From positions 1-64,000 of the forward strand of contig NZ_ACJN02000004.1 of the NCBI RefSeq assembly GCF_000174435.1: a stretch of 64,000 nucleotides of DNA. Reading direction: 5' to 3'. The notes beneath the pieces were generated by a model that had not been told where the DNA came from, ran no database searches, and saw nothing but the letters and a program-made list of their open reading frames with translations. A program made the translations under genes and the position numbers. Shown one piece after another: positions 1 through 64,000 of this stretch. Numbering within the stretch: position 1 is the stretch's first letter; each line of letters opens with the position of its first letter. This DNA is from Desulfonatronospira thiodismutans ASO3-1. GTDB taxonomy: Bacteria > Desulfobacterota > Desulfovibrionia > Desulfovibrionales > Desulfonatronovibrionaceae.

Positions 1-24
1 TACCGGTCAAGCCATAAGCGCCGT

Positions 25-95
25 TGACCCAGCACTCACTTTAATAATTTCGGTTTAATCACAAGCAATCAAATGGAAAAGTGAGTGCTGGGTCA
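25..95. repeat. Long-arm palindromic element (copy 1 of 5)
   Basis: The left arm at 25-42 begins TGACCCAGCACTCACTTT. The right arm at 78-95 is its exact reverse complement, giving 18-bp arms around a 35-nt spacer. Related copies occur at 2058-2124, 2436-2502, 3454-3524 and 52994-53060. It encodes no protein and resembles a non-autonomous palindromic mini-element. Confidence 0.85.
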
Positions 96-99
96 GCGG

Positions 100-360
100 C
101 GAAGATTTCACTGGATTTTACCAGGGTGCCAAAAAACTCTTCCCCATGCCCTCTGCTCCATGCCTGCCCCGTGAAACATTTATCCTGTGAAATGTACAGC
201 AGTACGAGCGTCAGCGGATTTCACCGGGAGCCCAAAGGGCTCCCTGTCGCATTTATCCCGCTGGAAAGCGGGATAAACCAAATACGCTTTAAGCCGAATT
301 TACTGCTGAAAGCAGGGGTTTACTGGGGGCAGGAGTTTCACTGGGGCCCCATGCCTTGAA
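100..360. repeat. Cluster of small palindromes
   Basis: A run of short inverted repeats with CCCGTGAAA-type left ends and TTTCACCGGG-type right ends. One perfect example has 10-bp arms at 252-261 and 268-277 around a 6-nt loop. An open reading frame spanning 81-359 is repeated exactly at 3510-3788, but it consists only of these palindromes and is not considered a gene. Confidence 0.7.
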
Positions 361-390
361 TCCCCAATCCTAAATCCCTATATCCCCTTC

Positions 391-421
391 TTGACAAAAG
401 CAATCTATTGCGGCTTAATAT
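391..421 (+). promoter_or_regulatory. Predicted vegetative promoter
   Basis: TTGACA at 391-396 and TAATAT at 416-421 are separated by 19 bp. The same -35/-10 pair with the same 19-bp spacing precedes the coiled-coil genes at 1516, 3878 and 13012. That conservation supports it even though the spacer is slightly long for sigma-70. Confidence 0.6.
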
Positions 422-448
422 TCTTAAACAAACCAGCAGGAGGATCTC

Positions 449-955
449 ATGGACGCCAAGGAAGCAATGCTCTCAGCCATGAAGGAATGGATGCTCCCTG
501 AGCTGAACAGCATCAGGGAGGACTACAAAAATATAAAAACTACTCTGGACATAACCAACAAGAGGCTGGATGATATGATCGCCCACCTGGTGGATCAGGG
601 CAGGCGTATCGATGAAACCAGAGCTGAACTGAGCTCACGCATCGATGAAACCAGAGCAGAACTAAAGGCAGAGATCCAGAAAAACACCGAGAGAATCGAT
701 GAAACCAATAAGCGCATTGACGAAACCAACAAACGCATTGACGATACCAACAATCGCATTGACGATACCAGGGCAGAGCTAAAGGCTGAAATCCAGAAAA
801 ACACAGAAAGAATCGATTATACCAATGCACGCATCGACAATCTGGCCAGGGAAGTGGCTGAGGCAAGAGGAGACCTGAACAAGGCCCTGAGCGACAAGGT
901 GGTTGTCCAGGATCTTGTGGAGCGCGTGGGCAGGCTGGAAACCAGGGCTGCCTGA
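449..955 (+). CDS. Coiled-coil repeat protein, copy 1
   Basis: A 168-residue soluble protein with no recognised enzyme domain. The ATG follows an AGGAGG-type site at 440-445. Residues ~45-140 are a continuous coiled coil made of 11-residue units (RIDETRAELSS) and 7-residue units (RIDETNK). The ends are unique in sequence: a helical N-terminus, and a C-terminus rich in charged residues. The paralogue at 3878-4450 is nearly identical but has four rather than two units of the 11-residue repeat. The role is unknown. A structural, scaffold or tail-fibre-like function is possible, but nothing in the sequence decides it. Confidence 0.7.
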   Translation: MDAKEAMLSAMKEWMLPELNSIREDYKNIKTTLDITNKRLDDMIAHLVDQGRRIDETRAELSSRIDETRAELKAEIQKNTERIDETNKRIDETNKRIDDTNNRIDDTRAELKAEIQKNTERIDYTNARIDNLAREVAEARGDLNKALSDKVVVQDLVERVGRLETRAA

Positions 956-1002
956 TGCCGGTCCAAAGTTTGGGGTGACTCAAGAATTTTGACCAAATCC
1001 AT

Positions 1003-1141
1003 AACTATTGAAAAAAATGGAATTATGGGCATGGATTCCCTGCATATTGCATGCGCTGAATATGCCAATGTCGATTATTTTATTACTTGTGATGATAAAT
1101 TGATCAAACAGCTAAAAAATAATGAATTTAAAAATAGCTAG
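1003..1141 (+). pseudogene. PIN-domain C-terminal remnant
   Basis: The reading frame encodes the C-terminal part of a PIN-type nuclease, with MGMDSLHIACAEYANVDYF followed by an ITCDDKL motif. No N-terminal half with the first catalytic Asp is present, and a 66-bp deletion lies just upstream relative to the copy at 4484-4723. It looks like the remains of a VapC-like toxin gene carried within the duplicated segment. Confidence 0.6.
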
Positions 1142-1440
1142 CAGGATTGTTACAAAACGTATGGCCCAGGATTACCCAGGACCTCCAGCAAGGAGCAATG
1201 GTCACTATCACTGAAAAGGCTATTCGAATACATACCCTGCCTGCAGCTTAAGCGACAATTCCAGAGATTCGTCCTGTTCCCCCATACCTTCTTCCCCATG
1301 CCATATGCCTTCTTCCCCATGCTCTATGCCCTATGCCTTGAATCCCCAATTCCTTCCTCAATTCCCAAGCCTTTCTCTACTTCTTCACCTTTCACCATTC
1401 CGCATTCATCATTCATCATTTCTTCCTCCCCCAATCCCCT
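1142..1440. other. Intergenic low-complexity sequence
   Basis: No gene is seen. The second half (~1280-1440) is C/T-rich and built from repeated CCCCATGCC, CCCTATGCC and AATCCCC-type words. The same kind of text recurs at 5640-5740, 12790-12930 and 13670-13795. Confidence 0.6.
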
Positions 1441-1442
1441 CC

Positions 1443-1473
1443 TTGACAAAAACATATTATTACTGCTTAATAT
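1443..1473 (+). promoter_or_regulatory. Predicted vegetative promoter
   Basis: TTGACA at 1443-1448 and TAATAT at 1468-1473, 19-bp spacing, 42 bp upstream of the start at 1516. It matches the promoters at 391, 3820 and 12938. Confidence 0.6.
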
Positions 1474-1515
1474 CCTGAACAGTCAGCATGAATTTAACCC
1501 AGAAGGAGATCGGGC

Positions 1516-2004
1516 ATGACCCAGCCGGCATCGGTTATAGACCTGTACGACAGTCTCCTGGCAGCGGAAGACGAACGGGCCAGGGCACGGATTATTGCCG
1601 GGGCCTTCGAACGCCTGGAAGACCGTTACCCGGAGCTAAAGGACCTGGCCACCGCCAGCGGGGTGCGCGAGTCCGAACTGCGCCTGCAGAAAGAAATCGA
1701 GCAGTTACGCCTGCGCATAGAAGAAGTCCGCTCAGATCTTACCAGAGAGATTGAGCAGGTACGTGCAGACCTGTTAAAGGAAATAGAGAAGACCAACCTG
1801 CGTATAGAAGAGGTCCGCACAGAATTGATCCGGGAAATCGCTCAGGTACGTGCAGACCTGTCAAAGGATATCGAGAGGCTGCGTGCAGAAACCAGCAAAG
1901 AAATCGCCGCCGGCAACCAGAAAATCCTCCGCTGGACCACCGGTCTTCTATTTGCCCAGCTTGTGGCCATCATAGCCGTGATCTTCGGGGTGGGACTAAT
2001 GTAA
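1516..2004 (+). CDS. Coiled-coil protein with C-terminal membrane anchor
   Basis: 162 residues. The start follows AGAAGGAGAT at ~1501-1510. Residues ~50-135 are a long heptad coiled coil with repeated RIEEVR and EIEQVRADL units. Residues ~142-161 form one hydrophobic membrane segment (LLFAQLVAIIAVIFGVGLM), leaving the coiled coil on one side of the membrane. It resembles the small bacterial CCDC90/DUF1640-like proteins in layout, though this is by pattern only. A paralogue at 13012-13413 is identical over most of its length but lacks 29 residues of coiled-coil repeat. Function unknown. Confidence 0.75.
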   Translation: MTQPASVIDLYDSLLAAEDERARARIIAGAFERLEDRYPELKDLATASGVRESELRLQKEIEQLRLRIEEVRSDLTREIEQVRADLLKEIEKTNLRIEEVRTELIREIAQVRADLSKDIERLRAETSKEIAAGNQKILRWTTGLLFAQLVAIIAVIFGVGLM

Positions 2005-2057
2005 AAAACCAACCCCAACCGTGAGCGGGCTTTGTCCGCCCGCCTGTCCCGTGAAAC

Positions 2058-2124
2058 ACCCAGCACTCACTTTAATAATTTCGGTTTCATCACAAGCAAA
2101 CAAATGGAAAAGTGAGTGCTGGGT
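2058..2124. repeat. Long-arm palindromic element (copy 2 of 5)
   Basis: ACCCAGCACTCACTTT at 2058-2073 pairs with its reverse complement at 2109-2124. It sits immediately after CCCGTGAAAC, and a GTTTCACCGGGG arm follows, so the element appears inserted in the loop of another palindrome. Confidence 0.8.
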
Positions 2125-2345
2125 CAGCGTAGCTGGTTTCACCGGGGTGTGCAACGAAGTTGCCAGCCTGCCCCGTTGAATAGCTCAATGAGCTAGCCCG
2201 CAGGGCATTCAACTGGGGTGCCAAATAAATCTTCTCCGGCACGGGAAGCCTACAGGCTTCACACCCGGGTATAATACGCTTTCGCTGTCCTTCGGAATTA
2301 TACCGGGCAGGCAGGTGCTCCGCACACACGGTTTAGAATAAAGAA
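2125..2345. repeat. Tandem and nested palindromes
   Basis: At least two further stems occur: CCCCGTTGAAT pairing with ATTCAACTGGGG (~2179-2217), and CCCGGGTATAAT pairing with ATTATACCGGG (~2264-2310). An outer pair built on GTGTGCAACG and GCACACACGGTT surrounds them. Ends are conserved while the middle of each stem varies in a compensated way. No gene is seen. Confidence 0.65.
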
Positions 2346-2435
2346 CCCAGGCACCCTGTCAGGCAACAACACCCTCCAGGACAGGCACCCATCTTCAACC
2401 GTGAGCGGCAAAGCCGCCCGCCTGTCCCGTGAAAC

Positions 2436-2502
2436 ACCCAGCACTCACTTTAATAATTTCGGTTTCATCACAAGCAAACAAATGAAAAAGTGAGTGCTGG
2501 GT
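2436..2502. repeat. Long-arm palindromic element (copy 3 of 5)
   Basis: Same sequence and same flanking CCCGTGAAAC context as the copy at 2058-2124. More palindromic text related to 2141-2330 (CCGGCACGGGAAGCC, ATTATACCGGGCAGG) follows to ~2665. Confidence 0.8.
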
Positions 2503-2687
2503 CAGCGTAGCTGGTTTCACTGGGATGTGCAACAAAGTTGCCAGTGCCAAAAAATCTTCTCCGGCACGGGAAGCCTTAAGGCGTACACCCGACTAAAATG
2601 CGCTTTGCTGTCCTTCGGAATTATACCGGGCAGGCAGGTGCTTTGCACACAAACGGTTTTGAAACCGCCACATAAAAGTAATATAAC

Positions 2688-3065
2688 CTACAAAAAACTA
2701 ACGACCTCTTCCACAAGCTCGGAAATTGAAGGAGCTGCAGCCTCAACTATTGAATTGTCACTCAGATGCTTATGTTCTTTGGATTGCAAGGCAAGTTTGT
2801 GCCGGGCGTTATCATACCGAAAAACTAATTTCCCATGCCTGTCCTGGTAATGATATCCATAGCTCACTTTTTTGATGCCATATGCAGCATCAATGTATTC
2901 CCTGACATGTAAAGAACTGCCGTCCACCAAGACAACGCTGGCCTGAATAACAGCCTGCTTTCCTGCTCTCAATTCCTCCTGGATATCAATAACATCAGCG
3001 AAGCCATAAAGGTCCATTCGCTCAATGGCGCTGCGAACCTCATGCAAATAATCATGTATTTGCAT
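2688..3065 (-). CDS. TumE-like toxin (DUF6516-type)
   Basis: 125 residues. The core VREYIDAAYGIKKVSYGYHY, followed by a FRYDNA-xH segment, matches my memory of the TumE/DUF6516 toxin family, whose usual length is ~110-130 residues. It overlaps the upstream partner gene at 3052-3348 by 14 bp, the usual antitoxin-then-toxin layout, so translation is probably coupled. The C-terminus is acidic and hydrophobic. Function is inferred from family and context. The family call is from memory and a profile search would settle it. Confidence 0.65.
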   Translation of the reverse strand: MQIHDYLHEVRSAIERMDLYGFADVIDIQEELRAGKQAVIQASVVLVDGSSLHVREYIDAAYGIKKVSYGYHYQDRHGKLVFRYDNARHKLALQSKEHKHLSDNSIVEAAAPSISELVEEVVSFL

Positions 3066-3348
3066 GCGTTATTCCATCCAAGATATCAATTCGTTGCAAC
3101 AAAGAAGAGGACAGCCTGTATTCTCCTGCCCACTTCACATACTCCATGTCCTGTCCTTCAAGGTCTTCAGCAGACCATTTTTCCCAAAAATCCAAAGATG
3201 ACACGTTGTATTTTTTCTCAAATTCTGCCAAACGTTTCCGGCTCAATTCAAGGCTGTACTGCAACCTCGATTTTTCCAGGGTCAGGGCATCAAATAAAAT
3301 TTCACTGGCTTTTTCCGGGTACTCTGCTTTAAGTCTCAACTCACTCAT
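3052..3348 (-). CDS. Putative TumA-like antitoxin
   Basis: 98 residues using the ATG at 3348, which has a GGGAGG site ~9 nt upstream. A longer reading frame begins at 3405 but lacks a ribosome site. The sequence is charged and helical, with a central EKSRLQYSLELSRKRLAEFEKK coiled segment and a W-rich middle region (DFWEKWSAEDL). No DNA-binding fold is obvious. It is placed directly upstream of, and overlapping, the TumE-like gene, which is the main reason for the antitoxin call. Confidence 0.6.
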   Translation of the reverse strand: MSELRLKAEYPEKASEILFDALTLEKSRLQYSLELSRKRLAEFEKKYNVSSLDFWEKWSAEDLEGQDMEYVKWAGEYRLSSSLLQRIDILDGITHANT

Positions 3349-3453
3349 CAAAGAATCCCTCCCTTTATAACTTATTCTTTTCTGCATTCGAATATAGCCG
3401 TTCACTTATGTCTGAGTCAATCTCGGACCTACCGGTCAAGCCATAAGCGCCGT

Positions 3454-3524
3454 TGACCCAGCACTCACTTTAATAATTTCGGTTTAATCACAAGCAATCA
3501 AATGGAAAAGTGAGTGCTGGGTCA
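3454..3524. repeat. Long-arm palindromic element (copy 4 of 5)
   Basis: Identical to 25-95, carried within the large duplication: 18-bp arms, 35-nt spacer. Confidence 0.85.
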
Positions 3525-3819
3525 GCGGCGAAGATTTCACTGGATTTTACCAGGGTGCCAAAAAACTCTTCCCCATGCCCTCTGCTCCATGCCTGCCCCG
3601 TGAAACATTTATCCTGTGAAATGTACAGCAGTACGAGCGTCAGCGGATTTCACCGGGAGCCCAAAGGGCTCCCTGTCGCATTTATCCCGCTGGAAAGCGG
3701 GATAAACCAAATACGCTTTAAGCCGAATTTACTGCTGAAAGCAGGGGTTTACTGGGGGCAGGAGTTTCACTGGGGCCCCATGCCTTGAATCCCCAATCCT
3801 AAATCCCTATATCCCCTTC

Positions 3820-3850
3820 TTGACAAAAGCAATCTATTGCGGCTTAATAT
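3820..3850 (+). promoter_or_regulatory. Predicted vegetative promoter
   Basis: TTGACA at 3820-3825 and TAATAT at 3845-3850, duplicated from 391-421. Confidence 0.6.
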
Positions 3851-3877
3851 TCTTAAACAAACCAGCAGGAGGATCTC

Positions 3878-4450
3878 ATGGACGCCAAGGAAGCAATGCT
3901 CTCAGCCATGAAGGAATGGATGCTCCCTGAGCTGAACAGCATCAGGGAGGACTACAAAAATATAAAAACTACTCTGGACCTGACCAACAAGAGGCTGGAC
4001 GATATAAACGCCCACCTGGTGGATCAGGGCAGGCGTATCGATGAAACCAGAGCTGAGCTGAGCTCACGCATCGATGAAACCAGAGCTGAGCTGAGCTCAC
4101 GTATCGATGAAACCAGAGCTGAGCTGAGCTCACGTATCGATGAAACCAGAGCTGAACTAAAGGCAGAGATCCAGAAAAACACCGAGAGAATCGATGAAAC
4201 CAACAAACGCATTGACGATACCAACAAGCGCATTGACGATACCAACAATCGCATTGACAATACCAGGGCAGAGCTAAAGGCTGAAATCCAGAAAAACACA
4301 GAAAGAATCGATTATACCAATGCACGCATCGACAATCTGGCCAGGGAAGTGGCTGAGGCAAGAGGAGACCTGAACAAGGCCCTGAGAGACAAGGTGGTTG
4401 TCCAGGATCTTGTGGAGCGCGTGGGCAGGCTGGAAACCAGGGCTGCCTGA
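3878..4450 (+). CDS. Coiled-coil repeat protein, copy 2
   Basis: 190 residues, nearly identical to the product of 449-955. The RIDETRAELSS 11-residue unit occurs four times in tandem, against two in the other copy. The 66-bp difference is therefore an in-frame gain or loss of exactly two units. A few substitutions also separate the copies (for example DDINAH against DDMIAH). Same promoter and ribosome site. Function unknown. Repeat-number change between otherwise identical copies points to slippage or recombination in the repeat. Confidence 0.7.
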   Translation: MDAKEAMLSAMKEWMLPELNSIREDYKNIKTTLDLTNKRLDDINAHLVDQGRRIDETRAELSSRIDETRAELSSRIDETRAELSSRIDETRAELKAEIQKNTERIDETNKRIDDTNKRIDDTNNRIDNTRAELKAEIQKNTERIDYTNARIDNLAREVAEARGDLNKALRDKVVVQDLVERVGRLETRAA

Positions 4451-4483
4451 TGCCGGTCCAAAGTTTGGGGTTACTCAAGAATT

Positions 4484-4723
4484 TTGACCAAATCCATAAC
4501 CGGCAAAAGTGCCTGTCCCCAATTGAGATACGACATTATATTTATAATTTTCGCTGTAGGGATAACTATTGAAAAAAATGGAATTATGGGCATGGATTAC
4601 CTGCATATTGCATGCGCTGAATATGCCAATGTCGATTATTTTATTACTTGTGATGATAAATTGATCAAGCAGCTAAATAACATGGCGAAGAGCAGTTATG
4701 ACACCATCAAACTCCAATCTTGA
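4484..4723 (+). pseudogene. PIN-domain remnant, copy 2
   Basis: Encodes the C-terminal half of a PIN-domain nuclease (MGMDYLHIACAEYANVDYF then ITCDDKL). The N-terminal half is absent, and the frame runs on into the start of the gene at 4698. It is the less deleted version of the remnant at 1003-1141. Confidence 0.6.
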
Positions 4724-5003
4724 CCACAGCACAGATTCAATCACCCTTTCCCAGTACAAGCGCCTGGTTGCTCCACGCCCCTGGCTCTGGTGGGATACGG
4801 ACGACCTCACCGGTTTATCCCTGGATAGCGTCGTAGAGGGTATCCTTGCCCGTGGGGACTGGCCCGATTTTCTGGAAGCCCTTGACGAGTTGGGCCTGGA
4901 CCAGGTGCGGGAAATTTTCCTGAGACAAGTTAATCGACAGCGGAATAACTACCGTGCCCAGACCCGGAATCTGTTCCAAATATATTTTGAACGTCATGCA
5001 TGA
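4698..5003 (+). CDS. Antitoxin-like partner of AbiEii-type protein (DUF6922-like)
   Basis: 101 residues. The pattern PRPWLWWDTDDLTGLSLDSV followed by an ILARGDWPDFLEAL segment resembles the small DUF6922-type proteins that precede AbiEii/AbiGii nucleotidyltransferases. Its stop overlaps the downstream ATG by 8 nt, indicating translational coupling. The first ~18 residues overlap the PIN remnant, so the true start may be further in. Inferred role: antitoxin for the following gene. Confidence 0.6.
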   Translation: MTPSNSNLDHSTDSITLSQYKRLVAPRPWLWWDTDDLTGLSLDSVVEGILARGDWPDFLEALDELGLDQVREIFLRQVNRQRNNYRAQTRNLFQIYFERHA

Positions 5004-5616
5004 AGAAATTTTGACCATAAATCAGAAAAAGGTGGCCGAATCCGTCCTGAAAAAGTTCAGCCCGGATTTCATCTTTTGCGGCGGCACAGCCATTGCTCTG
5101 CAACTGGGTCACCGCCAATCCCTGGATTTCGACCTTGCCTCGTTCACTGAAATCAAAGCCGACCGAATCATTCGGCACTTGAAGGCCGCAAATGTAGTAA
5201 TTGAACATACCATTGCTTCCTCCATTGACGAGTTGACCGTTGTGGTTAAAGGCGTGAAGCTCACTTTTTTCTCCTTTCCTTTTCATGTCCCTGCGACGGT
5301 CACCTGGCCCCGGACTGATATGGCTATGCCTTCTCTTCTGGATCTGGCCTCCATGAAAGCTTACGCCCTTGGACGGCGTGGAAAATGGAAGGACTACATT
5401 GACTTGTATTTTCTCTTTCAAGGCCATGTCACTTGGCCCGAACTTGTTGCCAACTGTCGAAAATTATTTCAGGGGGCCTTCAATGAGCGGCTTTTCCGTG
5501 AGCAGCTCTGCTACTTTGACGACGTGGACATGTCTGAAGCGGTTGCCTATACAGGGACAGGACCGAGTGACAGTGATATTCAGAGCTTCCTGACTACTTT
5601 GGCCACCTCAGGCTAA
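4996..5616 (+). CDS. AbiEii/AbiGii-family nucleotidyltransferase toxin
   Basis: 206 residues from the ATG at 4996 (an in-frame ATG at 4954 lies inside the upstream gene). The nucleotidyltransferase signature is clear: FCGGTAIALQLGHRQSLDFDL, with the G-G-T loop and the R-x-S-x-D-F-D metal-binding acidic motif. A K-A-Y-A-L-x-R-R-x-K-W-K-D-Y-I-D-L segment follows at residues ~125-142, typical of the family. Such proteins act as toxins of type IV-like toxin-antitoxin or abortive-infection systems by transferring nucleotides to RNA or protein targets. The small gene upstream is its likely partner. Confidence 0.8.
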   Translation: MHEEILTINQKKVAESVLKKFSPDFIFCGGTAIALQLGHRQSLDFDLASFTEIKADRIIRHLKAANVVIEHTIASSIDELTVVVKGVKLTFFSFPFHVPATVTWPRTDMAMPSLLDLASMKAYALGRRGKWKDYIDLYFLFQGHVTWPELVANCRKLFQGAFNERLFREQLCYFDDVDMSEAVAYTGTGPSDSDIQSFLTTLATSG

Positions 5617-5738
5617 TCCCTGCGCATCCCGTCTTTACTTTTCATCATTCCGCATTCATCATTTCTCCCTCCCCCAATCCCTAAATCCCCCAATTCCTAA
5701 ATTCCATAATTCCTACACCTAAATCCCTCAATCTGAAA
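5617..5738. other. Low-complexity intergenic tract
   Basis: C-rich repeated words (CCCCCAATCCC, AATTCC), no gene seen. It leads directly into the sigma-54 promoter. Confidence 0.55.
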
Positions 5739-5739
5739 C

Positions 5740-5757
5740 CCGGCACACCCCTTGCAA
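5740..5757 (+). promoter_or_regulatory. Sigma-54 promoter
   Basis: CCGGCACACCCCTTGCAA has GG at 5742-5743 and GC at 5754-5755, exactly 10 bp apart, with GGCAC and TTGCA around them. This is the RpoN -24/-12 signature. An almost identical sequence lies at 13802-13819, the same distance (~85-90 bp) before the other gene with the same N-terminal domain. Sigma-54 control implies an enhancer-binding activator. Confidence 0.8.
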
Positions 5758-5843
5758 AACACCAACAAAAAAATACAAAACAAGCAAAATTTTCTTGTCA
5801 AAACGCCAAATAAATGACACAAGACCACAAAAGAGGCAAAACC

Positions 5844-8426
5844 ATGACCACCTACCAGCACCCAAGGACCACCTGGCAAGCCTACACCGCCACCCTGCCC
5901 TACGCCCGGGACCTGTACATGCAGTGGCAGGCGACCATGTTCGACCCTGACTACGAACAGGCCTTAAACGACTACATACTGGCCATGGACCAGGGCACCT
6001 CCGATTCCAGGCGCCAAGAACTGCTGCAGCAAAGCCGCAAAAACCTGGCTGCCCTTAAAAACAGCGGTGATGAGCACATAACCACCGACCTGGCCCTGAT
6101 CCGGGTGCTAAGCGCCCTGGGTCAGACCGACCAGGCCGCATACATTGCAGACCTGCTCCTGAAAAACCTGGCCCAGAATGACAATATCCCCCTGGACCGC
6201 CCATTTCTTCCTCCATCAGGCGACTTTGACCACCGGCCCGTACAGGACACTTTGGCCGGCTGGCTCAGATCCGCCCTGGAGAATGCCAGAGAGCCCTCTC
6301 AATCAATTTCAGATACACAGGAGCAGCAACCCCCTTCAGTCCCCGCAGAGCCTGAGACGCCTTCCCAGCCTAAACCCCAGACCCAGAAAATTGGCCGCAA
6401 CGCCAAATGCCCCTGCGGTTCCGGCAAAAAATATAAAAAATGCTGCGAAGCACTGGATACTCAAGCCCTTACTCAGGATCAATCACACCATCCAGAGCCC
6501 CAAAGCCCTGTTGCATCTGATTTCACTGCGCCCCAGGCATCGCCCCAGGAGCCCACAGCTACCTGGAGCATCAATATCAAGGGCGGCATCAAGGTGGTTG
6601 CCCCGGCAGACATAAGCAACATGAACACTTATGTCCTCTTGGAGCAGGAGGACTGGTATGAACCGGAGATTGAATTTGTCCGCGCCCTTATCCAGACCGG
6701 CATGACCGCCATGGACTGCGATACCGGATACGGGGTTTATGCCCTGAGCATAGCCGCTAAAATGCAAGGCCACGGCAAAGTCATCGCCCTGAACCCGGAC
6801 CCTCTCTTTTTTGAAAGCCTGCAGGAAAACCGCCTGCAGGAAATAATAACCACAGAACCTGACCATACTGCCCTGGACTTTATCCGCCTGGGATCTTCAG
6901 ACCAGGACATGCAACAGCTTTGTCAAGGCTCCCCCCTGGTAATGTTTCCGGCCAGCAACGAACTTATAAAGACTTTCAAAGACCTGAATCTGGATATCTA
7001 CAAACTCATCCCCGGCCTGAATGCTCTGGCACCATATCAGGAGTCCAACTCTGCTCTCCAGGGCAATCTTTTCGCATGCAGCAAAGAAAGGGCTCAAATA
7101 CTACGGCAAAACAATCTGTTAGCAGCTTCACCAAACACAACCAGAAGCTCGTCTCCGGATATAAACGGCCTTATGGACAACATTCAAAACGACCACCATG
7201 AGCGTCCCGCCTACCACCCAGACAAGCTTGAACTTTTTGAAGAAGACGACAAGGACCTGATTAAAGCTTACAAAACAGTGGTGTATGACCAGCAGGAAGA
7301 ACTCGACCTCAAAGCCTCTGAAGCTTTTAACAACCTGATCAGGGGATATGTAAAGCAGGCCAGAACAATCTTTAACAAAATTCTTGAAAAAACTGTCCAG
7401 AATCATGAGGCTCAAAAACTCTGGTTACAGGCCTTTAATGAACTGGCTTCCCTTAGAAATAAAAGACCCAAAAAACAAAAAAATGATAATATACCTGCAC
7501 TGGAACAGTCAGGTTACAAAATATTAAACCCTGCCGGAATGGGATGGTCAGGATCAGGAGCCCTTACTGCTTACTTCAAGGAATTTCCAAACATAACCTT
7601 CGTGGATGCTGGTGAAATATCACACATAGAGGGGACCATCAGTTTGATGAATCTTCGCTCATTTCAAGGATCACATGGAGAGTTTTTTAAATTTTTAGTA
7701 CTTTTTTTTGGATTCACTCTCTTTGGATATAGTTCTTCCAAAAGTTTTAAACAAAGATACGGCCTTGAAAGAAGCAAGGTAAAGTCTCGCCATATGCTGG
7801 ATTTTATATCATATGCAGAGGGTGCATTACATTTTATGAGACTTATGAAACATATTCATGATGGAAATAAAATAAAGTACAAAGTATTCAAGCAGGCTGC
7901 AAATTTACTTATAAATAAAATTTGTGAATCTTATGCTGATGAGCATACAGAATACGTTCTCATGGACAATTCTTTGCACATATCTACAATTCATAATATA
8001 GAATACATTGATAATATGCAGGTGCTGTGTACCTACAGAGACCCCAGAAGCAATTATGTAGCCAGAGTCAAAGAAGACTGGAAGTTCGGCCCCAGGATCT
8101 ACAAGAATGGACCTGTTGCCTATGCAGAATCCTATCGACATTTCCGCGAGTATACCGGCAACATCATTGAAAACTTAAAAAACAACAGGGATAATGTCTG
8201 GACTGTTCAGTTCGAAGATTTTGTCAGCTCTGAAGACTATCGCCAGGACCTCGCCCGCAAGCTGAAACTTGATCCGGCCCGTCAGGACAGACACACGCAT
8301 TTCAAACCCTGGGAATCCATAAAAAACATAGACAACTATAAAAGATACGAAAACCAGGAAGAAATTCTACAGATACAGCAAAAGCTGCCGCAATACCTTT
8401 GGGAACAACAGTCAAATACAACATGA
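5844..8426 (+). CDS. SEC-C / methyltransferase-like / sulfotransferase fusion protein
   Basis: 860 residues from the ATG at 5844, which has GAGG 7 nt upstream. An earlier in-frame ATG at 5814 has no such site, and the homologue at 13902 supports the later start. Residues 1-150 form a domain shared with the 13902 protein (TTWQ...LPYARDL...DPDYEQALN). Residues 183-203 are a SEC-C zinc motif ([14 protein letters not shown] then CC). Residues ~270-375 resemble FkbM-type methyltransferases, with a [11 protein letters not shown] glycine loop but Asn replacing the usual ribose-binding acidic residue in NPDP, so activity is doubtful. Residues ~557-855 are a PAPS-dependent sulfotransferase, with a [10 protein letters not shown] 5'-phosphosulfate loop and a [14 protein letters not shown] 3'-phosphate site. 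The DNA becomes AT-rich in the second half, suggesting a late fusion. Likely cytoplasmic, sulfating a sugar or glycan precursor. Confidence 0.75.
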
Positions 8427-8436
8427 GGAGTTTTTC

Positions 8437-9738
8437 ATGAAAAAACAGGTCTATGTAGGCATGAGCGCGGATCTTGTGCACCCTGGACATTTGAATATCA
8501 TCAAAAAAGCATCTGAGCTGGGTGAGGTAATCATTGGCCTGCTCACTGACGAGGCCATTGCCGGCTACAAACGACTGCCGCATATGACTTTTGAGCAGCG
8601 CCGGGAAGTAGTGGAGAATATCAAGGGCGTAAGCCGCGTTGTCCCCCAGTACACCCTGGACTACGTGCCCAACCTGGAAAAACTCAGGCCGGACTTTGTG
8701 GTCCACGGCGATGACTGGCGCGAAGGGGTGCAGAAAGAAACCAGGCAGAGAGTCATAGACAAACTGGCCAGGTGGGGAGGACAGCTCATCGAGGTTCCCT
8801 ATACCCAGGGCATATCCTCCACACAGCTGCGCACCACCTTAAAGGAAATAGGCACCACCCCCCAGGTGCGCCTGCGCACCCTGCGCCGGCTCATCAATGC
8901 CAAGCCCATAGTCCGGGTAATGGAAGTACACAGCGGACTTACCGGTCTTATTGTGGAGCACGTACATTTAAACGGCGGCCGGGGCATCAGGGAATTCGAT
9001 GCCATGTGGGGCAGCAGCCTCACCGACTCCACCTCCAAGGGCAAGCCGGACATCGAGGCCGTGGACGTCACCTCCCGCATGGGTACCCTGAACGAGGTCC
9101 TGGAGGTGACCACCAAGCCCATCGTCTATGACGCAGACACCGGGGGCAAGCCGGAACACTTCGTCTTTACCGTCAAGACCCTGGAGCGCCTGGGGATCTC
9201 GGCAGCCATCATCGAGGACAAAAACGGCCTCAAGAAAAACTCCCTCTTCGGCACAGAAGTTGTCCAGACCCAGGAAGACATAGACGAGTTCTGTCACAAA
9301 ATCCAGATGGGCAGAAATGCCAGGGCCACTGACGACTTTATGGTCATTGCCCGCATCGAAAGCCTTATCCTGGACAAAGGCCAGGAGGATGCTCTGACCA
9401 GGGCCAGGGCCTACATGGATGCCGGAGTCGACGGCATCATGATCCACAGTCGCCGCAAAACTCCGGATGAAGTCTTTTCCTTCTGCCGGGAGTACAACAA
9501 AATGCCCAATAGAAAACCCCTGGTGGTGGTGCCCTCCAGCTTCAACACCGTAACCGAACAGGAACTTATGGACCATGGAGTGGACATGGTCATCTACGGC
9601 AATCAGCTCCTGCGCAGCGCCTATCCGGCCATGGTCCAGACCGCGAAATTGATTCTCGAAAACCAGCGCTCAGCAGAAGCAGACAACCAGATGATGCCCA
9701 TAAAAGAAATCCTGGAACTCATCCCCGGAGGAAAGTAG
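8437..9738 (+). CDS. Cytidylyltransferase-phosphoenolpyruvate mutase fusion
   Basis: 433 residues, ATG with GAGGAG 6 nt upstream, 10 bp after the preceding gene. Residues 1-135 are a TagD/PCYT2-type cytidylyltransferase with the HPGH nucleotide-binding motif (residues 15-18) and an ISSTQLR C-terminal motif. Residues ~155-420 are PEP mutase, carrying the diagnostic [10 protein letters not shown] motif (from residue ~260), which rearranges phosphoenolpyruvate to phosphonopyruvate and makes the C-P bond. PEP mutase is the committed step of nearly all natural phosphonates. The fused cytidylyltransferase suggests CMP-activation of the finished phosphonate for transfer to a glycan. The decarboxylase and alcohol dehydrogenase follow at 10563 and 11674. 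Confidence 0.93.
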
Positions 9739-9910
9739 GAGATCTGTTAATTGTTAATACGGATAGTTAATAGTTAATTGTTAATTGTTAATAGTTTCAG
9801 AAAAAGAATCGTGATTTCATGGAGATATATCCTTAATGCATCTGGACATTTGGAATTTAGAACAATGACTATCAATTCAATTAACCAATTAACAAATAAC
9901 AATTAACATC
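9739..9910. repeat. AT-rich TTAATTGTTAAT repeats
   Basis: Tandem and mirrored TTAATTGTTAAT-type words flank the four-helix-bundle gene on this side, and reverse-complement AACAATTAAC words occur just before its start. They are repeated at 10337-10562. No coding capacity. Confidence 0.75.
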
Positions 9911-10330
9911 ATGAAAATCCAAACCTTTGAAGATTTAAACGCATGGAAAGCCTGTCGAGCCTTGCGCATCTTTGTATCAAAGCAGGTTAAACCATCATTG
10001 CCAAGATATGAACTCTATCGCTTAGGTGACCAACTCTCAAGGTCCTCCAGGTCAACTACAGCAAATATAGCCGAAGGCTATGGCCGTTTCCACTACATGG
10101 ACAACGCCAAATACTGCAGTAATTCCCGTGGATCTTGTTGGGAAACCTTGGACCATCTCATAACGGCCCATGATGAAGGATTTATCTCTGATGATATTCT
10201 ACATCAGGGTCGTGAACTTGTCTACACTGCCGTAAAACTCATTAACGGCTATATGAATTATCTCCAGAAAGCCGGAAAATCAAATGCATCTACAACAAAA
10301 GAAGACTTTGCCCAGTATCATGGGAGTTAA
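9911..10330 (+). CDS. Four-helix-bundle (S23/IVS-type) protein
   Basis: 139 residues. It starts with the family pattern FEDLNAWKACRALRIFV and contains SRSTTANIAEGYGRF, typical of the 'four helix bundle protein' family related to the 23S rRNA intervening-sequence protein. Usual length is 115-135 residues. It interrupts the phosphonate genes and sits between two tracts of TTAATTGTTAAT repeats, so it looks inserted. A distant paralogue at 25786-26163 is likewise surrounded by low-complexity repeats. The fold resembles Avd of diversity-generating retroelements, but no reverse transcriptase is present. Cellular function unknown. Confidence 0.8.
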   Translation: MKIQTFEDLNAWKACRALRIFVSKQVKPSLPRYELYRLGDQLSRSSRSTTANIAEGYGRFHYMDNAKYCSNSRGSCWETLDHLITAHDEGFISDDILHQGRELVYTAVKLINGYMNYLQKAGKSNASTTKEDFAQYHGS

Positions 10331-10562
10331 AAAGTTATCAGTTAATTGTTAATAGTTAAAGAAAAAAGACTTGTGATTTCAAGCGGTTATCTCTCAAATA
10401 AAATTTGACAGCTGGGTATTTAAAAAAATAACAATTCCAGCGTGTTAAGATAGAACTTTTGACTGTCCAGCCAGTATAATGACGCATCTCACATAAAACC
10501 AATTAACAATTAACAAATAACAAATAACAAATAACAAATAACAATTAACAATAAACAAAAAA
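10331..10562. repeat. AT-rich AACAAATAAC repeats
   Basis: Repeated AACAAATAAC/AACAATTAAC words at 10499-10555 abut the next start codon, with TTAATTGTTAATAG near 10340. These match the tract at 9760-9900 and leave no Shine-Dalgarno site before the ATG at 10563. Confidence 0.75.
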
Positions 10563-11681
10563 ATGATAAATCCAGAAGCATTCTACAAAGCCATTCAGGA
10601 ACGCGGCATCGGCCTCTTCACCGGGGTCCCGGATTCCCTGCTCAAGCACCTCTGCGCATTTGTGGACCATCACTGCAGCACCGGCAACCACATACTCACC
10701 GCCAACGAAGGCAACGCCGTAGCCCTGGCCGCCGGTTACTACATGTCCACCGGCAAAATGGCAGCAGTATACATGCAGAATTCCGGGCTGGGCAATTGCG
10801 TCAATCCCCTGACCTCTCTTACCGACCCCCAGGTCTATTCCATCCCTATGCTCCTGATCATCGGCTGGCGCGGGGAGCCTGGAGTAAAGGACGAGCCCCA
10901 GCACGTCAAAATGGGCCGTATCACCCCGGCCCAGCTTGACCTCCTGGAGATACCTTACCGCGTACTGGATGCAGCCACCGATCCGGAGCCGGTGCTGGAC
11001 GATTTATTCTCTGTCCTTGAAAGCACCAGCGCCCCGGCAGCCCTCCTGGTCCGGAAAAACACCTTCCAGGCCTGCACCAAGGCGGCAAAAAATGCCCCCA
11101 CCCAGGGCCTCAAACGCGAACAGGCCCTGCGAGCACTCCTGGGCCTGGCCGGAGACAGCCTGGTCATTTCCACCACCGGCAAGACCTCCAGGGAAGTGTT
11201 TGAAATAAGGACCAGCCTGGGACACCCCCAGCAGGACTTTCTCACTGTTGGCTCCATGGGGCATGCCTCATCCATTGCCCTGGGCACGGCTTTGGGCAAT
11301 CCCGGCAAAAAGGTCATCTGCCTTGACGGTGACGGGGCCATGCTCATGCACATGGGGACCATGGCCATCACAGGCAGTCAAAAACCCCAGGGGCTGATCC
11401 ACGTCATCCTGAACAATCAGGCCCATGAGTCCGTGGGCGGTCAGCCCACTGTTGCCGGCAACATGGATCTGCGCTCCATTGCCCTGGGCTGCGGATACAG
11501 CTTTTTTCACCAGGCCCGGGACGAAGCAGGCATCAGGCAGGCCTGGGAAAACCTGCTTGATAAACAGGGACCAGCCCTGCTGGAGATAAAAATCCAGCCC
11601 GGATCCAGGGCGGACCTTGGCCGTCCCACCTCCACGCCCATACAAAACAAACAGGCCTTCATGGAAAAAGCCCATGCCTGA
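10563..11681 (+). CDS. Phosphonopyruvate decarboxylase
   Basis: 372 residues. Thiamine-diphosphate enzyme that converts phosphonopyruvate to phosphonoacetaldehyde, pulling the unfavourable PEP mutase equilibrium forward. Visible: an N-terminal FTGVPDSLLKHLC motif and the TANEGNAVALAAGYY segment with the catalytic Glu. The TPP/Mg motif GDGAMLMHMG begins at residue ~256 and continues to an NN pair about 28 residues on. Length matches the family (~370-380). The start lies directly after AACAAATAAC repeats, without a clear ribosome site. Its stop overlaps the next gene by 8 nt. Confidence 0.93.
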   Translation: MINPEAFYKAIQERGIGLFTGVPDSLLKHLCAFVDHHCSTGNHILTANEGNAVALAAGYYMSTGKMAAVYMQNSGLGNCVNPLTSLTDPQVYSIPMLLIIGWRGEPGVKDEPQHVKMGRITPAQLDLLEIPYRVLDAATDPEPVLDDLFSVLESTSAPAALLVRKNTFQACTKAAKNAPTQGLKREQALRALLGLAGDSLVISTTGKTSREVFEIRTSLGHPQQDFLTVGSMGHASSIALGTALGNPGKKVICLDGDGAMLMHMGTMAITGSQKPQGLIHVILNNQAHESVGGQPTVAGNMDLRSIALGCGYSFFHQARDEAGIRQAWENLLDKQGPALLEIKIQPGSRADLGRPTSTPIQNKQAFMEKAHA

Positions 11682-12756
11682 CACCTGGACCCACTACCAC
11701 CCGGTGCGCATTATATCCGGGCCTGGCTGCATCCAGAAAGTTGCCTCCCATTTAAAGGGCAATCCCTGGCTTCTGCTCACCTCCCCGGGGTTTACCCGCC
11801 GGGGAACAACCGACAGGTTAAAAGCCCTGGTTTCCCCCCATACCCTGCAGGTGCATGACCAGGTAGAGCCCAACCCGGACCTGGACCACCTGGACCAGTT
11901 GACCAGGCACTACCGCCAAAACATGCCCCGGGGCATCCTGGCCCTGGGCGGGGGAAGCGTCCTGGACACCGCCAAGGTTCTCTCCCTGACCCTGCCCTGC
12001 AGCCTGGACAACCCTCTGCATGCTGTCCTGCGCCAGGGGGAGGAATACTCCTGGAACACCAGCCTGGAGGTAATAGCCCTGCCGGCTACCGCCGGAACCG
12101 GTGCCGAGGTCACCCCTTTTGCCACGGTCTGGGACAGGTTAAACAACAAAAAACACTCCATTTCCAGTGAGCTGGCCTACCCGGAGCTGGCCCTGCTGGA
12201 TCCGGAGCTGACCCTTAGCCTGCCTCATAAGCAGACCCTTTATCCAGGCCTGGACGCCGTGTCCCACGCCCTGGAGTCCCTGTGGAACAAAAACGCCACT
12301 GCCATAAGCACTGCCTATGCCTGGCAGGCCCTGTCTCTGGCCCTGGAAAACCTGCCAGACGTCCTGGATGACCCGGGCAATCTAGCGTCCCGGCAAAACA
12401 TGCAGCATGCAAGCCTTCTGGCCGGTCTGGCCATCAGCCGGACCAAAACCGCCATAGCCCATTCCATCTCCTACCCCCTCACCAGCTATTACCAGGTCCC
12501 CCACGGCCTGGCCTGCAGCTTCACCCTGCCCAGGCTCCTGGACAGGCACCTGGAATCCCTGGCTGACACCCCCTGGAAAAAAGAGCTCCTGCAAGACCTC
12601 CAGGCATTTCTGTCCGGCCTGGACCTGGACAGCCATATTGAAAAATACGCCACCCAGGAACAGATCCTCTCCCTTCAGGACCACATGCTCTCCAAAGACA
12701 GAGCCGACAACTACATCTTCCACCCCACCCCCCTGGAACAAATTATCCGGCCTTAG
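11674..12756 (+). CDS. Iron-containing alcohol dehydrogenase, probable phosphonoacetaldehyde reductase
   Basis: 360 residues from the ATG at 11674, which overlaps the end of the decarboxylase gene; the longer frame from 11617 lies inside that gene. Type III Fe-dependent dehydrogenase: the GGGSVLDTAK dinucleotide loop is at residue ~92. Metal ligands are provided by LDAVSHALES and by SYYQVPHGLACS. Operon position after PEP mutase and phosphonopyruvate decarboxylase makes it the likely PhpC-type enzyme reducing phosphonoacetaldehyde to 2-hydroxyethylphosphonate. Substrate is inferred from context, not from sequence. No aminotransferase of the AEP branch is adjacent, although two DegT proteins lie 14 kb downstream. 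Confidence 0.85.
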   Translation: MPDTWTHYHPVRIISGPGCIQKVASHLKGNPWLLLTSPGFTRRGTTDRLKALVSPHTLQVHDQVEPNPDLDHLDQLTRHYRQNMPRGILALGGGSVLDTAKVLSLTLPCSLDNPLHAVLRQGEEYSWNTSLEVIALPATAGTGAEVTPFATVWDRLNNKKHSISSELAYPELALLDPELTLSLPHKQTLYPGLDAVSHALESLWNKNATAISTAYAWQALSLALENLPDVLDDPGNLASRQNMQHASLLAGLAISRTKTAIAHSISYPLTSYYQVPHGLACSFTLPRLLDRHLESLADTPWKKELLQDLQAFLSGLDLDSHIEKYATQEQILSLQDHMLSKDRADNYIFHPTPLEQIIRP

Positions 12757-12930
12757 ACGCATCCTCCCCCTAATTGTGCCCTCAAAAGCTTCATGCCCCA
12801 TACCCTATGCTCTATGCCCTATGCCCCATGCCTTAAATCCCCCCAAATCCCTTAATCCCTCAATTCCCCAATCCCTGAATCCCCCAATCCCCCAATTCTT
12901 AAATCCAAGCCCCATGCCCCATGCCTTCTT
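12757..12930. other. Low-complexity C-rich tract
   Basis: Repeats of CCCTATGCCCCATGCC and AATCCCCCAATCCC. No gene seen. Confidence 0.6.
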
Positions 12931-12937
12931 CCCCTCC

Positions 12938-12968
12938 TTGACAAAAACATATTATTACGGCTTAATAT
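12938..12968 (+). promoter_or_regulatory. Predicted vegetative promoter
   Basis: TTGACA at 12938-12943, TAATAT at 12963-12968, 19-bp spacing, same as at 1443-1473, with which the flanking bases are also shared. Confidence 0.6.
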
Positions 12969-13011
12969 CCTGAACAGCCAGCCTGAATTGTAACCCAGAA
13001 GGAGATCGGGC

Positions 13012-13413
13012 ATGACTCAGCCGGCATCGGTTATAGACCTGTACGACAGTCTCCTGGCAGCGGAAGACGAACGGGCCAGGGCACGGATTATTGCCGGGGC
13101 CTTCGAACGCCTGGAAGACCGTTACCCGGAGCTAAAGGACCTGGCCACCGCCAGCGGCGTGCGCGAGTCCGAACTGCGCCTGCAGAAAGAAATCGAGCAG
13201 TTACGCCTGCGCATAGAAGAAGTCCGCTCAGATCTTACCAGAGAGATTGAGCAGGTACGTGCAGACCTGTCAAAGGATATCGAGAGGCTGCGTGCAGAAA
13301 CCAGCAAAGAAATCGCCGCCGGCAACCAGAAAATCCTCCGCTGGACCACCGGTCTTCTATTTGCCCAGCTTGTGGCCATCATAGCCGTGATCTTCGGGGT
13401 GGCACTAATGTAA
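13012..13413 (+). CDS. Membrane-anchored coiled-coil protein, short paralogue
   Basis: 133 residues. The N-terminal ~83 residues and the C-terminal membrane segment are essentially identical to the product of 1516-2004. It lacks 29 residues of coiled-coil repeat in the middle, so the difference is a clean repeat contraction. Same promoter, same AGAAGGAGAT ribosome site. It separates the phosphonate genes from the second sigma-54 gene. Function unknown. Confidence 0.75.
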   Translation: MTQPASVIDLYDSLLAAEDERARARIIAGAFERLEDRYPELKDLATASGVRESELRLQKEIEQLRLRIEEVRSDLTREIEQVRADLSKDIERLRAETSKEIAAGNQKILRWTTGLLFAQLVAIIAVIFGVALM

Positions 13414-13797
13414 AAAACCAACCCCAACCGTGAGCGTGCCTTGCCCGCCAGTGTGCAACGAAGTTGCCCGTGCCAAAAAAATCTTCTCAGGCACGGGAAG
13501 CCTCCAGCTTCACACGGGTGCTTTGCACACACGGTTTTGAAGAATTAGACCAAACAGCCTGCCAGACAAGACACCCTCCAGGACAAGCACCAGTCTTCAA
13601 CCGTGAGCGTGCCTTGCCCGCCAGTGTGCAACGAAGTTGCCCGTGCCAAAAAATTCTTCCCCTCTTCCCCTCTTCTACTCCCCAAGCCCCAAGCCCTATG
13701 CCCTATGCCCTCTTCCCCCATGCCTTGAATCCCCCAATTCCCCAATTCCCCAATCCATAAATCCCCAAATCCCTAAATCCCCCAATCCCTAAATCAA
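13414..13797. repeat. Repeated palindromic text and low-complexity tract
   Basis: An ~50-bp sequence beginning AACCGTGAGCGTGCC and containing GTGCAACGAAGTTGCC is present twice (13426-13480 and 13598-13650). It shares words with 2141-2340. From ~13660 the sequence is C-rich low complexity. No gene seen. Confidence 0.65.
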
Positions 13798-13801
13798 CAA
13801 C

Positions 13802-13819
13802 CCGGCACACCCCTTGCAA
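13802..13819 (+). promoter_or_regulatory. Sigma-54 promoter
   Basis: CCGGCACACCCCTTGCAA: GG at 13804-13805 and GC at 13816-13817, 10 bp apart. Identical over 18 bases to the promoter at 5740-5757, and ~85 bp before the ATG at 13902. Confidence 0.8.
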
Positions 13820-13901
13820 AACCCCACCAAAAACACTAAATAAAGCAATATTTTCACCCCAGAAGTCAAAAAACTGACAAAAAACCCAACAAGGCAGCAC
13901 C

Positions 13902-16900
13902 ATGAGCACAAATCATACACCTGCAACCACCTGGCAAAATCACCTGGCCCGGTTGCCCTACGCCCGGGATCTCATGCCCACATGGCAATACACCTTTGTT
14001 GACCCGGATTACGAACAGGCCCTGAACCTCTACCTCTCCTCCAGGGATGAGACCCTGCCCCTGGATCAGCGTTATGAAATGCTCCTGCAAAGTAAAGACC
14101 TCCTGTACAGCCTGCAGCAGGACAAGAAATATGATATCAGTGACTCCATGCTCCTGGTCCGCGTATTGACAGACCTGGGAGAGCGCAGCCAGGCAGCGCT
14201 CAGTGCCAAAAAAATCCTGGAACGCCTGAGGCAGGAAGCAAGCATTCAGCTACAGGAACCCTTTCTCCCCCCCCTGGATTCCCTGGAACAGCTCTCCATG
14301 CACCAAGCCCCCGGAACATGGCTGCAATCCGCGGTTGCCGAGGCCCTGGCCAGACTCGAGCACCCCACAGGCTATCACCAGGACATCCATAGTGACTCTT
14401 TGCAGGACCAGGTAAACAACCTCCAGAGTTACACCCTGGAGATGCAGCGCCGCATCGCTCTCAGTGCCCAGCGGGCCGGTCACGACATGAGCATTGCCCC
14501 GGACAGCCCGCTTGTATCAGAGGGCCACCTGAACCACAGTATCTGGAAAAAGCTGTCGGGAAATCAGTCCTTAGTATCATCCCCAACCAATTTTATTTCT
14601 TTGCTGGATTACCAGGGTAAGACCGGTCAATCCCTGGCTTATGATACGCGTATGCTTGCAAGATCCCGGGAGTTCAAAGAAAAAGGCCGCTTGAAAGAAG
14701 CCAGCAAACAGTGCTTTAAAGTTATAAAAAACGATCCTACCAATAAAGAAGCACACAATGAATTTGCAGTAATCTCCAGTAAAATGGGTGATCATGAGAA
14801 TGCTTACAAGTTTGCAGGCTTTGCAGCGGCAGACAGCTCCAATCCCAAATATTTCAGGACATTGGCAGCAGCTGCAAGAAAGCTTGGTCAAAAAGATGAA
14901 GAAAAAATGAACTTCATGAAGGCAGAAACTTTAGAGCAGTTCAAGGCAGCAGCTCAAGAAGAAGTCAACAAGGCAAAGCAGATAAAAAACCCCGATCACG
15001 GCATGGACTTGACGCAGATCATATCTCAATGTGAAAGAGGGATGCAAAAACCTGGTTGGGATGTCCTGGCATTTTACACTCTTTCACACGCACTTATGGC
15101 CAGTGGTCAAACCAAAAAAGATGACAGACTGCAACCCCTGGATACTGCTCTGAAAAACAAAGAGTGGCTGCATAAACGCCCACTATATCATTACTGGTTT
15201 GACCGGGTTGAATTTGTGAACAATCAAGATAAGCCTGAAATCAGCATAGTAATGATCAGCTACAGGCCTCATGAACATACACCTGTATGTCTGCAGAAAC
15301 TAAGAGAGCAGACCGGTGATCGGGCAGAAATAATTTTTGTCAACAACGGTTGTCCTGATAAGGACTTCCAAAATGTGCATCCATATATAAACACCTATGT
15401 CAGGCTGAAAGGGAATGCAGGCGCATCTCTTCCGCGCAACATGGGAGCTGTCTTTGCAGATGCCCCGATCCTGCTATTTATTGAGGATGACGGCATTGCC
15501 CACGAAGATCTGGTCAAATCACATCTTGAGATCTACAATAACTACAAAGCTGTAACTGTCCGTGGGACTTATCAGACAATCCAGGGACCTACTCCAGGCT
15601 ATTATTATCTGGGAGACAAGGTTATGCCGTCCATGAGCAACCTGGAAGGAAACTCGTCACTTTTAACAGACCCTTTTTTTAAGATAGATGGCTGGAGTGA
15701 CTACATGTTTTATGGCTCTGAAGGACGGGAACTAGGCCTTAGGTTGTTAAAAGCAGGTTACAGCTATGATCTGCACCTGTACACACCAAAAGCGATACTT
15801 TACCATGACTGGCAAAGAGAAAATGAGCATATGAGCACCAGGAAAATGAAATTTTTTGCTTCCTGGTCATTACTGCACGCCATGCATCCTGATGAGTTTT
15901 CCAACTTTCAGGATAACTGGACCAGGATCATGCTGGGCATGATCAAAGTAAAGCCTGTATCTGTATGTAAAACTTCAGCATTCGATAACAAACCAGACAT
16001 TGAAAAGGTTCTTGAACAAACAGTCAAGTCCATGCAGAAAAAAAACTGGGCTGAGGCAGCACAACACTTGTTAAGCCTGGATAACAATGAAAATTCAAAT
16101 GTCAATCCTGAAGAAAATTACAGTGCAAAAAATCCAGAGTATTTGCAACAGGGTCAAAAAGCATGGAAACAAACCCAAAACAAAAATCAAGAAAAAATAA
16201 TTAGCTCACAAGAAAATGGACAATTCGATCACATTGAGGTCAAACAGACTGACTTCAATAATCCTTTAATTACAAAAAAAACATACAACAATATAATTTA
16301 TAACAACGGTGAAATCGATTTCAATGCGTTGAATATTAATCACAACATTGCATTAAAACAATTACAGAAAAAATCTAGCATTAAAGTAGCCTTCTTGTTA
16401 CAGATGGAGTCTATGTGGAAATGTGACGGTATATATAAGTTGATGGAGAAAGATAGTTATTTTGAGTCATTTATTTTTGTGTGCCCTTATTTCAATTCAT
16501 CTAAAAGAACCCAAAAAGAAAGATTTTACGACATTATAAATAATATGAACAAAACATATGAGGCGCTTAAAAAGAAAAACTTTGCTGTAATTAATTCATT
16601 TAATACCAAGGAAAACAAGTGGATAGATCTTAAAAAAGATATAGATCCAGATATCATTTTTTTTAACAGACCTTGGGAATCCACAAATAAAGAATATACT
16701 ATACACAACTTTACAGATAAACTGACTTGCTATGTACCGTACAATTTTGTTTCTATAGATAATGAAGAGCAGTATGATCAAGCAACACACAATCTGACAT
16801 GGAGATTTTTTCTTGAAACTCAAGCCCACCAAGAAATAATCAAAAACAACTCAAAGGCCAATGGAGCAAATACAATTGTATCTGGTTATCCTCCTCTGGA

Positions 16901-17531
16901 TGTTTTTTTTGATAAATCTTATTCTCCTTCAAATCCGTGGAAAATGAGAAAAGATAACGTCAAAAAAATTATTTTTGCTTTGCACCTGACAACTGATCCT
17001 GAATATTTCTTCGAGATTTCTGACTATATTTTTAAGCTTGCAAGAAAATACAATAATGATATTCAAATTGCATTCAAGCCACATCCAATATTAAAAATAA
17101 GATTGATCAAAAATGCACCAAATGAAGAAAATAAGATTTTAAAATATTTCAAAAAATTCGAGAGCTTTACTAATACTCAAGTTTTAGAAGGAGAATATAA
17201 AGATTTATTTCTAACATCAGACGGTTTAATACATAACTGTGGCTCTTTTATTACTGAGTATGCTTGTACAGGAAAACCTGCACTATATCTAAAAAAAGAC
17301 TCGTATATCCTAAAGCACAAATTAAATGAAGTTACTGAAAAGATTATGCAAACATGCTTTCTTGCAAATAACCATTATGAAATTGATAACTTTATCAATA
17401 ATGTTATCATAAATTGCAATGACAACCTTGAGCAGAAAAGATTGGAAGTAATAAACAAGTATCTTATCCCACCAAACAACAGAACAGCTTCAGAGAATAT
17501 TTACTGGCATTTAAAAAATTCGTTATCTTAA
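13902..17531 (+). CDS. GT2 glycosyltransferase / TagB-TagF-like phosphotransferase fusion
   Basis: 1209 residues; AAGG 7 nt before the ATG. Residues 1-150 are homologous to the N-terminus of the 5844 protein. TPR-like helices lie around 245-340. Residues ~446-640 are a GT2 (GT-A) glycosyltransferase (EISIVMISYRP, then FIEDDG as the metal-binding acidic motif). Residues ~826-1209 resemble CDP-glycerol glycerophosphotransferases of the TagB/TagF type, with FKPHP near 1058 and NCGSFITEYACTGKP near 1112. TagF-type enzymes transfer a phospho-alcohol from a CDP-activated donor. Next to a cytidylyltransferase-PEP mutase fusion, this domain is the natural candidate to transfer CMP-activated hydroxyethylphosphonate onto a glycan. 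That step is inference. The 3' two thirds are clearly more AT-rich than the 5' part. Confidence 0.78.
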   Translation: MSTNHTPATTWQNHLARLPYARDLMPTWQYTFVDPDYEQALNLYLSSRDETLPLDQRYEMLLQSKDLLYSLQQDKKYDISDSMLLVRVLTDLGERSQAALSAKKILERLRQEASIQLQEPFLPPLDSLEQLSMHQAPGTWLQSAVAEALARLEHPTGYHQDIHSDSLQDQVNNLQSYTLEMQRRIALSAQRAGHDMSIAPDSPLVSEGHLNHSIWKKLSGNQSLVSSPTNFISLLDYQGKTGQSLAYDTRMLARSREFKEKGRLKEASKQCFKVIKNDPTNKEAHNEFAVISSKMGDHENAYKFAGFAAADSSNPKYFRTLAAAARKLGQKDEEKMNFMKAETLEQFKAAAQEEVNKAKQIKNPDHGMDLTQIISQCERGMQKPGWDVLAFYTLSHALMASGQTKKDDRLQPLDTALKNKEWLHKRPLYHYWFDRVEFVNNQDKPEISIVMISYRPHEHTPVCLQKLREQTGDRAEIIFVNNGCPDKDFQNVHPYINTYVRLKGNAGASLPRNMGAVFADAPILLFIEDDGIAHEDLVKSHLEIYNNYKAVTVRGTYQTIQGPTPGYYYLGDKVMPSMSNLEGNSSLLTDPFFKIDGWSDYMFYGSEGRELGLRLLKAGYSYDLHLYTPKAILYHDWQRENEHMSTRKMKFFASWSLLHAMHPDEFSNFQDNWTRIMLGMIKVKPVSVCKTSAFDNKPDIEKVLEQTVKSMQKKNWAEAAQHLLSLDNNENSNVNPEENYSAKNPEYLQQGQKAWKQTQNKNQEKIISSQENGQFDHIEVKQTDFNNPLITKKTYNNIIYNNGEIDFNALNINHNIALKQLQKKSSIKVAFLLQMESMWKCDGIYKLMEKDSYFESFIFVCPYFNSSKRTQKERFYDIINNMNKTYEALKKKNFAVINSFNTKENKWIDLKKDIDPDIIFFNRPWESTNKEYTIHNFTDKLTCYVPYNFVSIDNEEQYDQATHNLTWRFFLETQAHQEIIKNNSKANGANTIVSGYPPLDVFFDKSYSPSNPWKMRKDNVKKIIFALHLTTDPEYFFEISDYIFKLARKYNNDIQIAFKPHPILKIRLIKNAPNEENKILKYFKKFESFTNTQVLEGEYKDLFLTSDGLIHNCGSFITEYACTGKPALYLKKDSYILKHKLNEVTEKIMQTCFLANNHYEIDNFINNVIINCNDNLEQKRLEVINKYLIPPNNRTASENIYWHLKNSLS

Positions 17532-17612
17532 TTAGATGCACCTGCAAAATGTCAGATATTAACTAATAGTGATAAATATGGACCATCTAACTCTCTGATT
17601 TTACTGATTACT

Positions 17613-17641
17613 GCGACTGGAATTTTGACTTTTTCAGTCGC
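17613..17641. other. Intergenic hairpin
   Basis: GCGACTG at 17613-17619 pairs with CAGTCGC at 17635-17641 around a 15-nt loop, 62 bp before the next start. No T-run follows it, so it is not a clear terminator. It could be a leader structure. Confidence 0.35.
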
Positions 17642-17702
17642 ACCCTGGTATTCCTATTGGGACACATTGAGCAATCAAGATATATTTTTCCGGAGTCATC
17701 AC

Positions 17703-18479
17703 ATGAAAGCAGTTATTTTAGCAGCAGGCCTGGGCAGCAGGCTTGGAAAATCCTTGCCAAAGTGCTTGAATCACATTGGATCTGAAACTATTTTGTCCAG
17801 GCAAATGAGATTTTTTCATAAACACGGTATTAAACAGGTAATTGTGGTAGTTGGTTACAAAAAAGATCTGGTTATGGAAGAGAACCCCGAGGCCTTGTTT
17901 AAATACAACCCCTTCTTCTCGTCAACCAACACTGCGAAAAGCCTGTTGTTAGCTCTAGAAAACCTGGACGAGGACGTGATCTGGGTCAATGGAGATGTTG
18001 TCTTCGACATTGAGGTATTACAGGAAGTCGTATGTGCAGAGTATAGCGTAGCTGCTGTTGATACAAAAAAATGTGGACCGGAAGAAATCAAATACACTGC
18101 AGACTTCCAGGGTAACCTGTTAGAGATTTCAAAGCATGTTCAAAAACCCTGGGGAGAAGCCGTTGGAATTAACAAGGTCCTGCAAAAAGACTTGGCAGAG
18201 TTTCGTCAAGCACTTAAAATATGCCATAACAACGACTACTTTGAAAAAGGCATGGAAATTGCTATAAACACAGGAGTTATCTTTAAGACCTTGGACATCT
18301 CTAGTCACAGATGTATCGAGATAGATTTTCCCCAGGACCTGATTCAAGCCCAAAGCATGTTTGAAAATATGACGCAGCTGGAATCTTTGCCCAGAATTCC
18401 TTATGATATCAAACAAAACAAACACCTGCATTTTAATGCTGATTTTGATTTTGCCAAAAAACAAGTTGCAGCAAAATAA
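17703..18479 (+). CDS. LicC/PntC-like nucleotidyltransferase
   Basis: 258 residues from the ATG at 17703 (GGAG upstream; the frame open from 17625 has no plausible site). MobA/LicC-type fold: MKAVILAAGLGSRLG nucleotide loop, PKCL lysine and VNGDVVFD metal motif. LicC activates phosphocholine as CDP-choline, and the related PntC enzymes activate 2-aminoethylphosphonate. In this neighbourhood a role in CTP activation of a phosphonate or phospho-alcohol is likely. The window would then hold two cytidylyltransferases, this one and the domain fused to PEP mutase, perhaps for two different donors. A hexose-1-phosphate nucleotidyltransferase remains possible. Confidence 0.75.
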   Translation: MKAVILAAGLGSRLGKSLPKCLNHIGSETILSRQMRFFHKHGIKQVIVVVGYKKDLVMEENPEALFKYNPFFSSTNTAKSLLLALENLDEDVIWVNGDVVFDIEVLQEVVCAEYSVAAVDTKKCGPEEIKYTADFQGNLLEISKHVQKPWGEAVGINKVLQKDLAEFRQALKICHNNDYFEKGMEIAINTGVIFKTLDISSHRCIEIDFPQDLIQAQSMFENMTQLESLPRIPYDIKQNKHLHFNADFDFAKKQVAAK

Positions 18480-18532
18480 TAAGTTTTCAATCCAGTCTAT
18501 ATGCATATATTTTTACACAAAAGGATTAAATG

Positions 18533-21500
18533 ATGTTCACCGAACAAAGCAGTCCCGATAGAAATTTTATGGTTAGAACTGCACTGGTATCTGCAGGGCA
18601 AGCTATTCGAATAAATGACTGGACATATGTTACCAAAAAACTTTTAGAAGTTAAATCAATATATTCTGAACAACCACCTGCAAATATTTATGTTTTGCTG
18701 TCTATGGCTTATCGCTTTCAGCACCTTTTGGATTGGGCGGAAAACATTATCAATGAAGGTAAAGAAAAATACCCTCAGCATGCTGATATCTTGATGGAAC
18801 ACGCTGAAGTTGGCAAAGCTCAAAAAGATTTAATTTCTACTGACAGGTATAATAAAACACTAAAACAAAAATCTCAGAAAAATACAAGTCAATACCGCTC
18901 AGCCCAGCATCAGATTGAAAAGATCAGCAAAAAGCTCTTTGAACTGGGATTTGCAGATAGGGCTTCAGGTGAACTAAAACATATTGCTACCGGCAATTAT
19001 CAAAATATAGTAAAAACGCTTGCTGCCTGGGAACTTGCTAGCTGGTATGCAGGGCAACTCAGCCGGTCTAACGCTCAAAAGTGTCTGGACATGCTTGCTG
19101 TTGTCGAAAAATCTGGTGCAGATCCGGCAAAATTTGCAAGCGCCTCAATTATTAAAGCAGAATGTCTAAGCTTACTGGGTAAGGATCATGAAGCTAAGAA
19201 ATTTTTGCAGCATGCTTTATCTCAAGAACCCCGTACAGATCTATACATGGCAGCTGCCAACCTGGAACCAAAACTTCCAGACAAGCTGGCCTGGATCAAT
19301 AAAGCCTTGCGCTTGCATGGGCTTTCTGAGGTAAGTTCAACACCTGATACGGGTAATAACAATGCCCCGGCATCAAAAAGGTTGAGAGCTTGCTCAGCTG
19401 CAAAGCTCAAGGCCGAGCAAGCTCACAGCTCTCCCCTGGTTTCAGTAATTATTCCAGCTCACCATAATTTGCATCATATTAATATAGCTCTTGAATCCTT
19501 ATTGAAGCAAACCTGGGAAAATATGGAAATACTGGTTGTTGGAGCTGGTGGACAAGACGATCTTGAACAAAAGCTGTCAGAAAATATCAGGCAGGATTCC
19601 AGGCTGAAAATTATCTGGACAAATGAGAACGCTGGTAAGTACTTGGCTTTAAACACTGCTTTGAAAAAAGCTTCAGGCGAATTTGTCACCTGTCACGAAC
19701 CCCAGGAATGGTCCCATCCCCAGAGAATAGAAACCCAGGTTGTCAGCCTTATAAATTACCCAAACAGTGTTGGAAATATTGCTCAGACGACAATTATTGA
19801 TGCTGATTTCAAATTTGTGCTCCAGACAAATCCCGGTGGATATCTAACGGACAATCTTTCCTCTTTTATGTTTAGACGAGAACCCGTTTTCAATGCTGTG
19901 GGTTACTGGGATTGTGTTCTTTACGGAGCTGACAGAGAATACATGCAACGAATAAAAAACGTTTTTGGGGGAAGCTCGATTTTCAGCACCAATTCTGGAA
20001 TTTTATCTTTCATGAACAAAACAATTGATCCACATGAGTCTCAAATTAAACGTAATTTTACATATTTTTCTGGAGCAATCAGCGAATATTTAGAAAGCAG
20101 CAACTACCATCAATCAAACACAAATTGTAATCATTACGAATTTCCTCAAAACAAACGCCCTTTTCCTGCGCCACACTGCTTGTTGCCCAATACAGAAGAT
20201 AAACTTAATGATTGCAGACACTTTGATGTCATTATTGCATCAGAATTCAGAGTCCCTGGTGGAAATAACTACTCCAATCTGGAGGAAATAAAAGCTCAAA
20301 AACTTATGGGGCTCAAAACCGGACTTATTCAGATCTCCCGCTACGATTTAAACTATGATCATAAAAAATTCCCAGAATTTAGAGAATATATTGACGGGGA
20401 AAAGGTACAGGTGATTACTTGCGAGGAAAGGGTAAGTTGTGATTTACTTATCCTGAGATATCCCCCTGTACTTCAGGATTTGCAAAAGTCTATTCCCAAT
20501 GTTCAAGCAAAACAAGTTAAAATAATGGCTAATGTGCCTCCATTGCATTATTATGGTCAGAAAGGATTATTGCGCTACAAAATAGAATCCTGCCATCAAA
20601 ATTTGCTTAAATATTTCAACAATCCTGGTACGTGGCACCCTATTGGACCCTTGGTGAGAAAAGCTCTCACTGACTATCATGCCGATGATTTAACATATAT
20701 CAACCTTTCAAAAAAAGACTGGGTCAATATAATTAATGTATCCGAATGGAAACGAGCATCACGCCCGGAGACTGGCACAAACATCAGAATAGGGAGGCAT
20801 TCCAGAGACCATGAAACCAAGTGGCCTGCTGACAAGAATGAATTGCTCTCCATTTACCCTGATTCTGATAGACATGAAGTGCATATTTTAGGAGGAGCTA
20901 ATACTCCTAAACGTATACTTGGGTATAAACCAAAAAACTGGATTGTTCATGATTATGGAAGCATGCATCCTCAAGCGTTTCTCTCTAAGTTAGACGTTTA
21001 TATATATTATACAAACCCCAACTGGGTTGAGGCCTTTGGTCGGGTCATCATTGAAGCAATGGCAGTTGGGGTTCCTGTAATCTTGCCGCATGAATACAAA
21101 TCATTGTTTGGAGATGTGGCAATTTATGCTCATCCATCTGAAGTTGCTGCCCGCATAGATGAACTTATGCAGGACAGTGATTATTATGATCGGAAGGTTC
21201 AAAGAGCCCTGGAATATGTGGAGGAAAATTTTGGGTACTCCCAGCATGCTAAGCGCCTTAAGGAAATAAATCCTGGTTTTAATATAGATTTCCCAGGACA
21301 TTATGAACCTGTACAACCAGATGACGAGACTGTAGCTCATGCTTTAGAGGCCATACAGCAAGAAAACTGGGCAGAAGCAATCAGGCGCTGGCAAAAAGTA
21401 TTCTTGAAGCATAAGAACCAGGCCCCTGCCCATGCCTATGCCTCCCTATCCCTGGCTCATCGCATGCAGGGTAACCCGGATAAGGCTGAAAAACTTATCG

Positions 21501-24364
21501 AGCAGGGTCAGAAAAATTATCCTGACGATAAAGAACTTCTCTTGGAGTACGTCAAGACTGCCAAAGCCAGGCGTGACCGGGCCGAGGCAGCCAAAAGGTC
21601 CCAAAGACTGGAGCAAGTTAGCAACAGGCAGGAAGGCCTTGATCATTCCAGCGGTACTACTTATTATCAGCAGGCGATAACCAGCCCCATAGATAACCAG
21701 CATGCAGATCCATCAACCTCTCAAAAGATGTTTTCTGCCAAGCAACGCCAAGGACAATCAATTGGTCGCAACGCCAAATGCCCCTGCGGATCGGGAAAAA
21801 AGGTCAAGAAATGCTGTGGAATAGAAAGTGAAACAAAAACACAAATAAATAAGGATGATTGCTCCAATCATCATGCATCAAAGTTAAATAATAAAGAAAA
21901 CTACAATTGGTGCAAACCGCTGCAGAATTACAAATCGGCAAGTGTTGCCACAGACTCTGAACCTCTCGAGCTTGATGGAAAGCTAAAACACATATATTTT
22001 GTCTATCCAGATACAAAGGATGCTCATGGCATGCATTACAACAGCTCGTTAAAACGTGTTCATAAAACAAAAAGTGCTGGAATAGATGCTGAAGCTGTCG
22101 CTCTTGAGAGTCCTGATTTTTTACGTGCTATTACAGATTGTAGCAATCATGAAGGATATGTCTTATTTGCTGGAAGAAACGGCTATGATTTGACTATTAA
22201 TTCTAGAAAGCTGAACAAAAATGTATTTGACCATCTAAACGTTAATGTAATAGCCACACTCGCTGATCATCCTTACTCCAGTTTTATGTGGAGGCTGCTT
22301 GACAATGCTGCTGAAAATACTGTTTTTTTTACTCGTCCATCTCTGGATCGAGAGTTGCGAGCCATATATCCCCAGCTGACCAGAACTGACGTATATGAAA
22401 GCCTTGGAGGGCCGCACAATCAAAACATCGACCAAGCTCTTGCGCAAAGACCTTTGTCTAAACGCCACATTGATCTCTTGATACCTCTGGGGCTACATAA
22501 ATTCTTCAAGAAACCTTCACTAAAACAGCAGCTGCATCAACTGGGTCAGGAAGCACAAAAAATCGGTGAATCGCTCTTTGAAGCCGCACGAAAAGATTAC
22601 CATACCACCGTCTTTGAGAACTTTCAGAATATAATAAAACACGAGTTCGGCGAAGAGCATGTCTTCAGCCACCCTAAAACCAAACAGGACTGGATATGGT
22701 TAAACGTATTGAGTGTCGTGGACTGGACAGTGAGGATGGACCGCAGGGTTAGATTGCTGAACAGCTTGCACCGGCTGCCCTCAAGTACAAGGATCAACAT
22801 TACTGCAAGCCCGAAAGTAGCCGACTTTTTCCCCAGACTCAAAAACAAAAAAAATATCCACTGGATAGGAGAAGTAAGCACAAAAAAACTGGAAGATCTG
22901 TATTCAGAGTCAAAAATGGTTCTCAACTGCAACCCCACATACCCGGACTTTGTAAATGAACGAGTAAGGAATGCCATGGCCTGGGGATGCTGCGTAATCT
23001 CAGACTATCAACAAGCGTTGGGCAAACATTTTCAAGACCATGTGAGTATTTTGTTCACTGACCCTGAAGGCAGGAAAATCGAGGATTTTTGCGAGCTAAA
23101 CGTTAATGTCCTTCAAGATATTGCAGACGCTGGACGGAATTTGATGCCAGCACCACAGCCTGATAAAGGCAATATAGGCTTTCTTAAAAGAATCGAGAAA
23201 CACCTTCCCGATATAAAATTAAATGATCCTGGCCAGTTGTCCAAAGATCCCGATAAGTCTGCTGATCCTGAAGCTAAGGCTTTGAGATCTTGCTTTTCCT
23301 CTCAATCTAATAGCCAAAAACCCGCTTCAAGCAAAAATAACAATCTGAAACTATTAATGGCTGGAAACCAGGAAGTTATCGAAAACGATCAAATGACTGT
23401 AGACTGGATTTTAACAAGAAGGTGCAATTATTCTTGCAGCTATTGCACAGTATATAACAATAAAACCGGTTTTTTTGTGCCGATTGAAAACCTTAACTCA
23501 GTAATAGACAGACTCAATGATTTGCCGCACCAGAAAATAAAACTGGCTCTTTCTGGAGGAGAGCCAACTATACATCCCAGGTACCTGGACTTCATTGAGC
23601 ATACCATCAGCACCCTTCAAGATCGAGTGACCATCAATACGCAGACTAATTTCAGCCGACAGCTGAAATTTTACGAAAACCTTGTAGATAGAATCGGAGA
23701 GCAAACTGACAAAATCAGTTTTTCATCATCCTACCATTTTGAACACGCAGAAAAACATAGGTTCATTGAAAATATTCTTTTTTTAACTGAAAAAAAGGTG
23801 CCTGTCACTTTTAAAATATGTGCGGAACCAGATCGCATGGACCAAGTAAAAGATCTATATAATGAGGCTAAATATCTGGAAAATGATTTTCTCAAGGTAG
23901 CTTTAGTCGTTGTCAGAGAAAATTACGGTTCATTTCCAGACAAAAGGTATTCCAGCGAAGATCTTGCATGGCTGCAGAATGAATATACAGAAAATAAGGG
24001 CACTATTCTACTCAAATACTACGATATTTCATGCAATAGGATAAGAGACTATTATCATACTGCTGATGAATTAATAATAAATGGGATGCATAAATTTACT
24101 GGAATGTCCTGCTATGCCGGATTAAACAGAATTTCAATTGGTTCTGATGGATCATTGGCTCCATCAGTTTGCCTCAGGTGGTCTAAAGGACTAAAACACA
24201 ATGTATACGACAATCCCAGCTCAATACTTTCTTTCCAAGAACCTATTACTTGTCCATGTAAAGTGTGCCATGTTCCTGCAGATATGCAAGTTCCAAAATA
24301 CAATTTCGGATTGATTAATAAGATTAGTAAACACAATAATCAACATTTATTTTCTTTCTGCTGA
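18533..24364 (+). CDS. Giant GT2 / GT-B / TPR / SEC-C / GT-B / radical SAM protein
   Basis: About 1943 residues; of two adjacent ATGs the second (18533) is 7 nt from AAGGA. Order: TPR-like helices (~1-260); GT2 (~303-520, VSVIIPAHHN); a GT-B glycosyltransferase (~565-935, with EAFGRVIIEAMAVGVPVILP); TPR (~940-1035). A SEC-C motif follows (~1078-1098, [14 protein letters not shown]). The second GT-B, CgeB-like, lies at ~1154-1545, with NERVRNAMAWGCCVISD. A C-terminal radical SAM domain (~1622-1910) has Cys1632, Cys1636 and Cys1639 in CNYSCSYC and a GGEPTIHP motif. A late Cys cluster (CPCKVC) resembles a SPASM-type extra Fe-S site. No signal peptide, so cytoplasmic. It looks like a one-chain glycan assembler with a radical sugar- or phosphonate-modifying step. 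The substrate is unknown. Confidence 0.75.
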   Translation: MFTEQSSPDRNFMVRTALVSAGQAIRINDWTYVTKKLLEVKSIYSEQPPANIYVLLSMAYRFQHLLDWAENIINEGKEKYPQHADILMEHAEVGKAQKDLISTDRYNKTLKQKSQKNTSQYRSAQHQIEKISKKLFELGFADRASGELKHIATGNYQNIVKTLAAWELASWYAGQLSRSNAQKCLDMLAVVEKSGADPAKFASASIIKAECLSLLGKDHEAKKFLQHALSQEPRTDLYMAAANLEPKLPDKLAWINKALRLHGLSEVSSTPDTGNNNAPASKRLRACSAAKLKAEQAHSSPLVSVIIPAHHNLHHINIALESLLKQTWENMEILVVGAGGQDDLEQKLSENIRQDSRLKIIWTNENAGKYLALNTALKKASGEFVTCHEPQEWSHPQRIETQVVSLINYPNSVGNIAQTTIIDADFKFVLQTNPGGYLTDNLSSFMFRREPVFNAVGYWDCVLYGADREYMQRIKNVFGGSSIFSTNSGILSFMNKTIDPHESQIKRNFTYFSGAISEYLESSNYHQSNTNCNHYEFPQNKRPFPAPHCLLPNTEDKLNDCRHFDVIIASEFRVPGGNNYSNLEEIKAQKLMGLKTGLIQISRYDLNYDHKKFPEFREYIDGEKVQVITCEERVSCDLLILRYPPVLQDLQKSIPNVQAKQVKIMANVPPLHYYGQKGLLRYKIESCHQNLLKYFNNPGTWHPIGPLVRKALTDYHADDLTYINLSKKDWVNIINVSEWKRASRPETGTNIRIGRHSRDHETKWPADKNELLSIYPDSDRHEVHILGGANTPKRILGYKPKNWIVHDYGSMHPQAFLSKLDVYIYYTNPNWVEAFGRVIIEAMAVGVPVILPHEYKSLFGDVAIYAHPSEVAARIDELMQDSDYYDRKVQRALEYVEENFGYSQHAKRLKEINPGFNIDFPGHYEPVQPDDETVAHALEAIQQENWAEAIRRWQKVFLKHKNQAPAHAYASLSLAHRMQGNPDKAEKLIEQGQKNYPDDKELLLEYVKTAKARRDRAEAAKRSQRLEQVSNRQEGLDHSSGTTYYQQAITSPIDNQHADPSTSQKMFSAKQRQGQSIGRNAKCPCGSGKKVKKCCGIESETKTQINKDDCSNHHASKLNNKENYNWCKPLQNYKSASVATDSEPLELDGKLKHIYFVYPDTKDAHGMHYNSSLKRVHKTKSAGIDAEAVALESPDFLRAITDCSNHEGYVLFAGRNGYDLTINSRKLNKNVFDHLNVNVIATLADHPYSSFMWRLLDNAAENTVFFTRPSLDRELRAIYPQLTRTDVYESLGGPHNQNIDQALAQRPLSKRHIDLLIPLGLHKFFKKPSLKQQLHQLGQEAQKIGESLFEAARKDYHTTVFENFQNIIKHEFGEEHVFSHPKTKQDWIWLNVLSVVDWTVRMDRRVRLLNSLHRLPSSTRINITASPKVADFFPRLKNKKNIHWIGEVSTKKLEDLYSESKMVLNCNPTYPDFVNERVRNAMAWGCCVISDYQQALGKHFQDHVSILFTDPEGRKIEDFCELNVNVLQDIADAGRNLMPAPQPDKGNIGFLKRIEKHLPDIKLNDPGQLSKDPDKSADPEAKALRSCFSSQSNSQKPASSKNNNLKLLMAGNQEVIENDQMTVDWILTRRCNYSCSYCTVYNNKTGFFVPIENLNSVIDRLNDLPHQKIKLALSGGEPTIHPRYLDFIEHTISTLQDRVTINTQTNFSRQLKFYENLVDRIGEQTDKISFSSSYHFEHAEKHRFIENILFLTEKKVPVTFKICAEPDRMDQVKDLYNEAKYLENDFLKVALVVVRENYGSFPDKRYSSEDLAWLQNEYTENKGTILLKYYDISCNRIRDYYHTADELIINGMHKFTGMSCYAGLNRISIGSDGSLAPSVCLRWSKGLKHNVYDNPSSILSFQEPITCPCKVCHVPADMQVPKYNFGLINKISKHNNQHLFSFC

Positions 24365-24723
24365 TTTAAACAAATAATATTTTTAAAAAACCATAAAATA
24401 ATATTTTCAAACTGCTTCGTCTCTTTTTTTTAACAATTCCGTGATATAAATTTTCTAAAGAAAGAAATTTTAATGTTTTTTGCAAACATATTTTTAGATG
24501 GAAATCATTTCTCATTACAGATACCATTATTTTTGATAATGGTAGCAATATTGATTTTAAATGCTAATTACATTATACGTATTAAGAAAGAATCCTTCAA
24601 TAAAAAATATTGGCGAAAACATATGGTTAACTGTTGAGCCGATTGATAATTTTCCTTTTAAAGTTGATGCACCTAACTTGCTTAAAGATTAGTGGGTCGC
24701 CAAAAACAGTAGACTATAGAAAT
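24365..24723. other. AT-rich gap with two doubtful short reading frames
   Basis: Two short overlapping frames exist. One at 24473-24637 (54 residues) has one membrane-like segment (IPLFLIMVAILIL). One at 24561-24692 (43 residues) ends [13 protein letters not shown]. Neither has a convincing ribosome site. They could be fragments of a decayed gene or chance frames. Confidence 0.3.
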
Positions 24724-25593
24724 ATGAAAGGCATCATACTCGCCGGCGGCTCCGGCACCCGCTTGTATCCCATTACCAGGGGGATATCCAAACAGTTGCT
24801 GCCGATCTACGACAAGCCCATGATCTACTATCCCCTGTCCGTGCTCATGCTGGCTGGGATACAGGATATTCTGATAATATCCACCCCGGATGATCTGCCC
24901 AATTACCAACGCCTGTTGGGGGACGGCTCGGACATTGGTATCAGCCTGGACTATACAGAGCAGCCCAGTCCGGACGGACTGGCCCAAGCCTTTCTGCTAG
25001 GAGAAAATTTTATCGGTACAGACCGAGTTTGTCTGGTCTTGGGGGATAATATTTTCTACGGCCAGAACTTTACGCCAAAGCTTAGGCAGGCCGCACAGCG
25101 AGAGACAGGAGCCACGGTATTCGGCTACCAGGTCAATGACCCACACCGATTTGGCGTGGTCGAATTCGATTCCAGTAAACGGGCCATATCCATAGAAGAA
25201 AAGCCGCAAAAGCCCAAGTCCAGCTATGCAGTCACCGGGTTGTATTTCTACGACAACGATGTGCTGGACATAGCCAGACAGGTCAAGCCTTCTCACCGGG
25301 GTGAGCTTGAGATTACCGCAGTGAATCAGGCCTATCTGAAGCGTGGGGATCTGTATGTGGAGATGCTCGGTCGGGGCTTTGCCTGGCTGGACACCGGAAC
25401 CCATGAAAGCCTGCTGGAAGCGGCCCAGTTTGTGGAGACAATCGAAAAGCGGCAGGGATTTAAGATCGCATGTCTGGAAGAGATCGCCTGGCGAAACGGT
25501 TGGCTGTCAAACACGGACCTGGAAAAAGCTGGCAAGGCTTTGGCGAAGAATGGTTATGGTCAGTATCTGCTGGGACTGATAGAAGAGTCGTAA
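24724..25593 (+). CDS. rfbA: Glucose-1-phosphate thymidylyltransferase
   Basis: 289 residues from the ATG at 24724; the upstream extension from 24634 is not conserved. RfbA/RmlA signature: [20 protein letters not shown], the VLGDNIFYG active-site segment, and [10 protein letters not shown]. It makes dTDP-glucose from glucose-1-phosphate and dTTP. The paralogue at 27553-28440 is ~75-80% similar by eye. No rfbB, C or D genes are in the window, so the 4,6-dehydratase must be encoded elsewhere. Paired with DegT aminotransferases, it points to dTDP-amino-deoxysugars. Confidence 0.92.
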
Positions 25594-25785
25594 CGCGGGA
25601 AGCGTGAAGCGGTAGGCGGGAAGAGTTGAGCGTAGAGCGGGAAGCGGGAAGAGGGAAGCGCAAAGAGTTGGGCGGCATGCGGAGAGCGAGGAGCTAAAAA
25701 GCAATGACCTAGAGATTTTTCTTCTCTTTTTCTCTCGCCCTGCGCTTACCGCCACCCGCTTCCCGCACACCGCAGCGGAGCACTA
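25594..25785. repeat. GC-rich low-complexity repeats
   Basis: GCGGGAAGCGTGAAGCGGTAGGC-like repeats on one side and the reverse-complement type (CGCTTACCGCCACCCGCTTCC) on the other, around the four-helix-bundle gene. Related text is at 26164-26370. No gene seen. Confidence 0.7.
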
Positions 25786-26163
25786 ATGGCTCATTTTCGG
25801 TTTGAAGATCTTGAAATCTGGCAGCTTGCAAAACAGCTTGCTGTTAAGTTTCATCGAATAGCGGACCGTTTAGAACAACGAAAGCTATTCCGCTATGCAG
25901 AGCAGCTTCGAGCTGCTGGCCTATCAATTTCAAATAACATAGCAGAGGGCTGCGGAAGCATTCATCCAAAAGAATTTGATCAGTTCTTGAATATTGCCAG
26001 GCGATCCTTGTATGAAGACGCCTCTATGGTTCATGTATTTTTCGCCCTTGAGTTGCTTGAAAATGATGAAAAAGAGGAACTTCTGGAAGAATGCGATTTC
26101 TTGAGCCGCAAGATTACAAATTATTATAAATCAAGGCAGCAGGCGGCAAGAGGTAAGCGGTAG
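25786..26163 (+). CDS. Four-helix-bundle (S23/IVS-type) protein
   Basis: 125 residues: FEDLEIWQLAKQLAVKFHR at the start and LSISNNIAEGCGS in the middle, the family hallmarks. The last residues (QQAARGKR) run into the flanking GCAAGAGGTAAGCGG repeats, so the true C-terminus has been altered by repeat sequence. Flanked by GC-rich repeats on both sides, and inserted between an rfbA and its degT. Function unknown. Confidence 0.78.
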   Translation: MAHFRFEDLEIWQLAKQLAVKFHRIADRLEQRKLFRYAEQLRAAGLSISNNIAEGCGSIHPKEFDQFLNIARRSLYEDASMVHVFFALELLENDEKEELLEECDFLSRKITNYYKSRQQAARGKR

Positions 26164-26370
26164 GTGGCAAGCGTAGAGCGGTAAGAGGTAAGTGATAGGT
26201 GGCAAGCGTATAGCGGGGAGTGAAAAAGCAATGGCGTAGAGATTTTTCTTCTCTTTTTCTTTCGCCCTGCGCTTTCCGCTTGCCGCCCAGCGCACTACGC
26301 CCTGCGCTTACCGCCACCCGCTTCCCGCTCCTTGCCCAACGCTTTCCGCTCAGCGCTTACCGCTTTACGA
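26164..26370. repeat. GC-rich low-complexity repeats
   Basis: GGTAGGTGGCAAGCGTAGAGCGGTAAG-type repeats followed by their reverse-complement type. They mirror 25594-25785 and bracket the four-helix-bundle gene. Confidence 0.7.
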
Positions 26371-26401
26371 CAAACAAGAAGCTGGTTGCAATAAGGTCAA
26401 C

Positions 26402-27556
26402 ATGAACTCAGAACCCGCAAAGCCATTACAGCCATATGTAGCAGATAAAAAGATCCTGGTCACCCAGCCTTTTCTTCCTCCTTTGGAAGAGGCCCAGGAG
26501 TTTTTGCAGGACATCTGGGACAGCAAGTGGCTGACCAACCAGGGCAGATATCACCAGGCCCTGGAAAAGGAGCTGGCCTCCTTTCTCGGCGTTCCGTATG
26601 TGGCCTTGTTTGCCAATGGAACCCTGGCCCTGTTCACTGCCCTGCAAGCCATGCGAGTCACAGGCGAGGTGATCACCACCCCGTTCAGCTTTGTGGCCAC
26701 CACCCATGCCCTGTGGTGGAACAATATCCGGCCTGTGTTTGTAGATATTGAGCCAGAGCACTGCAATCTGGATCCGGAAAAGGTGGAGTCAGCCATCACG
26801 CCCAAGACCACTGGCATTCTGCCGGTTCATGTCTACGGCCATCCCTGCCAGGTGGAACGTCTGCAGGAGATAGCCGATATCTACGGCCTGCATCTCATCT
26901 ATGATGCAGCCCATGCCTTTGGGGTTAAGTATAAAGATCAGTCAGTCCTGAACTATGGGGACTTATCAATCCTCAGCTTTCACGCTACCAAGGTTTTTAA
27001 TACCTTCGAGGGCGGGGCAATCATCTGTCATGATGCCAAGACCAAGAAACGCATAGATTACCTTAAGAATTTCGGCTTTGTTGGAGAAACTACAGTAATA
27101 GCCCCGGGCATAAACGCCAAGATGAACGAGTTTCAGGCAGGGATAGGACTCTTGCAGCTTAAGTATTTTGATCAGGTGGTAGAGCAGAGAAAAGCCATAA
27201 CCAAACGCTACCAGGAACTTCTATCTGACATTGAGGGTATTTCCTTTATTCACCAAGACCCTGATGTAACCTACAACCATGCTTACTTTCCCATATTTAT
27301 AGATCAGGAAAAATGCGGCAGATGCCGTGATGATATTTATGAGAAGTTGAAAGCTCACAACTACTTTGGCCGAAGATACTTCTACCCCCTGATATCCACT
27401 TTCAATGCCTACAAGTCACTGCCCAGTGCAGAACCAGAGAATCTTCCGGTTGCCACCAGAAAAGCAAACCAGGTTATCTGCCTGCCTATTTATCCAGGAC
27501 TTGAGATGGAGCATGTGGAGAATATCGCCGCTTTAATAAGGGAGTTTAAGCAGTGA
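26402..27556 (+). CDS. DegT/DnrJ/EryC1-family sugar aminotransferase
   Basis: 384 residues. PLP-dependent aminotransferase of nucleotide-sugar 3- or 4-keto groups. Visible: the SKWLTNQG substrate motif, [11 protein letters not shown], a YDAAHAFG aspartate segment binding the PLP nitrogen, and the catalytic lysine in [19 protein letters not shown] lies ~8 nt before the ATG. Its stop overlaps the GTG of the next rfbA (GTGA). The 28494 protein is a paralogue with the same leader bases (CAATAAGGTCAA), so rfbA-degT was duplicated as a unit. Likely acts on a dTDP-4-keto- or 3-keto-6-deoxyhexose. Confidence 0.88.
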
Positions 27557-28440
27557 GTAGCAAAGTAAAAGGAATAATCCTCGCCGGAGGCAGCGGCACG
27601 CGTCTCTATCCCATCACAAGAGGGGTATCCAAGCAGCTTTTGCCGGTATACGACAAGCCAATGATCTATTATCCTTTGTCAGTTCTGATGCTGGCTGGGA
27701 TCAAGGATATTCTTATTATCAGCACACCTGAAGACATAGCTGGATATGAGCGTCTTTTGCGTAATGGTTCTGATTTTGGAATCAATTTGAACTATGCCCT
27801 GCAGCCCAGTCCTGACGGATTGGCCCAGGCTTTTACTATTGGCTCCGGGTTCATAGGAGATGATCGTGTCTGTCTGGTCCTTGGTGACAATATTTTTTAT
27901 GGGCATGGCTTTTCTCCCCGTCTGCGTGAAGCAGCTTCCAAAGAAAAGGGTGCTACAATTTTCGGCTACCAGGTCAAGGATCCGTCACGGTTTGGGGTTA
28001 TTGAATTTGATAAATACAAAAGAGTGATCTCTGTTGAAGAAAAACCCGCAAAACCCAAGTCCAGCTATGCTGCTACAGGCCTGTATTTTTTTGACAATGA
28101 TGTTGTAGAAATTGCAGAAAATATCAATCCTTCTCCAAGGGGAGAGCTGGAAATCACCAGTGTTATTCAGGCTTATCTTGAAAGAGGCGATTTGCATATG
28201 GTTCAGCTTGGCCGGGGGTTTGCCTGGCTGGATACCGGAACCCACGAAAGCCTGTTGGAAGCATCCCAGTTTGTAGAGACCATCGAGAAACGCCAGGGGT
28301 ACAAGATAGCCTGTCTGGAAGAGATTGCCTGGAGGAATGGCTGGCTGTCAAACACGGACCTGGAAAAAGCCGGCAAGGCTTTGGAAAAGAATGGTTATGG
28401 TCAGTATCTGCTGGGTCTTATTGTAGATGATGAGCTTTGA
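27553..28440 (+). CDS. Glucose-1-phosphate thymidylyltransferase, second copy
   Basis: 295 residues, GTG start overlapping the upstream aminotransferase stop. All RfbA motifs are intact ([36 protein letters not shown]). Codon use is more AT-rich than the 24724 copy, indicating an old duplication or separate acquisition. The final ~60 codons are nearly identical to the first copy, possibly from gene conversion. Same reaction: dTDP-glucose synthesis. Confidence 0.92.
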
Positions 28441-28493
28441 GCTTGTATCTTTGAGCTCAAAACCCCTAAAAAACTGGTTTCAATAAGGTCAAT

Positions 28494-29660
28494 ATGATCT
28501 CAGAACCCGCAAAGTCATTACAGCCACATGTGGCAGATGAAAAGATCCTGGTCACCAGGCCCTTCATGCCCCCCCTGGAAGAATTCACCCGGGGGCTCCG
28601 GGAAATCTGGGACAACCAGTGGCTGACCAATAACGGCCCGGTTCTGCAGCGCTACACCCGAAAACTGACCAGGTATTTCCAGAACGACAATCTCTCCCTG
28701 TTCAACAACGGCACCCTGGCCCTGCAGATCGGTCTCCAGGGAATGAACATCACAGGCGAGGTCATCACCACTCCCTTTACCTTTGTGGCCACCACCCATG
28801 CCCTTTACTGGAACAAGATCAGGCCGGTGTTCGTGGACATTGAGCCGGATTATTACACCCTTGATCCCCAGAAGGTTGAACAGGCCATCACCCCCTGGAC
28901 CAAGGCCATCCTGGCGGTGCATGTATTCGGCTATCCCTGCAAATACAGGGCTCTGGCCGATATTGCCAGGCGCTACAATCTGGCCCTCATCTATGACGCG
29001 GCCCACGCCTTCGGGGTCCGGGTGAATGGCAAGCCCATCGGCAACCTGGGGGATCTTTCCATGTTCAGCTTTCACGCCACCAAGCTGTACCACTCCCTGG
29101 AAGGAGGCATGCTTCTTTACAAGGACCAGGGCCTGAAGCAAAAATTCGATTATCTCAGGAATTTAGGCTTTAAGAGCGAAACCCGGGTGGACATGCCCGG
29201 GACCAATGCCAGGATGAACGAGATCCAGGCCCTCATGGGCGAGCAGGTCCTGGAATACCTGGACGAGATAATAAGCAGGCGCAAAAAACTGTATGAACTT
29301 TACAGGCAGGAGCTTGAGCAGGTGCCTGGCATTGGGTTCAGCCCTGAGCTGCCCGGGGATGTTCAGGCCAGTTACGCGTATGTTCCTGTACGGGTGGATG
29401 AAAAAAGTTTTGGCATGAGCCGGGATGATCTTTATACTAGGCTCAAAAAGTACAATGTGTTCACCCGCAGATATTTTTATCCACTTATCTGTGACTTTGC
29501 CTGCTATCGCCACCTGTCCATGACAGATCCGCTGACCACGGCCCGCAGGGTCGCGGACCAGATCCTGACCCTGCCCATTTATGATAAGCTGGAGGAAGAG
29601 GATGTTGTGAGGATTTGTGAGATTATCAAGCATATCCAGAAAAACACTGATTGTACTTGA
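28494..29660 (+). CDS. DegT/DnrJ/EryC1-family sugar aminotransferase, second copy
   Basis: 388 residues. Starts with the same EPAKSLQPHVADEKILVT leader peptide as the 26402 protein but diverges afterwards. The PLP lysine is in MFSFHATKLYHSLEGG and the acidic motif in YDAAHAFG. Its DNA is more GC-rich than that of the first copy. Different substrate-binding residues (DNQWLTNNGPV) suggest a distinct keto-sugar. Completes the second rfbA-degT pair. Confidence 0.88.
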   Translation: MISEPAKSLQPHVADEKILVTRPFMPPLEEFTRGLREIWDNQWLTNNGPVLQRYTRKLTRYFQNDNLSLFNNGTLALQIGLQGMNITGEVITTPFTFVATTHALYWNKIRPVFVDIEPDYYTLDPQKVEQAITPWTKAILAVHVFGYPCKYRALADIARRYNLALIYDAAHAFGVRVNGKPIGNLGDLSMFSFHATKLYHSLEGGMLLYKDQGLKQKFDYLRNLGFKSETRVDMPGTNARMNEIQALMGEQVLEYLDEIISRRKKLYELYRQELEQVPGIGFSPELPGDVQASYAYVPVRVDEKSFGMSRDDLYTRLKKYNVFTRRYFYPLICDFACYRHLSMTDPLTTARRVADQILTLPIYDKLEEEDVVRICEIIKHIQKNTDCT

Positions 29661-29691
29661 AAAGAACCTTTCGACATGGGATCACGTCAGA

Positions 29692-29766
29692 GGAGCTGGA
29701 AAGGAGCTTGCAAAAAACAGTTATGGCAGGTATCTGCTGGGGCTGGTGATTCTTGAGGTGAAGTAG
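29692..29766 (+). pseudogene. 3' scrap of a third rfbA
   Basis: Reading from 29692 gives GAGKELAKNSYGRYLLGLV, which matches the RfbA C-terminus ([18 protein letters not shown]) of both intact copies, then a stop at 29764-29766. Nothing else of the gene remains. It shows a third rfbA-degT unit once existed or was partly copied. Confidence 0.75.
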
Positions 29767-29767
29767 T

Positions 29768-29823
29768 AAGCGAGGGGGCGACTGGAGCGAACTAAGCAAC
29801 TTTAGCGAACTTAGCGATGTCAG
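29768..29823 (+). repeat. Leader shared by the two defence-like operons, copy 1
   Basis: GCGAGGGGGCGACT followed by TTTAGCGAACTTAGCGATGT lies just before the AAA-TOPRIM pair. It recurs at 31513-31552 before the DUF262 operon. Internal GCGAACTTAGCG words are partly repeated here. Confidence 0.65.
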
Positions 29824-29831
29824 GAAAAAGC

Positions 29832-30938
29832 ATGTTAAAAAAAATATACGTTAACAACTATCGGTGCCTGGTCAATTTTGAATTGGACCTGGGTAAAATG
29901 ACCATACTCATGGGACCCAACGGCGGCGGGAAATCAACTCTGTTCGATCTGCTGCGCAATATCAGGCGTCTGCTTGTGGATAATGCCAGGGTCAACAATG
30001 TCTTTCCGGCTGAAGAATTAAACGCCTGGGCAGGGGGCACAAAGCAGACCTTTGAACTCCACGTGGGGAACGATAAGGACTTATATGTTTACAGGCTGAT
30101 CATCTCCCATAATCCGGATATCAACAAGCAGCGCATTGACCTTGAGACGCTGACCATCAACGACCAGGCACTGTTTGAATTCAAACAGGGAGAGGTCCAG
30201 CTGTATACGGATCATTTTGAAGCCGGACCCGGATATCCCTTTGACTGGTCAATCTCTGCCCTGGCCACTATTGTGCCCAGAGGAAACAATAAAAAACTTA
30301 CCTGGTTCAGGGAATGGGTTGAAAAGCTCTTTATCATCAGCCTGCAGCCCAGGCATATGGATTCAGTGACGGTGGAGGAATCGTCATGGCTGAACCATGA
30401 TGGGTCCAACTTCGCTTCCTGGTACAGGTACATTTCCCAGGAACATCAGGATAAGGCCTTTGCGCTGACCGAGGAACTGCGCCTGATCGTACCAGGGTTT
30501 CATTCCTTCAAGCTTGAAGCCGCCGGAAAGCAGCGCGTTCTCAAGATCGGATTCACAGCTGATAGTGCCCATTCTTCCCCACTGTATTTTGATTTCAGAC
30601 AGCTCTCTGACGGCCAGCGGGTGATCATTGTTCTTTATTCTATTTTGCACGGTCTGCGTAACCTGGGCAATTCTATTTTCCTGGACGAACCGGAAAACTT
30701 CGTATCCCTGGCAGAAATCCAACCCTGGCTCATAGAACTCAGAGATGCCTGCGAAGAAGCCTTTCCCCAGGCCGTGCTGATCAGCCATCACCCCGAACTC
30801 ATCGACTATCTTGCCCCGGAATACGGCAGATGGCTCCAGCGCGAACCCCTGGGGCCTACGCGGGTCAAGCCCATGCCGAAAAACCTTGACCCCTCCATAA
30901 AACTTTCCGAGCACATTGCCAGGGGCTGGGTCTCATGA
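29832..30938 (+). CDS. AAA/ABC-type ATPase (RecF/OLD-like)
   Basis: 368 residues from the ATG at 29832 (AGGA upstream). Walker A is MGPNGGGKSTLFDLL near residue 28, the ABC-like signature is QLSDGQR near residue 256, and Walker B is IFLDEPENF near 283. A histidine switch (LISHHPELIDYL) follows. Domain order is that of SMC/RecF-type ATPases used in several phage-defence systems. Its stop overlaps the downstream TOPRIM-like gene (ATGA), so the two are likely made together. Defence role is inferred from architecture. Confidence 0.8.
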   Translation: MLKKIYVNNYRCLVNFELDLGKMTILMGPNGGGKSTLFDLLRNIRRLLVDNARVNNVFPAEELNAWAGGTKQTFELHVGNDKDLYVYRLIISHNPDINKQRIDLETLTINDQALFEFKQGEVQLYTDHFEAGPGYPFDWSISALATIVPRGNNKKLTWFREWVEKLFIISLQPRHMDSVTVEESSWLNHDGSNFASWYRYISQEHQDKAFALTEELRLIVPGFHSFKLEAAGKQRVLKIGFTADSAHSSPLYFDFRQLSDGQRVIIVLYSILHGLRNLGNSIFLDEPENFVSLAEIQPWLIELRDACEEAFPQAVLISHHPELIDYLAPEYGRWLQREPLGPTRVKPMPKNLDPSIKLSEHIARGWVS

Positions 30939-31492
30939 GCATGCGCCGGGTGATGATTGTTCTGCTTTGTGAAGATTCGCAGCATGAATCATTTATCAGA
31001 CGTTTTCTGAAAACCATGGGCTGGGATACCCGCCAGATGCGTATTGAAAAATCCCCTTTTGCCAGGGGATCGGCTGAGCAATGGGTACGCAGGCGTTTTC
31101 CAGTAGAGATTCAGGCCTGCCGGAGCCGCAGGACCAAAGCTTCCACAATGCTGGTGGCCATGGTTGATGGAGATAACAAAAATCCGGATGAACGTATCAG
31201 GGAACTGGCTGTTGAATGCGAACAGAAAAATATCTCCTTCCGGGACAACCAGGAGCCGGTGGCCATAGCAGTGCCCTGCCGTAATATTGAGACCTGGATA
31301 CGGTACTTGGATGGAGAGCAGGTCAATGAGGATGAGGTTTATCCTAAGTTTGATCATGAAAGGACATGCCGGGTCGCGGTGGCCCGTCTTGCAGGTCTCT
31401 GCAGGGCAGAAGGCTTGCCCGGTGACGCGCCATCTGCTTTGAAACTGGCTTGTGATGAATACAACCGGAGGATCAGGCCGGTGGGAAGGTAG
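30935..31492 (+). CDS. TOPRIM-like protein (DUF4276/RloB-like)
   Basis: 185 residues. An acidic residue in the first strand (IVLLCEDSQHESFIRRFL) and a later VAMVDGDNK motif with DxD spacing match the TOPRIM/RloB-like fold, a nuclease or nucleotide-processing centre. The motif RNIETWIRYL is characteristic of this group. Coupled to the upstream ATPase by a 4-nt overlap. ATPase plus TOPRIM pairs occur in OLD, Gabija-like and PARIS-like defence systems; which one this resembles is not resolvable by eye. Confidence 0.65.
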   Translation: MSMRRVMIVLLCEDSQHESFIRRFLKTMGWDTRQMRIEKSPFARGSAEQWVRRRFPVEIQACRSRRTKASTMLVAMVDGDNKNPDERIRELAVECEQKNISFRDNQEPVAIAVPCRNIETWIRYLDGEQVNEDEVYPKFDHERTCRVAVARLAGLCRAEGLPGDAPSALKLACDEYNRRIRPVGR

Positions 31493-31505
31493 AGGGGAAG
31501 CCGGA

Positions 31506-31556
31506 AGAGATGAGTAGTAAACGAGGGGGCGACTTTAGCGAACTTAGCGATGTCAG
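31506..31556 (+). repeat. Leader shared by the two defence-like operons, copy 2
   Basis: ACGAGGGGGCGACTTTAGCG and the following AACTTAGCGATGTCAG match 29768-29823. It precedes the DUF262 gene by ~40 bp. Confidence 0.65.
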
Positions 31557-31592
31557 AACAAACAGCGGGTGTAATTTATCATGCGGTGATTT

Positions 31593-32693
31593 ATGAAAAC
31601 CACTAGAACCAGAAAAGCCGACATGCTCGAAGGGGAAGAGGGCCTTGCTCCCGATTCTTCAGAAGTCTACCCGGATGCCGTGGTCAAGATCAGCCGTGAT
31701 CAATACAGCGCATTTGAGATCAAGCGGATGGCCGAAACAACGTATGAGCTGGTTATTGCGCCGCCTTTCCAACGTCGTCTGGTTTGGTCCAAAAAACAAA
31801 AATGCGAACTTATTGAAAGCATTCTCATGGGGATTCCCATTCCCGTGATATATGTGTTTGAGGATGAAAACGGCAAAAAGCAGGTTGTTGACGGCCGGCA
31901 GCGCATCAGCACCATGATTTCCTTTATGAACAACGAATACGCCCTGGAGCGGCTCAAGATGCTGCCTGTTTTTAACGGGGATAAATTCGACGACCTTGAG
32001 GCCATTTACAAAAGCAAGGTCGAACGCTATCAGGTTCCCGTATACGTCATTGAACCGCCCACCCCGGAACGGGTCAAGTACGACATATTTGACCGGGTGA
32101 ACCGGGGCGGTACGCTCCTGAACAGTCAGGAAATGCGCCATGCCCTGTATAACGGCCAGGCCACGGCGCTTTTGAAGGAACTAAGCCTGGCCAGGGCCTT
32201 CACGGATGCAACAGGCAACAGCATCAAGCCTATTCGCATGCGGGATCAATATGTGATTCTCAGGTTTTTGGCTTTTTATCTTTTCAGAAACCATAAACTA
32301 AATTTTTCCTACAAGAGCAACATGGACGATTTGTTGGCGGCGACTATGAAACATATCAATCAAATGAGGCCTCATCAGCTGGAATCCTTGAAGCAGGTAT
32401 TCCTGAGCGCCATGGAGCGCAGCCACGCGGTGCTTGGCGGGGACGGTTTCAGGTTCGCTCCGGCCAATGTGAACCGCAGGCCTGTAAATATGGCCCTTTT
32501 CGAAGTCATTGCCTATTTTTTTGCCATGACAAAGACCTTGCCCCTGGACCAGGTACATCTGAAGAGCAGACTGAACAGCCTCAAAAAAACCTTTGATCAA
32601 AGCGGCGTCTTCAGCAGCAGAGTGGATAGCAGCGCTGCGGTTGAATACCGCTTTGGCATGGTTGAATCTCTTGCCGGGGAGCTTACATGCTGA
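31593..32693 (+). CDS. DUF262 (ParB/GmrSD-like) protein
   Basis: 366 residues. The N-terminal half has the DUF262 core: APPFQRRLVWSKKQKCELIE, GIPIPVIYVFEDE and the VDGRQRISTM (DGxQR) motif, then FDRVNRGGTLLN. DUF262 is a ParB/sulfiredoxin-like fold that binds or hydrolyses nucleotides, as in GmrS of type IV restriction enzymes. No HNH nuclease (DUF1524) half is present, so cutting would need a partner. It overlaps the next gene by 7 nt. Confidence 0.8.
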   Translation: MKTTRTRKADMLEGEEGLAPDSSEVYPDAVVKISRDQYSAFEIKRMAETTYELVIAPPFQRRLVWSKKQKCELIESILMGIPIPVIYVFEDENGKKQVVDGRQRISTMISFMNNEYALERLKMLPVFNGDKFDDLEAIYKSKVERYQVPVYVIEPPTPERVKYDIFDRVNRGGTLLNSQEMRHALYNGQATALLKELSLARAFTDATGNSIKPIRMRDQYVILRFLAFYLFRNHKLNFSYKSNMDDLLAATMKHINQMRPHQLESLKQVFLSAMERSHAVLGGDGFRFAPANVNRRPVNMALFEVIAYFFAMTKTLPLDQVHLKSRLNSLKKTFDQSGVFSSRVDSSAAVEYRFGMVESLAGELTC

Positions 32694-33727
32694 CGCGTAT
32701 TAATGTGAATGGCTTTAAGTGCCTTGAGGACTGTGAACTCACCCTGGCGCCCTTGACCCTTCTTACAGGGCCCAACGCCTCAGGCAAATCCACGGTTCTT
32801 CAGGCCATGCTCCTGGCCTTTTCCGGGTTGGAGCAAAAAAACGTCAGTTATATCAAGGAGATCGTAAAGCCGTTTTCCCAGTTTGAGGAGGTGGCGTGCC
32901 GCTATTCCAACGCCCATGAAGTACGCGTTCATATCCAGGCTGAAAATGGTCTGTACACGGCTGTGCTGGACCGCTCCGGCTTTCATGTTACCCCGGCCCT
33001 GGATGCTGAACCCTTTGGTTATGAGGAAAACCTGTTCTATCTGTCAGCAGGGAGATCAGGCCCCGAGGAATTGTCCGAGCTTAACCGGGACCTGTGCGTT
33101 GGCCAGCACGGTCAATTTGCCCTTGGACTCCTGGAGAGGCGAAAGGATAAGCCGGTTCATCCATCCCTCATTCATCCGGAGGCCCATGCCAACACGCTGA
33201 AAGCCCAGTTGGCCTGGTGGCTGTCCTTTGTCATCGGAGTGCAAACCGATGCCAAAACGGAAAAAGTGACCGCCACCACGGTTAAAACCACCTTTCATTC
33301 AGAAGGGGTGGAGAATGTCTCTCCGCTGAACACGGGAGCGGGCACCAGTTTTCTGCTGAAACTCTTGATCATGTGCCTGACCGCCAAACCCGGAGATCTG
33401 CTTCTCGTTGAAAATCCTGAGATTCATCTCCATCCCGGGGCTCAGTCCCGGCTTGGAAGCTTGCTTGCGTTTCTGACAGCCAGGGGAGTTCAAATTGTGG
33501 TGGAGACCCACTGCGAGCATCTGATCAACCGCGTACGCTATGAGATTTACACCCGACAGCTCCCGGCCGGCAACGCCGCAATCCACTACAAGCCAGGTGT
33601 TCGTGAGCCGTTTGAAGCAATTTTTATTAACGGGCAGGGGCACTTCTGCGACATGGAGGGGAAGGAAAGGCCTTTTCCACCGGGCTTTTTTGATTCAACT
33701 TTGGCGGAACTCCTGGTGATGGGCTGA
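32687..33727 (+). CDS. AAA ATPase (DUF3696-type)
   Basis: 346 residues. Walker A TGPNASGKSTVLQAM near residue 29, Walker B LLLVENPEIHLHPGAQS near 241, then VETHCEHLINRVRYEIY, the sensor-histidine segment. The C-terminus matches the DUF3696 tail (DMEGKERPFPPGFFD). Related to OLD/RecF ATPases and often next to DUF262 genes. The stop and the next ATG share one base (TGATG), so the three genes are a tightly coupled operon. Confidence 0.8.
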   Translation: MLTRINVNGFKCLEDCELTLAPLTLLTGPNASGKSTVLQAMLLAFSGLEQKNVSYIKEIVKPFSQFEEVACRYSNAHEVRVHIQAENGLYTAVLDRSGFHVTPALDAEPFGYEENLFYLSAGRSGPEELSELNRDLCVGQHGQFALGLLERRKDKPVHPSLIHPEAHANTLKAQLAWWLSFVIGVQTDAKTEKVTATTVKTTFHSEGVENVSPLNTGAGTSFLLKLLIMCLTAKPGDLLLVENPEIHLHPGAQSRLGSLLAFLTARGVQIVVETHCEHLINRVRYEIYTRQLPAGNAAIHYKPGVREPFEAIFINGQGHFCDMEGKERPFPPGFFDSTLAELLVMG

Positions 33728-34422
33728 TGAGCTATTCTGTTTGTCTTGAAGATAACCTTTTAGGGCTTCTTTATGCCTTCAAGCACGGCAGAGGGCATGA
33801 TCCTTTACTGGCAGAGAGACTTTTACATCTTTACAAGCCCCCCCATATCACCAATGTCAGCCAATTAGAGCGACTGGGCATTGAAGAAGCGCCCCTCAAA
33901 GCGCAGCTCGCCGGTTCAGGACTCATTACCCAGAGCATTGAAGAACTGGCGCGCAAGACCCTGTACAAGATTATTCTTTCATCTCAGAAAGGTGATTTCC
34001 CCTACGTTAATGTTCAGGGAGACCCTTTGCAGAACCACTATACCATCACCTGCAAGCCCGGTGAATCCAGGGTAAAGGCGCTGGCCCACCTGAGGGCGCT
34101 GTTGGAAGGGGCAAAGAACGTGGTCGTTTGCGATCGCCATTTAAAAACTAATTGGGAGGCGGCCAGGAAGCTTTTCGGCCTCTTTCCTCGAAAGTCCGTT
34201 GCCATTGATTTCGCGCATCCTCTTAAGCAGAGCCAGAATACAGCCCTAAAAAAAATTTGTTCAACCTGGAAGCTTAAACAGGATCGCACCCAGGCTTACC
34301 GCGACCTCCATGACCGCTATCTGCTTATAGACCGGGCCATGGAAGTCGTTATTACCAGTGGGGTTGATTACCTTTTTGATGATTCCAAGGAATGTACTCT
34401 GATCTTTCGGATAAAGCGATGA
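33727..34422 (+). CDS. PLD-like or uncharacterised effector of DUF262-ATPase operon
   Basis: 231 residues. The C-terminal part has LHDRYLLID...TSGVDYLFDDSKECTLIF, an H-x-R plus downstream S-x-G arrangement that resembles the phospholipase-D-like half seen in other phage-defence effectors, but it has no classical HKD motif. The N-terminal half is not recognised. As the variable third gene of the operon it is the likely effector. Nuclease activity is only a suggestion. Confidence 0.5.
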   Translation: MSYSVCLEDNLLGLLYAFKHGRGHDPLLAERLLHLYKPPHITNVSQLERLGIEEAPLKAQLAGSGLITQSIEELARKTLYKIILSSQKGDFPYVNVQGDPLQNHYTITCKPGESRVKALAHLRALLEGAKNVVVCDRHLKTNWEAARKLFGLFPRKSVAIDFAHPLKQSQNTALKKICSTWKLKQDRTQAYRDLHDRYLLIDRAMEVVITSGVDYLFDDSKECTLIFRIKR

Positions 34423-34455
34423 GGATTTCGAAAAAATACTATGTGCCCGATGTTC

Positions 34456-34520
34456 CGGGGCTGGGAGCTAGGAGCTGGGGACTGGGGGCTGGGAGCTAGG
34501 TTCTGGGGACTGGGTGCTGG
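34456..34520. repeat. G-rich tract with 17-bp direct repeat
   Basis: Repeated GGGAGCTAGGAGCTGGGGACTGGG text. The end (34498-34514, AGGTTCTGGGGACTGGG) recurs exactly at 44897-44913, on the other side of the ten-gene metabolic cluster. Confidence 0.7.
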
Positions 34521-34584
34521 GCATGTTTCCTGTTTGATTTTTCAGCTTACTCGTTTTGAAACAATACTATAATCAGAGAAGATA

Positions 34585-35727
34585 ATGCGACATCACCAAT
34601 ACAATCCTGGATTTCAATTTGTTAATGAACCGGTTGATTTCAACAAATTTACCCCGAAAAACCTGCTCCAGTATTGTCTTGGCGCGACATTGTACATGCC
34701 GGGAACCAAAGATGTGGTGGAAAAGATACGTGAAAGACGCCTGCCGGACCTGACCTCGATGGTCATGTGCTTTGAAGATGCTATTCAGGAAACAGATGTG
34801 CCTCTGGCGGAAGAAAATGTACTCAAGCACCTTGATATACTTTCATCATCCCTTCAAAACGGCGAAATAACCCATGATGACATCCCTTTGATCTTCTTAA
34901 GGGTCCGCAATCATAAACAATTCACAAAATTCGGGGAAAGGCTGTCCCCATCTCAGGCAGATGTCCTGTCAGGCTTTGTGTTTCCAAAATTTTACAGCAG
35001 CAATGGCCACGAATATTTTCGGTACCTTGAAAGCTTGAACAGAAATTTGAACGTTTCTCTTTATGGCATGCCCATTCTGGAGGGTAAGTCCATTGCGCTT
35101 ATTGAAACCAGGATTGATGAGCTGAGAAAAATCAGCAACCTGCTGGAACCCTACAGAGATATCGTTCTCAATCTCCGTGTCGGCGGGACGGACTTTTCTT
35201 CCATTTTCGGAGTGCGTAGAGGCATCAACTACTCCATCTATGATATCCTCACGGTCAGAGACTGCCTTTCCGACATTCTGAATTTTTTCAACCGGAAAGA
35301 TGAGGATTACATTATTTCAGCTCCTGTCTGGGAATACTTTCTGGCATATAAGAAGGTTAATCTCGAACATCTTCTGGAAAAAGACATCCACCGATCCCTC
35401 TTGAACAGAAGCCCTATTCTGAATGACGCCATTGATGGTTTGCTCAGGGAAGTAATCCTTGACAAGGCCAACGGGTTTGTGGGAAAAACCATCATCCATC
35501 CATCCCACTTGAAATACGTGAATGCCATGCAGGCGGTGACCAAGGAAGAGTATGAGGATGCCTCCCAGATTTTGGGCACAACCGGAGGCGTGATTAAAAG
35601 CAGTACAGCCAATAAAATGAATGAAATCAATCCTCATAAAAATTGGGCCTATAAAACCGTAAACAGGGCAAAGGCCTTTGGCGTTGTAGAGAATGAAGCC
35701 TCCTACGTCAGCCTGTTTCTGGGATGA
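34585..35727 (+). CDS. HpcH/HpaI aldolase/citrate-lyase-family protein
   Basis: 380 residues. C-C bond lyase TIM barrel: GATLYMPGTKD near the start, MCFEDAIQE acidic motif, FLRVRNHKQF, a late LRVGGTDFSS segment and GKTIIHPSHL near the end, matching CitE-like CoA-acyl or acid lyases. This longer ~380-residue form resembles the lyases found in tellurite-resistance-type biosynthetic clusters. Probably makes or breaks a carbon-carbon bond in a hydroxy-acid. First gene of the cluster to 44889, 3 bp before the next. Confidence 0.78.
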   Translation: MRHHQYNPGFQFVNEPVDFNKFTPKNLLQYCLGATLYMPGTKDVVEKIRERRLPDLTSMVMCFEDAIQETDVPLAEENVLKHLDILSSSLQNGEITHDDIPLIFLRVRNHKQFTKFGERLSPSQADVLSGFVFPKFYSSNGHEYFRYLESLNRNLNVSLYGMPILEGKSIALIETRIDELRKISNLLEPYRDIVLNLRVGGTDFSSIFGVRRGINYSIYDILTVRDCLSDILNFFNRKDEDYIISAPVWEYFLAYKKVNLEHLLEKDIHRSLLNRSPILNDAIDGLLREVILDKANGFVGKTIIHPSHLKYVNAMQAVTKEEYEDASQILGTTGGVIKSSTANKMNEINPHKNWAYKTVNRAKAFGVVENEASYVSLFLG

Positions 35728-35730
35728 TCC

Positions 35731-37077
35731 ATGAATACCACGGATTTATTTATTGACAGCTTATTTGCTATAAGTAAGGCACCCCCCTCAGATGCCGTAA
35801 GCTTGCAGGCCAAAAAATGCCTGCTCGATTACCTGGGCGTTACCCTGGCCGGGGCAAGGATGCTTGAGCAGAAGTCCAAAGAGTTGCTTAATTTGCTAAA
35901 CAATAGTCAAAGCGAATGTACGGTCCTTGGCTTAAACAGAAAATCCGGCGTTCAAAGCGCCGTGCTCATCAATGGGATAAACTCTCATGTTGCTGAACTG
36001 GATGATGGGCAGCGCTTTGGTATGCTCCACCCGGGCGCGGTGGTCATCTCGACCCTACTGCCCCTTGCCCAGCGCGAAAAGATTTCCGGTGCAACCCTGC
36101 TCCAGGGAATCGTCACCGGCTATCAGGCCGCGGTCAAAGTTGCCACCGCGGTTCAGCCTGCTCATAAAATGGCGGGCTTTCATGCCACCGGCACCTGCGG
36201 CGCCCTTGGCGCAGCAATTGGTGTGGCAGCAATGCTTGGTTTTCCTCAAAATCAGATGAAGGATACCCTTTCCGCTGCCGCTACATCTGCCTCGGGTATC
36301 CTGAAAATGACCAGGGACAGTTCAGAGCTGAAACCGTACAATGCCGGGCAAGCCGCCTTGAACGGACTTGTGGCGGCGTTGACAGCCCGTGCGGGGTTTA
36401 AGGGGCCGGATGATGTCCTGGCCGGAGAAAAGGGATTCCTTGAGATCATGGCCCCAGGGACTAAAGGTGATCGACCCGAACTGGGTGCGGGTGAAGCACT
36501 GGAGATCGAGGACGTTTATTTCAAACCCTATGCCGCTTGCAGGCACTGCCATCCAGCCATTGAAGCAGTGTTAGCCTTGAGATCGAAGCACAAGCTTGCC
36601 CTTGAGAACATCAAAGCCGTCAAGGTATTCACCTATCACCTGGGGGTTGAAGGTCACGATCACACCCGCATCCCCAATGTTGCTTCAGCCAAGATGAGCA
36701 CTCCGTTCAGCGTTGCCGCGGCCCTGGCAACCGGCAGCGCTGGACTGGATGCATTTACGCCTGAAACGGTTGTTAATGCGGATATCGTCTCAGTAACAAG
36801 AAAAATTACGATTATTTCCGATGACCAGCTTTCAGCTCTCGTCCCCCACAAGCGACCGGCCATTGTCGAGGTAACGACTCATAACGATAAGGTGCTTAGG
36901 GAAAAAGTTTTTCTTGCCAAAGGTGAGCCCGAGAATCCAATGACCCAGGATGAGCTTGAACAAAAATTCGCTTCCCTTGCCTCTTTCAGTGGGATGAAAG
37001 TTTCGGATATTGACAGCATTATCCATTGTGTTTGGGATATTGAAAATTGCCTGGATGAGCTGTTTACTTGCCTGTGA
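35731..37077 (+). CDS. MmgE/PrpD-family protein
   Basis: 448 residues, full family length. Motifs: KKCLLDYLGVTLAGA, INGINSHVAELDDGQRFGML with the conserved HxxELDD-like region, HPGAVVISTLLPLA, FHATGTCGALGAAI and YAACRHCHPAIEA. Relatives are 2-methylcitrate dehydratase and cis-aconitate decarboxylase, so dehydration or decarboxylation of a tricarboxylic acid is plausible. Directly follows the C-C lyase, which could supply its substrate. Confidence 0.85.
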   Translation: MNTTDLFIDSLFAISKAPPSDAVSLQAKKCLLDYLGVTLAGARMLEQKSKELLNLLNNSQSECTVLGLNRKSGVQSAVLINGINSHVAELDDGQRFGMLHPGAVVISTLLPLAQREKISGATLLQGIVTGYQAAVKVATAVQPAHKMAGFHATGTCGALGAAIGVAAMLGFPQNQMKDTLSAAATSASGILKMTRDSSELKPYNAGQAALNGLVAALTARAGFKGPDDVLAGEKGFLEIMAPGTKGDRPELGAGEALEIEDVYFKPYAACRHCHPAIEAVLALRSKHKLALENIKAVKVFTYHLGVEGHDHTRIPNVASAKMSTPFSVAAALATGSAGLDAFTPETVVNADIVSVTRKITIISDDQLSALVPHKRPAIVEVTTHNDKVLREKVFLAKGEPENPMTQDELEQKFASLASFSGMKVSDIDSIIHCVWDIENCLDELFTCL

Positions 37078-37103
37078 CCGCAAATCTTTTCAGGAGCAGA
37101 AAA

Positions 37104-37997
37104 TTGAAATCAACCAGAGAATTTCTCCAAAAAATCGGATTGCCTCCAGGCGATGCATATGACTTGCCCACCTCTGCGAGAAGGTTTCCCGATGGAGGGC
37201 AATACCGTTTTGAGGTGCCGGGAATACAAGGTCCAGGGCCGATGAAAGCCTTGCTGAAGGCCCTGAACGATCAGGGTGTCCATATCCATCGGGTCACCCA
37301 GACCAAGGGTATTATGCTTCTTTCAGATGAGGATATGCAGGCAATGGTCGCCCTGGCTGATGACTTTCAGGTGGACCTCGTATTGTCCATTGGCCCCAGG
37401 GCTACGTACGACACCAGTGCCTCGGTCCATACCCCTGAAGGCCAACGAATGGGCTACAGGCTTCGGGGCCAGGAACAGATCGTGCGGGCCGTGGAGGACG
37501 TCAAGCGCGCAGTTGCCTTGGGATGTCGAAACTTTCTGGTCTATGACGAAGGATGTTTGTGGATTTTGAATGAGATGCGCAAAGCCGGCGAGATACCCGC
37601 CGACTGCACGTTCAAGGTGTCCGCGCATTGCGGACACGGAAATCCCTGCTCAGCCAGACTCCTTGAAATCATCGGCGCTGATTCCATCAATCCCGTTCGT
37701 GACATTCAGTTACAGATGCTGGCCGCCATGCGTCAGGCAGTAGATATTCCCTTAGATGTACACACTGAAAATCCAGCGTCCTCGGGCGGTTTTATCCGGC
37801 ACTACGAAGTACCTGAAATGATCAGGGTGGCTGCGCCCATCTACCTCAAAACCGGCGGTTCGGTTGCCAAGACCCATAGCTGGGATACCACGGATGCGGA
37901 TGCACGGGCGCGCGCCAAACAGGTGTTGTTGGTGAAGAGGATGATTGATGCGTATTATCCAGAAGCCCTTTGTTCAAAATTTGAAAAGGGAATATAG
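37104..37997 (+). CDS. U32-peptidase-like TIM-barrel protein
   Basis: 297 residues using a TTG start at 37104, with AGGAG 7 nt upstream; the ATG at 37068 lies inside the preceding gene and has no ribosome site. Begins KSTREFLQKIGLPPGDAYDL and contains VHRVTQTKGIMLLSDEDM, SIGPRATYD, VYDEGCLW and VSAHCGHGNPCSARLLE. This matches proteins labelled U32-like peptidase that are TIM barrels of uncertain activity. Role unknown; operon position suggests a step on the same acid intermediate. Confidence 0.6.
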   Translation: MKSTREFLQKIGLPPGDAYDLPTSARRFPDGGQYRFEVPGIQGPGPMKALLKALNDQGVHIHRVTQTKGIMLLSDEDMQAMVALADDFQVDLVLSIGPRATYDTSASVHTPEGQRMGYRLRGQEQIVRAVEDVKRAVALGCRNFLVYDEGCLWILNEMRKAGEIPADCTFKVSAHCGHGNPCSARLLEIIGADSINPVRDIQLQMLAAMRQAVDIPLDVHTENPASSGGFIRHYEVPEMIRVAAPIYLKTGGSVAKTHSWDTTDADARARAKQVLLVKRMIDAYYPEALCSKFEKGI

Positions 37998-38007
37998 TCA
38001 TTATTTT

Positions 38008-39045
38008 ATGGAACAAAAAGTAACTATAAGTGCAGTTCGAAATATCTCCAAGCAGATTCTAATTCATGTTGGGGTGTCGCCTGAGCACACTGAAATAATC
38101 GTTGATTCAATTGTTTATGCCCATCAGTCAGGCAAGGGAACACACGGACTTGGCCGTCTACCTCTTTACGTTAAAAAGATACAGGCCGGTTTTATGGCAG
38201 CTGAGACAAGCACTGACTTGGTTAAAGATACACCTGTTCTTGCTGTTATGGATGCAAAAAATGGTTTTGGTCAGGTCGCTGCAACAAAAGCCATGGATTT
38301 ATGTATCAATAAAGCAAATTACTATGGCATTGGCCTTGTGGGTGTCCGGCGTAGCAATAATTTTGGAACTGCAAGTTTTATTACGGAGCAGGCTGCGGCC
38401 AAAGGAATGATTGGGATAGTTCTCGGCAATTCAGGACCCGCGATTGCTCCAACAGGGGGCAGTCATCCACTTTTCGGCACAAACCCGTTAGGTATTGCTT
38501 TTCCCAATCCCGTAGGTGAATTTCCCATTTCACTGGATATGGCCACTTCAGTTGTTGCCAGGGGCAAGGTAAGGCAGGCTGCAAAAAGTAATGAAAAAAT
38601 TCCTTTTGGATGGGCTTTGGATGGAAATGGACAACCGACCTGTGACCCTTTCCAGGCACTTGAAGGCAGCATGATTCCAATCGGTGATCATAAGGGATAC
38701 GGCCTTTCACTGGCTATCGATATTTTGGCAGGCTTGTTGACGGGTTCTGCGTTTGGTGGAGACGTACATCCACTTGGGGACATGAGTGCAAATTCCAACT
38801 ATGGTCATCTCTGTATGACTATAAATGTGGATTTTTTTATGACTATTGATGAGTGGTCGCAGAAAATCGCTTATTTGGTAAGTAGTATAAAGTCTTGCGG
38901 TGACCCAGAAAAAATTCGGATACACGGTGAATCTTCTCATAGAAGCATAAGAAATAGCAAAGAATATGTTTTGGTCAAAAATAGAGTAATTAATGATATT
39001 GAAAGTTCTGCCAGCAGCTTAGGTATTGAGGTTAGATGGACATGA
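38008..39045 (+). CDS. Malate/L-lactate dehydrogenase (Ldh_2) family
   Basis: 345 residues from the ATG at 38008. The Ldh_2 pattern is clear: GTHGLGRLPLYVKKIQAG, NGFGQVAATKAM, RRSNNFGTASF, GTNPLGIAFP, ISLDMATSVVARGKV and GDHKGYGLSLAIDILAGLL. NAD(P)-dependent oxidation or reduction of a 2-hydroxy/2-oxo acid. Clearly AT-richer than the three genes before it. It overlaps the ATP-grasp gene by 10 bp. Confidence 0.85.
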   Translation: MEQKVTISAVRNISKQILIHVGVSPEHTEIIVDSIVYAHQSGKGTHGLGRLPLYVKKIQAGFMAAETSTDLVKDTPVLAVMDAKNGFGQVAATKAMDLCINKANYYGIGLVGVRRSNNFGTASFITEQAAAKGMIGIVLGNSGPAIAPTGGSHPLFGTNPLGIAFPNPVGEFPISLDMATSVVARGKVRQAAKSNEKIPFGWALDGNGQPTCDPFQALEGSMIPIGDHKGYGLSLAIDILAGLLTGSAFGGDVHPLGDMSANSNYGHLCMTINVDFFMTIDEWSQKIAYLVSSIKSCGDPEKIRIHGESSHRSIRNSKEYVLVKNRVINDIESSASSLGIEVRWT

Positions 39046-40337
39046 AAAATAAGCCAAGATCATACACAGTTGAAATGACCAAAAAAAATGCTATTGTTCT
39101 AGGCGGAACAGTTCCACACAAATTTCTGATCGAAAATCTCAAGGCTCGTGGTTATCGTACTCTACTTATTGACTACTATGTTAATCCTCCAGCTGCATCG
39201 GTTTGTGACAAGCACATTCAAGAAAGTACTCTTAACCAGGACGCTGTCCTGAAAATAGCAGAGCAGGAAAATACATCACTTGTAATTTCAGGATGCGTAG
39301 ACCAAGCTAACGTGACAGCCTGTTATGTCGCTGAAAAACTAGGATTGCCTGCCCCTTACGATTACAAGACAGCCTTACGGGTTACTGACAAGACATTGAT
39401 GAAAGAAGGCTTGGTTCGTGCTGGAGTTGCAACATCTGAATACAAGTATGTATCGTCTAGTGAAGTCAACTCTTTTCAATGCAATGACTATCCAAAGGTA
39501 GTCAAGCCATGTGACTGCAATGGTTCAAAGGGAGTGCGTAAAGTTCGCAATGCTGATGAACTAAGGCTGGCGCTTGTTGAAGCATGTAATTTTTCAAGAA
39601 CAGGAAGGGCCATCGTTGAAAATTTTAATGAAGGCCAGGAAGTAAACGGCTATTTTTTTATCAGTGAAGTTGAAGTATATGATTTATATATCAAAGGTAA
39701 AAAACTGCCTGAAACAGATGGTCATACATCTTTGCAGTCATTTTTGACACTAGGTCCTGAACAGATAAATGAAAAAGCAAAAGAAAATTTCATACAAGCG
39801 GTATCAAAAATAGCTCAGGAATTTTCGCTCAGAAATACGCCTATTTTGGTACAGGCAAATATCAATGGTGACTCAGTAAAAATTATTGAATTCGCGCCGC
39901 GTGTGGGAGGTGGCTTGTCTTCCCGTGAAATTGCGCTGCTGACAGGATTTGATATTATTGACTCTGTTGTCAGTTCATATCTTGGTGAACCGGTTGATTT
40001 GTCAAATATCAGAAAGCCTGATTCCATGTCTGCTGTAGTTCATCTTTATGGAACAGGTGGGACTTTGAAGCGGGTCGAAGGCATGGAAGAGCTGATTGCT
40101 GAGGGAATCGTAGAAGAGTTTCATATGCACAAGACACCAGGTATGGAGATGTCTTGCGAGGATCTTGCCAGTCGAAATCGTGTAATGGGGGCGATTATTC
40201 GTGGCCGATCCCTTTTGGATATTAATGCCAGGGTTCGGCGTATGATAGCCGTTTTACGTTTTTTTTCTACAGATAACACCGAATGTCTAAATCGTTCATT
40301 GTTTACTAGCAATGGCAACGCATTCTATAAATCATAG
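39036..40337 (+). CDS. ATP-grasp-domain ligase
   Basis: 433 residues; GAGG ~5 nt before the ATG at 39036, overlapping the dehydrogenase. N-terminal pre-ATP-grasp (AIVLGGTVPHKFLIENLKA), then a central ATP-grasp (TDKTLMKEGLVRAGVATSEY, YPKVVKPCDCNGSKGV) and the metal-binding segment VKIIEFAPRVGGGLSSREI. Carboxylate-amine ligases of this type join an acid to an amine via an acyl-phosphate, typical of peptide-like natural products. With a carbamoyltransferase next door, it marks the cluster as biosynthetic rather than catabolic. Confidence 0.85.
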   Translation: MDMKNKPRSYTVEMTKKNAIVLGGTVPHKFLIENLKARGYRTLLIDYYVNPPAASVCDKHIQESTLNQDAVLKIAEQENTSLVISGCVDQANVTACYVAEKLGLPAPYDYKTALRVTDKTLMKEGLVRAGVATSEYKYVSSSEVNSFQCNDYPKVVKPCDCNGSKGVRKVRNADELRLALVEACNFSRTGRAIVENFNEGQEVNGYFFISEVEVYDLYIKGKKLPETDGHTSLQSFLTLGPEQINEKAKENFIQAVSKIAQEFSLRNTPILVQANINGDSVKIIEFAPRVGGGLSSREIALLTGFDIIDSVVSSYLGEPVDLSNIRKPDSMSAVVHLYGTGGTLKRVEGMEELIAEGIVEEFHMHKTPGMEMSCEDLASRNRVMGAIIRGRSLLDINARVRRMIAVLRFFSTDNTECLNRSLFTSNGNAFYKS

Positions 40338-40390
40338 AATATAAATAAACTTGTTAGTTAATATGCAATGATCACGTGGAGGTAAAAGGT

Positions 40391-42229
40391 ATGATCATTC
40401 TTGGCATTTCAGCTTTGTATCATGATTCAGCTGCAGCAATCATTGACGAACATGGCATAATCGCGGCTGTACAGGAAGAGCGATTTTCTAGAAAAAAACA
40501 CGATTTCAGCATACCTGTCAATTCAATAGAGTACTGCTTGAATGCTGCCAATATTAAGGCTGATGAATTAGATGCTGTGATCTATTATGAAAACCCTGTT
40601 CTTTCATTAGATCGAATTATTAAAACAGCATTTGACACAGGTCATTCAGCTTTAGAGCAATCAGTTTCCCAAGTTTCACAAATGTACTCGAATAAGCTTT
40701 GGTTAGACAGCCAGCTACGATCATTGTTCGGTTGTTTGGGGAAAAATGATGAGCTACTTTATGCTGAGCACCATATGGCACATGCTGCATCGGCATTTTT
40801 TCCTTCTCCATTTTCAGAAGCGGCAATAGTAACCATTGACGGAGTTGGCGAGTGGGCTACAACTACCATTGGTTGTGGACATGGAAATATTGTTGAGTTA
40901 TTTCAGGAAGTTAGGTTTCCGCATTCGATTGGATTACTGTATAGTGCTTTTACGATGTATTGTGGTTTTAAGGTCAATTCTGGAGAGTACAAATTGATGG
41001 GCCTTGCTCCTTACGGCAATCCAACATATTGTGAAATTATCAAGGACAATCTCATTGACATCAAAGATGACGGTTCGTTTCGCCTGAATGTTGACTATAT
41101 TGGCTATCTAACAGGTGATACGATGATTAACGATAATTTTCGCAATTTGTTTGGCGGTCCAGAGCGCAAGCAGGAAAGTGAAATAAGCTCGAAATATATG
41201 GATATTGCAGCTTCAATTCAGAAAGTAACTGAAGAAGTGGTATTTAAACTCGTACATCACGCCCGTACGCTGATTGATTCGCCAAATTTGGTAATGGCGG
41301 GTGGAGTTGCACTCAACTGCGTCGCTAACGGTAAAGTATTAGGCCAAAGTGGTTTTGACAATATGTGGATTCAACCAGCTTCCGGTGATGCAGGTGGAGC
41401 TCTGGGTGCTGCGTATTTGGCAGCTTTCCAGTATTTTAATGCCGATAGAATTTTTGAAAAGCCGGACAGCATGAAGGGCTGTCTGTTAGGGCCCTCATAC
41501 ACAACTGATGAGATAGTTCGCTTCCTTGATATTAACGGGGCAGTCTACCATTCGTTTACGGATGAGCATTCGCTCAACCGGACACTTGCACTGGAACTCG
41601 AGAAAGGCAAGATAGCAGGTATTTTTCGTGGGAGGATGGAATATGGGCCTCGTGCGCTTGGCAATCGTTCTGTCATTGGAGATCCAAGAAAAAAAGACAT
41701 ACAGTCGACGATGAACCTGAAAATCAAGCACCGTGAATCATTCCGCCCTTTTGCACCTTCTGTATTGGCGGAAGATACAGCAGATTACTTCGATCTGAGC
41801 ACCGAAAGTCCATACATGCTAATAGTGGCTCCTGTAAGTGAATCCAGGCGGCATGCATTTGACATCCAAAGCGTAAAAGAAAGCCAAAACAGTATTTTGG
41901 CAATAGTCAATACTCCCCGATCGGATATTCCTGCTGTTACTCATGTTGATTTTAGCGCCAGGGTACATACTGTCGACTATGTCCGCAATCCACGCTACCA
42001 TGCCCTTCTTAAAGAGTTTAAAGAAATAACAGGTTGCTCTGTTCTGGTGAACACATCATTTAATGTCCGAGGCGAACCTATTGTATGTACTCCAGAAGAT
42101 GCATTCCGTTGTTTCATGCGCACTGATATGGATATTTTGGTTTTAGAGAATACACTACTGTTCAAATATGAGCAAAATCGTATACAGACATATTATTATG
42201 ATGAGGAGATAGCTTATGAACTCGACTGA
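40391..42229 (+). CDS. Carbamoyltransferase (NodU/CmcH family)
   Basis: 612 residues from the ATG at 40391, with GGAGG 8 nt upstream. N-terminal ASKHA-like fold: ILGISALYHDSAAAII, EERFSRKKHD, EHHMAHAASAFFPSPF, IVTIDGVGEW. The C-terminal half has GRMEYGPRALGNRSVIGDPR and NTSFNVRGEPIV. These enzymes use carbamoyl phosphate and ATP to carbamoylate hydroxyls on sugars or antibiotics. Full length. Overlaps the next gene by 14 bp. Confidence 0.93.
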   Translation: MIILGISALYHDSAAAIIDEHGIIAAVQEERFSRKKHDFSIPVNSIEYCLNAANIKADELDAVIYYENPVLSLDRIIKTAFDTGHSALEQSVSQVSQMYSNKLWLDSQLRSLFGCLGKNDELLYAEHHMAHAASAFFPSPFSEAAIVTIDGVGEWATTTIGCGHGNIVELFQEVRFPHSIGLLYSAFTMYCGFKVNSGEYKLMGLAPYGNPTYCEIIKDNLIDIKDDGSFRLNVDYIGYLTGDTMINDNFRNLFGGPERKQESEISSKYMDIAASIQKVTEEVVFKLVHHARTLIDSPNLVMAGGVALNCVANGKVLGQSGFDNMWIQPASGDAGGALGAAYLAAFQYFNADRIFEKPDSMKGCLLGPSYTTDEIVRFLDINGAVYHSFTDEHSLNRTLALELEKGKIAGIFRGRMEYGPRALGNRSVIGDPRKKDIQSTMNLKIKHRESFRPFAPSVLAEDTADYFDLSTESPYMLIVAPVSESRRHAFDIQSVKESQNSILAIVNTPRSDIPAVTHVDFSARVHTVDYVRNPRYHALLKEFKEITGCSVLVNTSFNVRGEPIVCTPEDAFRCFMRTDMDILVLENTLLFKYEQNRIQTYYYDEEIAYELD

Positions 42230-42563
42230 TATCACCACGAGCAATCAGGATAAACTTCGTCAATGCTTATCAGAAGCTTTTTCTAAAATTGATATAACAC
42301 AGAATAATGTAGCTTCAAATTCTAAGAAACCTGATATCAATCCAGAAACATACTACCATGTGCGAAGTAGAAGGATTATGACAAAAATGGATTTTCACTT
42401 GCCATTTATGGATTCATCAACATTGACAGAAATATTACAAGCTGCATGGCGCGATTCACCTGAACTATATAGTAGGGCACCTGAGTTGGCTGAACTTGCG
42501 CACCGAATGAAATCTGAGATCGCCCCCCCCCGTGTTTTGCCTGCTTATGTTTACACGCTTTAG
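42216..42563 (+). CDS. Small hypothetical protein
   Basis: 115 residues, start within the carbamoyltransferase gene. No family recognised. The C-terminal part contains DSSTLTEILQAAWRDSPELY followed by a PELAELAHRMK segment, which looks helical. The N-terminal 45 residues are polar and probably disordered. Size and a position between tailoring enzymes would suit a carrier or precursor peptide. No phosphopantetheine DSL motif is seen, and the claim stops there. Confidence 0.5.
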   Translation: MNSTDITTSNQDKLRQCLSEAFSKIDITQNNVASNSKKPDINPETYYHVRSRRIMTKMDFHLPFMDSSTLTEILQAAWRDSPELYSRAPELAELAHRMKSEIAPPRVLPAYVYTL

Positions 42564-42576
42564 GAGGTTATATTTA

Positions 42577-43458
42577 ATGACTGAAAAACATCGCCTAAGA
42601 AGCATCGACCCTATGTTGTCTTTTGCGTATAGCAAAGATGATCTCCCATTGAGGGATGACGAGACTGTTATCCCAGGCTTTGTGATCATGCGCAGCGGGG
42701 ATAGAGTTTCTGTTAATGGCCTTAGGATAATGATCCTTGGCGGCTCCACAAGCGGTCCATATTTTAATGGCAATTGGCCGAGACAGTTTCGAAGTATGTT
42801 GGATCGGGAAGGCATCACGGCTACTGTGTATAATGGTGCTGTCAGTGCCTACTCAACAAACCAGGAATTGTTGAAGTTCATTCGAGATGGGTTAGCACTA
42901 CGCCCTGATCTTGTCATTTCTTTGAGTGGTGTCAATGATCTTGGATTTATGCATTCGATAAGAAAGCATCCCATGCATCACCCTTACACCAGTTTTATTT
43001 TGCAATCATTGCTTCGGAATCAAGTACGTGGAAAACAAAAGGGTGATATCATCAATGATCTTAATTTCGGACCACCCATAGAAACTACGCCAGCGGACCA
43101 ATGGGAGAGAAATATCCGCTTGATGAATGCTATAACCAGTGAATATGGCATTAAGTACTACGCTTTTTTGCAACCCACGCTTGGTATCGGAGATTACCAT
43201 CCTACGCCGCAGGAACAGCAGATGCTCGAAGCATATATTCATGAAACAAATGGACGGTATTTAAATGACGCACATGAGTTTTATGAATCTGCCCTGGCTC
43301 GCATAAAAACATGCGAATTTGTATTCAGTCTTGTTGATATCTTTAAAAGCACAAACAATATCTACTACAACCCACGTCACCCGAATGCAGATGGTTATGC
43401 AATTATAGCTAATGCTGTATTTAATCGCCTAAAGCATTCTAGTTTTTTTGTTAAATGA
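42577..43458 (+). CDS. SGNH/GDSL-type hydrolase
   Basis: 293 residues from the ATG at 42577, with AGGAGG 8 nt upstream. Visible: ILGGSTSGPYF (catalytic Ser block), YNGAVSAYSTNQEL, SLSGVNDLGF (the N block) and NPRHPNADGYAIIANAVF with the catalytic His in block V. Signal peptide absent, so it probably acts on a cytoplasmic or acyl-carrier-bound intermediate as esterase or acyltransferase. Last gene of the AT-rich block. Confidence 0.75.
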   Translation: MTEKHRLRSIDPMLSFAYSKDDLPLRDDETVIPGFVIMRSGDRVSVNGLRIMILGGSTSGPYFNGNWPRQFRSMLDREGITATVYNGAVSAYSTNQELLKFIRDGLALRPDLVISLSGVNDLGFMHSIRKHPMHHPYTSFILQSLLRNQVRGKQKGDIINDLNFGPPIETTPADQWERNIRLMNAITSEYGIKYYAFLQPTLGIGDYHPTPQEQQMLEAYIHETNGRYLNDAHEFYESALARIKTCEFVFSLVDIFKSTNNIYYNPRHPNADGYAIIANAVFNRLKHSSFFVK

Positions 43459-43501
43459 ACTAATCGTCACTTATCATATAATTACTATTTTTGAGAATAC
43501 A

Positions 43502-44029
43502 GTGTTAATTTTAGATAAAATTATAGTGGTTAATAATGCAACAATTTCTGAGCTAATGACAAATAGTCTATCTCTCGGGAAGAAAATTTTAATTTCAGGC
43601 TTTATATATACCGGGCGTGACTTAGCACTACCGAAGTTAATTTGCCTTATTGAATCCGGCGAACTTACTACCTCTGGAATAGAACTCCAGTGTGCAGTCA
43701 TGTTTCATACTGCGGTCAGCCCTGCAGGCGTAGGTCCGACATCCAGCAATAAATATGAAATAGAAAGCACCATTCCCGCTCTTTCCAAAGCCGGGGTCAA
43801 GATCCACTTGGGCAAGGGCAGGTTAAGCCCGGAAACCGTCAAGGCCCTGGATGATCATAATTCCATTTATGCCGTGCTGCCTCCTGTTACTGCCCTGCTG
43901 GAGAGCAAGATTATTGAGAGACGGGTGGTCGCTTTCCCGGAACTGGGCATGGAGGCGCTACATCAGCTGCGGGTGGAGGGGTTTCCTTGCATTGTTGCCG
44001 CAGCCCATGGGAAATCTATTTTTGATTAA
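43502..44029 (+). CDS. Fe-S hydro-lyase beta subunit (tartrate dehydratase/fumarase-like)
   Basis: About 175 residues; the start is uncertain (GTG at 43502 chosen; TTG at 43448 and GTG at 43526 also in frame). Family features: LGKKILISGFIYTGRD, GKGRLSPETVKAL, VAFPELGMEALHQLRVEGFP. The usual RDAAH histidine segment reads RDLAL, and the usual GPTTSGRMD reads GPTSSNKYE, so key active-site positions differ. Base composition changes from AT-rich to GC-rich near 43750, inside the gene. It is therefore possibly a recombinant or an enzyme with altered specificity. Partner of the alpha subunit 11 bp downstream. Confidence 0.7.
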   Translation: MLILDKIIVVNNATISELMTNSLSLGKKILISGFIYTGRDLALPKLICLIESGELTTSGIELQCAVMFHTAVSPAGVGPTSSNKYEIESTIPALSKAGVKIHLGKGRLSPETVKALDDHNSIYAVLPPVTALLESKIIERRVVAFPELGMEALHQLRVEGFPCIVAAAHGKSIFD

Positions 44030-44040
44030 CGGTTTTTGAT

Positions 44041-44889
44041 ATGAATGCAATTTCATTGCAGGCAAGAAATGCCCTGATGGGTGCATCAACTCGATTTTCC
44101 GATGACAAAATTTCTACGCTGCATCAGGCATTAAAAATGGAAACCAACCCCAATGCCAGGTGGGTGCTGGAAACCATTCTTGAAAACGCCAAGATTGCGC
44201 GGGAGTCGCAGCGGCCGATGTGTGATGATACGGGCATACCGCATGTTCTGCTTGAAGTAGGGGGAAGCAGGAGCGTGGGGGCGGACACCCTGGAATCCAT
44301 CCAGCAGGGAATAGCCCTGGGAATGCGCGAACTGCCGTGCAGGCCAATGGCGGTCAAGGGCGACGATGTCCAGCGCCTGGAGCAGTCAGCCGGATTGGAT
44401 GATGATCCTGGCGCTCTGGCCCTGGCCCCTGTGCGCATCAGGCGGGTGGACGAGGACGTGCTGCGGCTGCATGTGCTAATGCAGGGCGGCGGCCCGGAAA
44501 TCAGGGGCAAGACGTACAGGGTGTTTCACCAGCACAAACTCTCAGTCATTGTAGATGAAATCGTGAACTGGGCGACGGAGGGCGCGGCCCTGCTAGGATG
44601 CACCCCGTGTACTCCGGCCATCGGCATCGGCAGAACCCATTTCGAGGCAGCGTCACTGATGCTGGACGCCATGACCTTTGCCCGGTTTGACACGCAAAAC
44701 CCCATCGAGCAGGAGATCACCGAGCGGATCAACCAGAGCAACATCGGCCCGCTGGGCCTGAAAGGCCGGACCACTGCGTTGGCCACCTTCCTCCGGGTCG
44801 GCCCGCAGCGAGCAAGTGGTGTGCGCATTGTCTGTCTGCGACTTTGTTGCTGTATGGAGCCGCGGGTTGCCGGGGTAGTGCTGAGATAA
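44041..44889 (+). CDS. Fe-S hydro-lyase alpha subunit (fumarase/tartrate dehydratase-like)
   Basis: 282 residues. Contains MCDDTGIPHVLLEVG, with the first cluster cysteine where fumarases have C-Q-D-T-G. Also present are GCTPCTPAIGIGRTHFEAASL and IGPLGLKGRTTAL. Members hold a 4Fe-4S cluster that activates water for addition to or removal from a dicarboxylic acid. Gene order (beta then alpha) is reversed from the common tartrate dehydratase order. The final residues (CCCMEPRVAGVVLR) are unusual and may reflect a changed 3' end. A 17-bp direct repeat begins 8 bp after the stop. Confidence 0.75.
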   Translation: MNAISLQARNALMGASTRFSDDKISTLHQALKMETNPNARWVLETILENAKIARESQRPMCDDTGIPHVLLEVGGSRSVGADTLESIQQGIALGMRELPCRPMAVKGDDVQRLEQSAGLDDDPGALALAPVRIRRVDEDVLRLHVLMQGGGPEIRGKTYRVFHQHKLSVIVDEIVNWATEGAALLGCTPCTPAIGIGRTHFEAASLMLDAMTFARFDTQNPIEQEITERINQSNIGPLGLKGRTTALATFLRVGPQRASGVRIVCLRLCCCMEPRVAGVVLR

Positions 44890-44932
44890 CGATATGAGGT
44901 TCTGGGGACTGGGCACGGAAGGAAGAAGGGGA

Positions 44933-45013
44933 CAGTCTCTTCTTGCGTTTTATTTCAGCTTATGCTATCCACTCTTTCATCAGCTCAACCACAAGCCTTA
45001 AAGGAGGTGCTTC
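44933..45013 (+). repeat. Conserved leader of RAYT copy A
   Basis: An imperfect hairpin (AAGAAGGGGACAG pairing with CTCTTCTT) followed by the same ~80 bp that precede RAYT copy B (50713-50803). It marks the left boundary of the mobile RAYT unit. Confidence 0.7.
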
Positions 45014-45934
45014 ATGCCCCGCATAGCCCGTTTTATCCGTAATGACCGCCAAACCGTCTACCATGTCATATCCCGTACTGCCCTGCCCGGCCTACCCATC
45101 AAGGATACTGACAAGGATTATCTGTTGGGGCTTATCAAAAGACTGAGCAGGCTTTACTTTGTTGACGTGCTTGGGTTTGCGGTCATGGGTAACCATTTCC
45201 ACCTAGTGGCCCGGATGCACCCTGAGGATGAAATTTCCAACTCAGACATCATCAAGAGATGGCAGGACTATTATGGTGACAAGGTCGAGATGCCTACTGA
45301 CCGGATGGCTGAGGTCAAGAAGAGGCTTTGCAGCCTTGGGGCCTATGTGAAGGACATCAAGCAGAACTTTACCAGGTATTACAACAAAAAGCACAGGCGG
45401 AAGGGATTTTTCTGGGGTGGCCGGTTTAAGAGTATGATTGTACAGGAAGGCAGTACTCTGGTGAACCTGCTTGCTTATGTAGACTTAAACCCTATCCGTG
45501 CCGGTATTGTTAAGAAACCGGAGAATTACCGCTGGAGTTCACTTGGTTATCATACCCAGACAGGTAATAAAGACGGTCTGTTGGATATTGATTTCGGGCT
45601 CAAGGAATGGAACGAGCTGGACCCCAAAGAGATTGTCCGCAAATACAGGCAATTCGTATATGAAACTGGAGCAGTAGACGCAGGCAAAGGCAAGACCATT
45701 GAAAAAAAGGTTGTGGAAAAAGCCAGGAAAAAAGGCTACAAGATATCCCGAGTAGAGCGCTTCAGGTACAGATGCCGGTATTTTACTGATTCTGGAGTTA
45801 TTGGCGGGAAGGACTTTGTGCAGGAGGTATTTGATCAGGTCAAACACCTGCTGGGGTCCAAGGATACCAGGAAATTTACACCGGTTGGCGGGGTGGAGGG
45901 TTTGTATTCTATGAAGCGGCTTGGTGAATCCTGA
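45014..45934 (+). CDS. REP-associated tyrosine transposase (RAYT), copy A
   Basis: 306 residues, AAGGAGG 6 nt upstream. Y1-type HUH endonuclease of the TnpA-REP/IS200-like family: the HUH motif is GNHFHLV (residues ~59-65), and the tyrosine region is NFTRYYNKKHRRKGFFWGGRFKSM, then LLAYVDLNPIRAGIVK. RAYTs bind and cleave REP-type palindromes and are domesticated or mobile single-strand transposases. Nearly identical to copy B at 50804. Directly downstream lies an array of palindromic ~46-bp repeats. Four or more broken copies occur to 63 kb. Confidence 0.92.
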   Translation: MPRIARFIRNDRQTVYHVISRTALPGLPIKDTDKDYLLGLIKRLSRLYFVDVLGFAVMGNHFHLVARMHPEDEISNSDIIKRWQDYYGDKVEMPTDRMAEVKKRLCSLGAYVKDIKQNFTRYYNKKHRRKGFFWGGRFKSMIVQEGSTLVNLLAYVDLNPIRAGIVKKPENYRWSSLGYHTQTGNKDGLLDIDFGLKEWNELDPKEIVRKYRQFVYETGAVDAGKGKTIEKKVVEKARKKGYKISRVERFRYRCRYFTDSGVIGGKDFVQEVFDQVKHLLGSKDTRKFTPVGGVEGLYSMKRLGES

Positions 45935-45992
45935 GGCCAACTTTTTGCTAAAAGCTGGGATTATTCTGGGCTTTCAACTTGTCCTTGTCATT

Positions 45993-46371
45993 CCCCATTT
46001 CATGCATGGTATGTTATGGGCAATTCAGCCCTTTCGTTACCCATTTCATGCATGGCATGTTTTGGGCAATTAAGCACGTCATTTACCCATTTCAAGCAAT
46101 GCACAAATTGGGCGACCCATCGCCTACTCCCCGGTATCTACCTTCCCCATTTCATGCATGGTATACTTTGGGCAATTAAGGCGACTCTTTACCCATTTCA
46201 AACTAGGTATACTTTGGGCAATTCAGCCCCTTCGTTACCCATTTCATGCATGGCATGTTTTGGGCAATTCAGCACGTCATTTACCCATTTCAGGCAACGC
46301 ACAAATTGGGCGACCCATCGCCTACTCCCCGGTATCTACCTTCCCCATTTCATGCATGGTATACTTTGGGC
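45993..46371. repeat. Palindromic ~46-bp repeat array (BIME-like), left part
   Basis: Eight units of the form CCCATTTCATGCATGGTATG...TTTTGGGCAATT, spaced ~46 bp. The CCCA and TGGG ends pair as an imperfect hairpin. Units group in a higher-order period of four (about 210 bp): units 1-4 and 5-8 match in order. The array continues at 49104 after the IS21 insertion and has a three-unit sister at 56987-57115. Confidence 0.8.
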
Positions 46372-46615
46372 TGCGTATTTCACGGGAAAACGGACAGCAT
46401 TCCACAGCAAAGTGGACAGTGTTCCATGGGAAAAAGGACAGCATTCCATGCTCATGATGGACAGTCATTCCACGGCAAGGTGGACAGCATTCCACGGGAA
46501 GATGGACACCTTCACAATGAACTCGCCGCTCTAAGGAGCACCTCTTCTTTTTAAGTTTGACGCGGGATAACCTGTCAATCATGTACCTCCAAACAAATTC
46601 AAACGGGAGGTACAA

Positions 46616-48163
46616 ATGCCACAGGAGAGGTTATCCATGCGAAAAATTTCTGAAATCCTGCGTTTAAAATACGGACAAGGCTTCAGCACCCGCCAGATTG
46701 CCAAGTGCTGCGATATAGGCAAGTCCACAGTTGCCACCTATATATCCAGAGCAAAAAATGCCGGGATTTTCTGGCCGCTGCCTGAGAATATGACAGAGGA
46801 GAGGCTTCACGAGCTTCTGTTTCCTCCGCAGCAAAATGAGCATAAAGTATCTACCCCAGTACCGGACTGGAACCTGGTGCATCAGGAAATGCAAAAAAAG
46901 GGTGTGACCAAGTTTTTGCTCTGGGAAGAATACAAAGAGGCCAACCCAGACGGCTTCGAGTACAGCTGGTTCTGCCGGGAATACAGAGCATGGCGCGGCA
47001 AGCTTGATCTGGTCATGCGCCACAACCACAGGGCCGGCGAAAAGCTCTTCGTTGATTATGCCGGCCATACTGTACCGGTTACGGATCCGGGAACAGGAGA
47101 AATAAGCCAGGCCCAGATCTTTGTAGCTGTCATGGGTGCAAGCAACTACACCTATGCGGAAGCCACCTGGAGCCAGAACCTCTGGGACTGGATCAACTCC
47201 CATGTCCGGACCTTCAAGTTTCTACAGGGAGTCCCCTTGATTACAATCCCGGACAATCTCAAGTCCGGAGTCAATAAACCCCATATATATGAGCCGGATC
47301 TGAACCCCACCTATCAAGACATGGCCCTGCACTACAATACGGCGGTCATCCCTGCCAGGAGAAAAAAGCCAAAGGACAAGGCCAAAGCCGAAAGCGGTGT
47401 GCTTCTTGTCTCCAGGTGGATTCTGGCCAGGCTCAGAAATCAGCAGTTTTTCTCCCTGTGGGAGTTAAACCTGGAAATCAGGAAGCTGCTGGAAAAGCTA
47501 AACGACAAGCCTTTCAAAAAACTGCCAGGGAGCAGGAAGTCGCTCTTTGAAGAAATAGACAGACCTGCTCTGCAGCCGCTTCCGGCCACACATTATGAAT
47601 ATGCCCTCTGGAAGAAGGTTAAGGTGAACATAGACTATCACGTGGAGATTGACCGGCATTACTACTCAGTTCCCCATCACCTGGTCAAAAAAAGGCTTGA
47701 TGCCAGGTACACGGAAAACACTGTGGAGCTGTTCCACAAGAACTCCCGGGTGGCCAGCCATAAAAGATCCTATAACAAAAGGAGCTATACCACGGTCAAA
47801 GAACATATGCCCAAGGCTCACAGGGAGCATGATTACTGGAATCCGGAGCGGCTGATAAACTGGGCCAGCAAGACTGGACCTGCCACGGCCAAGCTGATCA
47901 AAACCATCATGGGCAAAAGGATCCATCCCCAGCAGGGCTTTAGGCCTTGCCTGGGCGTCATGCGCCTGGGCAAGCAATATGGAGAAGAAAGGCTTGAATC
48001 TGCCTGTTTAAGAGCCCTGACCCTGGGATCGACAAACTACAAGAGCGTAGAATCCATCCTGAAGAACAACCTGGACAAACAGCCTTTACCAAGTCCGTCC
48101 GAGAATTCTGAAGCTCCGGTGCTGGAGCATGACAACATCCGGGGCGCAAACTACTATCATTAA
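46616..48163 (+). CDS. istA: IS21 transposase
   Basis: 515 residues, GGGAGG before the ATG. N-terminal helix-turn-helix (GFSTRQIAKCCDIGKSTVATYI) and a DDE integrase core: LFVDYAGHTVPV, TIPDNLKSGVNKPH and DKAKAESGVLLVSRWIL supply the D, D and E. A C-terminal beta-rich domain follows (RHYYSVPHHLVKKRLDARYT). Full length for the family; no frameshift. Twelve bases separate it from istB. Confidence 0.95.
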   Translation: MPQERLSMRKISEILRLKYGQGFSTRQIAKCCDIGKSTVATYISRAKNAGIFWPLPENMTEERLHELLFPPQQNEHKVSTPVPDWNLVHQEMQKKGVTKFLLWEEYKEANPDGFEYSWFCREYRAWRGKLDLVMRHNHRAGEKLFVDYAGHTVPVTDPGTGEISQAQIFVAVMGASNYTYAEATWSQNLWDWINSHVRTFKFLQGVPLITIPDNLKSGVNKPHIYEPDLNPTYQDMALHYNTAVIPARRKKPKDKAKAESGVLLVSRWILARLRNQQFFSLWELNLEIRKLLEKLNDKPFKKLPGSRKSLFEEIDRPALQPLPATHYEYALWKKVKVNIDYHVEIDRHYYSVPHHLVKKRLDARYTENTVELFHKNSRVASHKRSYNKRSYTTVKEHMPKAHREHDYWNPERLINWASKTGPATAKLIKTIMGKRIHPQQGFRPCLGVMRLGKQYGEERLESACLRALTLGSTNYKSVESILKNNLDKQPLPSPSENSEAPVLEHDNIRGANYYH

Positions 48164-48175
48164 AAGGAGGACAAA

Positions 48176-48931
48176 ATGTTAAACCACCCCACTCTTGAAA
48201 AACTACAAACCATGCGACTGACAGGCATGCTTAAGGCCCTGCAGGAACAGCAGGAAACCAGGGAAATTGAGGCCCTGTCCTTTGAAGAAAGACTGGGCCT
48301 GCTCCTGGACCGGGAGATGACGGAAAGAGAATCCAAACGTCTGCAAACAAGGCTCAAAAAAGCCAAGCTGAGGCACAGGGCTGTGGTTGAAGACATTAAC
48401 TACCGTCATCCCAGAAGACTGGACAAGTCACAAGTCTTCAAGCTTTGTGACTGCCAGTGGATAAAAGAGCATCAAAACCTGATTATTACAGGACCCACAG
48501 GGATAGGCAAAAGCTGGCTGGCCTGTGCCCTGGCCCAAAAAGCCTGCAGAGAGGGATACAGCGCCCTCTATACCCGCATGCCCCGTCTCTTGCAGGATGT
48601 GGGCATATCCAGAGGTGACGGGCGTTACCCCAAAGTCATGAAAGAGCTGGCCAAAACAGATCTGCTGGTCCTGGATGACTGGGGCATAAGCCCGCTTAAA
48701 GCTGAACAGCTAAGAGATCTACTGGAGATCCTTGAGGACCGGCACGGGCTGCGCTCCACCCTGGTTACAAGCCAGCTCTCAATCCAAAAATGGCACGAGT
48801 ATCTGGGTGATCCCACCCTGGCTGACGCTGTCCTGGATCGCCTGATCCACAATGCACACCGAATGGATCTTTGGGGAGATTCCATGCGCGAACTGGAAGC
48901 ATCGTTGACTTCAAAGAACAGTTTCGATTAA
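48176..48931 (+). CDS. istB: IS21 helper ATPase
   Basis: 251 residues, AAAGGAGG before the ATG. DnaA/DnaC-like AAA+ ATPase: Walker A GPTGIGKSWLACALA, Walker B LLVLDDWGISPL, sensor segment STLVTSQLSIQKWHEYL. IstB loads on target DNA and recruits IstA to choose the insertion site. Intact. Confidence 0.95.
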   Translation: MLNHPTLEKLQTMRLTGMLKALQEQQETREIEALSFEERLGLLLDREMTERESKRLQTRLKKAKLRHRAVVEDINYRHPRRLDKSQVFKLCDCQWIKEHQNLIITGPTGIGKSWLACALAQKACREGYSALYTRMPRLLQDVGISRGDGRYPKVMKELAKTDLLVLDDWGISPLKAEQLRDLLEILEDRHGLRSTLVTSQLSIQKWHEYLGDPTLADAVLDRLIHNAHRMDLWGDSMRELEASLTSKNSFD

Positions 48932-49103
48932 AACAAGGCATCCCGCGTCGCTTCGCTCCGATAAGCGCTTTGTTCTGTGAATGACATCTGTCCACCATCA
49001 GCGTGGAACACTGTCCACTTTCCCATGGAATGCTGTCCACCATCAGTGTGGAACACTGTCCATCATGCCGTGTACTGACTGTCCACTTTGCGTGGAATAC
49101 GCA

Positions 49104-49320
49104 CTTTGGGCAATTAAGGCGACCTTTTACCCATTTCATGCATTGCCTGATGTGGGCAATTCAGCGCCTTTGTTACCCATTGTGAGCGCCAACCTAAATG
49201 GGAAGGGACATTATGTTGCGAGTTTAGTTATGTTGCCAGTATCCCGCTATACTCCGCCTGCCTTTAGTATTTTTTTTAACATACCCTGCATACCCCGCCC
49301 TTGAGGTAGTTACCAAGAGT
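49104..49320. repeat. Right part of palindromic array and dispersed GGGACATTATGTTGCGAG repeat
   Basis: 49104-49191 continues the 46-bp palindromic array. From 49205 comes GGGACATTATGTTGCGAG and ~110 bp that recur at 56641-56745 and, in part, to 56845 (TTTAGTATTTTTTTTAAC, CCTGCATACCCCGCCC). Confidence 0.75.
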
Positions 49321-49659
49321 GTCTTCTGCTGGCCAGGTATGGTGTTTACCAATATCTTCAATCCCAGAGCCGCCATCCGCTAGATGGACCAGGTCAGGAA
49401 CACCCTGGTCAAAAATCATGCTACCCTCGGAGCTATCTGCACCTTTATCTGCGGAGTGACTATCGGCAGTTATGCTTTTGTGGGAGTCGGGACCGTGGTC
49501 ACCAGGGACGTGCCGGACCATGCCCTGGTTACGGGCAATCCCGCCCGCCAGACCGGCTGGGTATGTATGTGTGGAGAAAGGCTGGAGGAGGACCTGGTCT
49601 GCGTCAAATGCAATAAGCAGTACATTTGTGATCCGGAAAGTCATAAGTTAACGGCTTAG
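49321..49659 (+). pseudogene. WbpD/WlbB-like sugar N-acetyltransferase remnant
   Basis: Reading from 49321 gives GMVFTNIFNPRAAIR, an in-frame TAG at 49381, then VRNTLVKNHATLGAICTFIC, GVTIGSYAFVGVGTVVTRDV and NPARQTGWVCMCGERL. These are the left-handed beta-helix repeats and zinc-ribbon-like tail of UDP-2-acetamido-3-amino-sugar N-acetyltransferases. The N-terminal half is missing and the stop is internal, so it is dead. It belongs with the wbpE-like scrap at 50650. Confidence 0.8.
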
Positions 49660-49900
49660 AATCAATGTCAGTGCAAGCCGTGCAACCTGTTTGCCTCGTT
49701 GAATTTCTGCCTTCCTGGCCCCGCGTACTTCCAGCACATTGCGATAAAACCTCTGGCTGTTTTATCGGGGCCTTTTATTCAACCGGGGATGGGCGAAGCA
49801 AATCGTTATTTTTTGTGTTGCAGACACAGCCAGCCTTAGTGTATATCCTCGGAGAAGGCATAGATTCAGATAGCTGAAAACCTAAATTCTGGAGATAATC
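49660..49900. other. Intergenic, no gene supported
   Basis: Contains a GATAAAACCTCTGGCTGTTTTATC inverted repeat-like hairpin (~49752-49775) but no convincing gene. Confidence 0.4.
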
Positions 49901-50191
49901 ATGCAGATAAAGGCCACTTACAATCGGGGCTGCCTTGAATTTTCAGTTCCCATCAGGCTTAGCCGGGATGAATTTACAGTGCTAGTGGATCTTCCGGATG
50001 ATGTAGTTTTATCCACAGAGGCCGGCTCAAAACAGGAGAAATCTGCCCCGTCTTCAGAGGAGGCGGGATCTGAGCTTCTGGCAAAGTTTCGCAGAATCCT
50101 GGGCTCGATGCACAGGCAGCGACCTTCTGCAAGTGTGGGAGAAGATAAGGATGCCTATGCAGAAGCTCTTGGGGAAAAATACGGACAATGA
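49901..50191 (+). CDS. Antitoxin of PIN-domain toxin
   Basis: 96 residues, GGAG before the ATG. It begins MQIKATYNRGCLEFSVPI, followed by LSRDEFTVLVDLPDD, a beta-rich N-terminus like AF2212/AbrB-like antitoxins. The C-terminal half is acidic and polar, as expected of a toxin-neutralising tail. Overlaps the PIN gene by 4 nt (ATGA). Confidence 0.65.
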   Translation: MQIKATYNRGCLEFSVPIRLSRDEFTVLVDLPDDVVLSTEAGSKQEKSAPSSEEAGSELLAKFRRILGSMHRQRPSASVGEDKDAYAEALGEKYGQ

Positions 50192-50832
50192 AAAACCTTG
50201 TTTTTGATGTCAATGTCATCCTCGACCTTTGGCTGGAGCGCAAATCCGAAGCTCAACTACTGCAACTGGCTGGTATTCTGGAATCGGGAACGGGTGATGG
50301 GTATAACTGTTGGATATGCAGCTCCAGCCTGCATGTACTTGAATACGTTACCCGCAGGGAACTGAAAAGAGACGGTGCTGATCCCCACACAGCCAAGCTC
50401 ACTTCAAGGCAGCTAATGGAGCAACTATTTGAGTACGTCTCTGTTTTGAGCTGTTTTGGATTCCAGCAGGATGACAATTTACTTTCGCGTACGGACCTGG
50501 AAGATGCCCAGATTGTTCGTGCAGCCTCCCTGTTAAATAGCCCGACTTCCATTGTCACCAATGAAAAGCGCTTTGATACTTCAGGGACAGAGGTTTTGGA
50601 ACTTATGCCCTCTGAGGTCCCAGGCTGGCTGCGGGAACCTGCATCCTCGTCAATCGTCTTCGTGGACCTGGCCGCTCAGCAAGATGGTATCCGTACATCC
50701 CTGGAGAGAAAGAAGAAGGGGACAGTCTCTTCTTGCGTTTTATTTCAGCTTATGCTATCCATTCTTCCAACAGCTCAACCACCAGCCTTAAAGGAGGTAT
50801 CTCATGCCCCGCATAGCCCGTTTTATCCGTAG
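50188..50832 (+). CDS. PIN-domain toxin with foreign C-terminus
   Basis: 214 residues as an open frame. The first ~150 residues are a PIN ribonuclease: FDVNVILDLWLE (first Asp), EYVTRRELKRDG, DLEDAQIVRAASLL (acidic pair) and SIVTNEKRFDTSG. After ~residue 154 the frame reads through a fragment of a DegT aminotransferase start, then ~40 residues of the RAYT leader and gene. The natural stop has therefore been lost. Probably still a toxin, neutralised by the upstream protein. Confidence 0.75.
   Translation: MKNLVFDVNVILDLWLERKSEAQLLQLAGILESGTGDGYNCWICSSSLHVLEYVTRRELKRDGADPHTAKLTSRQLMEQLFEYVSVLSCFGFQQDDNLLSRTDLEDAQIVRAASLLNSPTSIVTNEKRFDTSGTEVLELMPSEVPGWLREPASSSIVFVDLAAQQDGIRTSLERKKKGTVSSCVLFQLMLSILPTAQPPALKEVSHAPHSPFYP
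50650..50712 (+). pseudogene. 5' scrap of a DegT/WbpE-like aminotransferase
   Basis: The peptide IVFVDLAAQQDGIRTSLERK matches the conserved N-terminus of WbpE-type aminotransferases. It is cut off at ~50713 by the RAYT copy B leader. Together with the wbpD-like remnant at 49321 it implies a former UDP-2,3-diacetamido-sugar operon broken by insertions. Confidence 0.6.
50713..50803 (+). repeat. Conserved leader of RAYT copy B
   Basis: Same AAGAAGGGGACAG...CTCTTCTT hairpin and ~80-bp leader as 44933-45013, fused here to the wbpE scrap. Confidence 0.7.
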
Positions 50833-51724
50833 TGACCAAGCCACCGTCTACCATGTCATATCCCGTACTGCCCTGCCCGGCCTACCCATCAAGGATACTG
50901 ACAAGGATTATCTGCTGGGGCTTATCAAAAGACTGAGCAGGCTTTACTTTGTTGACGTGCTTGGGTTTGCGGTCATGGGTAACCATTTCCACCTGGTAGC
51001 CCGGATGCACCCTGAGGATGAAATTTCCACTTCAGACATCATCAAGAGGTGGCAGAAATATTATGGTGATGAAGCCCAGGTGCCCACAGACCGGATGGTT
51101 GAGGTCAAGAAGAGGCTTTGCAGCCTTGGTGCCTATGTGAAGGACATCAAGCAGAACTTTACCCGGTATTACAACAAAAAGCACAGGCGGCAGGGTTTTT
51201 TCTGGGGTGGCCGGTTTAAGAGTATGATTGTCCAGGAAGGCAGTACTCTTGTTAATTTGCTGGCCTATGTGGATTTAAACCCTATCCGTGCAGGTATTGT
51301 GAAGAAACCGGAGAATTACCGCTGGAGCTCACTTGGCTACCATACCCAGACCGGCAATAAAGACGGCCTGCTGGATATTGATTTCGGGCTCAAGGAATGG
51401 AACGAGCTGGACCCCAGAGAGATTGTCCGCAAATATAGACAATTTGTTTACGAAACCGGAGCAGTAGATGCCGGCAAAGGCAAGACCATTGAAAAAAAGA
51501 TTGTGGAAAAAGCCAGGAAAAAAGGCTACAAAATATCCAGGGTAGAGCGCTTCAGATACAGATGCCGGTATTTTACTGATTCCGGGGTTATCGGCGGAAA
51601 GGATTTTGTTCAGGAAGTCTTTGACCAGGTCAAGCACTTGCTGGGCTCCAAGGACGAGCGCAAATTTACTCCCGTTGGCGGTGTGGAGGGTTTGTATTCC
51701 ATGAAGAGACTGGGTGGTTCGTAG
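50804..51724 (+). CDS. REP-associated tyrosine transposase (RAYT), copy B
   Basis: 306 residues, >90% identical to copy A; HUH motif GNHFHLV and the NFTRYYNKKHRRQGFFWGGRF tyrosine region intact. Differences include SDQATVYHV against NDRQTVYHV. Identity extends ~90 bp upstream but stops within a few bases after the gene, which defines the mobile unit. Located amid toxin-antitoxin genes. Confidence 0.92.
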   Translation: MPRIARFIRSDQATVYHVISRTALPGLPIKDTDKDYLLGLIKRLSRLYFVDVLGFAVMGNHFHLVARMHPEDEISTSDIIKRWQKYYGDEAQVPTDRMVEVKKRLCSLGAYVKDIKQNFTRYYNKKHRRQGFFWGGRFKSMIVQEGSTLVNLLAYVDLNPIRAGIVKKPENYRWSSLGYHTQTGNKDGLLDIDFGLKEWNELDPREIVRKYRQFVYETGAVDAGKGKTIEKKIVEKARKKGYKISRVERFRYRCRYFTDSGVIGGKDFVQEVFDQVKHLLGSKDERKFTPVGGVEGLYSMKRLGGS

Positions 51725-51781
51725 TCTGACCCTTTCATTTTTCCCTTGCCTGTCCCGTAAAAACTAACTATATTAATTTTT

Positions 51782-51910
51782 ATGCATGTTATCCATGGAC
51801 CACACGACAAGATATTCAAGCGCGTGATGGCTGACCGGGAAAATGCCATTAGTCTGCTTAAGAACATCCTGCCGGATACTCGAGGATATGCGCTTGCCAT
51901 AGACTATTAA
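51782..51910 (+). pseudogene. Rpn-type (PD-(D/E)XK transposase-like nuclease) N-terminal fragment
   Basis: 43 residues: IHGPHDKIFKRVMADRENAI followed by SLLKNILP, the conserved start of Rpn/PDDEXK_4-family recombination-promoting nucleases, which are ~300 residues long. Everything after residue ~33 is missing. Confidence 0.7.
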
Positions 51911-51942
51911 TTTTCAAGACATTCAATATAGACCACAATCGA

Positions 51943-52191
51943 ATGCCAGAAATCACCAGGTTTTTAGGAATTATCATTTCCATGTACTTTGATGATCATG
52001 AGCCACCACATTTTCATGTACGATATAATGAATATCGCGCTGCTGTAAGTATTCAGGAACTTAACGTCATTGCAGGATATTTACCTGCAAAAGTCCGTGG
52101 ACTTGTTCAGGAATGGGCAGAAATATATCAGCAAGAACTTTTGAATATGTGGATAACCAAGGATTTTCATAAAATTAATCCTTTAGTTTAA
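51943..52191 (+). CDS. DUF4160 protein (toxin-antitoxin-like)
   Basis: 82 residues with the DUF4160 hallmark MYFDDHEPPHFHVRYNEY and a later VQEWAEIYQQELLNMW helix. DUF4160 genes almost always precede DUF2442 genes, as here (11-bp gap), and the pair behaves like a toxin-antitoxin module in gene-neighbourhood surveys. Which member is the toxin is not shown by sequence. Confidence 0.8.
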   Translation: MPEITRFLGIIISMYFDDHEPPHFHVRYNEYRAAVSIQELNVIAGYLPAKVRGLVQEWAEIYQQELLNMWITKDFHKINPLV

Positions 52192-52202
52192 GGGAGGCTT
52201 GA

Positions 52203-52472
52203 GTGAATTCAATTTATTTGGTTGAAGCTAAATATGTTGATAATTATCGGATTTTTCTAAAGTTCAACACTGGAGAATCCGGTGTTGTTGACCTTGAAGA
52301 TCTGATAATGAAGTATAAGGTTGCTGCTCCTTTGCAGGACCCCCAGAAATTCTCCGAGTTTTTCTTGGATTCATGGCCAACTTTAGCTTGGGAGTGCGGT
52401 TTTGATGTTGCACCAGAATCTTTGTATTATCGTTTGACAAGGAATGTGGCTCCTGGATTGAAGGTTGCTTAA
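52203..52472 (+). CDS. DUF2442 protein
   Basis: 89 residues, GTG start with GGGAGG upstream. LVEAKYVDNYRIFLKFNTGE and the WPTLAWECGFDVAPESLYY motif identify DUF2442. Partner of the DUF4160 gene. Likely small DNA- or protein-binding antitoxin component. Confidence 0.8.
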   Translation: MNSIYLVEAKYVDNYRIFLKFNTGESGVVDLEDLIMKYKVAAPLQDPQKFSEFFLDSWPTLAWECGFDVAPESLYYRLTRNVAPGLKVA

Positions 52473-52497
52473 GCCTGCTGAATATCTTTGCTCTGCA

Positions 52498-52686
52498 GGT
52501 CTCTGAGACCAGCAAGTGATTGTTTTTATTGAGTTTAACCCTCTAAAATAGCCCATTTTCACCCCCCTAGTGTAATTCGCTGCGCTTGTGACTGCGTCAA
52601 TTACACAGGGTAAACTTACAGACAACTTTTGCCTCCGGCACCACCCGGATATACTCGTAACCATTCAAAATTACTATCAATTAGCT
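52498..52686. repeat. 3' tail of a second HUH-transposase family, copy 1
   Basis: Starts with the palindrome GGTCTCTGAGACC and continues AGCAAGTGATTGTTTTTATTG. Two further copies lie at 54836-55090 and 57163-57320. It contains ATTCGCTGCGCTTGTGACTG and CTCCGGCACCACCCGGAT hairpin-like pieces and borders the transposase fragment at 52687 on the other strand. Confidence 0.7.
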
Positions 52687-52905
52687 TTAAAAATCTCTCG
52701 GATCAAAAATCTCCCATTCAATTAGATTGCTTTTTGTCCGATCACCATAGGGCAATTGCTCATCATGCACTGCAGGGTGCTCCTGGGTAGCCTTGGATGT
52801 ATAACCCATCTTTAAACGGAGCTGTTCAACATAGCTTTTGCTGCCCACGGCCAGTTCCGTAGTCCAGATATCATCTCTGGGCAGGTTGCCTTTACGGATT
52901 TGGCC
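52687..52905 (-). pseudogene. C-terminal fragment of a second-family REP-type transposase
   Basis: Minus-strand frame ending at a stop at 52687: DDIWTTELAVGSKSYVEQLR, then MGYTSKATQEHPAVHDEQLP and NLIEWEIFDPRDF. The W-T-T-E-L-A-V-G-S-K-x-Y-V-E pattern is the C-terminal part of RAYT-like transposases distinct from the 45014/50804 family. No N-terminal HUH half remains. The last ~25 codons recur at 55040-55098. Confidence 0.65.
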
Positions 52906-52993
52906 AGGTGTTTGGCCAGGTCTCTGAGACCAGCAACTGCTATATCCCGTTTAGCGCTTCAGGTGCAGATGCCGGTATTTCACCCGGTTAAAC

Positions 52994-53060
52994 ACCCAGC
53001 ACTCACTTTAATATTTTCGGCTCCATCATAAACAAACAAATGGAAAAGTGAGCGCTGGGT
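52994..53060. repeat. Long-arm palindromic element (copy 5 of 5)
   Basis: ACCCAGCACTCACTTT left arm, AAAAGTGAGCGCTGGGT right arm (one mismatch). It sits inside a CCCGGTTAAAC...CCGGG palindrome that itself sits inside the RAYT remnant. Confidence 0.8.
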
Positions 53061-53182
53061 CACGCGGAGCCGGGTTTAGCCGGGCAAACCGATTCCGGGG
53101 TTATCGGCGGCCCAGTGAAATCCTGCGTAGCAGGGCCGTGTTACGGCATTTCACAAGGCAAGCAAGGACTTTGTTCAGGAGG

Positions 53183-53283
53183 CCCCAGTAAAATGAAAAG
53201 ACCCCAATGAAATGAGAAGACCCCGGTTAAATGGGAAGAAACTCAACAGGGCAAAAATTTCATGGGGCAGGAATTTTACGGGG
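53183..53283. repeat. Triple-nested palindrome
   Basis: Outer arms CCCCAGTAAAAT (53183-53194) and AATTTTACGGGG (53272-53283). Middle arms CCCCAATGAAAT (53202-53213) and ATTTCATGGGG (53257-53267). Inner arms CCCCGGTTAAAT (53221-53232) and AACTCAACAGGG (53240-53251, degraded). Each left arm is followed by a 7-base GARAAGA-like spacer, after which the next element begins. Confidence 0.85.
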
Positions 53284-53415
53284 TAAATATTCGACCAGGT
53301 CAAGCACCTGCTTGGCTCCAAGGATACAAGGAAATTTACGTCGATTGGAGGGGTTGAAGGGGTTTACTCCTTGAAGAGGTTGGGATAAAATTAATTTTTT
53401 ATTCTGGAATTTTCC

Positions 53416-53721
53416 ATGTCATACACCACTACATCAATAAATGGAATCAGTATCCGACTGACCAATGAACGATGGGGGCATATTGTAGAGGAACATGCTG
53501 AGTTAGGTGAAATGATGGATTTTGTTTTACTAACTGTCAGTAATCCTGACATCGTATTGGCGGGAAATAGTGGAGAGTTCCTGGCGGTACGTGAATTTGA
53601 TACAAAGAAACATCTTGTGGTTCCTTATCGAGAAATTAACAAGGATGGGTTTATAATAACCGCATTCTTAACGAGAAGAATACAATCATTGCAAAGGAGA
53701 AAGCAGATATGGCCCAGATAG
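53416..53721 (+). CDS. Putative toxin of DUF2283-paired module
   Basis: 101 residues. Core GISIRLTNERWGHIVEEHAE, VSNPDIVLAGNSGEFLAVRE and DGFIITAFLTRRIQS resemble the small PBECR-like proteins encoded just upstream of DUF2283 genes. Overlaps the next gene by 13 bp. Family function not established; a toxin role is inferred from pairing. Confidence 0.65.
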   Translation: MSYTTTSINGISIRLTNERWGHIVEEHAELGEMMDFVLLTVSNPDIVLAGNSGEFLAVREFDTKKHLVVPYREINKDGFIITAFLTRRIQSLQRRKQIWPR

Positions 53722-53942
53722 CAATCAATGATTTTTTAAAAGTCATGCCTGCCGTCAGGATGGCACCTAAAAAAACATTTTGGACTACCTACGACGTTGA
53801 TGCGGATGTGTTATATATAAATTTTAAAAAGCCAAGTTATGCAGACGACAGTGAAATGACAGATGACGATGTAATTATTCGGTACGAACATGGCGAGGTT
53901 ATTGGAATGACAATTTTAAATGCAAGTCAGCGTAAGATTTAA
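53709..53942 (+). CDS. DUF2283 protein
   Basis: 77 residues. YDVDADVLYINFKKPSYADD then DDVIIRYEHGEVIGMTILNA is diagnostic of DUF2283. Start overlaps the preceding gene. Probable antitoxin partner. Confidence 0.8.
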   Translation: MAQIAINDFLKVMPAVRMAPKKTFWTTYDVDADVLYINFKKPSYADDSEMTDDDVIIRYEHGEVIGMTILNASQRKI

Positions 53943-54106
53943 GTCAAATTGAGCATATGCAAACCCAGAGAGTGGAAGAACCGGTGGAAGAACCGGGACA
54001 GGTAAGAAGGGGATTGACGCGAAGATCGCGGAAAATCAGCGAGCGAAAGTGGGGACAGGTTCTTTAAGTTGCATTTTCATTAAGATATTTTATCAAACGA
54101 TATATT

Positions 54107-54211
54107 ATGCCCGCATCAGTTCAGCCCAAACACTATACCGCTATATTGAAAAACGCCATTGAGGATGTACCTGACACCCTTACATATAACCATGAGAAGA
54201 GAATTGTGTAG
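54107..54211 (+). CDS. Possible short leader ORF before brnT
   Basis: 34 residues (begins MPASVQPKHYTAILKNAIED) ending 2 bp before the BrnT GTG. TTGCAT and TATATT-like boxes lie upstream. No family recognised; could be a leader peptide or chance. Confidence 0.3.
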   Translation: MPASVQPKHYTAILKNAIEDVPDTLTYNHEKRIV

Positions 54212-54213
54212 CT

Positions 54214-54484
54214 GTGGATTTCACTTGGGATGATACAAAAGACAGGTCAAACTTTAAAAAAACACGGAGTTTCATTCGTCGAAGCCACTGAGGTTTTTGG
54301 TGATGTTTTCTCATCCTGCGTATCGGATCCCGATCATTCGGTTGAGGAAGACCGCTACCTGCTTTTCGGTACAACATCAAAAGGAAGAAGTTTGGTAGTA
54401 TCGTTTACTGAGTGTACAGGAACAATTAGAATTATATCAGCCAGACAAATGACTCGCAAGGAGCGAACAGCATATGAATCATAA
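54214..54484 (+). pseudogene. brnT: BrnT toxin with frameshift
   Basis: From the GTG at 54214 the frame reads VDFTWDDTKDRSNFKK, the BrnT start, then loses frame in a run of seven A (54255-54261). Removing one A restores HGVSFVEATEVFGDVFSSC, DRYLLFGTTSKGRSLVVSFT and RIISARQMTRKE, which is a complete BrnT RelE-fold RNase. Either the toxin is dead or it is made at low level by slippage in the A-run. An ATG at 54230 opens the second frame alone. Confidence 0.75.
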
Positions 54485-54686
54485 CGATACCTTACGCCCC
54501 GAATACCCCTCGGAACTTATCAAGTCAGGAGAACGTGGTAAATTTGCCAAAAAATATCGTGAAGAGGGGACAAATTTAGTGTATATTGAACCTGATCTGT
54601 TTAAATTTTTTCCTGATTCAGAATCAGTTAACCGAGCTTTACGAAAATACTTTAATGAGCATCACTCTTCAAACACTTCTTACTAA
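54474..54686 (+). CDS. brnA: BrnA-type antitoxin
   Basis: 70 residues overlapping the end of brnT. YPSELIKSGERGKFAKKYRE at the start and FKFFPDSESVNRALRKYFNE at the end fit BrnA-like ribbon-helix-helix antitoxins, which bind and repress the operon. Intact although the toxin is frameshifted. Confidence 0.65.
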   Translation: MNHNDTLRPEYPSELIKSGERGKFAKKYREEGTNLVYIEPDLFKFFPDSESVNRALRKYFNEHHSSNTSY

Positions 54687-54739
54687 GCGTTTGGTTTTTC
54701 TGGCATGGACTGCGTAATCCACGGGAAAGACGGTTTGGT

Positions 54740-55100
54740 GACATTATGTTGCCAGAAAAGAGAAGAAATAGGGGGCATTATGTTGCGAGTTTACCCGGTT
54801 GCTGGGCCAGGTCTCGCTGGGCCAGGTCTGTGAGACCAGCAAGTGAGAGTTTTCTGAGACCAGCAAGTGATTGTTTTTATTGAGTTTAACCCTCTAAAAT
54901 AGCCCATTTTCACCCCCCTAGTGTAATTCGCTGCGCTTGTGACTGCGTCAATTACCCAGGGTAAACTTACAGACAACTTTTGCCTCCGGCGTCACCCGGA
55001 TCTATACGTAACCATTCAAGATCATTATCAATTAACATTAAAAATCTCTCGGATCAAAAATCTCCCATTCAAGTAGATTGCTTTCTTTCCAATCACCATA
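54740..55100. repeat. Dispersed repeats and second-family tail, copy 2
   Basis: ACATTATGTTGCCAG (54741) and GGGGGCATTATGTTGCGAG (54771) are followed by GCCAGGTCTGTGAGACCAGC and the ~255-bp tail that matches 52498-52740. The end (55040-55098) encodes the last codons of the second-family transposase on the minus strand. Confidence 0.7.
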
Positions 55101-55103
55101 GGG

Positions 55104-55575
55104 TGGAAAAAGCCAGGAAAAAAGGCTACAAGATTTCCAGGGTAGAACGCTTCAGATGCCGGTATTTCACCCGGTTAAACAGACCGAAGGTCTACGGCTC
55201 TGCAGTGTTTAACCGGGTAAACAGATTCCGGGGTTATCGGAGGGAAGGATTTTGTTCAGGAGGCCCCAGTAAAATGGAAAGACCCAGTTGAATGTGAAGA
55301 AATTCAACCGGGCCGGAATTTTACGGGGTAAATATTCGACCAGGTCAAATACCTGCTGGGCTCCAAGGATTCACCCAGTTAAACAGACCTCCGGTCTACG
55401 GCTTCGCCGTCCAGTTAAATGGAAGAAGATTTAACCGGATAAATGTTTAACTGGGCATGCGCAAATTTACCCAGTTAAACAGGCCGTAAGGCCTCCTGCA
55501 TAGCAGGGTTTAACCGGGTGAACCCCGGTTGGTGGTGTGGATGGTTTGTATTCCATGAAGAGACTGGGCCAGACT
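55104..55575 (+). pseudogene. RAYT remnant broken by four palindrome insertions (P2)
   Basis: RAYT C-terminal codons run VEKARKKGYKISRVERFRCR (55104-55163), then an insertion (~55165-55220). DSGVIGG-like text and DFVQE follow, then an insertion (55262-55332). FDQVKYLLGSKD follows, then an insertion (~55369-55465). RKFT follows, then an insertion (~55470-55530), and finally VGGVDGLYSMKRLG. Two insertion points coincide with those of P1, but the inserts differ in content. Confidence 0.8.
55264..55328. repeat. Double-nested palindrome
   Basis: Outer arms CCCCAGTAAAAT (55264-55275) and AATTTTACGGGG (55317-55328). Inner arms CCCAGTTGAAT (55283-55293) and ATTCAACCGGG (55302-55312). The outer element equals the outer element at 53183-53283; the inner differs. 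Confidence 0.85.
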
Positions 55576-55652
55576 TGAATTTACTGCTCCCAGCATGTTC
55601 ACAGACAGGATATGCCCTGATCTAATTTTGGCGGAGTGGGCCGGTGTCGCCA

Positions 55653-55814
55653 ATGAAGGGCCTGACAGGCCTCATCTATGAGCTGCAGGCCTGCTATGAA
55701 CATTACCATGAGAACACCGGAGCCTTGCGGATGCTCTGGCATACGTTTACCGGCAAAACGCCCTGGACTGATCTTGACTACGAGGTGGGAAAGGGTTGCA
55801 AATCCGGGGATTAG
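55653..55814 (+). CDS. Possible gene fragment, unknown
   Basis: 53 residues with LIYELQACYEHYHENTGALR and MLWHTFTGKTPWTDLDYEVG, which has natural-looking composition but no recognised family. No ribosome site is evident. It may be the end of a decayed gene. Confidence 0.3.
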   Translation: MKGLTGLIYELQACYEHYHENTGALRMLWHTFTGKTPWTDLDYEVGKGCKSGD

Positions 55815-55881
55815 CCATTAAGTTTTTTATTGCACAACATGCAAAGAAAGAATCATGGGATAAACAGCAGAGGGATGATTT

Positions 55882-56202
55882 TTGAATACGCTTGTCAAAA
55901 TGCAAGAAGCTTTGGAAAAGAGAAATATTATATGGCGCAGACATGTTCTATCTCGAATGCTGGAGCGCAATATCTCCAGGGATGATGTGTTTAACGCTAT
56001 ACAGGATGGAGAAATTATCGAGTCTTATCCGGAGGACAAGCCATATCCAAGTTATCTTATATCCGGATTTTCAGGGAATAAGCGGATACATGTGGTTGCT
56101 TCGTGGGACGATGGAGCACAAGCAGTCTATATCATAACAGCATATATCCCTGATGAGGATCATTTTCAAGAAAATGGTATAGCAAGAAAAGCGAGGCAGT
56201 AA
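55882..56202 (+). CDS. DUF4258 toxin-like protein
   Basis: 106 residues, TTG start after GAGGGATGA. RHVLSRMLERNISRDDVFNA, EIIESYPEDKPYPSYLIS and IHVVASWDDGAQAVYIITAY match DUF4258, a RelE/MqsR-like fold. Abuts the YgiT-type zinc-finger gene (0 bp gap). The pair resembles an MqsR/MqsA-style toxin-antitoxin module. Confidence 0.8.
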   Translation: MNTLVKMQEALEKRNIIWRRHVLSRMLERNISRDDVFNAIQDGEIIESYPEDKPYPSYLISGFSGNKRIHVVASWDDGAQAVYIITAYIPDEDHFQENGIARKARQ

Positions 56203-56436
56203 ATGTTTTTTACCAAAGGATGCCCCTTGTGTGGCGGAAAGCAAAATCCAGGTACGACTACCTTCACAGTAGACAAAGGCAGCGTATTGGTGGTGGTGAG
56301 AAACGTACCGGCCATGGTGTGCGACCAGTGCGGAGAGGCGTGGATCATGGATTCAGTCGCTGAAGATCTGGAAAGAATTGTCTCAGAAGCCAAGTCTAAA
56401 CGCAGCCAAATAGAAGTTATTGACATGGCTGCCTAA
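56203..56436 (+). CDS. YgiT-type zinc-finger antitoxin
   Basis: 77 residues. Two CxxC pairs (CPLCGG near residue 8 and CDQCGE near 44) form the MqsA/YgiT N-terminal zinc finger, followed by a helix (ERIVSEAKSKRSQIEVI). The HTH half of full MqsA is absent, as is usual for this subfamily. Antitoxin for the DUF4258 protein. Confidence 0.85.
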   Translation: MFFTKGCPLCGGKQNPGTTTFTVDKGSVLVVVRNVPAMVCDQCGEAWIMDSVAEDLERIVSEAKSKRSQIEVIDMAA

Positions 56437-56488
56437 ACCTGTCGTCTCGAAAAATTAACACCGAATACTGACAACATTAAGAAGAACT

Positions 56489-56880
56489 GGGACATTATGT
56501 TGCCAGTAACCCGCCTTACACTCCTGCTTTTAGAGCCAGTGGGGACAGACCACGTTTCCTGCGCAAAACGCCGCCTGGAGGAGCAAAACGAAAACAGGCG
56601 GCAATTCCAGCCTTTAGTGATGAACGACAATTAAGAGCTAAGGGACATTATGTTGCGAGTTTAGTTATGTTGCCAGTATCCCGCGATAACCCGCTATACC
56701 CCGCCTGTCTTTAGTATTTTTTTTAACGTACCCTGCATACCCCGCCCTGTTTGAATGCCCTAAAGGAAGTTTCGACTCAACAGAATGGATCCACCCCGCC
56801 TCACCCGGTATAGACATATACCCCGCATACCCCGCCCTTGAGGTAGTTCCCAGGAGTCAGGAGTCAGTGGTCAGGCTCCA
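56489..56880. repeat. Dispersed GGGACATTATGTTGC repeats
   Basis: Copies at 56490 and 56642, the second followed by TTTAGTTATGTTGCCAGTAT and ~100 bp also found at 49205-49320. CGCATACCCCGCCC words recur to 56845. No gene seen. Confidence 0.65.
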
Positions 56881-56986
56881 GTACTCAACGCTGATCCCTG
56901 ATTTTTTCTTGACCCCGCATGAATTCTTTCCATTCATTTTTCTTCTTTCCAAAACTACAACCTCTTGAGTATTGGAAAAAATACCT

Positions 56987-57120
56987 TCCCCGTTTCATGC
57001 TTGGTATGTTTTGGGCAATTAATCCCCCAGATTCCCCATTTCTTGCATTGCCTAATGTGGGCAATTCAGCCCTTTCGTTACCCATTTTATGCTTGGTATT
57101 TTTTGGGCAATTAAGCATCG
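56987..57120. repeat. Palindromic ~46-bp array, second locus
   Basis: Three units of CCCATTTCATGC...TGGGCAATT matching the array at 45993-46371/49104-49191. Confidence 0.75.
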
Positions 57121-57139
57121 CAACATAAGGTTAGGGCCA

Positions 57140-57325
57140 GGTCTCTGAGTGAGAGGCCAGGTCTCTGAGACCAGCAAGAGCTTGTTTTTATTAAGTTTAA
57201 CCTTCTAAAATAGCCCATTTTCACCCCTTACAGACAACTTTTGCCTCCGGCACCACCCGGATCTATACGTAACTGTACAAGATTATTATCAATTATCATT
57301 AAAAATCTCTCGGATCAAAAACGTA
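57140..57325. repeat. Second-family transposase tail, copy 3
   Basis: GGCCAGGTCTCTGAGACCAG then ~150 bp matching 52498-52700, with ~60 bp around TTCGCTGCGCTTGTGACT deleted. Ends at CTCTCGGATCAAAAA. Confidence 0.7.
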
Positions 57326-57471
57326 ACATAAGGAATAGGCGAAGAACATGAAAAGCATGAAGTTTTGAGCGTCCAAAAGTGTTTGGCGTATCGATATGAG
57401 GGCTTTGAGGCATGTCGAAAACGTACTTTGCAGGTCTTGACAAGAATGTTATAACCACATATAGTTACAAA

Positions 57472-57720
57472 ATGACGAAGAGAGAGAAACTCCTGTCTCG
57501 AGCTAAGAACAATCCAAAAGATCTCACATTTGATGAGTTTCAGACGCTTTTACGTCATGCTGGCTGGACATTTGATCATCAGAAGGGGAGTCACCAGATA
57601 TGGTATTCTCCAAATCGCCGCCGTCTTCCTGTTCAGCCAGGCAAAAATGGCAAAGCAAAGGGCTACCAGGTTGAACAATTTTTAGTTGCCCTTATGGAGG
57701 AGACTGATGGAGAAACATGA
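57472..57720 (+). CDS. hicA: HicA-type toxin
   Basis: 82 residues from the ATG at 57472; the frame from 57412 adds 20 non-conserved residues. FDEFQTLLRHAGWTFDHQKG, SHQIWYSPNRRRLPVQPGKN and the GYQVEQFL tail give the HicA double-stranded-RNA-binding-like fold with the catalytic His in GSH. mRNA interferase. Overlaps hicB by 14 nt. Confidence 0.87.
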   Translation: MTKREKLLSRAKNNPKDLTFDEFQTLLRHAGWTFDHQKGSHQIWYSPNRRRLPVQPGKNGKAKGYQVEQFLVALMEETDGET

Positions 57721-58057
57721 TCGATTTGATGGATTCAGCGTGAGCGTTTTTCTGGATGATGACGGCGAATACATTGCCCATTTTCTTGAAATGCCAAATA
57801 TCTCTGCCTTTGCTGAAACCCCGGAACTGGCTCTTCATGAACTTGAGGTTGCATGGGAAGGCGTGAAAGAAAGCTATCAAAAAAACGGGGAACCTATTCC
57901 TGTTGCTCCTGCACGAAAGGAGTACACTGGGCGTTTTAATATTCGCATTGACAGAAGGCTGCACCGGGCTCTGGCCATTGAGGCCGCCAAAGCAGGCATT
58001 TCATTAAATGCCATTGTAGCTCAGAAGCTTGCCAGGGAGACACCACAACACGGGTGA
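57707..58057 (+). CDS. hicB: HicB-type antitoxin
   Basis: 116 residues, GGAGGAG before the ATG at 57707. Residues 1-60 are the partial RNase-H-like HicB fold (VFLDDDGEYIAHFLEMPNIS). Residues ~78-112 are a ribbon-helix-helix DNA-binding domain (GRFNIRIDRRLHRALAIEAA). Neutralises HicA and probably represses the operon. Confidence 0.87.
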   Translation: MEKHDRFDGFSVSVFLDDDGEYIAHFLEMPNISAFAETPELALHELEVAWEGVKESYQKNGEPIPVAPARKEYTGRFNIRIDRRLHRALAIEAAKAGISLNAIVAQKLARETPQHG

Positions 58058-58101
58058 ATTCCTCCTGCTGAGCCATCAACGTTTTCTGAAAATGGAAGAA
58101 T

Positions 58102-58225
58102 AGGGACATTATGTTGCCAGTTTAGTTATGTTGCCAGGGCATCCAGCGGATGTAAATGAGCTAAGGGACATTATGTTGCGAGTTTACCCGGTTGCTGGGC
58201 CAGGTCTCTGAGACCAGCAAGTCAG
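58102..58225. repeat. Dispersed repeats
   Basis: GGGACATTATGTTGCCAG (58103), GGGACATTATGTTGCGAG (58165) and CCAGGTCTCTGAGACCAGC (58199) in a row, the same order as at 54771-54850. Confidence 0.7.
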
Positions 58226-58555
58226 GCTTAAGCCGTAGACATGTCTTTGATTATTTGAGAGAAAAGGGTATAGGCGTTAATGTTCATTATATTCCGGTAC
58301 ACACTCAGCCCTACTACAGGGGCATGGGGCATGGGGCATGGGGCAAAAACAAGAGAACGAGACACAGAGGGTAGAACGCCAACCGCCAAACGCCAAGCGC
58401 TATACGACAGGACAGGCATGTTTCCAGAGGCGGAAAAATATTACCAGGAGGCCCTTACCCTGCCTCTTTTTCCTGCTATGAGTGAGGCAGACCAGGATAG
58501 AGTGGTAGAAGCCATAAAAAGAATCCTGCCCACGGAACACTCGGAAGGACACTGA
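58220..58555 (+). pseudogene. PseC-like aminotransferase 3' remnant
   Basis: SLSRRHVFDYLREKGIGVNV and HYIPVHTQPYYR (58220-58320), then after a ~95-bp insert EAEKYYQEALTLPLFPAMSE and DQDRVVEAIKRIL (58425-58530). These are the C-terminal end of UDP-4-amino-sugar (pseudaminic acid pathway) transaminases. The insert (GGGGCATGGGGCATGGGGC followed by AACGCCAACCGCCAAACGCC-type repeats) breaks the frame. The N-terminal two thirds are gone. Confidence 0.78.
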
Positions 58556-58654
58556 ACTTAAAGATTTCTTTTCAGTGCTATTCCGTGTATTCCGTGGGCT
58601 AAACTCTTTTTCTGGATCAGTCCCCGGAACCCGAGTTCAAAAGGAGAAATTGAT

Positions 58655-58870
58655 ATGTCTCAAACAATGACTTTTGGAGGCCTACTGGAAGAGGTGGAGA
58701 AACTGCCACTTGAAGAACAGGATATGTTCAAGGAAATTCTCTCCAAGAGACTCATGGAACGCCGACGTAATCAGCTTTTTGATGAAATACAGAAAGCACG
58801 AGCGGAATATAGTGCGGGAGAATGCTATCCCGTAAGTGTAAACGACCTGATGGACGAAATTGTCAAATGA
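58655..58870 (+). CDS. Antitoxin of RelE-type module
   Basis: 71 residues, AAGGAG before the ATG. GLLEEVEKLPLEEQDMFKEI, then KRLMERRRNQLFDEIQKARA: the helical pattern of small antitoxins paired with RelE-like toxins. Overlaps the downstream toxin by 4 nt. Confidence 0.7.
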   Translation: MSQTMTFGGLLEEVEKLPLEEQDMFKEILSKRLMERRRNQLFDEIQKARAEYSAGECYPVSVNDLMDEIVK

Positions 58871-59144
58871 AGCGACTTCTGATTCGTTCTCCATCCTTTG
58901 TTCGTGCCGCCAAACGGTTTATCAAAAAGCGTCCTGAATGTGGCGATGACATACGAAAGGCACTGACTTTGAGAACGATGTTTTCCATCCAAGTCTGAAA
59001 GCACATAAGCTTCAAGGCAGGTTATCAGGATCATGGACATCTTGTGTCGGATATGATCTCAGGATTATCTTTCATCTCGGTCGGTATGAAGGGCAAGAGG
59101 CCATTTTTCTAGAAACAATGGGTACGCATGATGAGGTGTATTAA
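58867..59144 (+). pseudogene. RelE/YafQ-like toxin, frameshifted
   Basis: Starts MKRLLIRSPSFVRAAKRFIK, then the frame breaks near 58970. The second frame continues DVFHPSLKAHKLQGRLSGSW, SCVGYDLRIIFHLGRYEG and IFLETMGTHDEVY, the full C-terminus of a RelE-superfamily mRNA interferase. A small indel has inactivated the toxin while the antitoxin stays intact. Confidence 0.78.
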
Positions 59145-59346
59145 AGCTTGCGGACCCTGGACTTCGCACTTCGGATTCCAGACATATAGCTTCCGTGCTT
59201 TTCCGTGCCTTCCGCCTGCCCCGTGTAACCGGGGTCCCCTCTGGGGTGTTACAATTAAAATAATTTTTCACTTAAATTTGTAAACCTTCATGCATTTTAT
59301 GTTTTATTAATACTGAAAAAATAGATTACGCCATGGAGTTGTTTGT
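59145..59346. other. Intergenic, no gene seen
   Basis: Contains CCCCGTGTAACCGGGG (59219-59234) and CCCCTCTGGGG-like inverted repeats, then an AT-rich stretch before the next gene, which probably holds its promoter. Confidence 0.4.
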
Positions 59347-59583
59347 ATGATATCCTTTACTGCAAAATATGTAAAAATCGGCTCTGGCTATATGGGCCAA
59401 ATCGTTGAATGGCCTGAAGTAGTTACCGAAGGCAAGGACATTGAAGAATGTAGAGTTATGCTTCGGGATGCCCTTAATGAGATGATGCTGGCTTACCAGC
59501 AGTTAGGCAAGGAATTCCCTCCGGGAAATGCTTTGATTGAACAGTTGCCTGTGGAGATCAAAAATGTCGGTCAAACGGCGTGA
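59347..59583 (+). CDS. hicB: HicB-like antitoxin
   Basis: 78 residues. FTAKYVKIGSGYMGQIVEWP, GKDIEECRVMLRDALNEMML: the single-domain HicB fold without an HTH tail. Unlike the module at 57472, the antitoxin precedes the toxin here. Overlaps hicA by 20 nt. Confidence 0.8.
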   Translation: MISFTAKYVKIGSGYMGQIVEWPEVVTEGKDIEECRVMLRDALNEMMLAYQQLGKEFPPGNALIEQLPVEIKNVGQTA

Positions 59584-59752
59584 TTTGGTCAAATATTTTG
59601 AACAAAACGGTTTTAAACTTCTCAGGGAAGGCGCAAATCACTCCATTTATACAAATGGAACCAAGGCGATCCCGGTAAAAAGACATCGGCAACTGGACAG
59701 AATTACAGCCAACGAACTGTGTAAACAGGCAGGTTTAGACCCTGTATTTTAA
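59564..59752 (+). CDS. hicA: HicA-like toxin
   Basis: 62 residues from the ATG at 59564, with GGAG upstream inside hicB. RRDLVKYFEQNGFKLLREGA, NHSIYTNG and IPVKRHRQLDRITANELCKQ are typical HicA with the catalytic His. Complete. Confidence 0.87.
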   Translation: MSVKRRDLVKYFEQNGFKLLREGANHSIYTNGTKAIPVKRHRQLDRITANELCKQAGLDPVF

Positions 59753-59776
59753 TTTCATGCCCTTCATTGGAAAAAC

Positions 59777-59973
59777 AGGGACATTATGTTGCGAGTTTAC
59801 CCGGTTGAACATTTATCCGGTTAAATCTTCTTCCATTCAACTGGACGGCTGTGCCGTAGACCTTCGGTCTGTTCAACTGGATGAAGTTATGTTGCCAGTA
59901 TCCCGTGATATCCCTCCTTACCTCGCGTAGCCCGTTTTATCTGTAGTGACCAAACCACCGTTTACCCGATAAA
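59777..59973. repeat. Dispersed repeats, palindrome and RAYT 5' scrap
   Basis: GGGACATTATGTTGCGAG (59778), then an inverted copy of the CCAGTTGAA/CCGGTTAAAT nested palindrome carrying GTAGACCTTCGGTCTG (59800-59885). TATGTTGCCAGTATCCCG follows, then CGTAGCCCGTTTTATCTGTA and GTGACCAAACCACCGT, the first codons of a RAYT gene (59933-59967). Confidence 0.7.
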
Positions 59974-60215
59974 TAAGAACGGAAAAACTTCCTGTCAGAG
60001 TTCGAGAGGTCTTGTTTCAGTTGACGCAGGAAATCGAGTTTAGTGGTTTTGTCCGTGGAGACTGGCCAAATTATTCAAAACTTTCAGACAACGAACATCA
60101 TTGCTATTTGAAGAAAGGTAAACCAACTTATGTGGCTGTCTGGAGGGAAGTCCAGGGAAAAGTCAAGGTGGTGGAGATAGCTTATGTCGGAACCCATGAA
60201 AAAGCCCCATACTGA
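59974..60215 (+). pseudogene. HigB/RelE-type toxin with lost N-terminus
   Basis: EKLPVRVREVLFQLTQEIEF and GDWPNYSKLSDNEHHCYLKK, then PTYVAVWREVQGKVKVVEIA and THEKAPY: the C-terminal three quarters of a RelE-fold toxin. The expected first ~25 residues are replaced by a RAYT 5' scrap and palindrome text. Initiation at the TTG at 60012 would give a shortened protein, probably inactive. The antitoxin gene overlaps its end by 32 bp. Confidence 0.7.
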
Positions 60216-60540
60216 TGAAGAAATAATCACGCTGAATTTGCGTGTTCGACGCAGTATTGCAGGCAAGATTAAACAATATGCTCAGTTTTTGGAAGACGAG
60301 GACAAGCCTGCCTATTCTGTAGCTGATGTTTTTCCTGAATATATGGACAAAAACCCCCAGATAGCTCTTCGGGCCTACAGAACCAGAGAGAGTTTGACGC
60401 AGAAGGAGCTGTCGCTTAAGACCGGAATTCCCCAGCATCAGACAAGTGAGATGGAAAACGGCAAAAGAGGGATTGGTAAAGAACGAGCCCGCAAGCTTGC
60501 CCAGGCCCTGAGTGTTTCTGATTATCGGTATTTCCTGTAA
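60184..60540 (+). CDS. XRE-family antitoxin/regulator
   Basis: 118 residues, GGTGGAG before the ATG. The C-terminal helix-turn-helix is TRESLTQKELSLKTGIPQHQ then SEMENGKRGIGKERARKLAQ. N-terminal 60 residues are charged and helical with VRRSIAGKIKQYAQFLEDED. Overlaps the truncated toxin. Likely DNA-binding antitoxin that represses its own operon. Confidence 0.83.
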   Translation: MSEPMKKPHTDEEIITLNLRVRRSIAGKIKQYAQFLEDEDKPAYSVADVFPEYMDKNPQIALRAYRTRESLTQKELSLKTGIPQHQTSEMENGKRGIGKERARKLAQALSVSDYRYFL

Positions 60541-60562
60541 CCTTGACTAGGACAAACAGCTT

Positions 60563-61644
60563 ATGAAAAAAACCCTCATCACCGGCATAACAGTCCAGGA
60601 CTGAGCATACCTGGCAGAACTGCTCCTGCACAAGAACTACACAGTCCACGGCATCAAGCGCAGGGCCTCAAGCTTCAACACTGACCGTGTGGACCACCTG
60701 TACCAGGATCCACACACTGAAAACAGAAACTTCATCCTGCACTACGGCGACCTGACAGACGCTACAAATCTGATCCGGATAATCCAGCAGGTGCAGCCGG
60801 ACGAGATCTACAATCTGGCAGCCCAGAGCCATGTGCAGGCTTCCTTTGAGACTGCCGAATAAACCGCCAATGCCGATGCCCTAGGTACGCTTAGAATACT
60901 GGAAGCAATCAGACTTTTGGGCCTGACAGACAAGACCAGGTTCTACCAGGCCTCAACATCAGAGCTGTTCGGCAAGGCCGTGGAGACTCCCCAGACCGAG
61001 AAAACCCCTTTTTATCCAAGAAGCCCTTACGCAGCAGCCAAGCTCTATGCCTACTGGATTACGGTTAATTACCGGGAAGCTTATGGCATGTATGCCTGCA
61101 ACGGGATTCTCTTTAACCACGAATCACCCATTAGAGGCGAGACCTTTGTAACCCGCAAGATTACCCGGGCAGCCGCCAGAATAGCCCTGGGCCTTCAGGG
61201 TACGCTTTATCTGGGTAACCTGGATGCCAAAAGAGACTGGGGCCATGCCCGGGACTTCGTGCGCATGCAGTGGCTGATGCTGCAGCAGGATGAGCCGGAG
61301 GATTTTGTAATAGCTACGGGAGAGCAGCACAGCGTGCGGGACTTCTGCGAACTGGCCTTTGCAGAGCTTGGGATTAAGCTCAACTGGGATGGGCAGGGCG
61401 TAAATGAAATGGGAAAGGATGAGCAGGGAAGAGTGCGGGTTCATGTCGATCCCCGCTATTTCAGACCTACAGAAGTGCAGTCCCTGCTTGGAGGCCCGGC
61501 CAAAGTCAGGGAAAAGCTTGGCTGGACCCCGGAGATATCCTTTCAGGACATGGTAAAAGAGATGTTCTTCATGACCTAAGCCTTGCCAGGCGGGATAAGC
61601 TGTGCAATGACCACGGGTATGACGTCTACGACTCACATGATTAG
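60563..61644 (+). pseudogene. gmd: GDP-mannose 4,6-dehydratase pseudogene
   Basis: Full-length Gmd reading from 60563: MKKTLITGITVQD, TGA (60602-60604), [20 protein letters not shown], later a TAA at 60860-60862 where Tyr of E-Y-T-A-N-A-D is expected. The intact NAD-fold and S/Y/K region follow ([33 protein letters not shown]). A frameshift near 61570 then precedes [20 protein letters not shown]. The Gly-rich loop is also altered (GITVQD for GITGQD). Three independent lesions in an otherwise well-kept gene mean recent loss of GDP-deoxyhexose synthesis here. Confidence 0.9.
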
Positions 61645-61711
61645 AAACAGGCTTTACTTCAGACCCAGCGTTCAATAAGATAGCCTTATCTGGATTTAGG
61701 AGGCTACTTCA

Positions 61712-61969
61712 ATGAGCATACGTCTGGAACTCGACAACGATCTGCAGGATGCCCTGCGCATACCCCCGGAAGAACAGGAAAGCAGGCTTCGCCGGGAACT
61801 ATCCTTACGGCTTTATGAAAAAGGGCTTCTTTCTCTGGGAAAAGCCCGCCACATGGCTGGCATGGATAAGTGGGAATTTCTTTTGCTCCTGTCCCGGGAA
61901 GGCATACCCAGGCAGTACGATACAAAAGAGCTGGATCGAGACCTGTCTACCTTGGATTCTCTTCCATGA
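61712..61969 (+). CDS. UPF0175-family antitoxin
   Basis: 85 residues, AGGAGG before the ATG. SRLRRELSLRLYEKGLLSLG then KARHMAGMDKWEFLLLLSRE is the UPF0175 signature, a HTH-like DNA-binding fold. The next gene, a DUF3368 PIN protein, overlaps by 4 nt (ATGA), the usual partner. Confidence 0.85.
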   Translation: MSIRLELDNDLQDALRIPPEEQESRLRRELSLRLYEKGLLSLGKARHMAGMDKWEFLLLLSREGIPRQYDTKELDRDLSTLDSLP

Positions 61970-62454
61970 AGGCCATATCCAATTCGTCTGTTCTCATAGG
62001 GCTTAGCTCCATCGGCAGGTTAAGCATTTTGCACAACAGGTTTCCGCAAGGAATAATTGTTCCTTGGGCAGTCTGGGAGGAAGTGGTTGAAACCGGCCAT
62101 GGTTTGCCTGGTGCTCAAGAGGTCGCCCGTGCAGAGTGGATTACCACCCAGCAGGTACAAAATAAGGTTTTCAGTCTTTCACTTCAGGTATCTCTTGACC
62201 GCGGAGAAGCTGAAGTTATTGCTCTGAATCAGGAAATCAACGCTGATATTTTACTGCTGGATGAAAAAAGTGCTCGAAGTATCGCTGTAAGACTGCAGTA
62301 CACAGTTTTAGGCACAGTTGGTGTTTTGATCTGGGCCAAAAGAAACTCCCTGTTATCAAATCTATCCCAGGAACTGGATTTATTGCAACAAAAAGGTGGC
62401 TTTCGTCTCAGCAAGGATGTCTATGAACTTGCAATCCAAAAGGCAGGTGAGTAG
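61966..62454 (+). CDS. DUF3368 PIN-domain toxin
   Basis: 162 residues from the ATG at 61966. NSSVLIGLSSIGRLSILHNR, VPWAVWEEVVETG, LDRGEAEVIALNQEI and ILLLDEKSARSIA supply the PIN acidic residues; the DUF3368 tail KRNSLLSNLSQELDLLQQKG follows. Predicted VapC-type RNase, intact. Confidence 0.87.
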   Translation: MKAISNSSVLIGLSSIGRLSILHNRFPQGIIVPWAVWEEVVETGHGLPGAQEVARAEWITTQQVQNKVFSLSLQVSLDRGEAEVIALNQEINADILLLDEKSARSIAVRLQYTVLGTVGVLIWAKRNSLLSNLSQELDLLQQKGGFRLSKDVYELAIQKAGE

Positions 62455-62492
62455 TGATCAAAGATAGCCCGATGCTTATTGCTGGCATATCC

Positions 62493-63033
62493 GGTGCCAT
62501 TATGGGGAATCATTTCCACTTAGTGGCCCGGATGCACCCTGATGATGAGATTTCCAATTCAGATGTCATCAAGAGGTGGCAGGACTATTACGGTGACAAG
62601 GTCGAGATACCTGCTGACCGGATGGCTGAGGTCAAGAAGAGGCTTTGCAGCCTTGGTGCCTATGCGAAGGACATCAAGCAGAACTTTACCCGGTTAAATG
62701 CCGCGTTAAATGCCGCGTAGCGGCCCCCGCACACCATCCTCCCTACCCCTTCATAGTACCTCATCATATATTTCCTCTCTCTATTTTTTTTGCTAAACCC
62801 ATTGTCTGTGCGGGGATTTAACCGGGTGAACCCGGTTAAATGCTGCGGTAGCAGCACCCCGCACATCACCCTCCTTACACTTCATGTAATTCCTCATCAT
62901 ATGTAACCTCCTTCTATTTTTAGCTATCTCATTTTTGGTGCGGGGGATTTAACCGGGTGAACCAGGTATTACAACAAAAAGCACAGACGTCAGGGATTCT
63001 TCTGGGGTGGGCGTTTTAAAAGCATGATTGTAC
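62493..63033 (+). pseudogene. RAYT remnant split by a double palindrome (P3)
   Basis: Middle part of RAYT: AIMGNHFHLVARMHPDDEIS through AYAKDIKQNFTR (62493-62692), an insertion 62690-62965, then YYNKKHRRQGFFWGGRFKSM continuing to 63033. HUH motif and tyrosine region are both present but separated. Ends of the original gene are missing on both sides. Confidence 0.82.
62690..62965. repeat. Two tandem palindromic elements inside RAYT remnant
   Basis: First: CCCGGTTAAATGCCGCG... to ...GTGCGGGGATTTAACCGGGT (62688-62826). Second: CCCGGTTAAATGCTGCGG to ...GTGCGGGGGATTTAACCGGG (62828-62957). The ~100-bp interiors are related (CACATCACCCTCCTTAC/CACACCATCCTCCCTAC; TATTTTT). Target site in intact RAYT is TTTACCCGGTATTAC. 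Confidence 0.82.
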
Positions 63034-63244
63034 GGGCATATCTAGGCAATATTTTGGCTGAAAACCTGTATGCCCATGCTCTCCCCATATTTTTCTCTGG
63101 AAGCCATTTCAGCTTCCAAACCCCCCTCTGGCGTAAGGGGTTATTTCCTCCCAGGTTAGGGGGCAATCCAAAAATTGGTTTAATCATCAGACTTTTCCAC
63201 CCGTTTTTGAGAGCCATAAAGATAGGCCAATTTGAGAGCCAAAA
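63034..63244. other. Non-coding end region of IS4-type element
   Basis: No gene seen. The junction with the RAYT remnant at ~63033 probably marks the end of the transposon whose transposase is encoded on the minus strand. Confidence 0.4.
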
Positions 63245-63997
63245 TCATATGGCATACTGATCTTTGACCTGAATCTGAACGCCTCGATTTCCCCACCAGG
63301 AAACGCGGTTGAGGCCTGTTTCTTTTCTGCTGGTAAGAAGTTCGGCAAGTCTCTTTTTAATCCCCTGACGATCTCCGTCCAGATATGTAATGAGGAGGTC
63401 GCCGGAGTCATCAAGGCTCAGTTCGCAGTTTTGATTGCTGAATATGCTGGTTCGGATGGTGGACAAGACACATTTCCAGTCTTCAGGGCTTTGCCACTGA
63501 GGTATACATAGCTGGGACCGAAAATAATCAACAGCGAGCCGAGCAAGCATGATGCAATAGTAATGAGCCTCCACTTTTTCTGGAGACGTGCCTGTGGGTT
63601 TGTTCAGGAAGTAGTTCTCGATAAGATCTTTGATGCCAGTTTCCACCGGCCAGCGGATGTGGTAGGCATCCAGGATCTTGGTCGGGCTGTAGTCTGTATG
63701 TGTACTTCCAAAGCAGCGGATCTCACTGGTTTCTTTGTTTTGCTTGACCACAAAACGAAAGGGCTTTTTTGTTTCTGGGAGAATGAAGTCCTTACTGGCA
63801 ATGCGATATTGCTCCCGGTAATCCTGCCAGACCCCTTGCTGGATGGTTGCCTCTTTCCAACGCTTGATCTTGGGGTTTTGTTTGAGGCACATGGTAATGT
63901 CCGATTCCGAACGAACAGTCAAATATATCAGCTGTTTTTCTCCGGTATACTCGGAATCTGCATAAATTTCCTTGATAACGTCAGGGTCAATGATCAT
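63245..63997 (-). mobile_element. IS4-type DDE transposase, partial (continues beyond window)
   Basis: 250 residues of the C-terminal part; the 5' end lies outside the window. The YHIRWPVETGIKDLIENYFL segment is the Y-(2)-R-(3)-E-(6)-K-like signature of IS4-superfamily DDE transposases, with the catalytic Glu. Preceding beta-strands (RFVVKQNKETSEIRCFGSTH) fit the insertion domain. No internal stop. Function: cut-and-paste transposition of its element. Confidence 0.78.
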
Positions 63998-64000
63998 AAA

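Follow-up and report, generated by a model that had tools for sequence, protein, structure and literature searches.

The REP/REPIN-RAYT (TnpA_REP) systems of E. coli and Pseudomonas combine imperfect dispersed palindromes of 20-40 nt, carrying a GTAG/GTRG tetranucleotide at the foot, with Y1/HUH transposases in the same genome. Cutting of REPs as single-stranded DNA has been established in vitro, with GTAG proposed as the guide, and the dissemination of REP-like elements has been described as poorly understood (PMC8266576). REPs have also been reported within palindromes in A. variabilis (GTAG-15), T. roseum (GTAG-23), and H. neapolitanus (CGTC-1); the host palindromes differ in sequence from the REPs, and no empty target was found for A. 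variabilis and H. neapolitanus (PMC3733652). In subclass 2.4, REPs are inserted in tnpA_REP genes, in frame between the HuH and Y motifs (PMC6006769). The IS200/IS605 elements (IS608, ISDra2) use a Y1 transposase that recognizes hairpins, and insert without duplication and in fixed orientation to a short 5' target. Mitochondrial mobile hairpins, such as the yeast GC clusters (PMC4478555) and the sponge RHE (PMC2800124), are also a few tens of bases long and merge or cluster; in the available parts of these two papers, the mechanism is given as unknown and loop-specific nesting is not described.

The window, which is the whole stretch of 64,000 nucleotides analysed here, belongs to the genome of the soda-lake bacterium Desulfonatronospira thiodismutans ASO3-1 (4.1 Mb, five contigs), whose nearest named relatives include Desulfonatronospira MAGs. 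Its hairpins resemble REPs, being dispersed palindromes of 20-40 nt that can fold as hairpins, with a tetranucleotide foot and Y1/HUH transposases in the genome. However, the tag is mostly CAGG, CAAG, or TAAA (5' of the hairpin these read CCTG, CTTG, and TTTA), and not GTAG/GTRG or CGTC. The junctions are A^C or AAGA^A, to which the cut-site rule published for REPs (C^T with GTAG) does not apply. The hairpins do not flank RAYT genes, and they nest in loops of their own family. As in the cases of PMC3733652, a REP-like hairpin lies inside another palindrome; in the present genomes guest and host belong to one family, there are empty sites, and the nesting repeats. As in subclass 2.4, hairpins lie inside Y1 transposase genes, but here they are out of frame, at many sites, and in YVDLNP-type RAYT pseudogenes. 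The YVDLNP motif and the length of the present RAYT resemble subclass 2.3, for which no REP-like structures have been reported (PMC6006769). Compared with the IS200/IS605 elements, the present ones are short (about 35 nt) and non-autonomous and consist of one hairpin; outside loops their target is loose. The original prediction that no described family has this habit was too strong, since tnpA_REP genes (PMC6006769) and palindromes (PMC3733652) are both published sites of REP insertion. Recursive insertion of a family into its own loops in bacteria was not found in the literature searched, with subscription work (including that on cyanobacterial small dispersed repeats) largely outside it.

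Nested hairpins in decayed RAYT genes

Many RAYT copies in the genome are broken, and nine are intact and nearly identical. The genome offers a natural experiment, because the intact copies serve as empty sites. The RAYT genes and remnants of the window are the following.

50804..51724, + strand: intact RAYT gene (306 aa, NHFH and YVDLNP), with the uninterrupted target CAGGAAGTCTTTGACC; Pfam Y1_Tnp above cut-off
45014..45934, + strand: second intact RAYT gene, uninterrupted at CAGGAGGTATTTGATC; Pfam Y1_Tnp above cut-off
52953..53384, + strand: decayed RAYT 3' end with three palindrome inserts; blastn to the intact gene (RAYT nt 743-773, 772-794, and 817-911)
55103..55569, + strand: second decayed RAYT 3' end, with a second doll (nested palindrome) and more palindromes; blastn to the intact gene
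62502..63031, + strand: RAYT fragment interrupted at CTTTA^C, where tandem REP-like palindromes occupy about 270 bp; blastn

In the profile search, the two intact genes scored 31.8 (50804) and 32.2 (45014) bits against PF01797 (cut-off 23 bits). The RAYT at 50804-51724 scored 58.4 bits against NCBIfam NF047646 (REP_Tyr_transpos), under the cut-off of 80, and is read as a diverged relative. Seven intact copies (L076-L084, flanks of intact copies) share a sharp left end, GAAGAAGGGGACAGTCTCTTCTTGCG, after unrelated DNA; this boundary suggests that the RAYT gene itself moves as a unit. The left boundary contains GAAGA, as do the hairpin loops. Elsewhere (G000:C2:25600-30900), four RAYT copies are arranged head-to-tail at a spacing of about 1.3 kb, each with about 71% protein identity to the window RAYT. 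Other genes in the window include a DhiT/DhiA-like toxin-antitoxin pair adjoining the RAYT gene (51943-52472; the DhiT model is slightly below cut-off), a BrnT-like toxin gene between two decayed RAYT remnants (54230-54484), and a GDP-mannose 4,6-dehydratase-like gene, apparently broken upstream of a 220-aa ORF (60560-61579).

Sequence inspection confirmed that 53183-53283 consists of three palindromes, one within another, at the exact coordinates predicted. They read in the order CCCCAGTAAAAT-GAAAAGA / CCCCAATGAAAT-GAGAAGA / CCCCGGTTAAAT-GGGAAGA-AACTCAACAGGG CAAA / AATTTCATGGGG CAGG / AATTTTACGGGG, which ends at 53283. The proposed consensus fits two of the three stems, since the innermost right arm AACTCAACAGGG is decayed. 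The predicted second copy of the outer element, with one different inner hairpin, is present at 55264-55328. The parts of both dolls are listed below.

53183..53194, + strand: outer hairpin, left arm CCCCAGTAAAAT; site empty in L006/L007
53195..53201, + strand: outer loop GAAAAGA, insertion point immediately 3'; empty and filled copies compared
53202..53213, + strand: middle element, left arm CCCCAATGAAAT; L002 has outer and middle without the inner element
53214..53220, + strand: middle loop GAGAAGA, with the second insertion point on its 3' side; copies compared
53221..53255, + strand: innermost element, 35 nt, CCCCGGTTAAAT-GGGAAGA-AACTCAACAGGG plus tag CAAA; missing in L002 at the exact boundary
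53256..53271, + strand: middle right arm AATTTCATGGGG plus tag CAGG; sequence and L002 comparison
53272..53287, + strand: outer right arm AATTTTACGGGG plus tag TAAA; sequence and uninterrupted copies
55264..55332, + strand: second doll, outer hairpin with the single inner element CCCAGTTGAATGTGAAGAAATTCAACCGGGCCGG and the outer tag TAAA

As single-stranded DNA, 55264-55328 folds better than all of 200 shuffles (z -3.1). The fold of 53183-53283 is moderately better than shuffles (z -2.1, with 6/200 equally good), and therefore the case for the dolls is built on copy comparison rather than on energy. An Rfam search of 50000-64000 matched zero families.

The original prediction missed that the outer hairpin, too, is an insertion, lying in a decayed RAYT (Y1/HUH transposase) gene. 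The insert points in 52953..53384 lie after TTTCA, after ATCGGCGG, and, for 53183-53287, after CAGGAGG. At the last site, the uninterrupted CAGGAGG/TATTTGA has become CAGGAGG/CCCCAGTAAAATGGGAAGAAATTTTACGGGGTAAA/TATTTGA, and the outer hairpin replaces no base. Copies at successive stages survive at this site: the uninterrupted gene, the hairpin alone (L006, L007, G006/G010), the hairpin with one insert (55264, L008, L002, L003), and the hairpin with two inserts (53183). L002 carries the middle element but lacks the innermost one, and so shows the innermost insertion site in its empty state. L003 differs in detail, with another short palindrome replacing the inner right arm. Since copies with zero, one, and two inserts survive in the genome and its relatives, the dolls grew by stepwise insertion. 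The comparison of empty and filled sites that had been proposed as a check thus bears out insertion into the loop of a pre-existing hairpin. Slippage or tandem duplication, which had been named as the refuting outcome, is ruled out by the different nested stems (AGTAAAAT, AATGAAAT, GGTTAAAT, and AGTTGAAT).

Several other readings of these sequences were rejected. An integron attC site (GTTTAAC ends) was abandoned when the repeat turned out to be the RAYT 3' end. By inspection, translational readthrough does not apply, as the outer insert, 35 nt long, puts the sequence out of frame and its tag TAAA brings a stop. Hairpins are also not the cause of the longer in-frame RAYT ORFs in G010 and G045, where the extra sequence is tandem AGGAGTCAGGGGACAG repeats. 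These ORFs (L321, L323, L324) carry the AGGAGTCAGGGGACAG-type repeats in frame (linker near residue 223) and are longer but unbroken.

The element and its insertion sites

The element is a hairpin of 30-31 nt with a 4-nt 3' tag, 34-35 nt in total, consisting of a CCCC stem, a GNRAAGA loop, and a GGGG stem. Its ends are precise, starting at CCC(C) and finishing with GGG(G) and the tag. Among 41 flank clusters, the tag was CAGG in 22, CAAG in 7, TAAA in 6, and TGAA in 2, which gives a strong CARG/TAAA consensus. Position -1 is A in 27/41 clusters; the 5' flank is otherwise weak outside loops. Strict pattern matching recovered 88 copies in 15/61 genomes (14 in G000), compared with 1 for the reversed-pattern control; the broader motif CCCRGTTRAAY, also a pattern search, gave 158 in G000 versus 6. 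The stem covaries (score 0.241 versus 0.081 when shuffled), and 0/500 shuffles reach the observed score. Within 1.5 kb of the nine intact RAYT copies no such hairpin was found, apart from an unrelated doll at a distance of 1.4 kb from L077. As the intact copies are not flanked by hairpins, there is no REPtron layout. The element is best called REP-like and not REP, because it lacks both the GTAG tag and the flanking arrangement.

After shared copies were collapsed, nine independent nested events and one ambiguous case were identified, spread over two families and several genera. Most of the relatives are fragmented MAGs, and independence was judged by flanks and stem types. The ambiguous case (L329, G006), in which the outer right arm is unmatched, was left out of the nine. 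The events, as outer and inner stem, are as follows.

GTAAAAT with AGTTGAAT
GTAAAAT with AATGAAAT
GTAAAAT with GGTTGAAT
AATGAAAT with GGTTAAAT
AGTTGAAT with AGTTGAAT, at C5:111499; G006 carries copies with one hairpin in that repeat context
ATTGAAAT with AATGAAAT, in G018, from another family
GGTGAAAT with GATGAAAT, in G010
AGTGTACT with GATGAAAT, in G002
AGTTAAAT with AGTTGAAT, in G004, itself within a third palindrome (three-level doll)

In all nine events, the AAGA of the outer loop, or its equivalent, is immediately followed by the start of the inner hairpin, which has the same orientation as the outer one. Reverse-orientation loop inserts were sought in the 61 genomes, and no genuine case was found. 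No target duplication was seen wherever an empty site exists. Insertion without duplication and in fixed orientation to the target is therefore as in IS200/IS605-like elements, but one conserved tetra- or pentanucleotide 5' of every insertion was not found. Targets besides loops include the right arms (TTYA^, a second self-target), the RAYT coding sequence, and intergenic sites. In longer cruciform palindromes with two sub-hairpins (window 55374-55455, L108, L110, L115), a short hairpin is inserted at GCCGT^, between the sub-hairpin and the closing stem; L106 and L107 are uninterrupted copies.

The same ladder was found in a second Y1 gene family. The intact 266-aa genes L388 and L389 read GGCATA/TAACC without interruption. 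In G010, L317 reads GGCATA/CCCCGGTGAAATGGGAAGAGATTTCACTGGGTAAA/TAACC, with a single hairpin in the Y1 gene, and L318 has the L317-type hairpin plus a 54-bp hairpin at GGGAAGA^GATTTC, with no base duplicated or lost. The G010 gene remnant had no Pfam or NCBIfam match and was identified through its intact homologues L388/L389, whose regions match PF01797. In two further 266-aa-type Y1 genes (L380 and L381, G000:C2:698979 and 756739), the codons of the HUH motif are interrupted by one shared composite palindrome, which holds a small tagged hairpin; the remainder of each gene looks open.

In the two Y1 gene families, all 7 inserts of determinable orientation follow the direction of the coding strand, for which a two-sided sign test gives about 0.016. 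The coding strand is the strand mobilised by IS200/IS605 elements, and this agreement is suggestive. The count of Y1-gene insertions is biased in that RAYT served as the query.

Mechanism and competing explanations

We consider it fairly probable that these hairpins are non-autonomous REP-like elements whose insertion, by a Y1/HUH transposase, is strand-specific, with their own loop as a landing site. The successive insertions are observed in the copies: the outer hairpin inserts in the RAYT gene, the middle element in the outer loop, immediately after GAAAAGA, and the inner element in the middle loop, immediately after GAGAAGA. The element would be cut and joined as single-stranded DNA by the RAYT or a genomic relative, with AAGA displayed in a hairpin loop as a preferred acceptor. 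Because the element loop carries RAAGA, each insertion would renew the landing site, and inward growth would again become possible. Single-strand Y1/HUH transposition fits, because the ends are precise, there is no target duplication, and the orientation relative to the target is single. The fixed site and orientation and the absence of duplication agree with the predicted HUH/RAYT-like mechanism; the RAYT at 45014, which had been proposed for a cleavage test, is at most a candidate agent. Against that gene are the unflanked intact copies, the lack of a GTAG tag, and the presence of other Y1 transposases; the candidate enzymes are the 306-aa RAYT, the 266-aa family, and Y1 proteins of 317-322 aa. 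The tag, the unflanked RAYT copies, and the weak 5' flank outside loops also count against the main explanation, as does a modest genome overlap (hairpin in 15/61, window-type RAYT in 17/61, and both in 7 genomes). Most of the 61 genomes are fragmented MAGs.

The insertion might be directed purely by the sequence RAAGA, with the loop structure irrelevant, which is compatible with transposase-mediated insertion. AAAGA in the RAYT coding sequence (nt 560) is indeed used by a related longer palindrome. We regard this as rather unlikely: an unbiased search of the 61 genomes for hairpins directly after AAGA, ignoring the upstream sequence, gave 14 matches, of which 3 were chance and the remaining 11/11 lay in loops, yet loops are a tiny share of AAGA sites (about 43,000 per genome, extrapolated from the window). 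The loop preference is partly confounded by insert tolerance in dispensable DNA, which accounts for part of the bias but hardly all of it. Template switching at hairpins during replication, in which a stalled strand switches to a dispersed hairpin, copies it, and comes back, would need no dedicated enzyme. Hairpins stall polymerases, donor copies are abundant, and most donor flanks end in A, a 1-nt homology with AAGA. This explanation seems improbable, as different stems share the same two precise ends (a CCCC start and a 4-nt tag at the finish), a single exact position in the loop and a single orientation are used, and the 3' junction (tag, then AATTT or GATTTC) has no shared homology.

The nesting might also have happened just once or twice, with recombination or gene conversion spreading the ready-made composite palindromes. 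Some dolls were clearly copied with the RAYT pseudogene (nestings common to G000, G005, G010, and G018), and L380 and L381 have one insert in common, so that such spread holds for the dispersal of some copies. As the full explanation it is very improbable and is refuted by the nine different outer/inner combinations that remain after collapsing, most of them in unrelated flanks and including the second gene family and the three-level doll of G004. Short palindromic repeats can be MITEs, and DDE genes are present, such as the one near 63245. Double-strand transposition by a DDE transposase is nevertheless the least credible of these explanations, since the empty/filled pairs show no target-site duplication, the orientation and position are fixed, and the tag is one-sided.

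Under the preferred explanation of single-strand insertion by a Y1/HUH transposase, the target may be defined by structure (AAGA in a loop) and be self-renewing. The hairpins may further prefer Y1 transposon genes, which would be transiently single-stranded, and act as parasites of transposons; we offer this extension only tentatively. REP-like elements are common, and here the intact genes and empty hairpins give the exact ends, tag, target, and strand, which opens the single-strand model to in vitro tests with defined oligonucleotides. These are natural before-and-after copies of a mini-element of a type for which movement has been difficult to show. If true, loop-directed self-renewing targeting would be a new rule of target choice in the Y1/HUH group.
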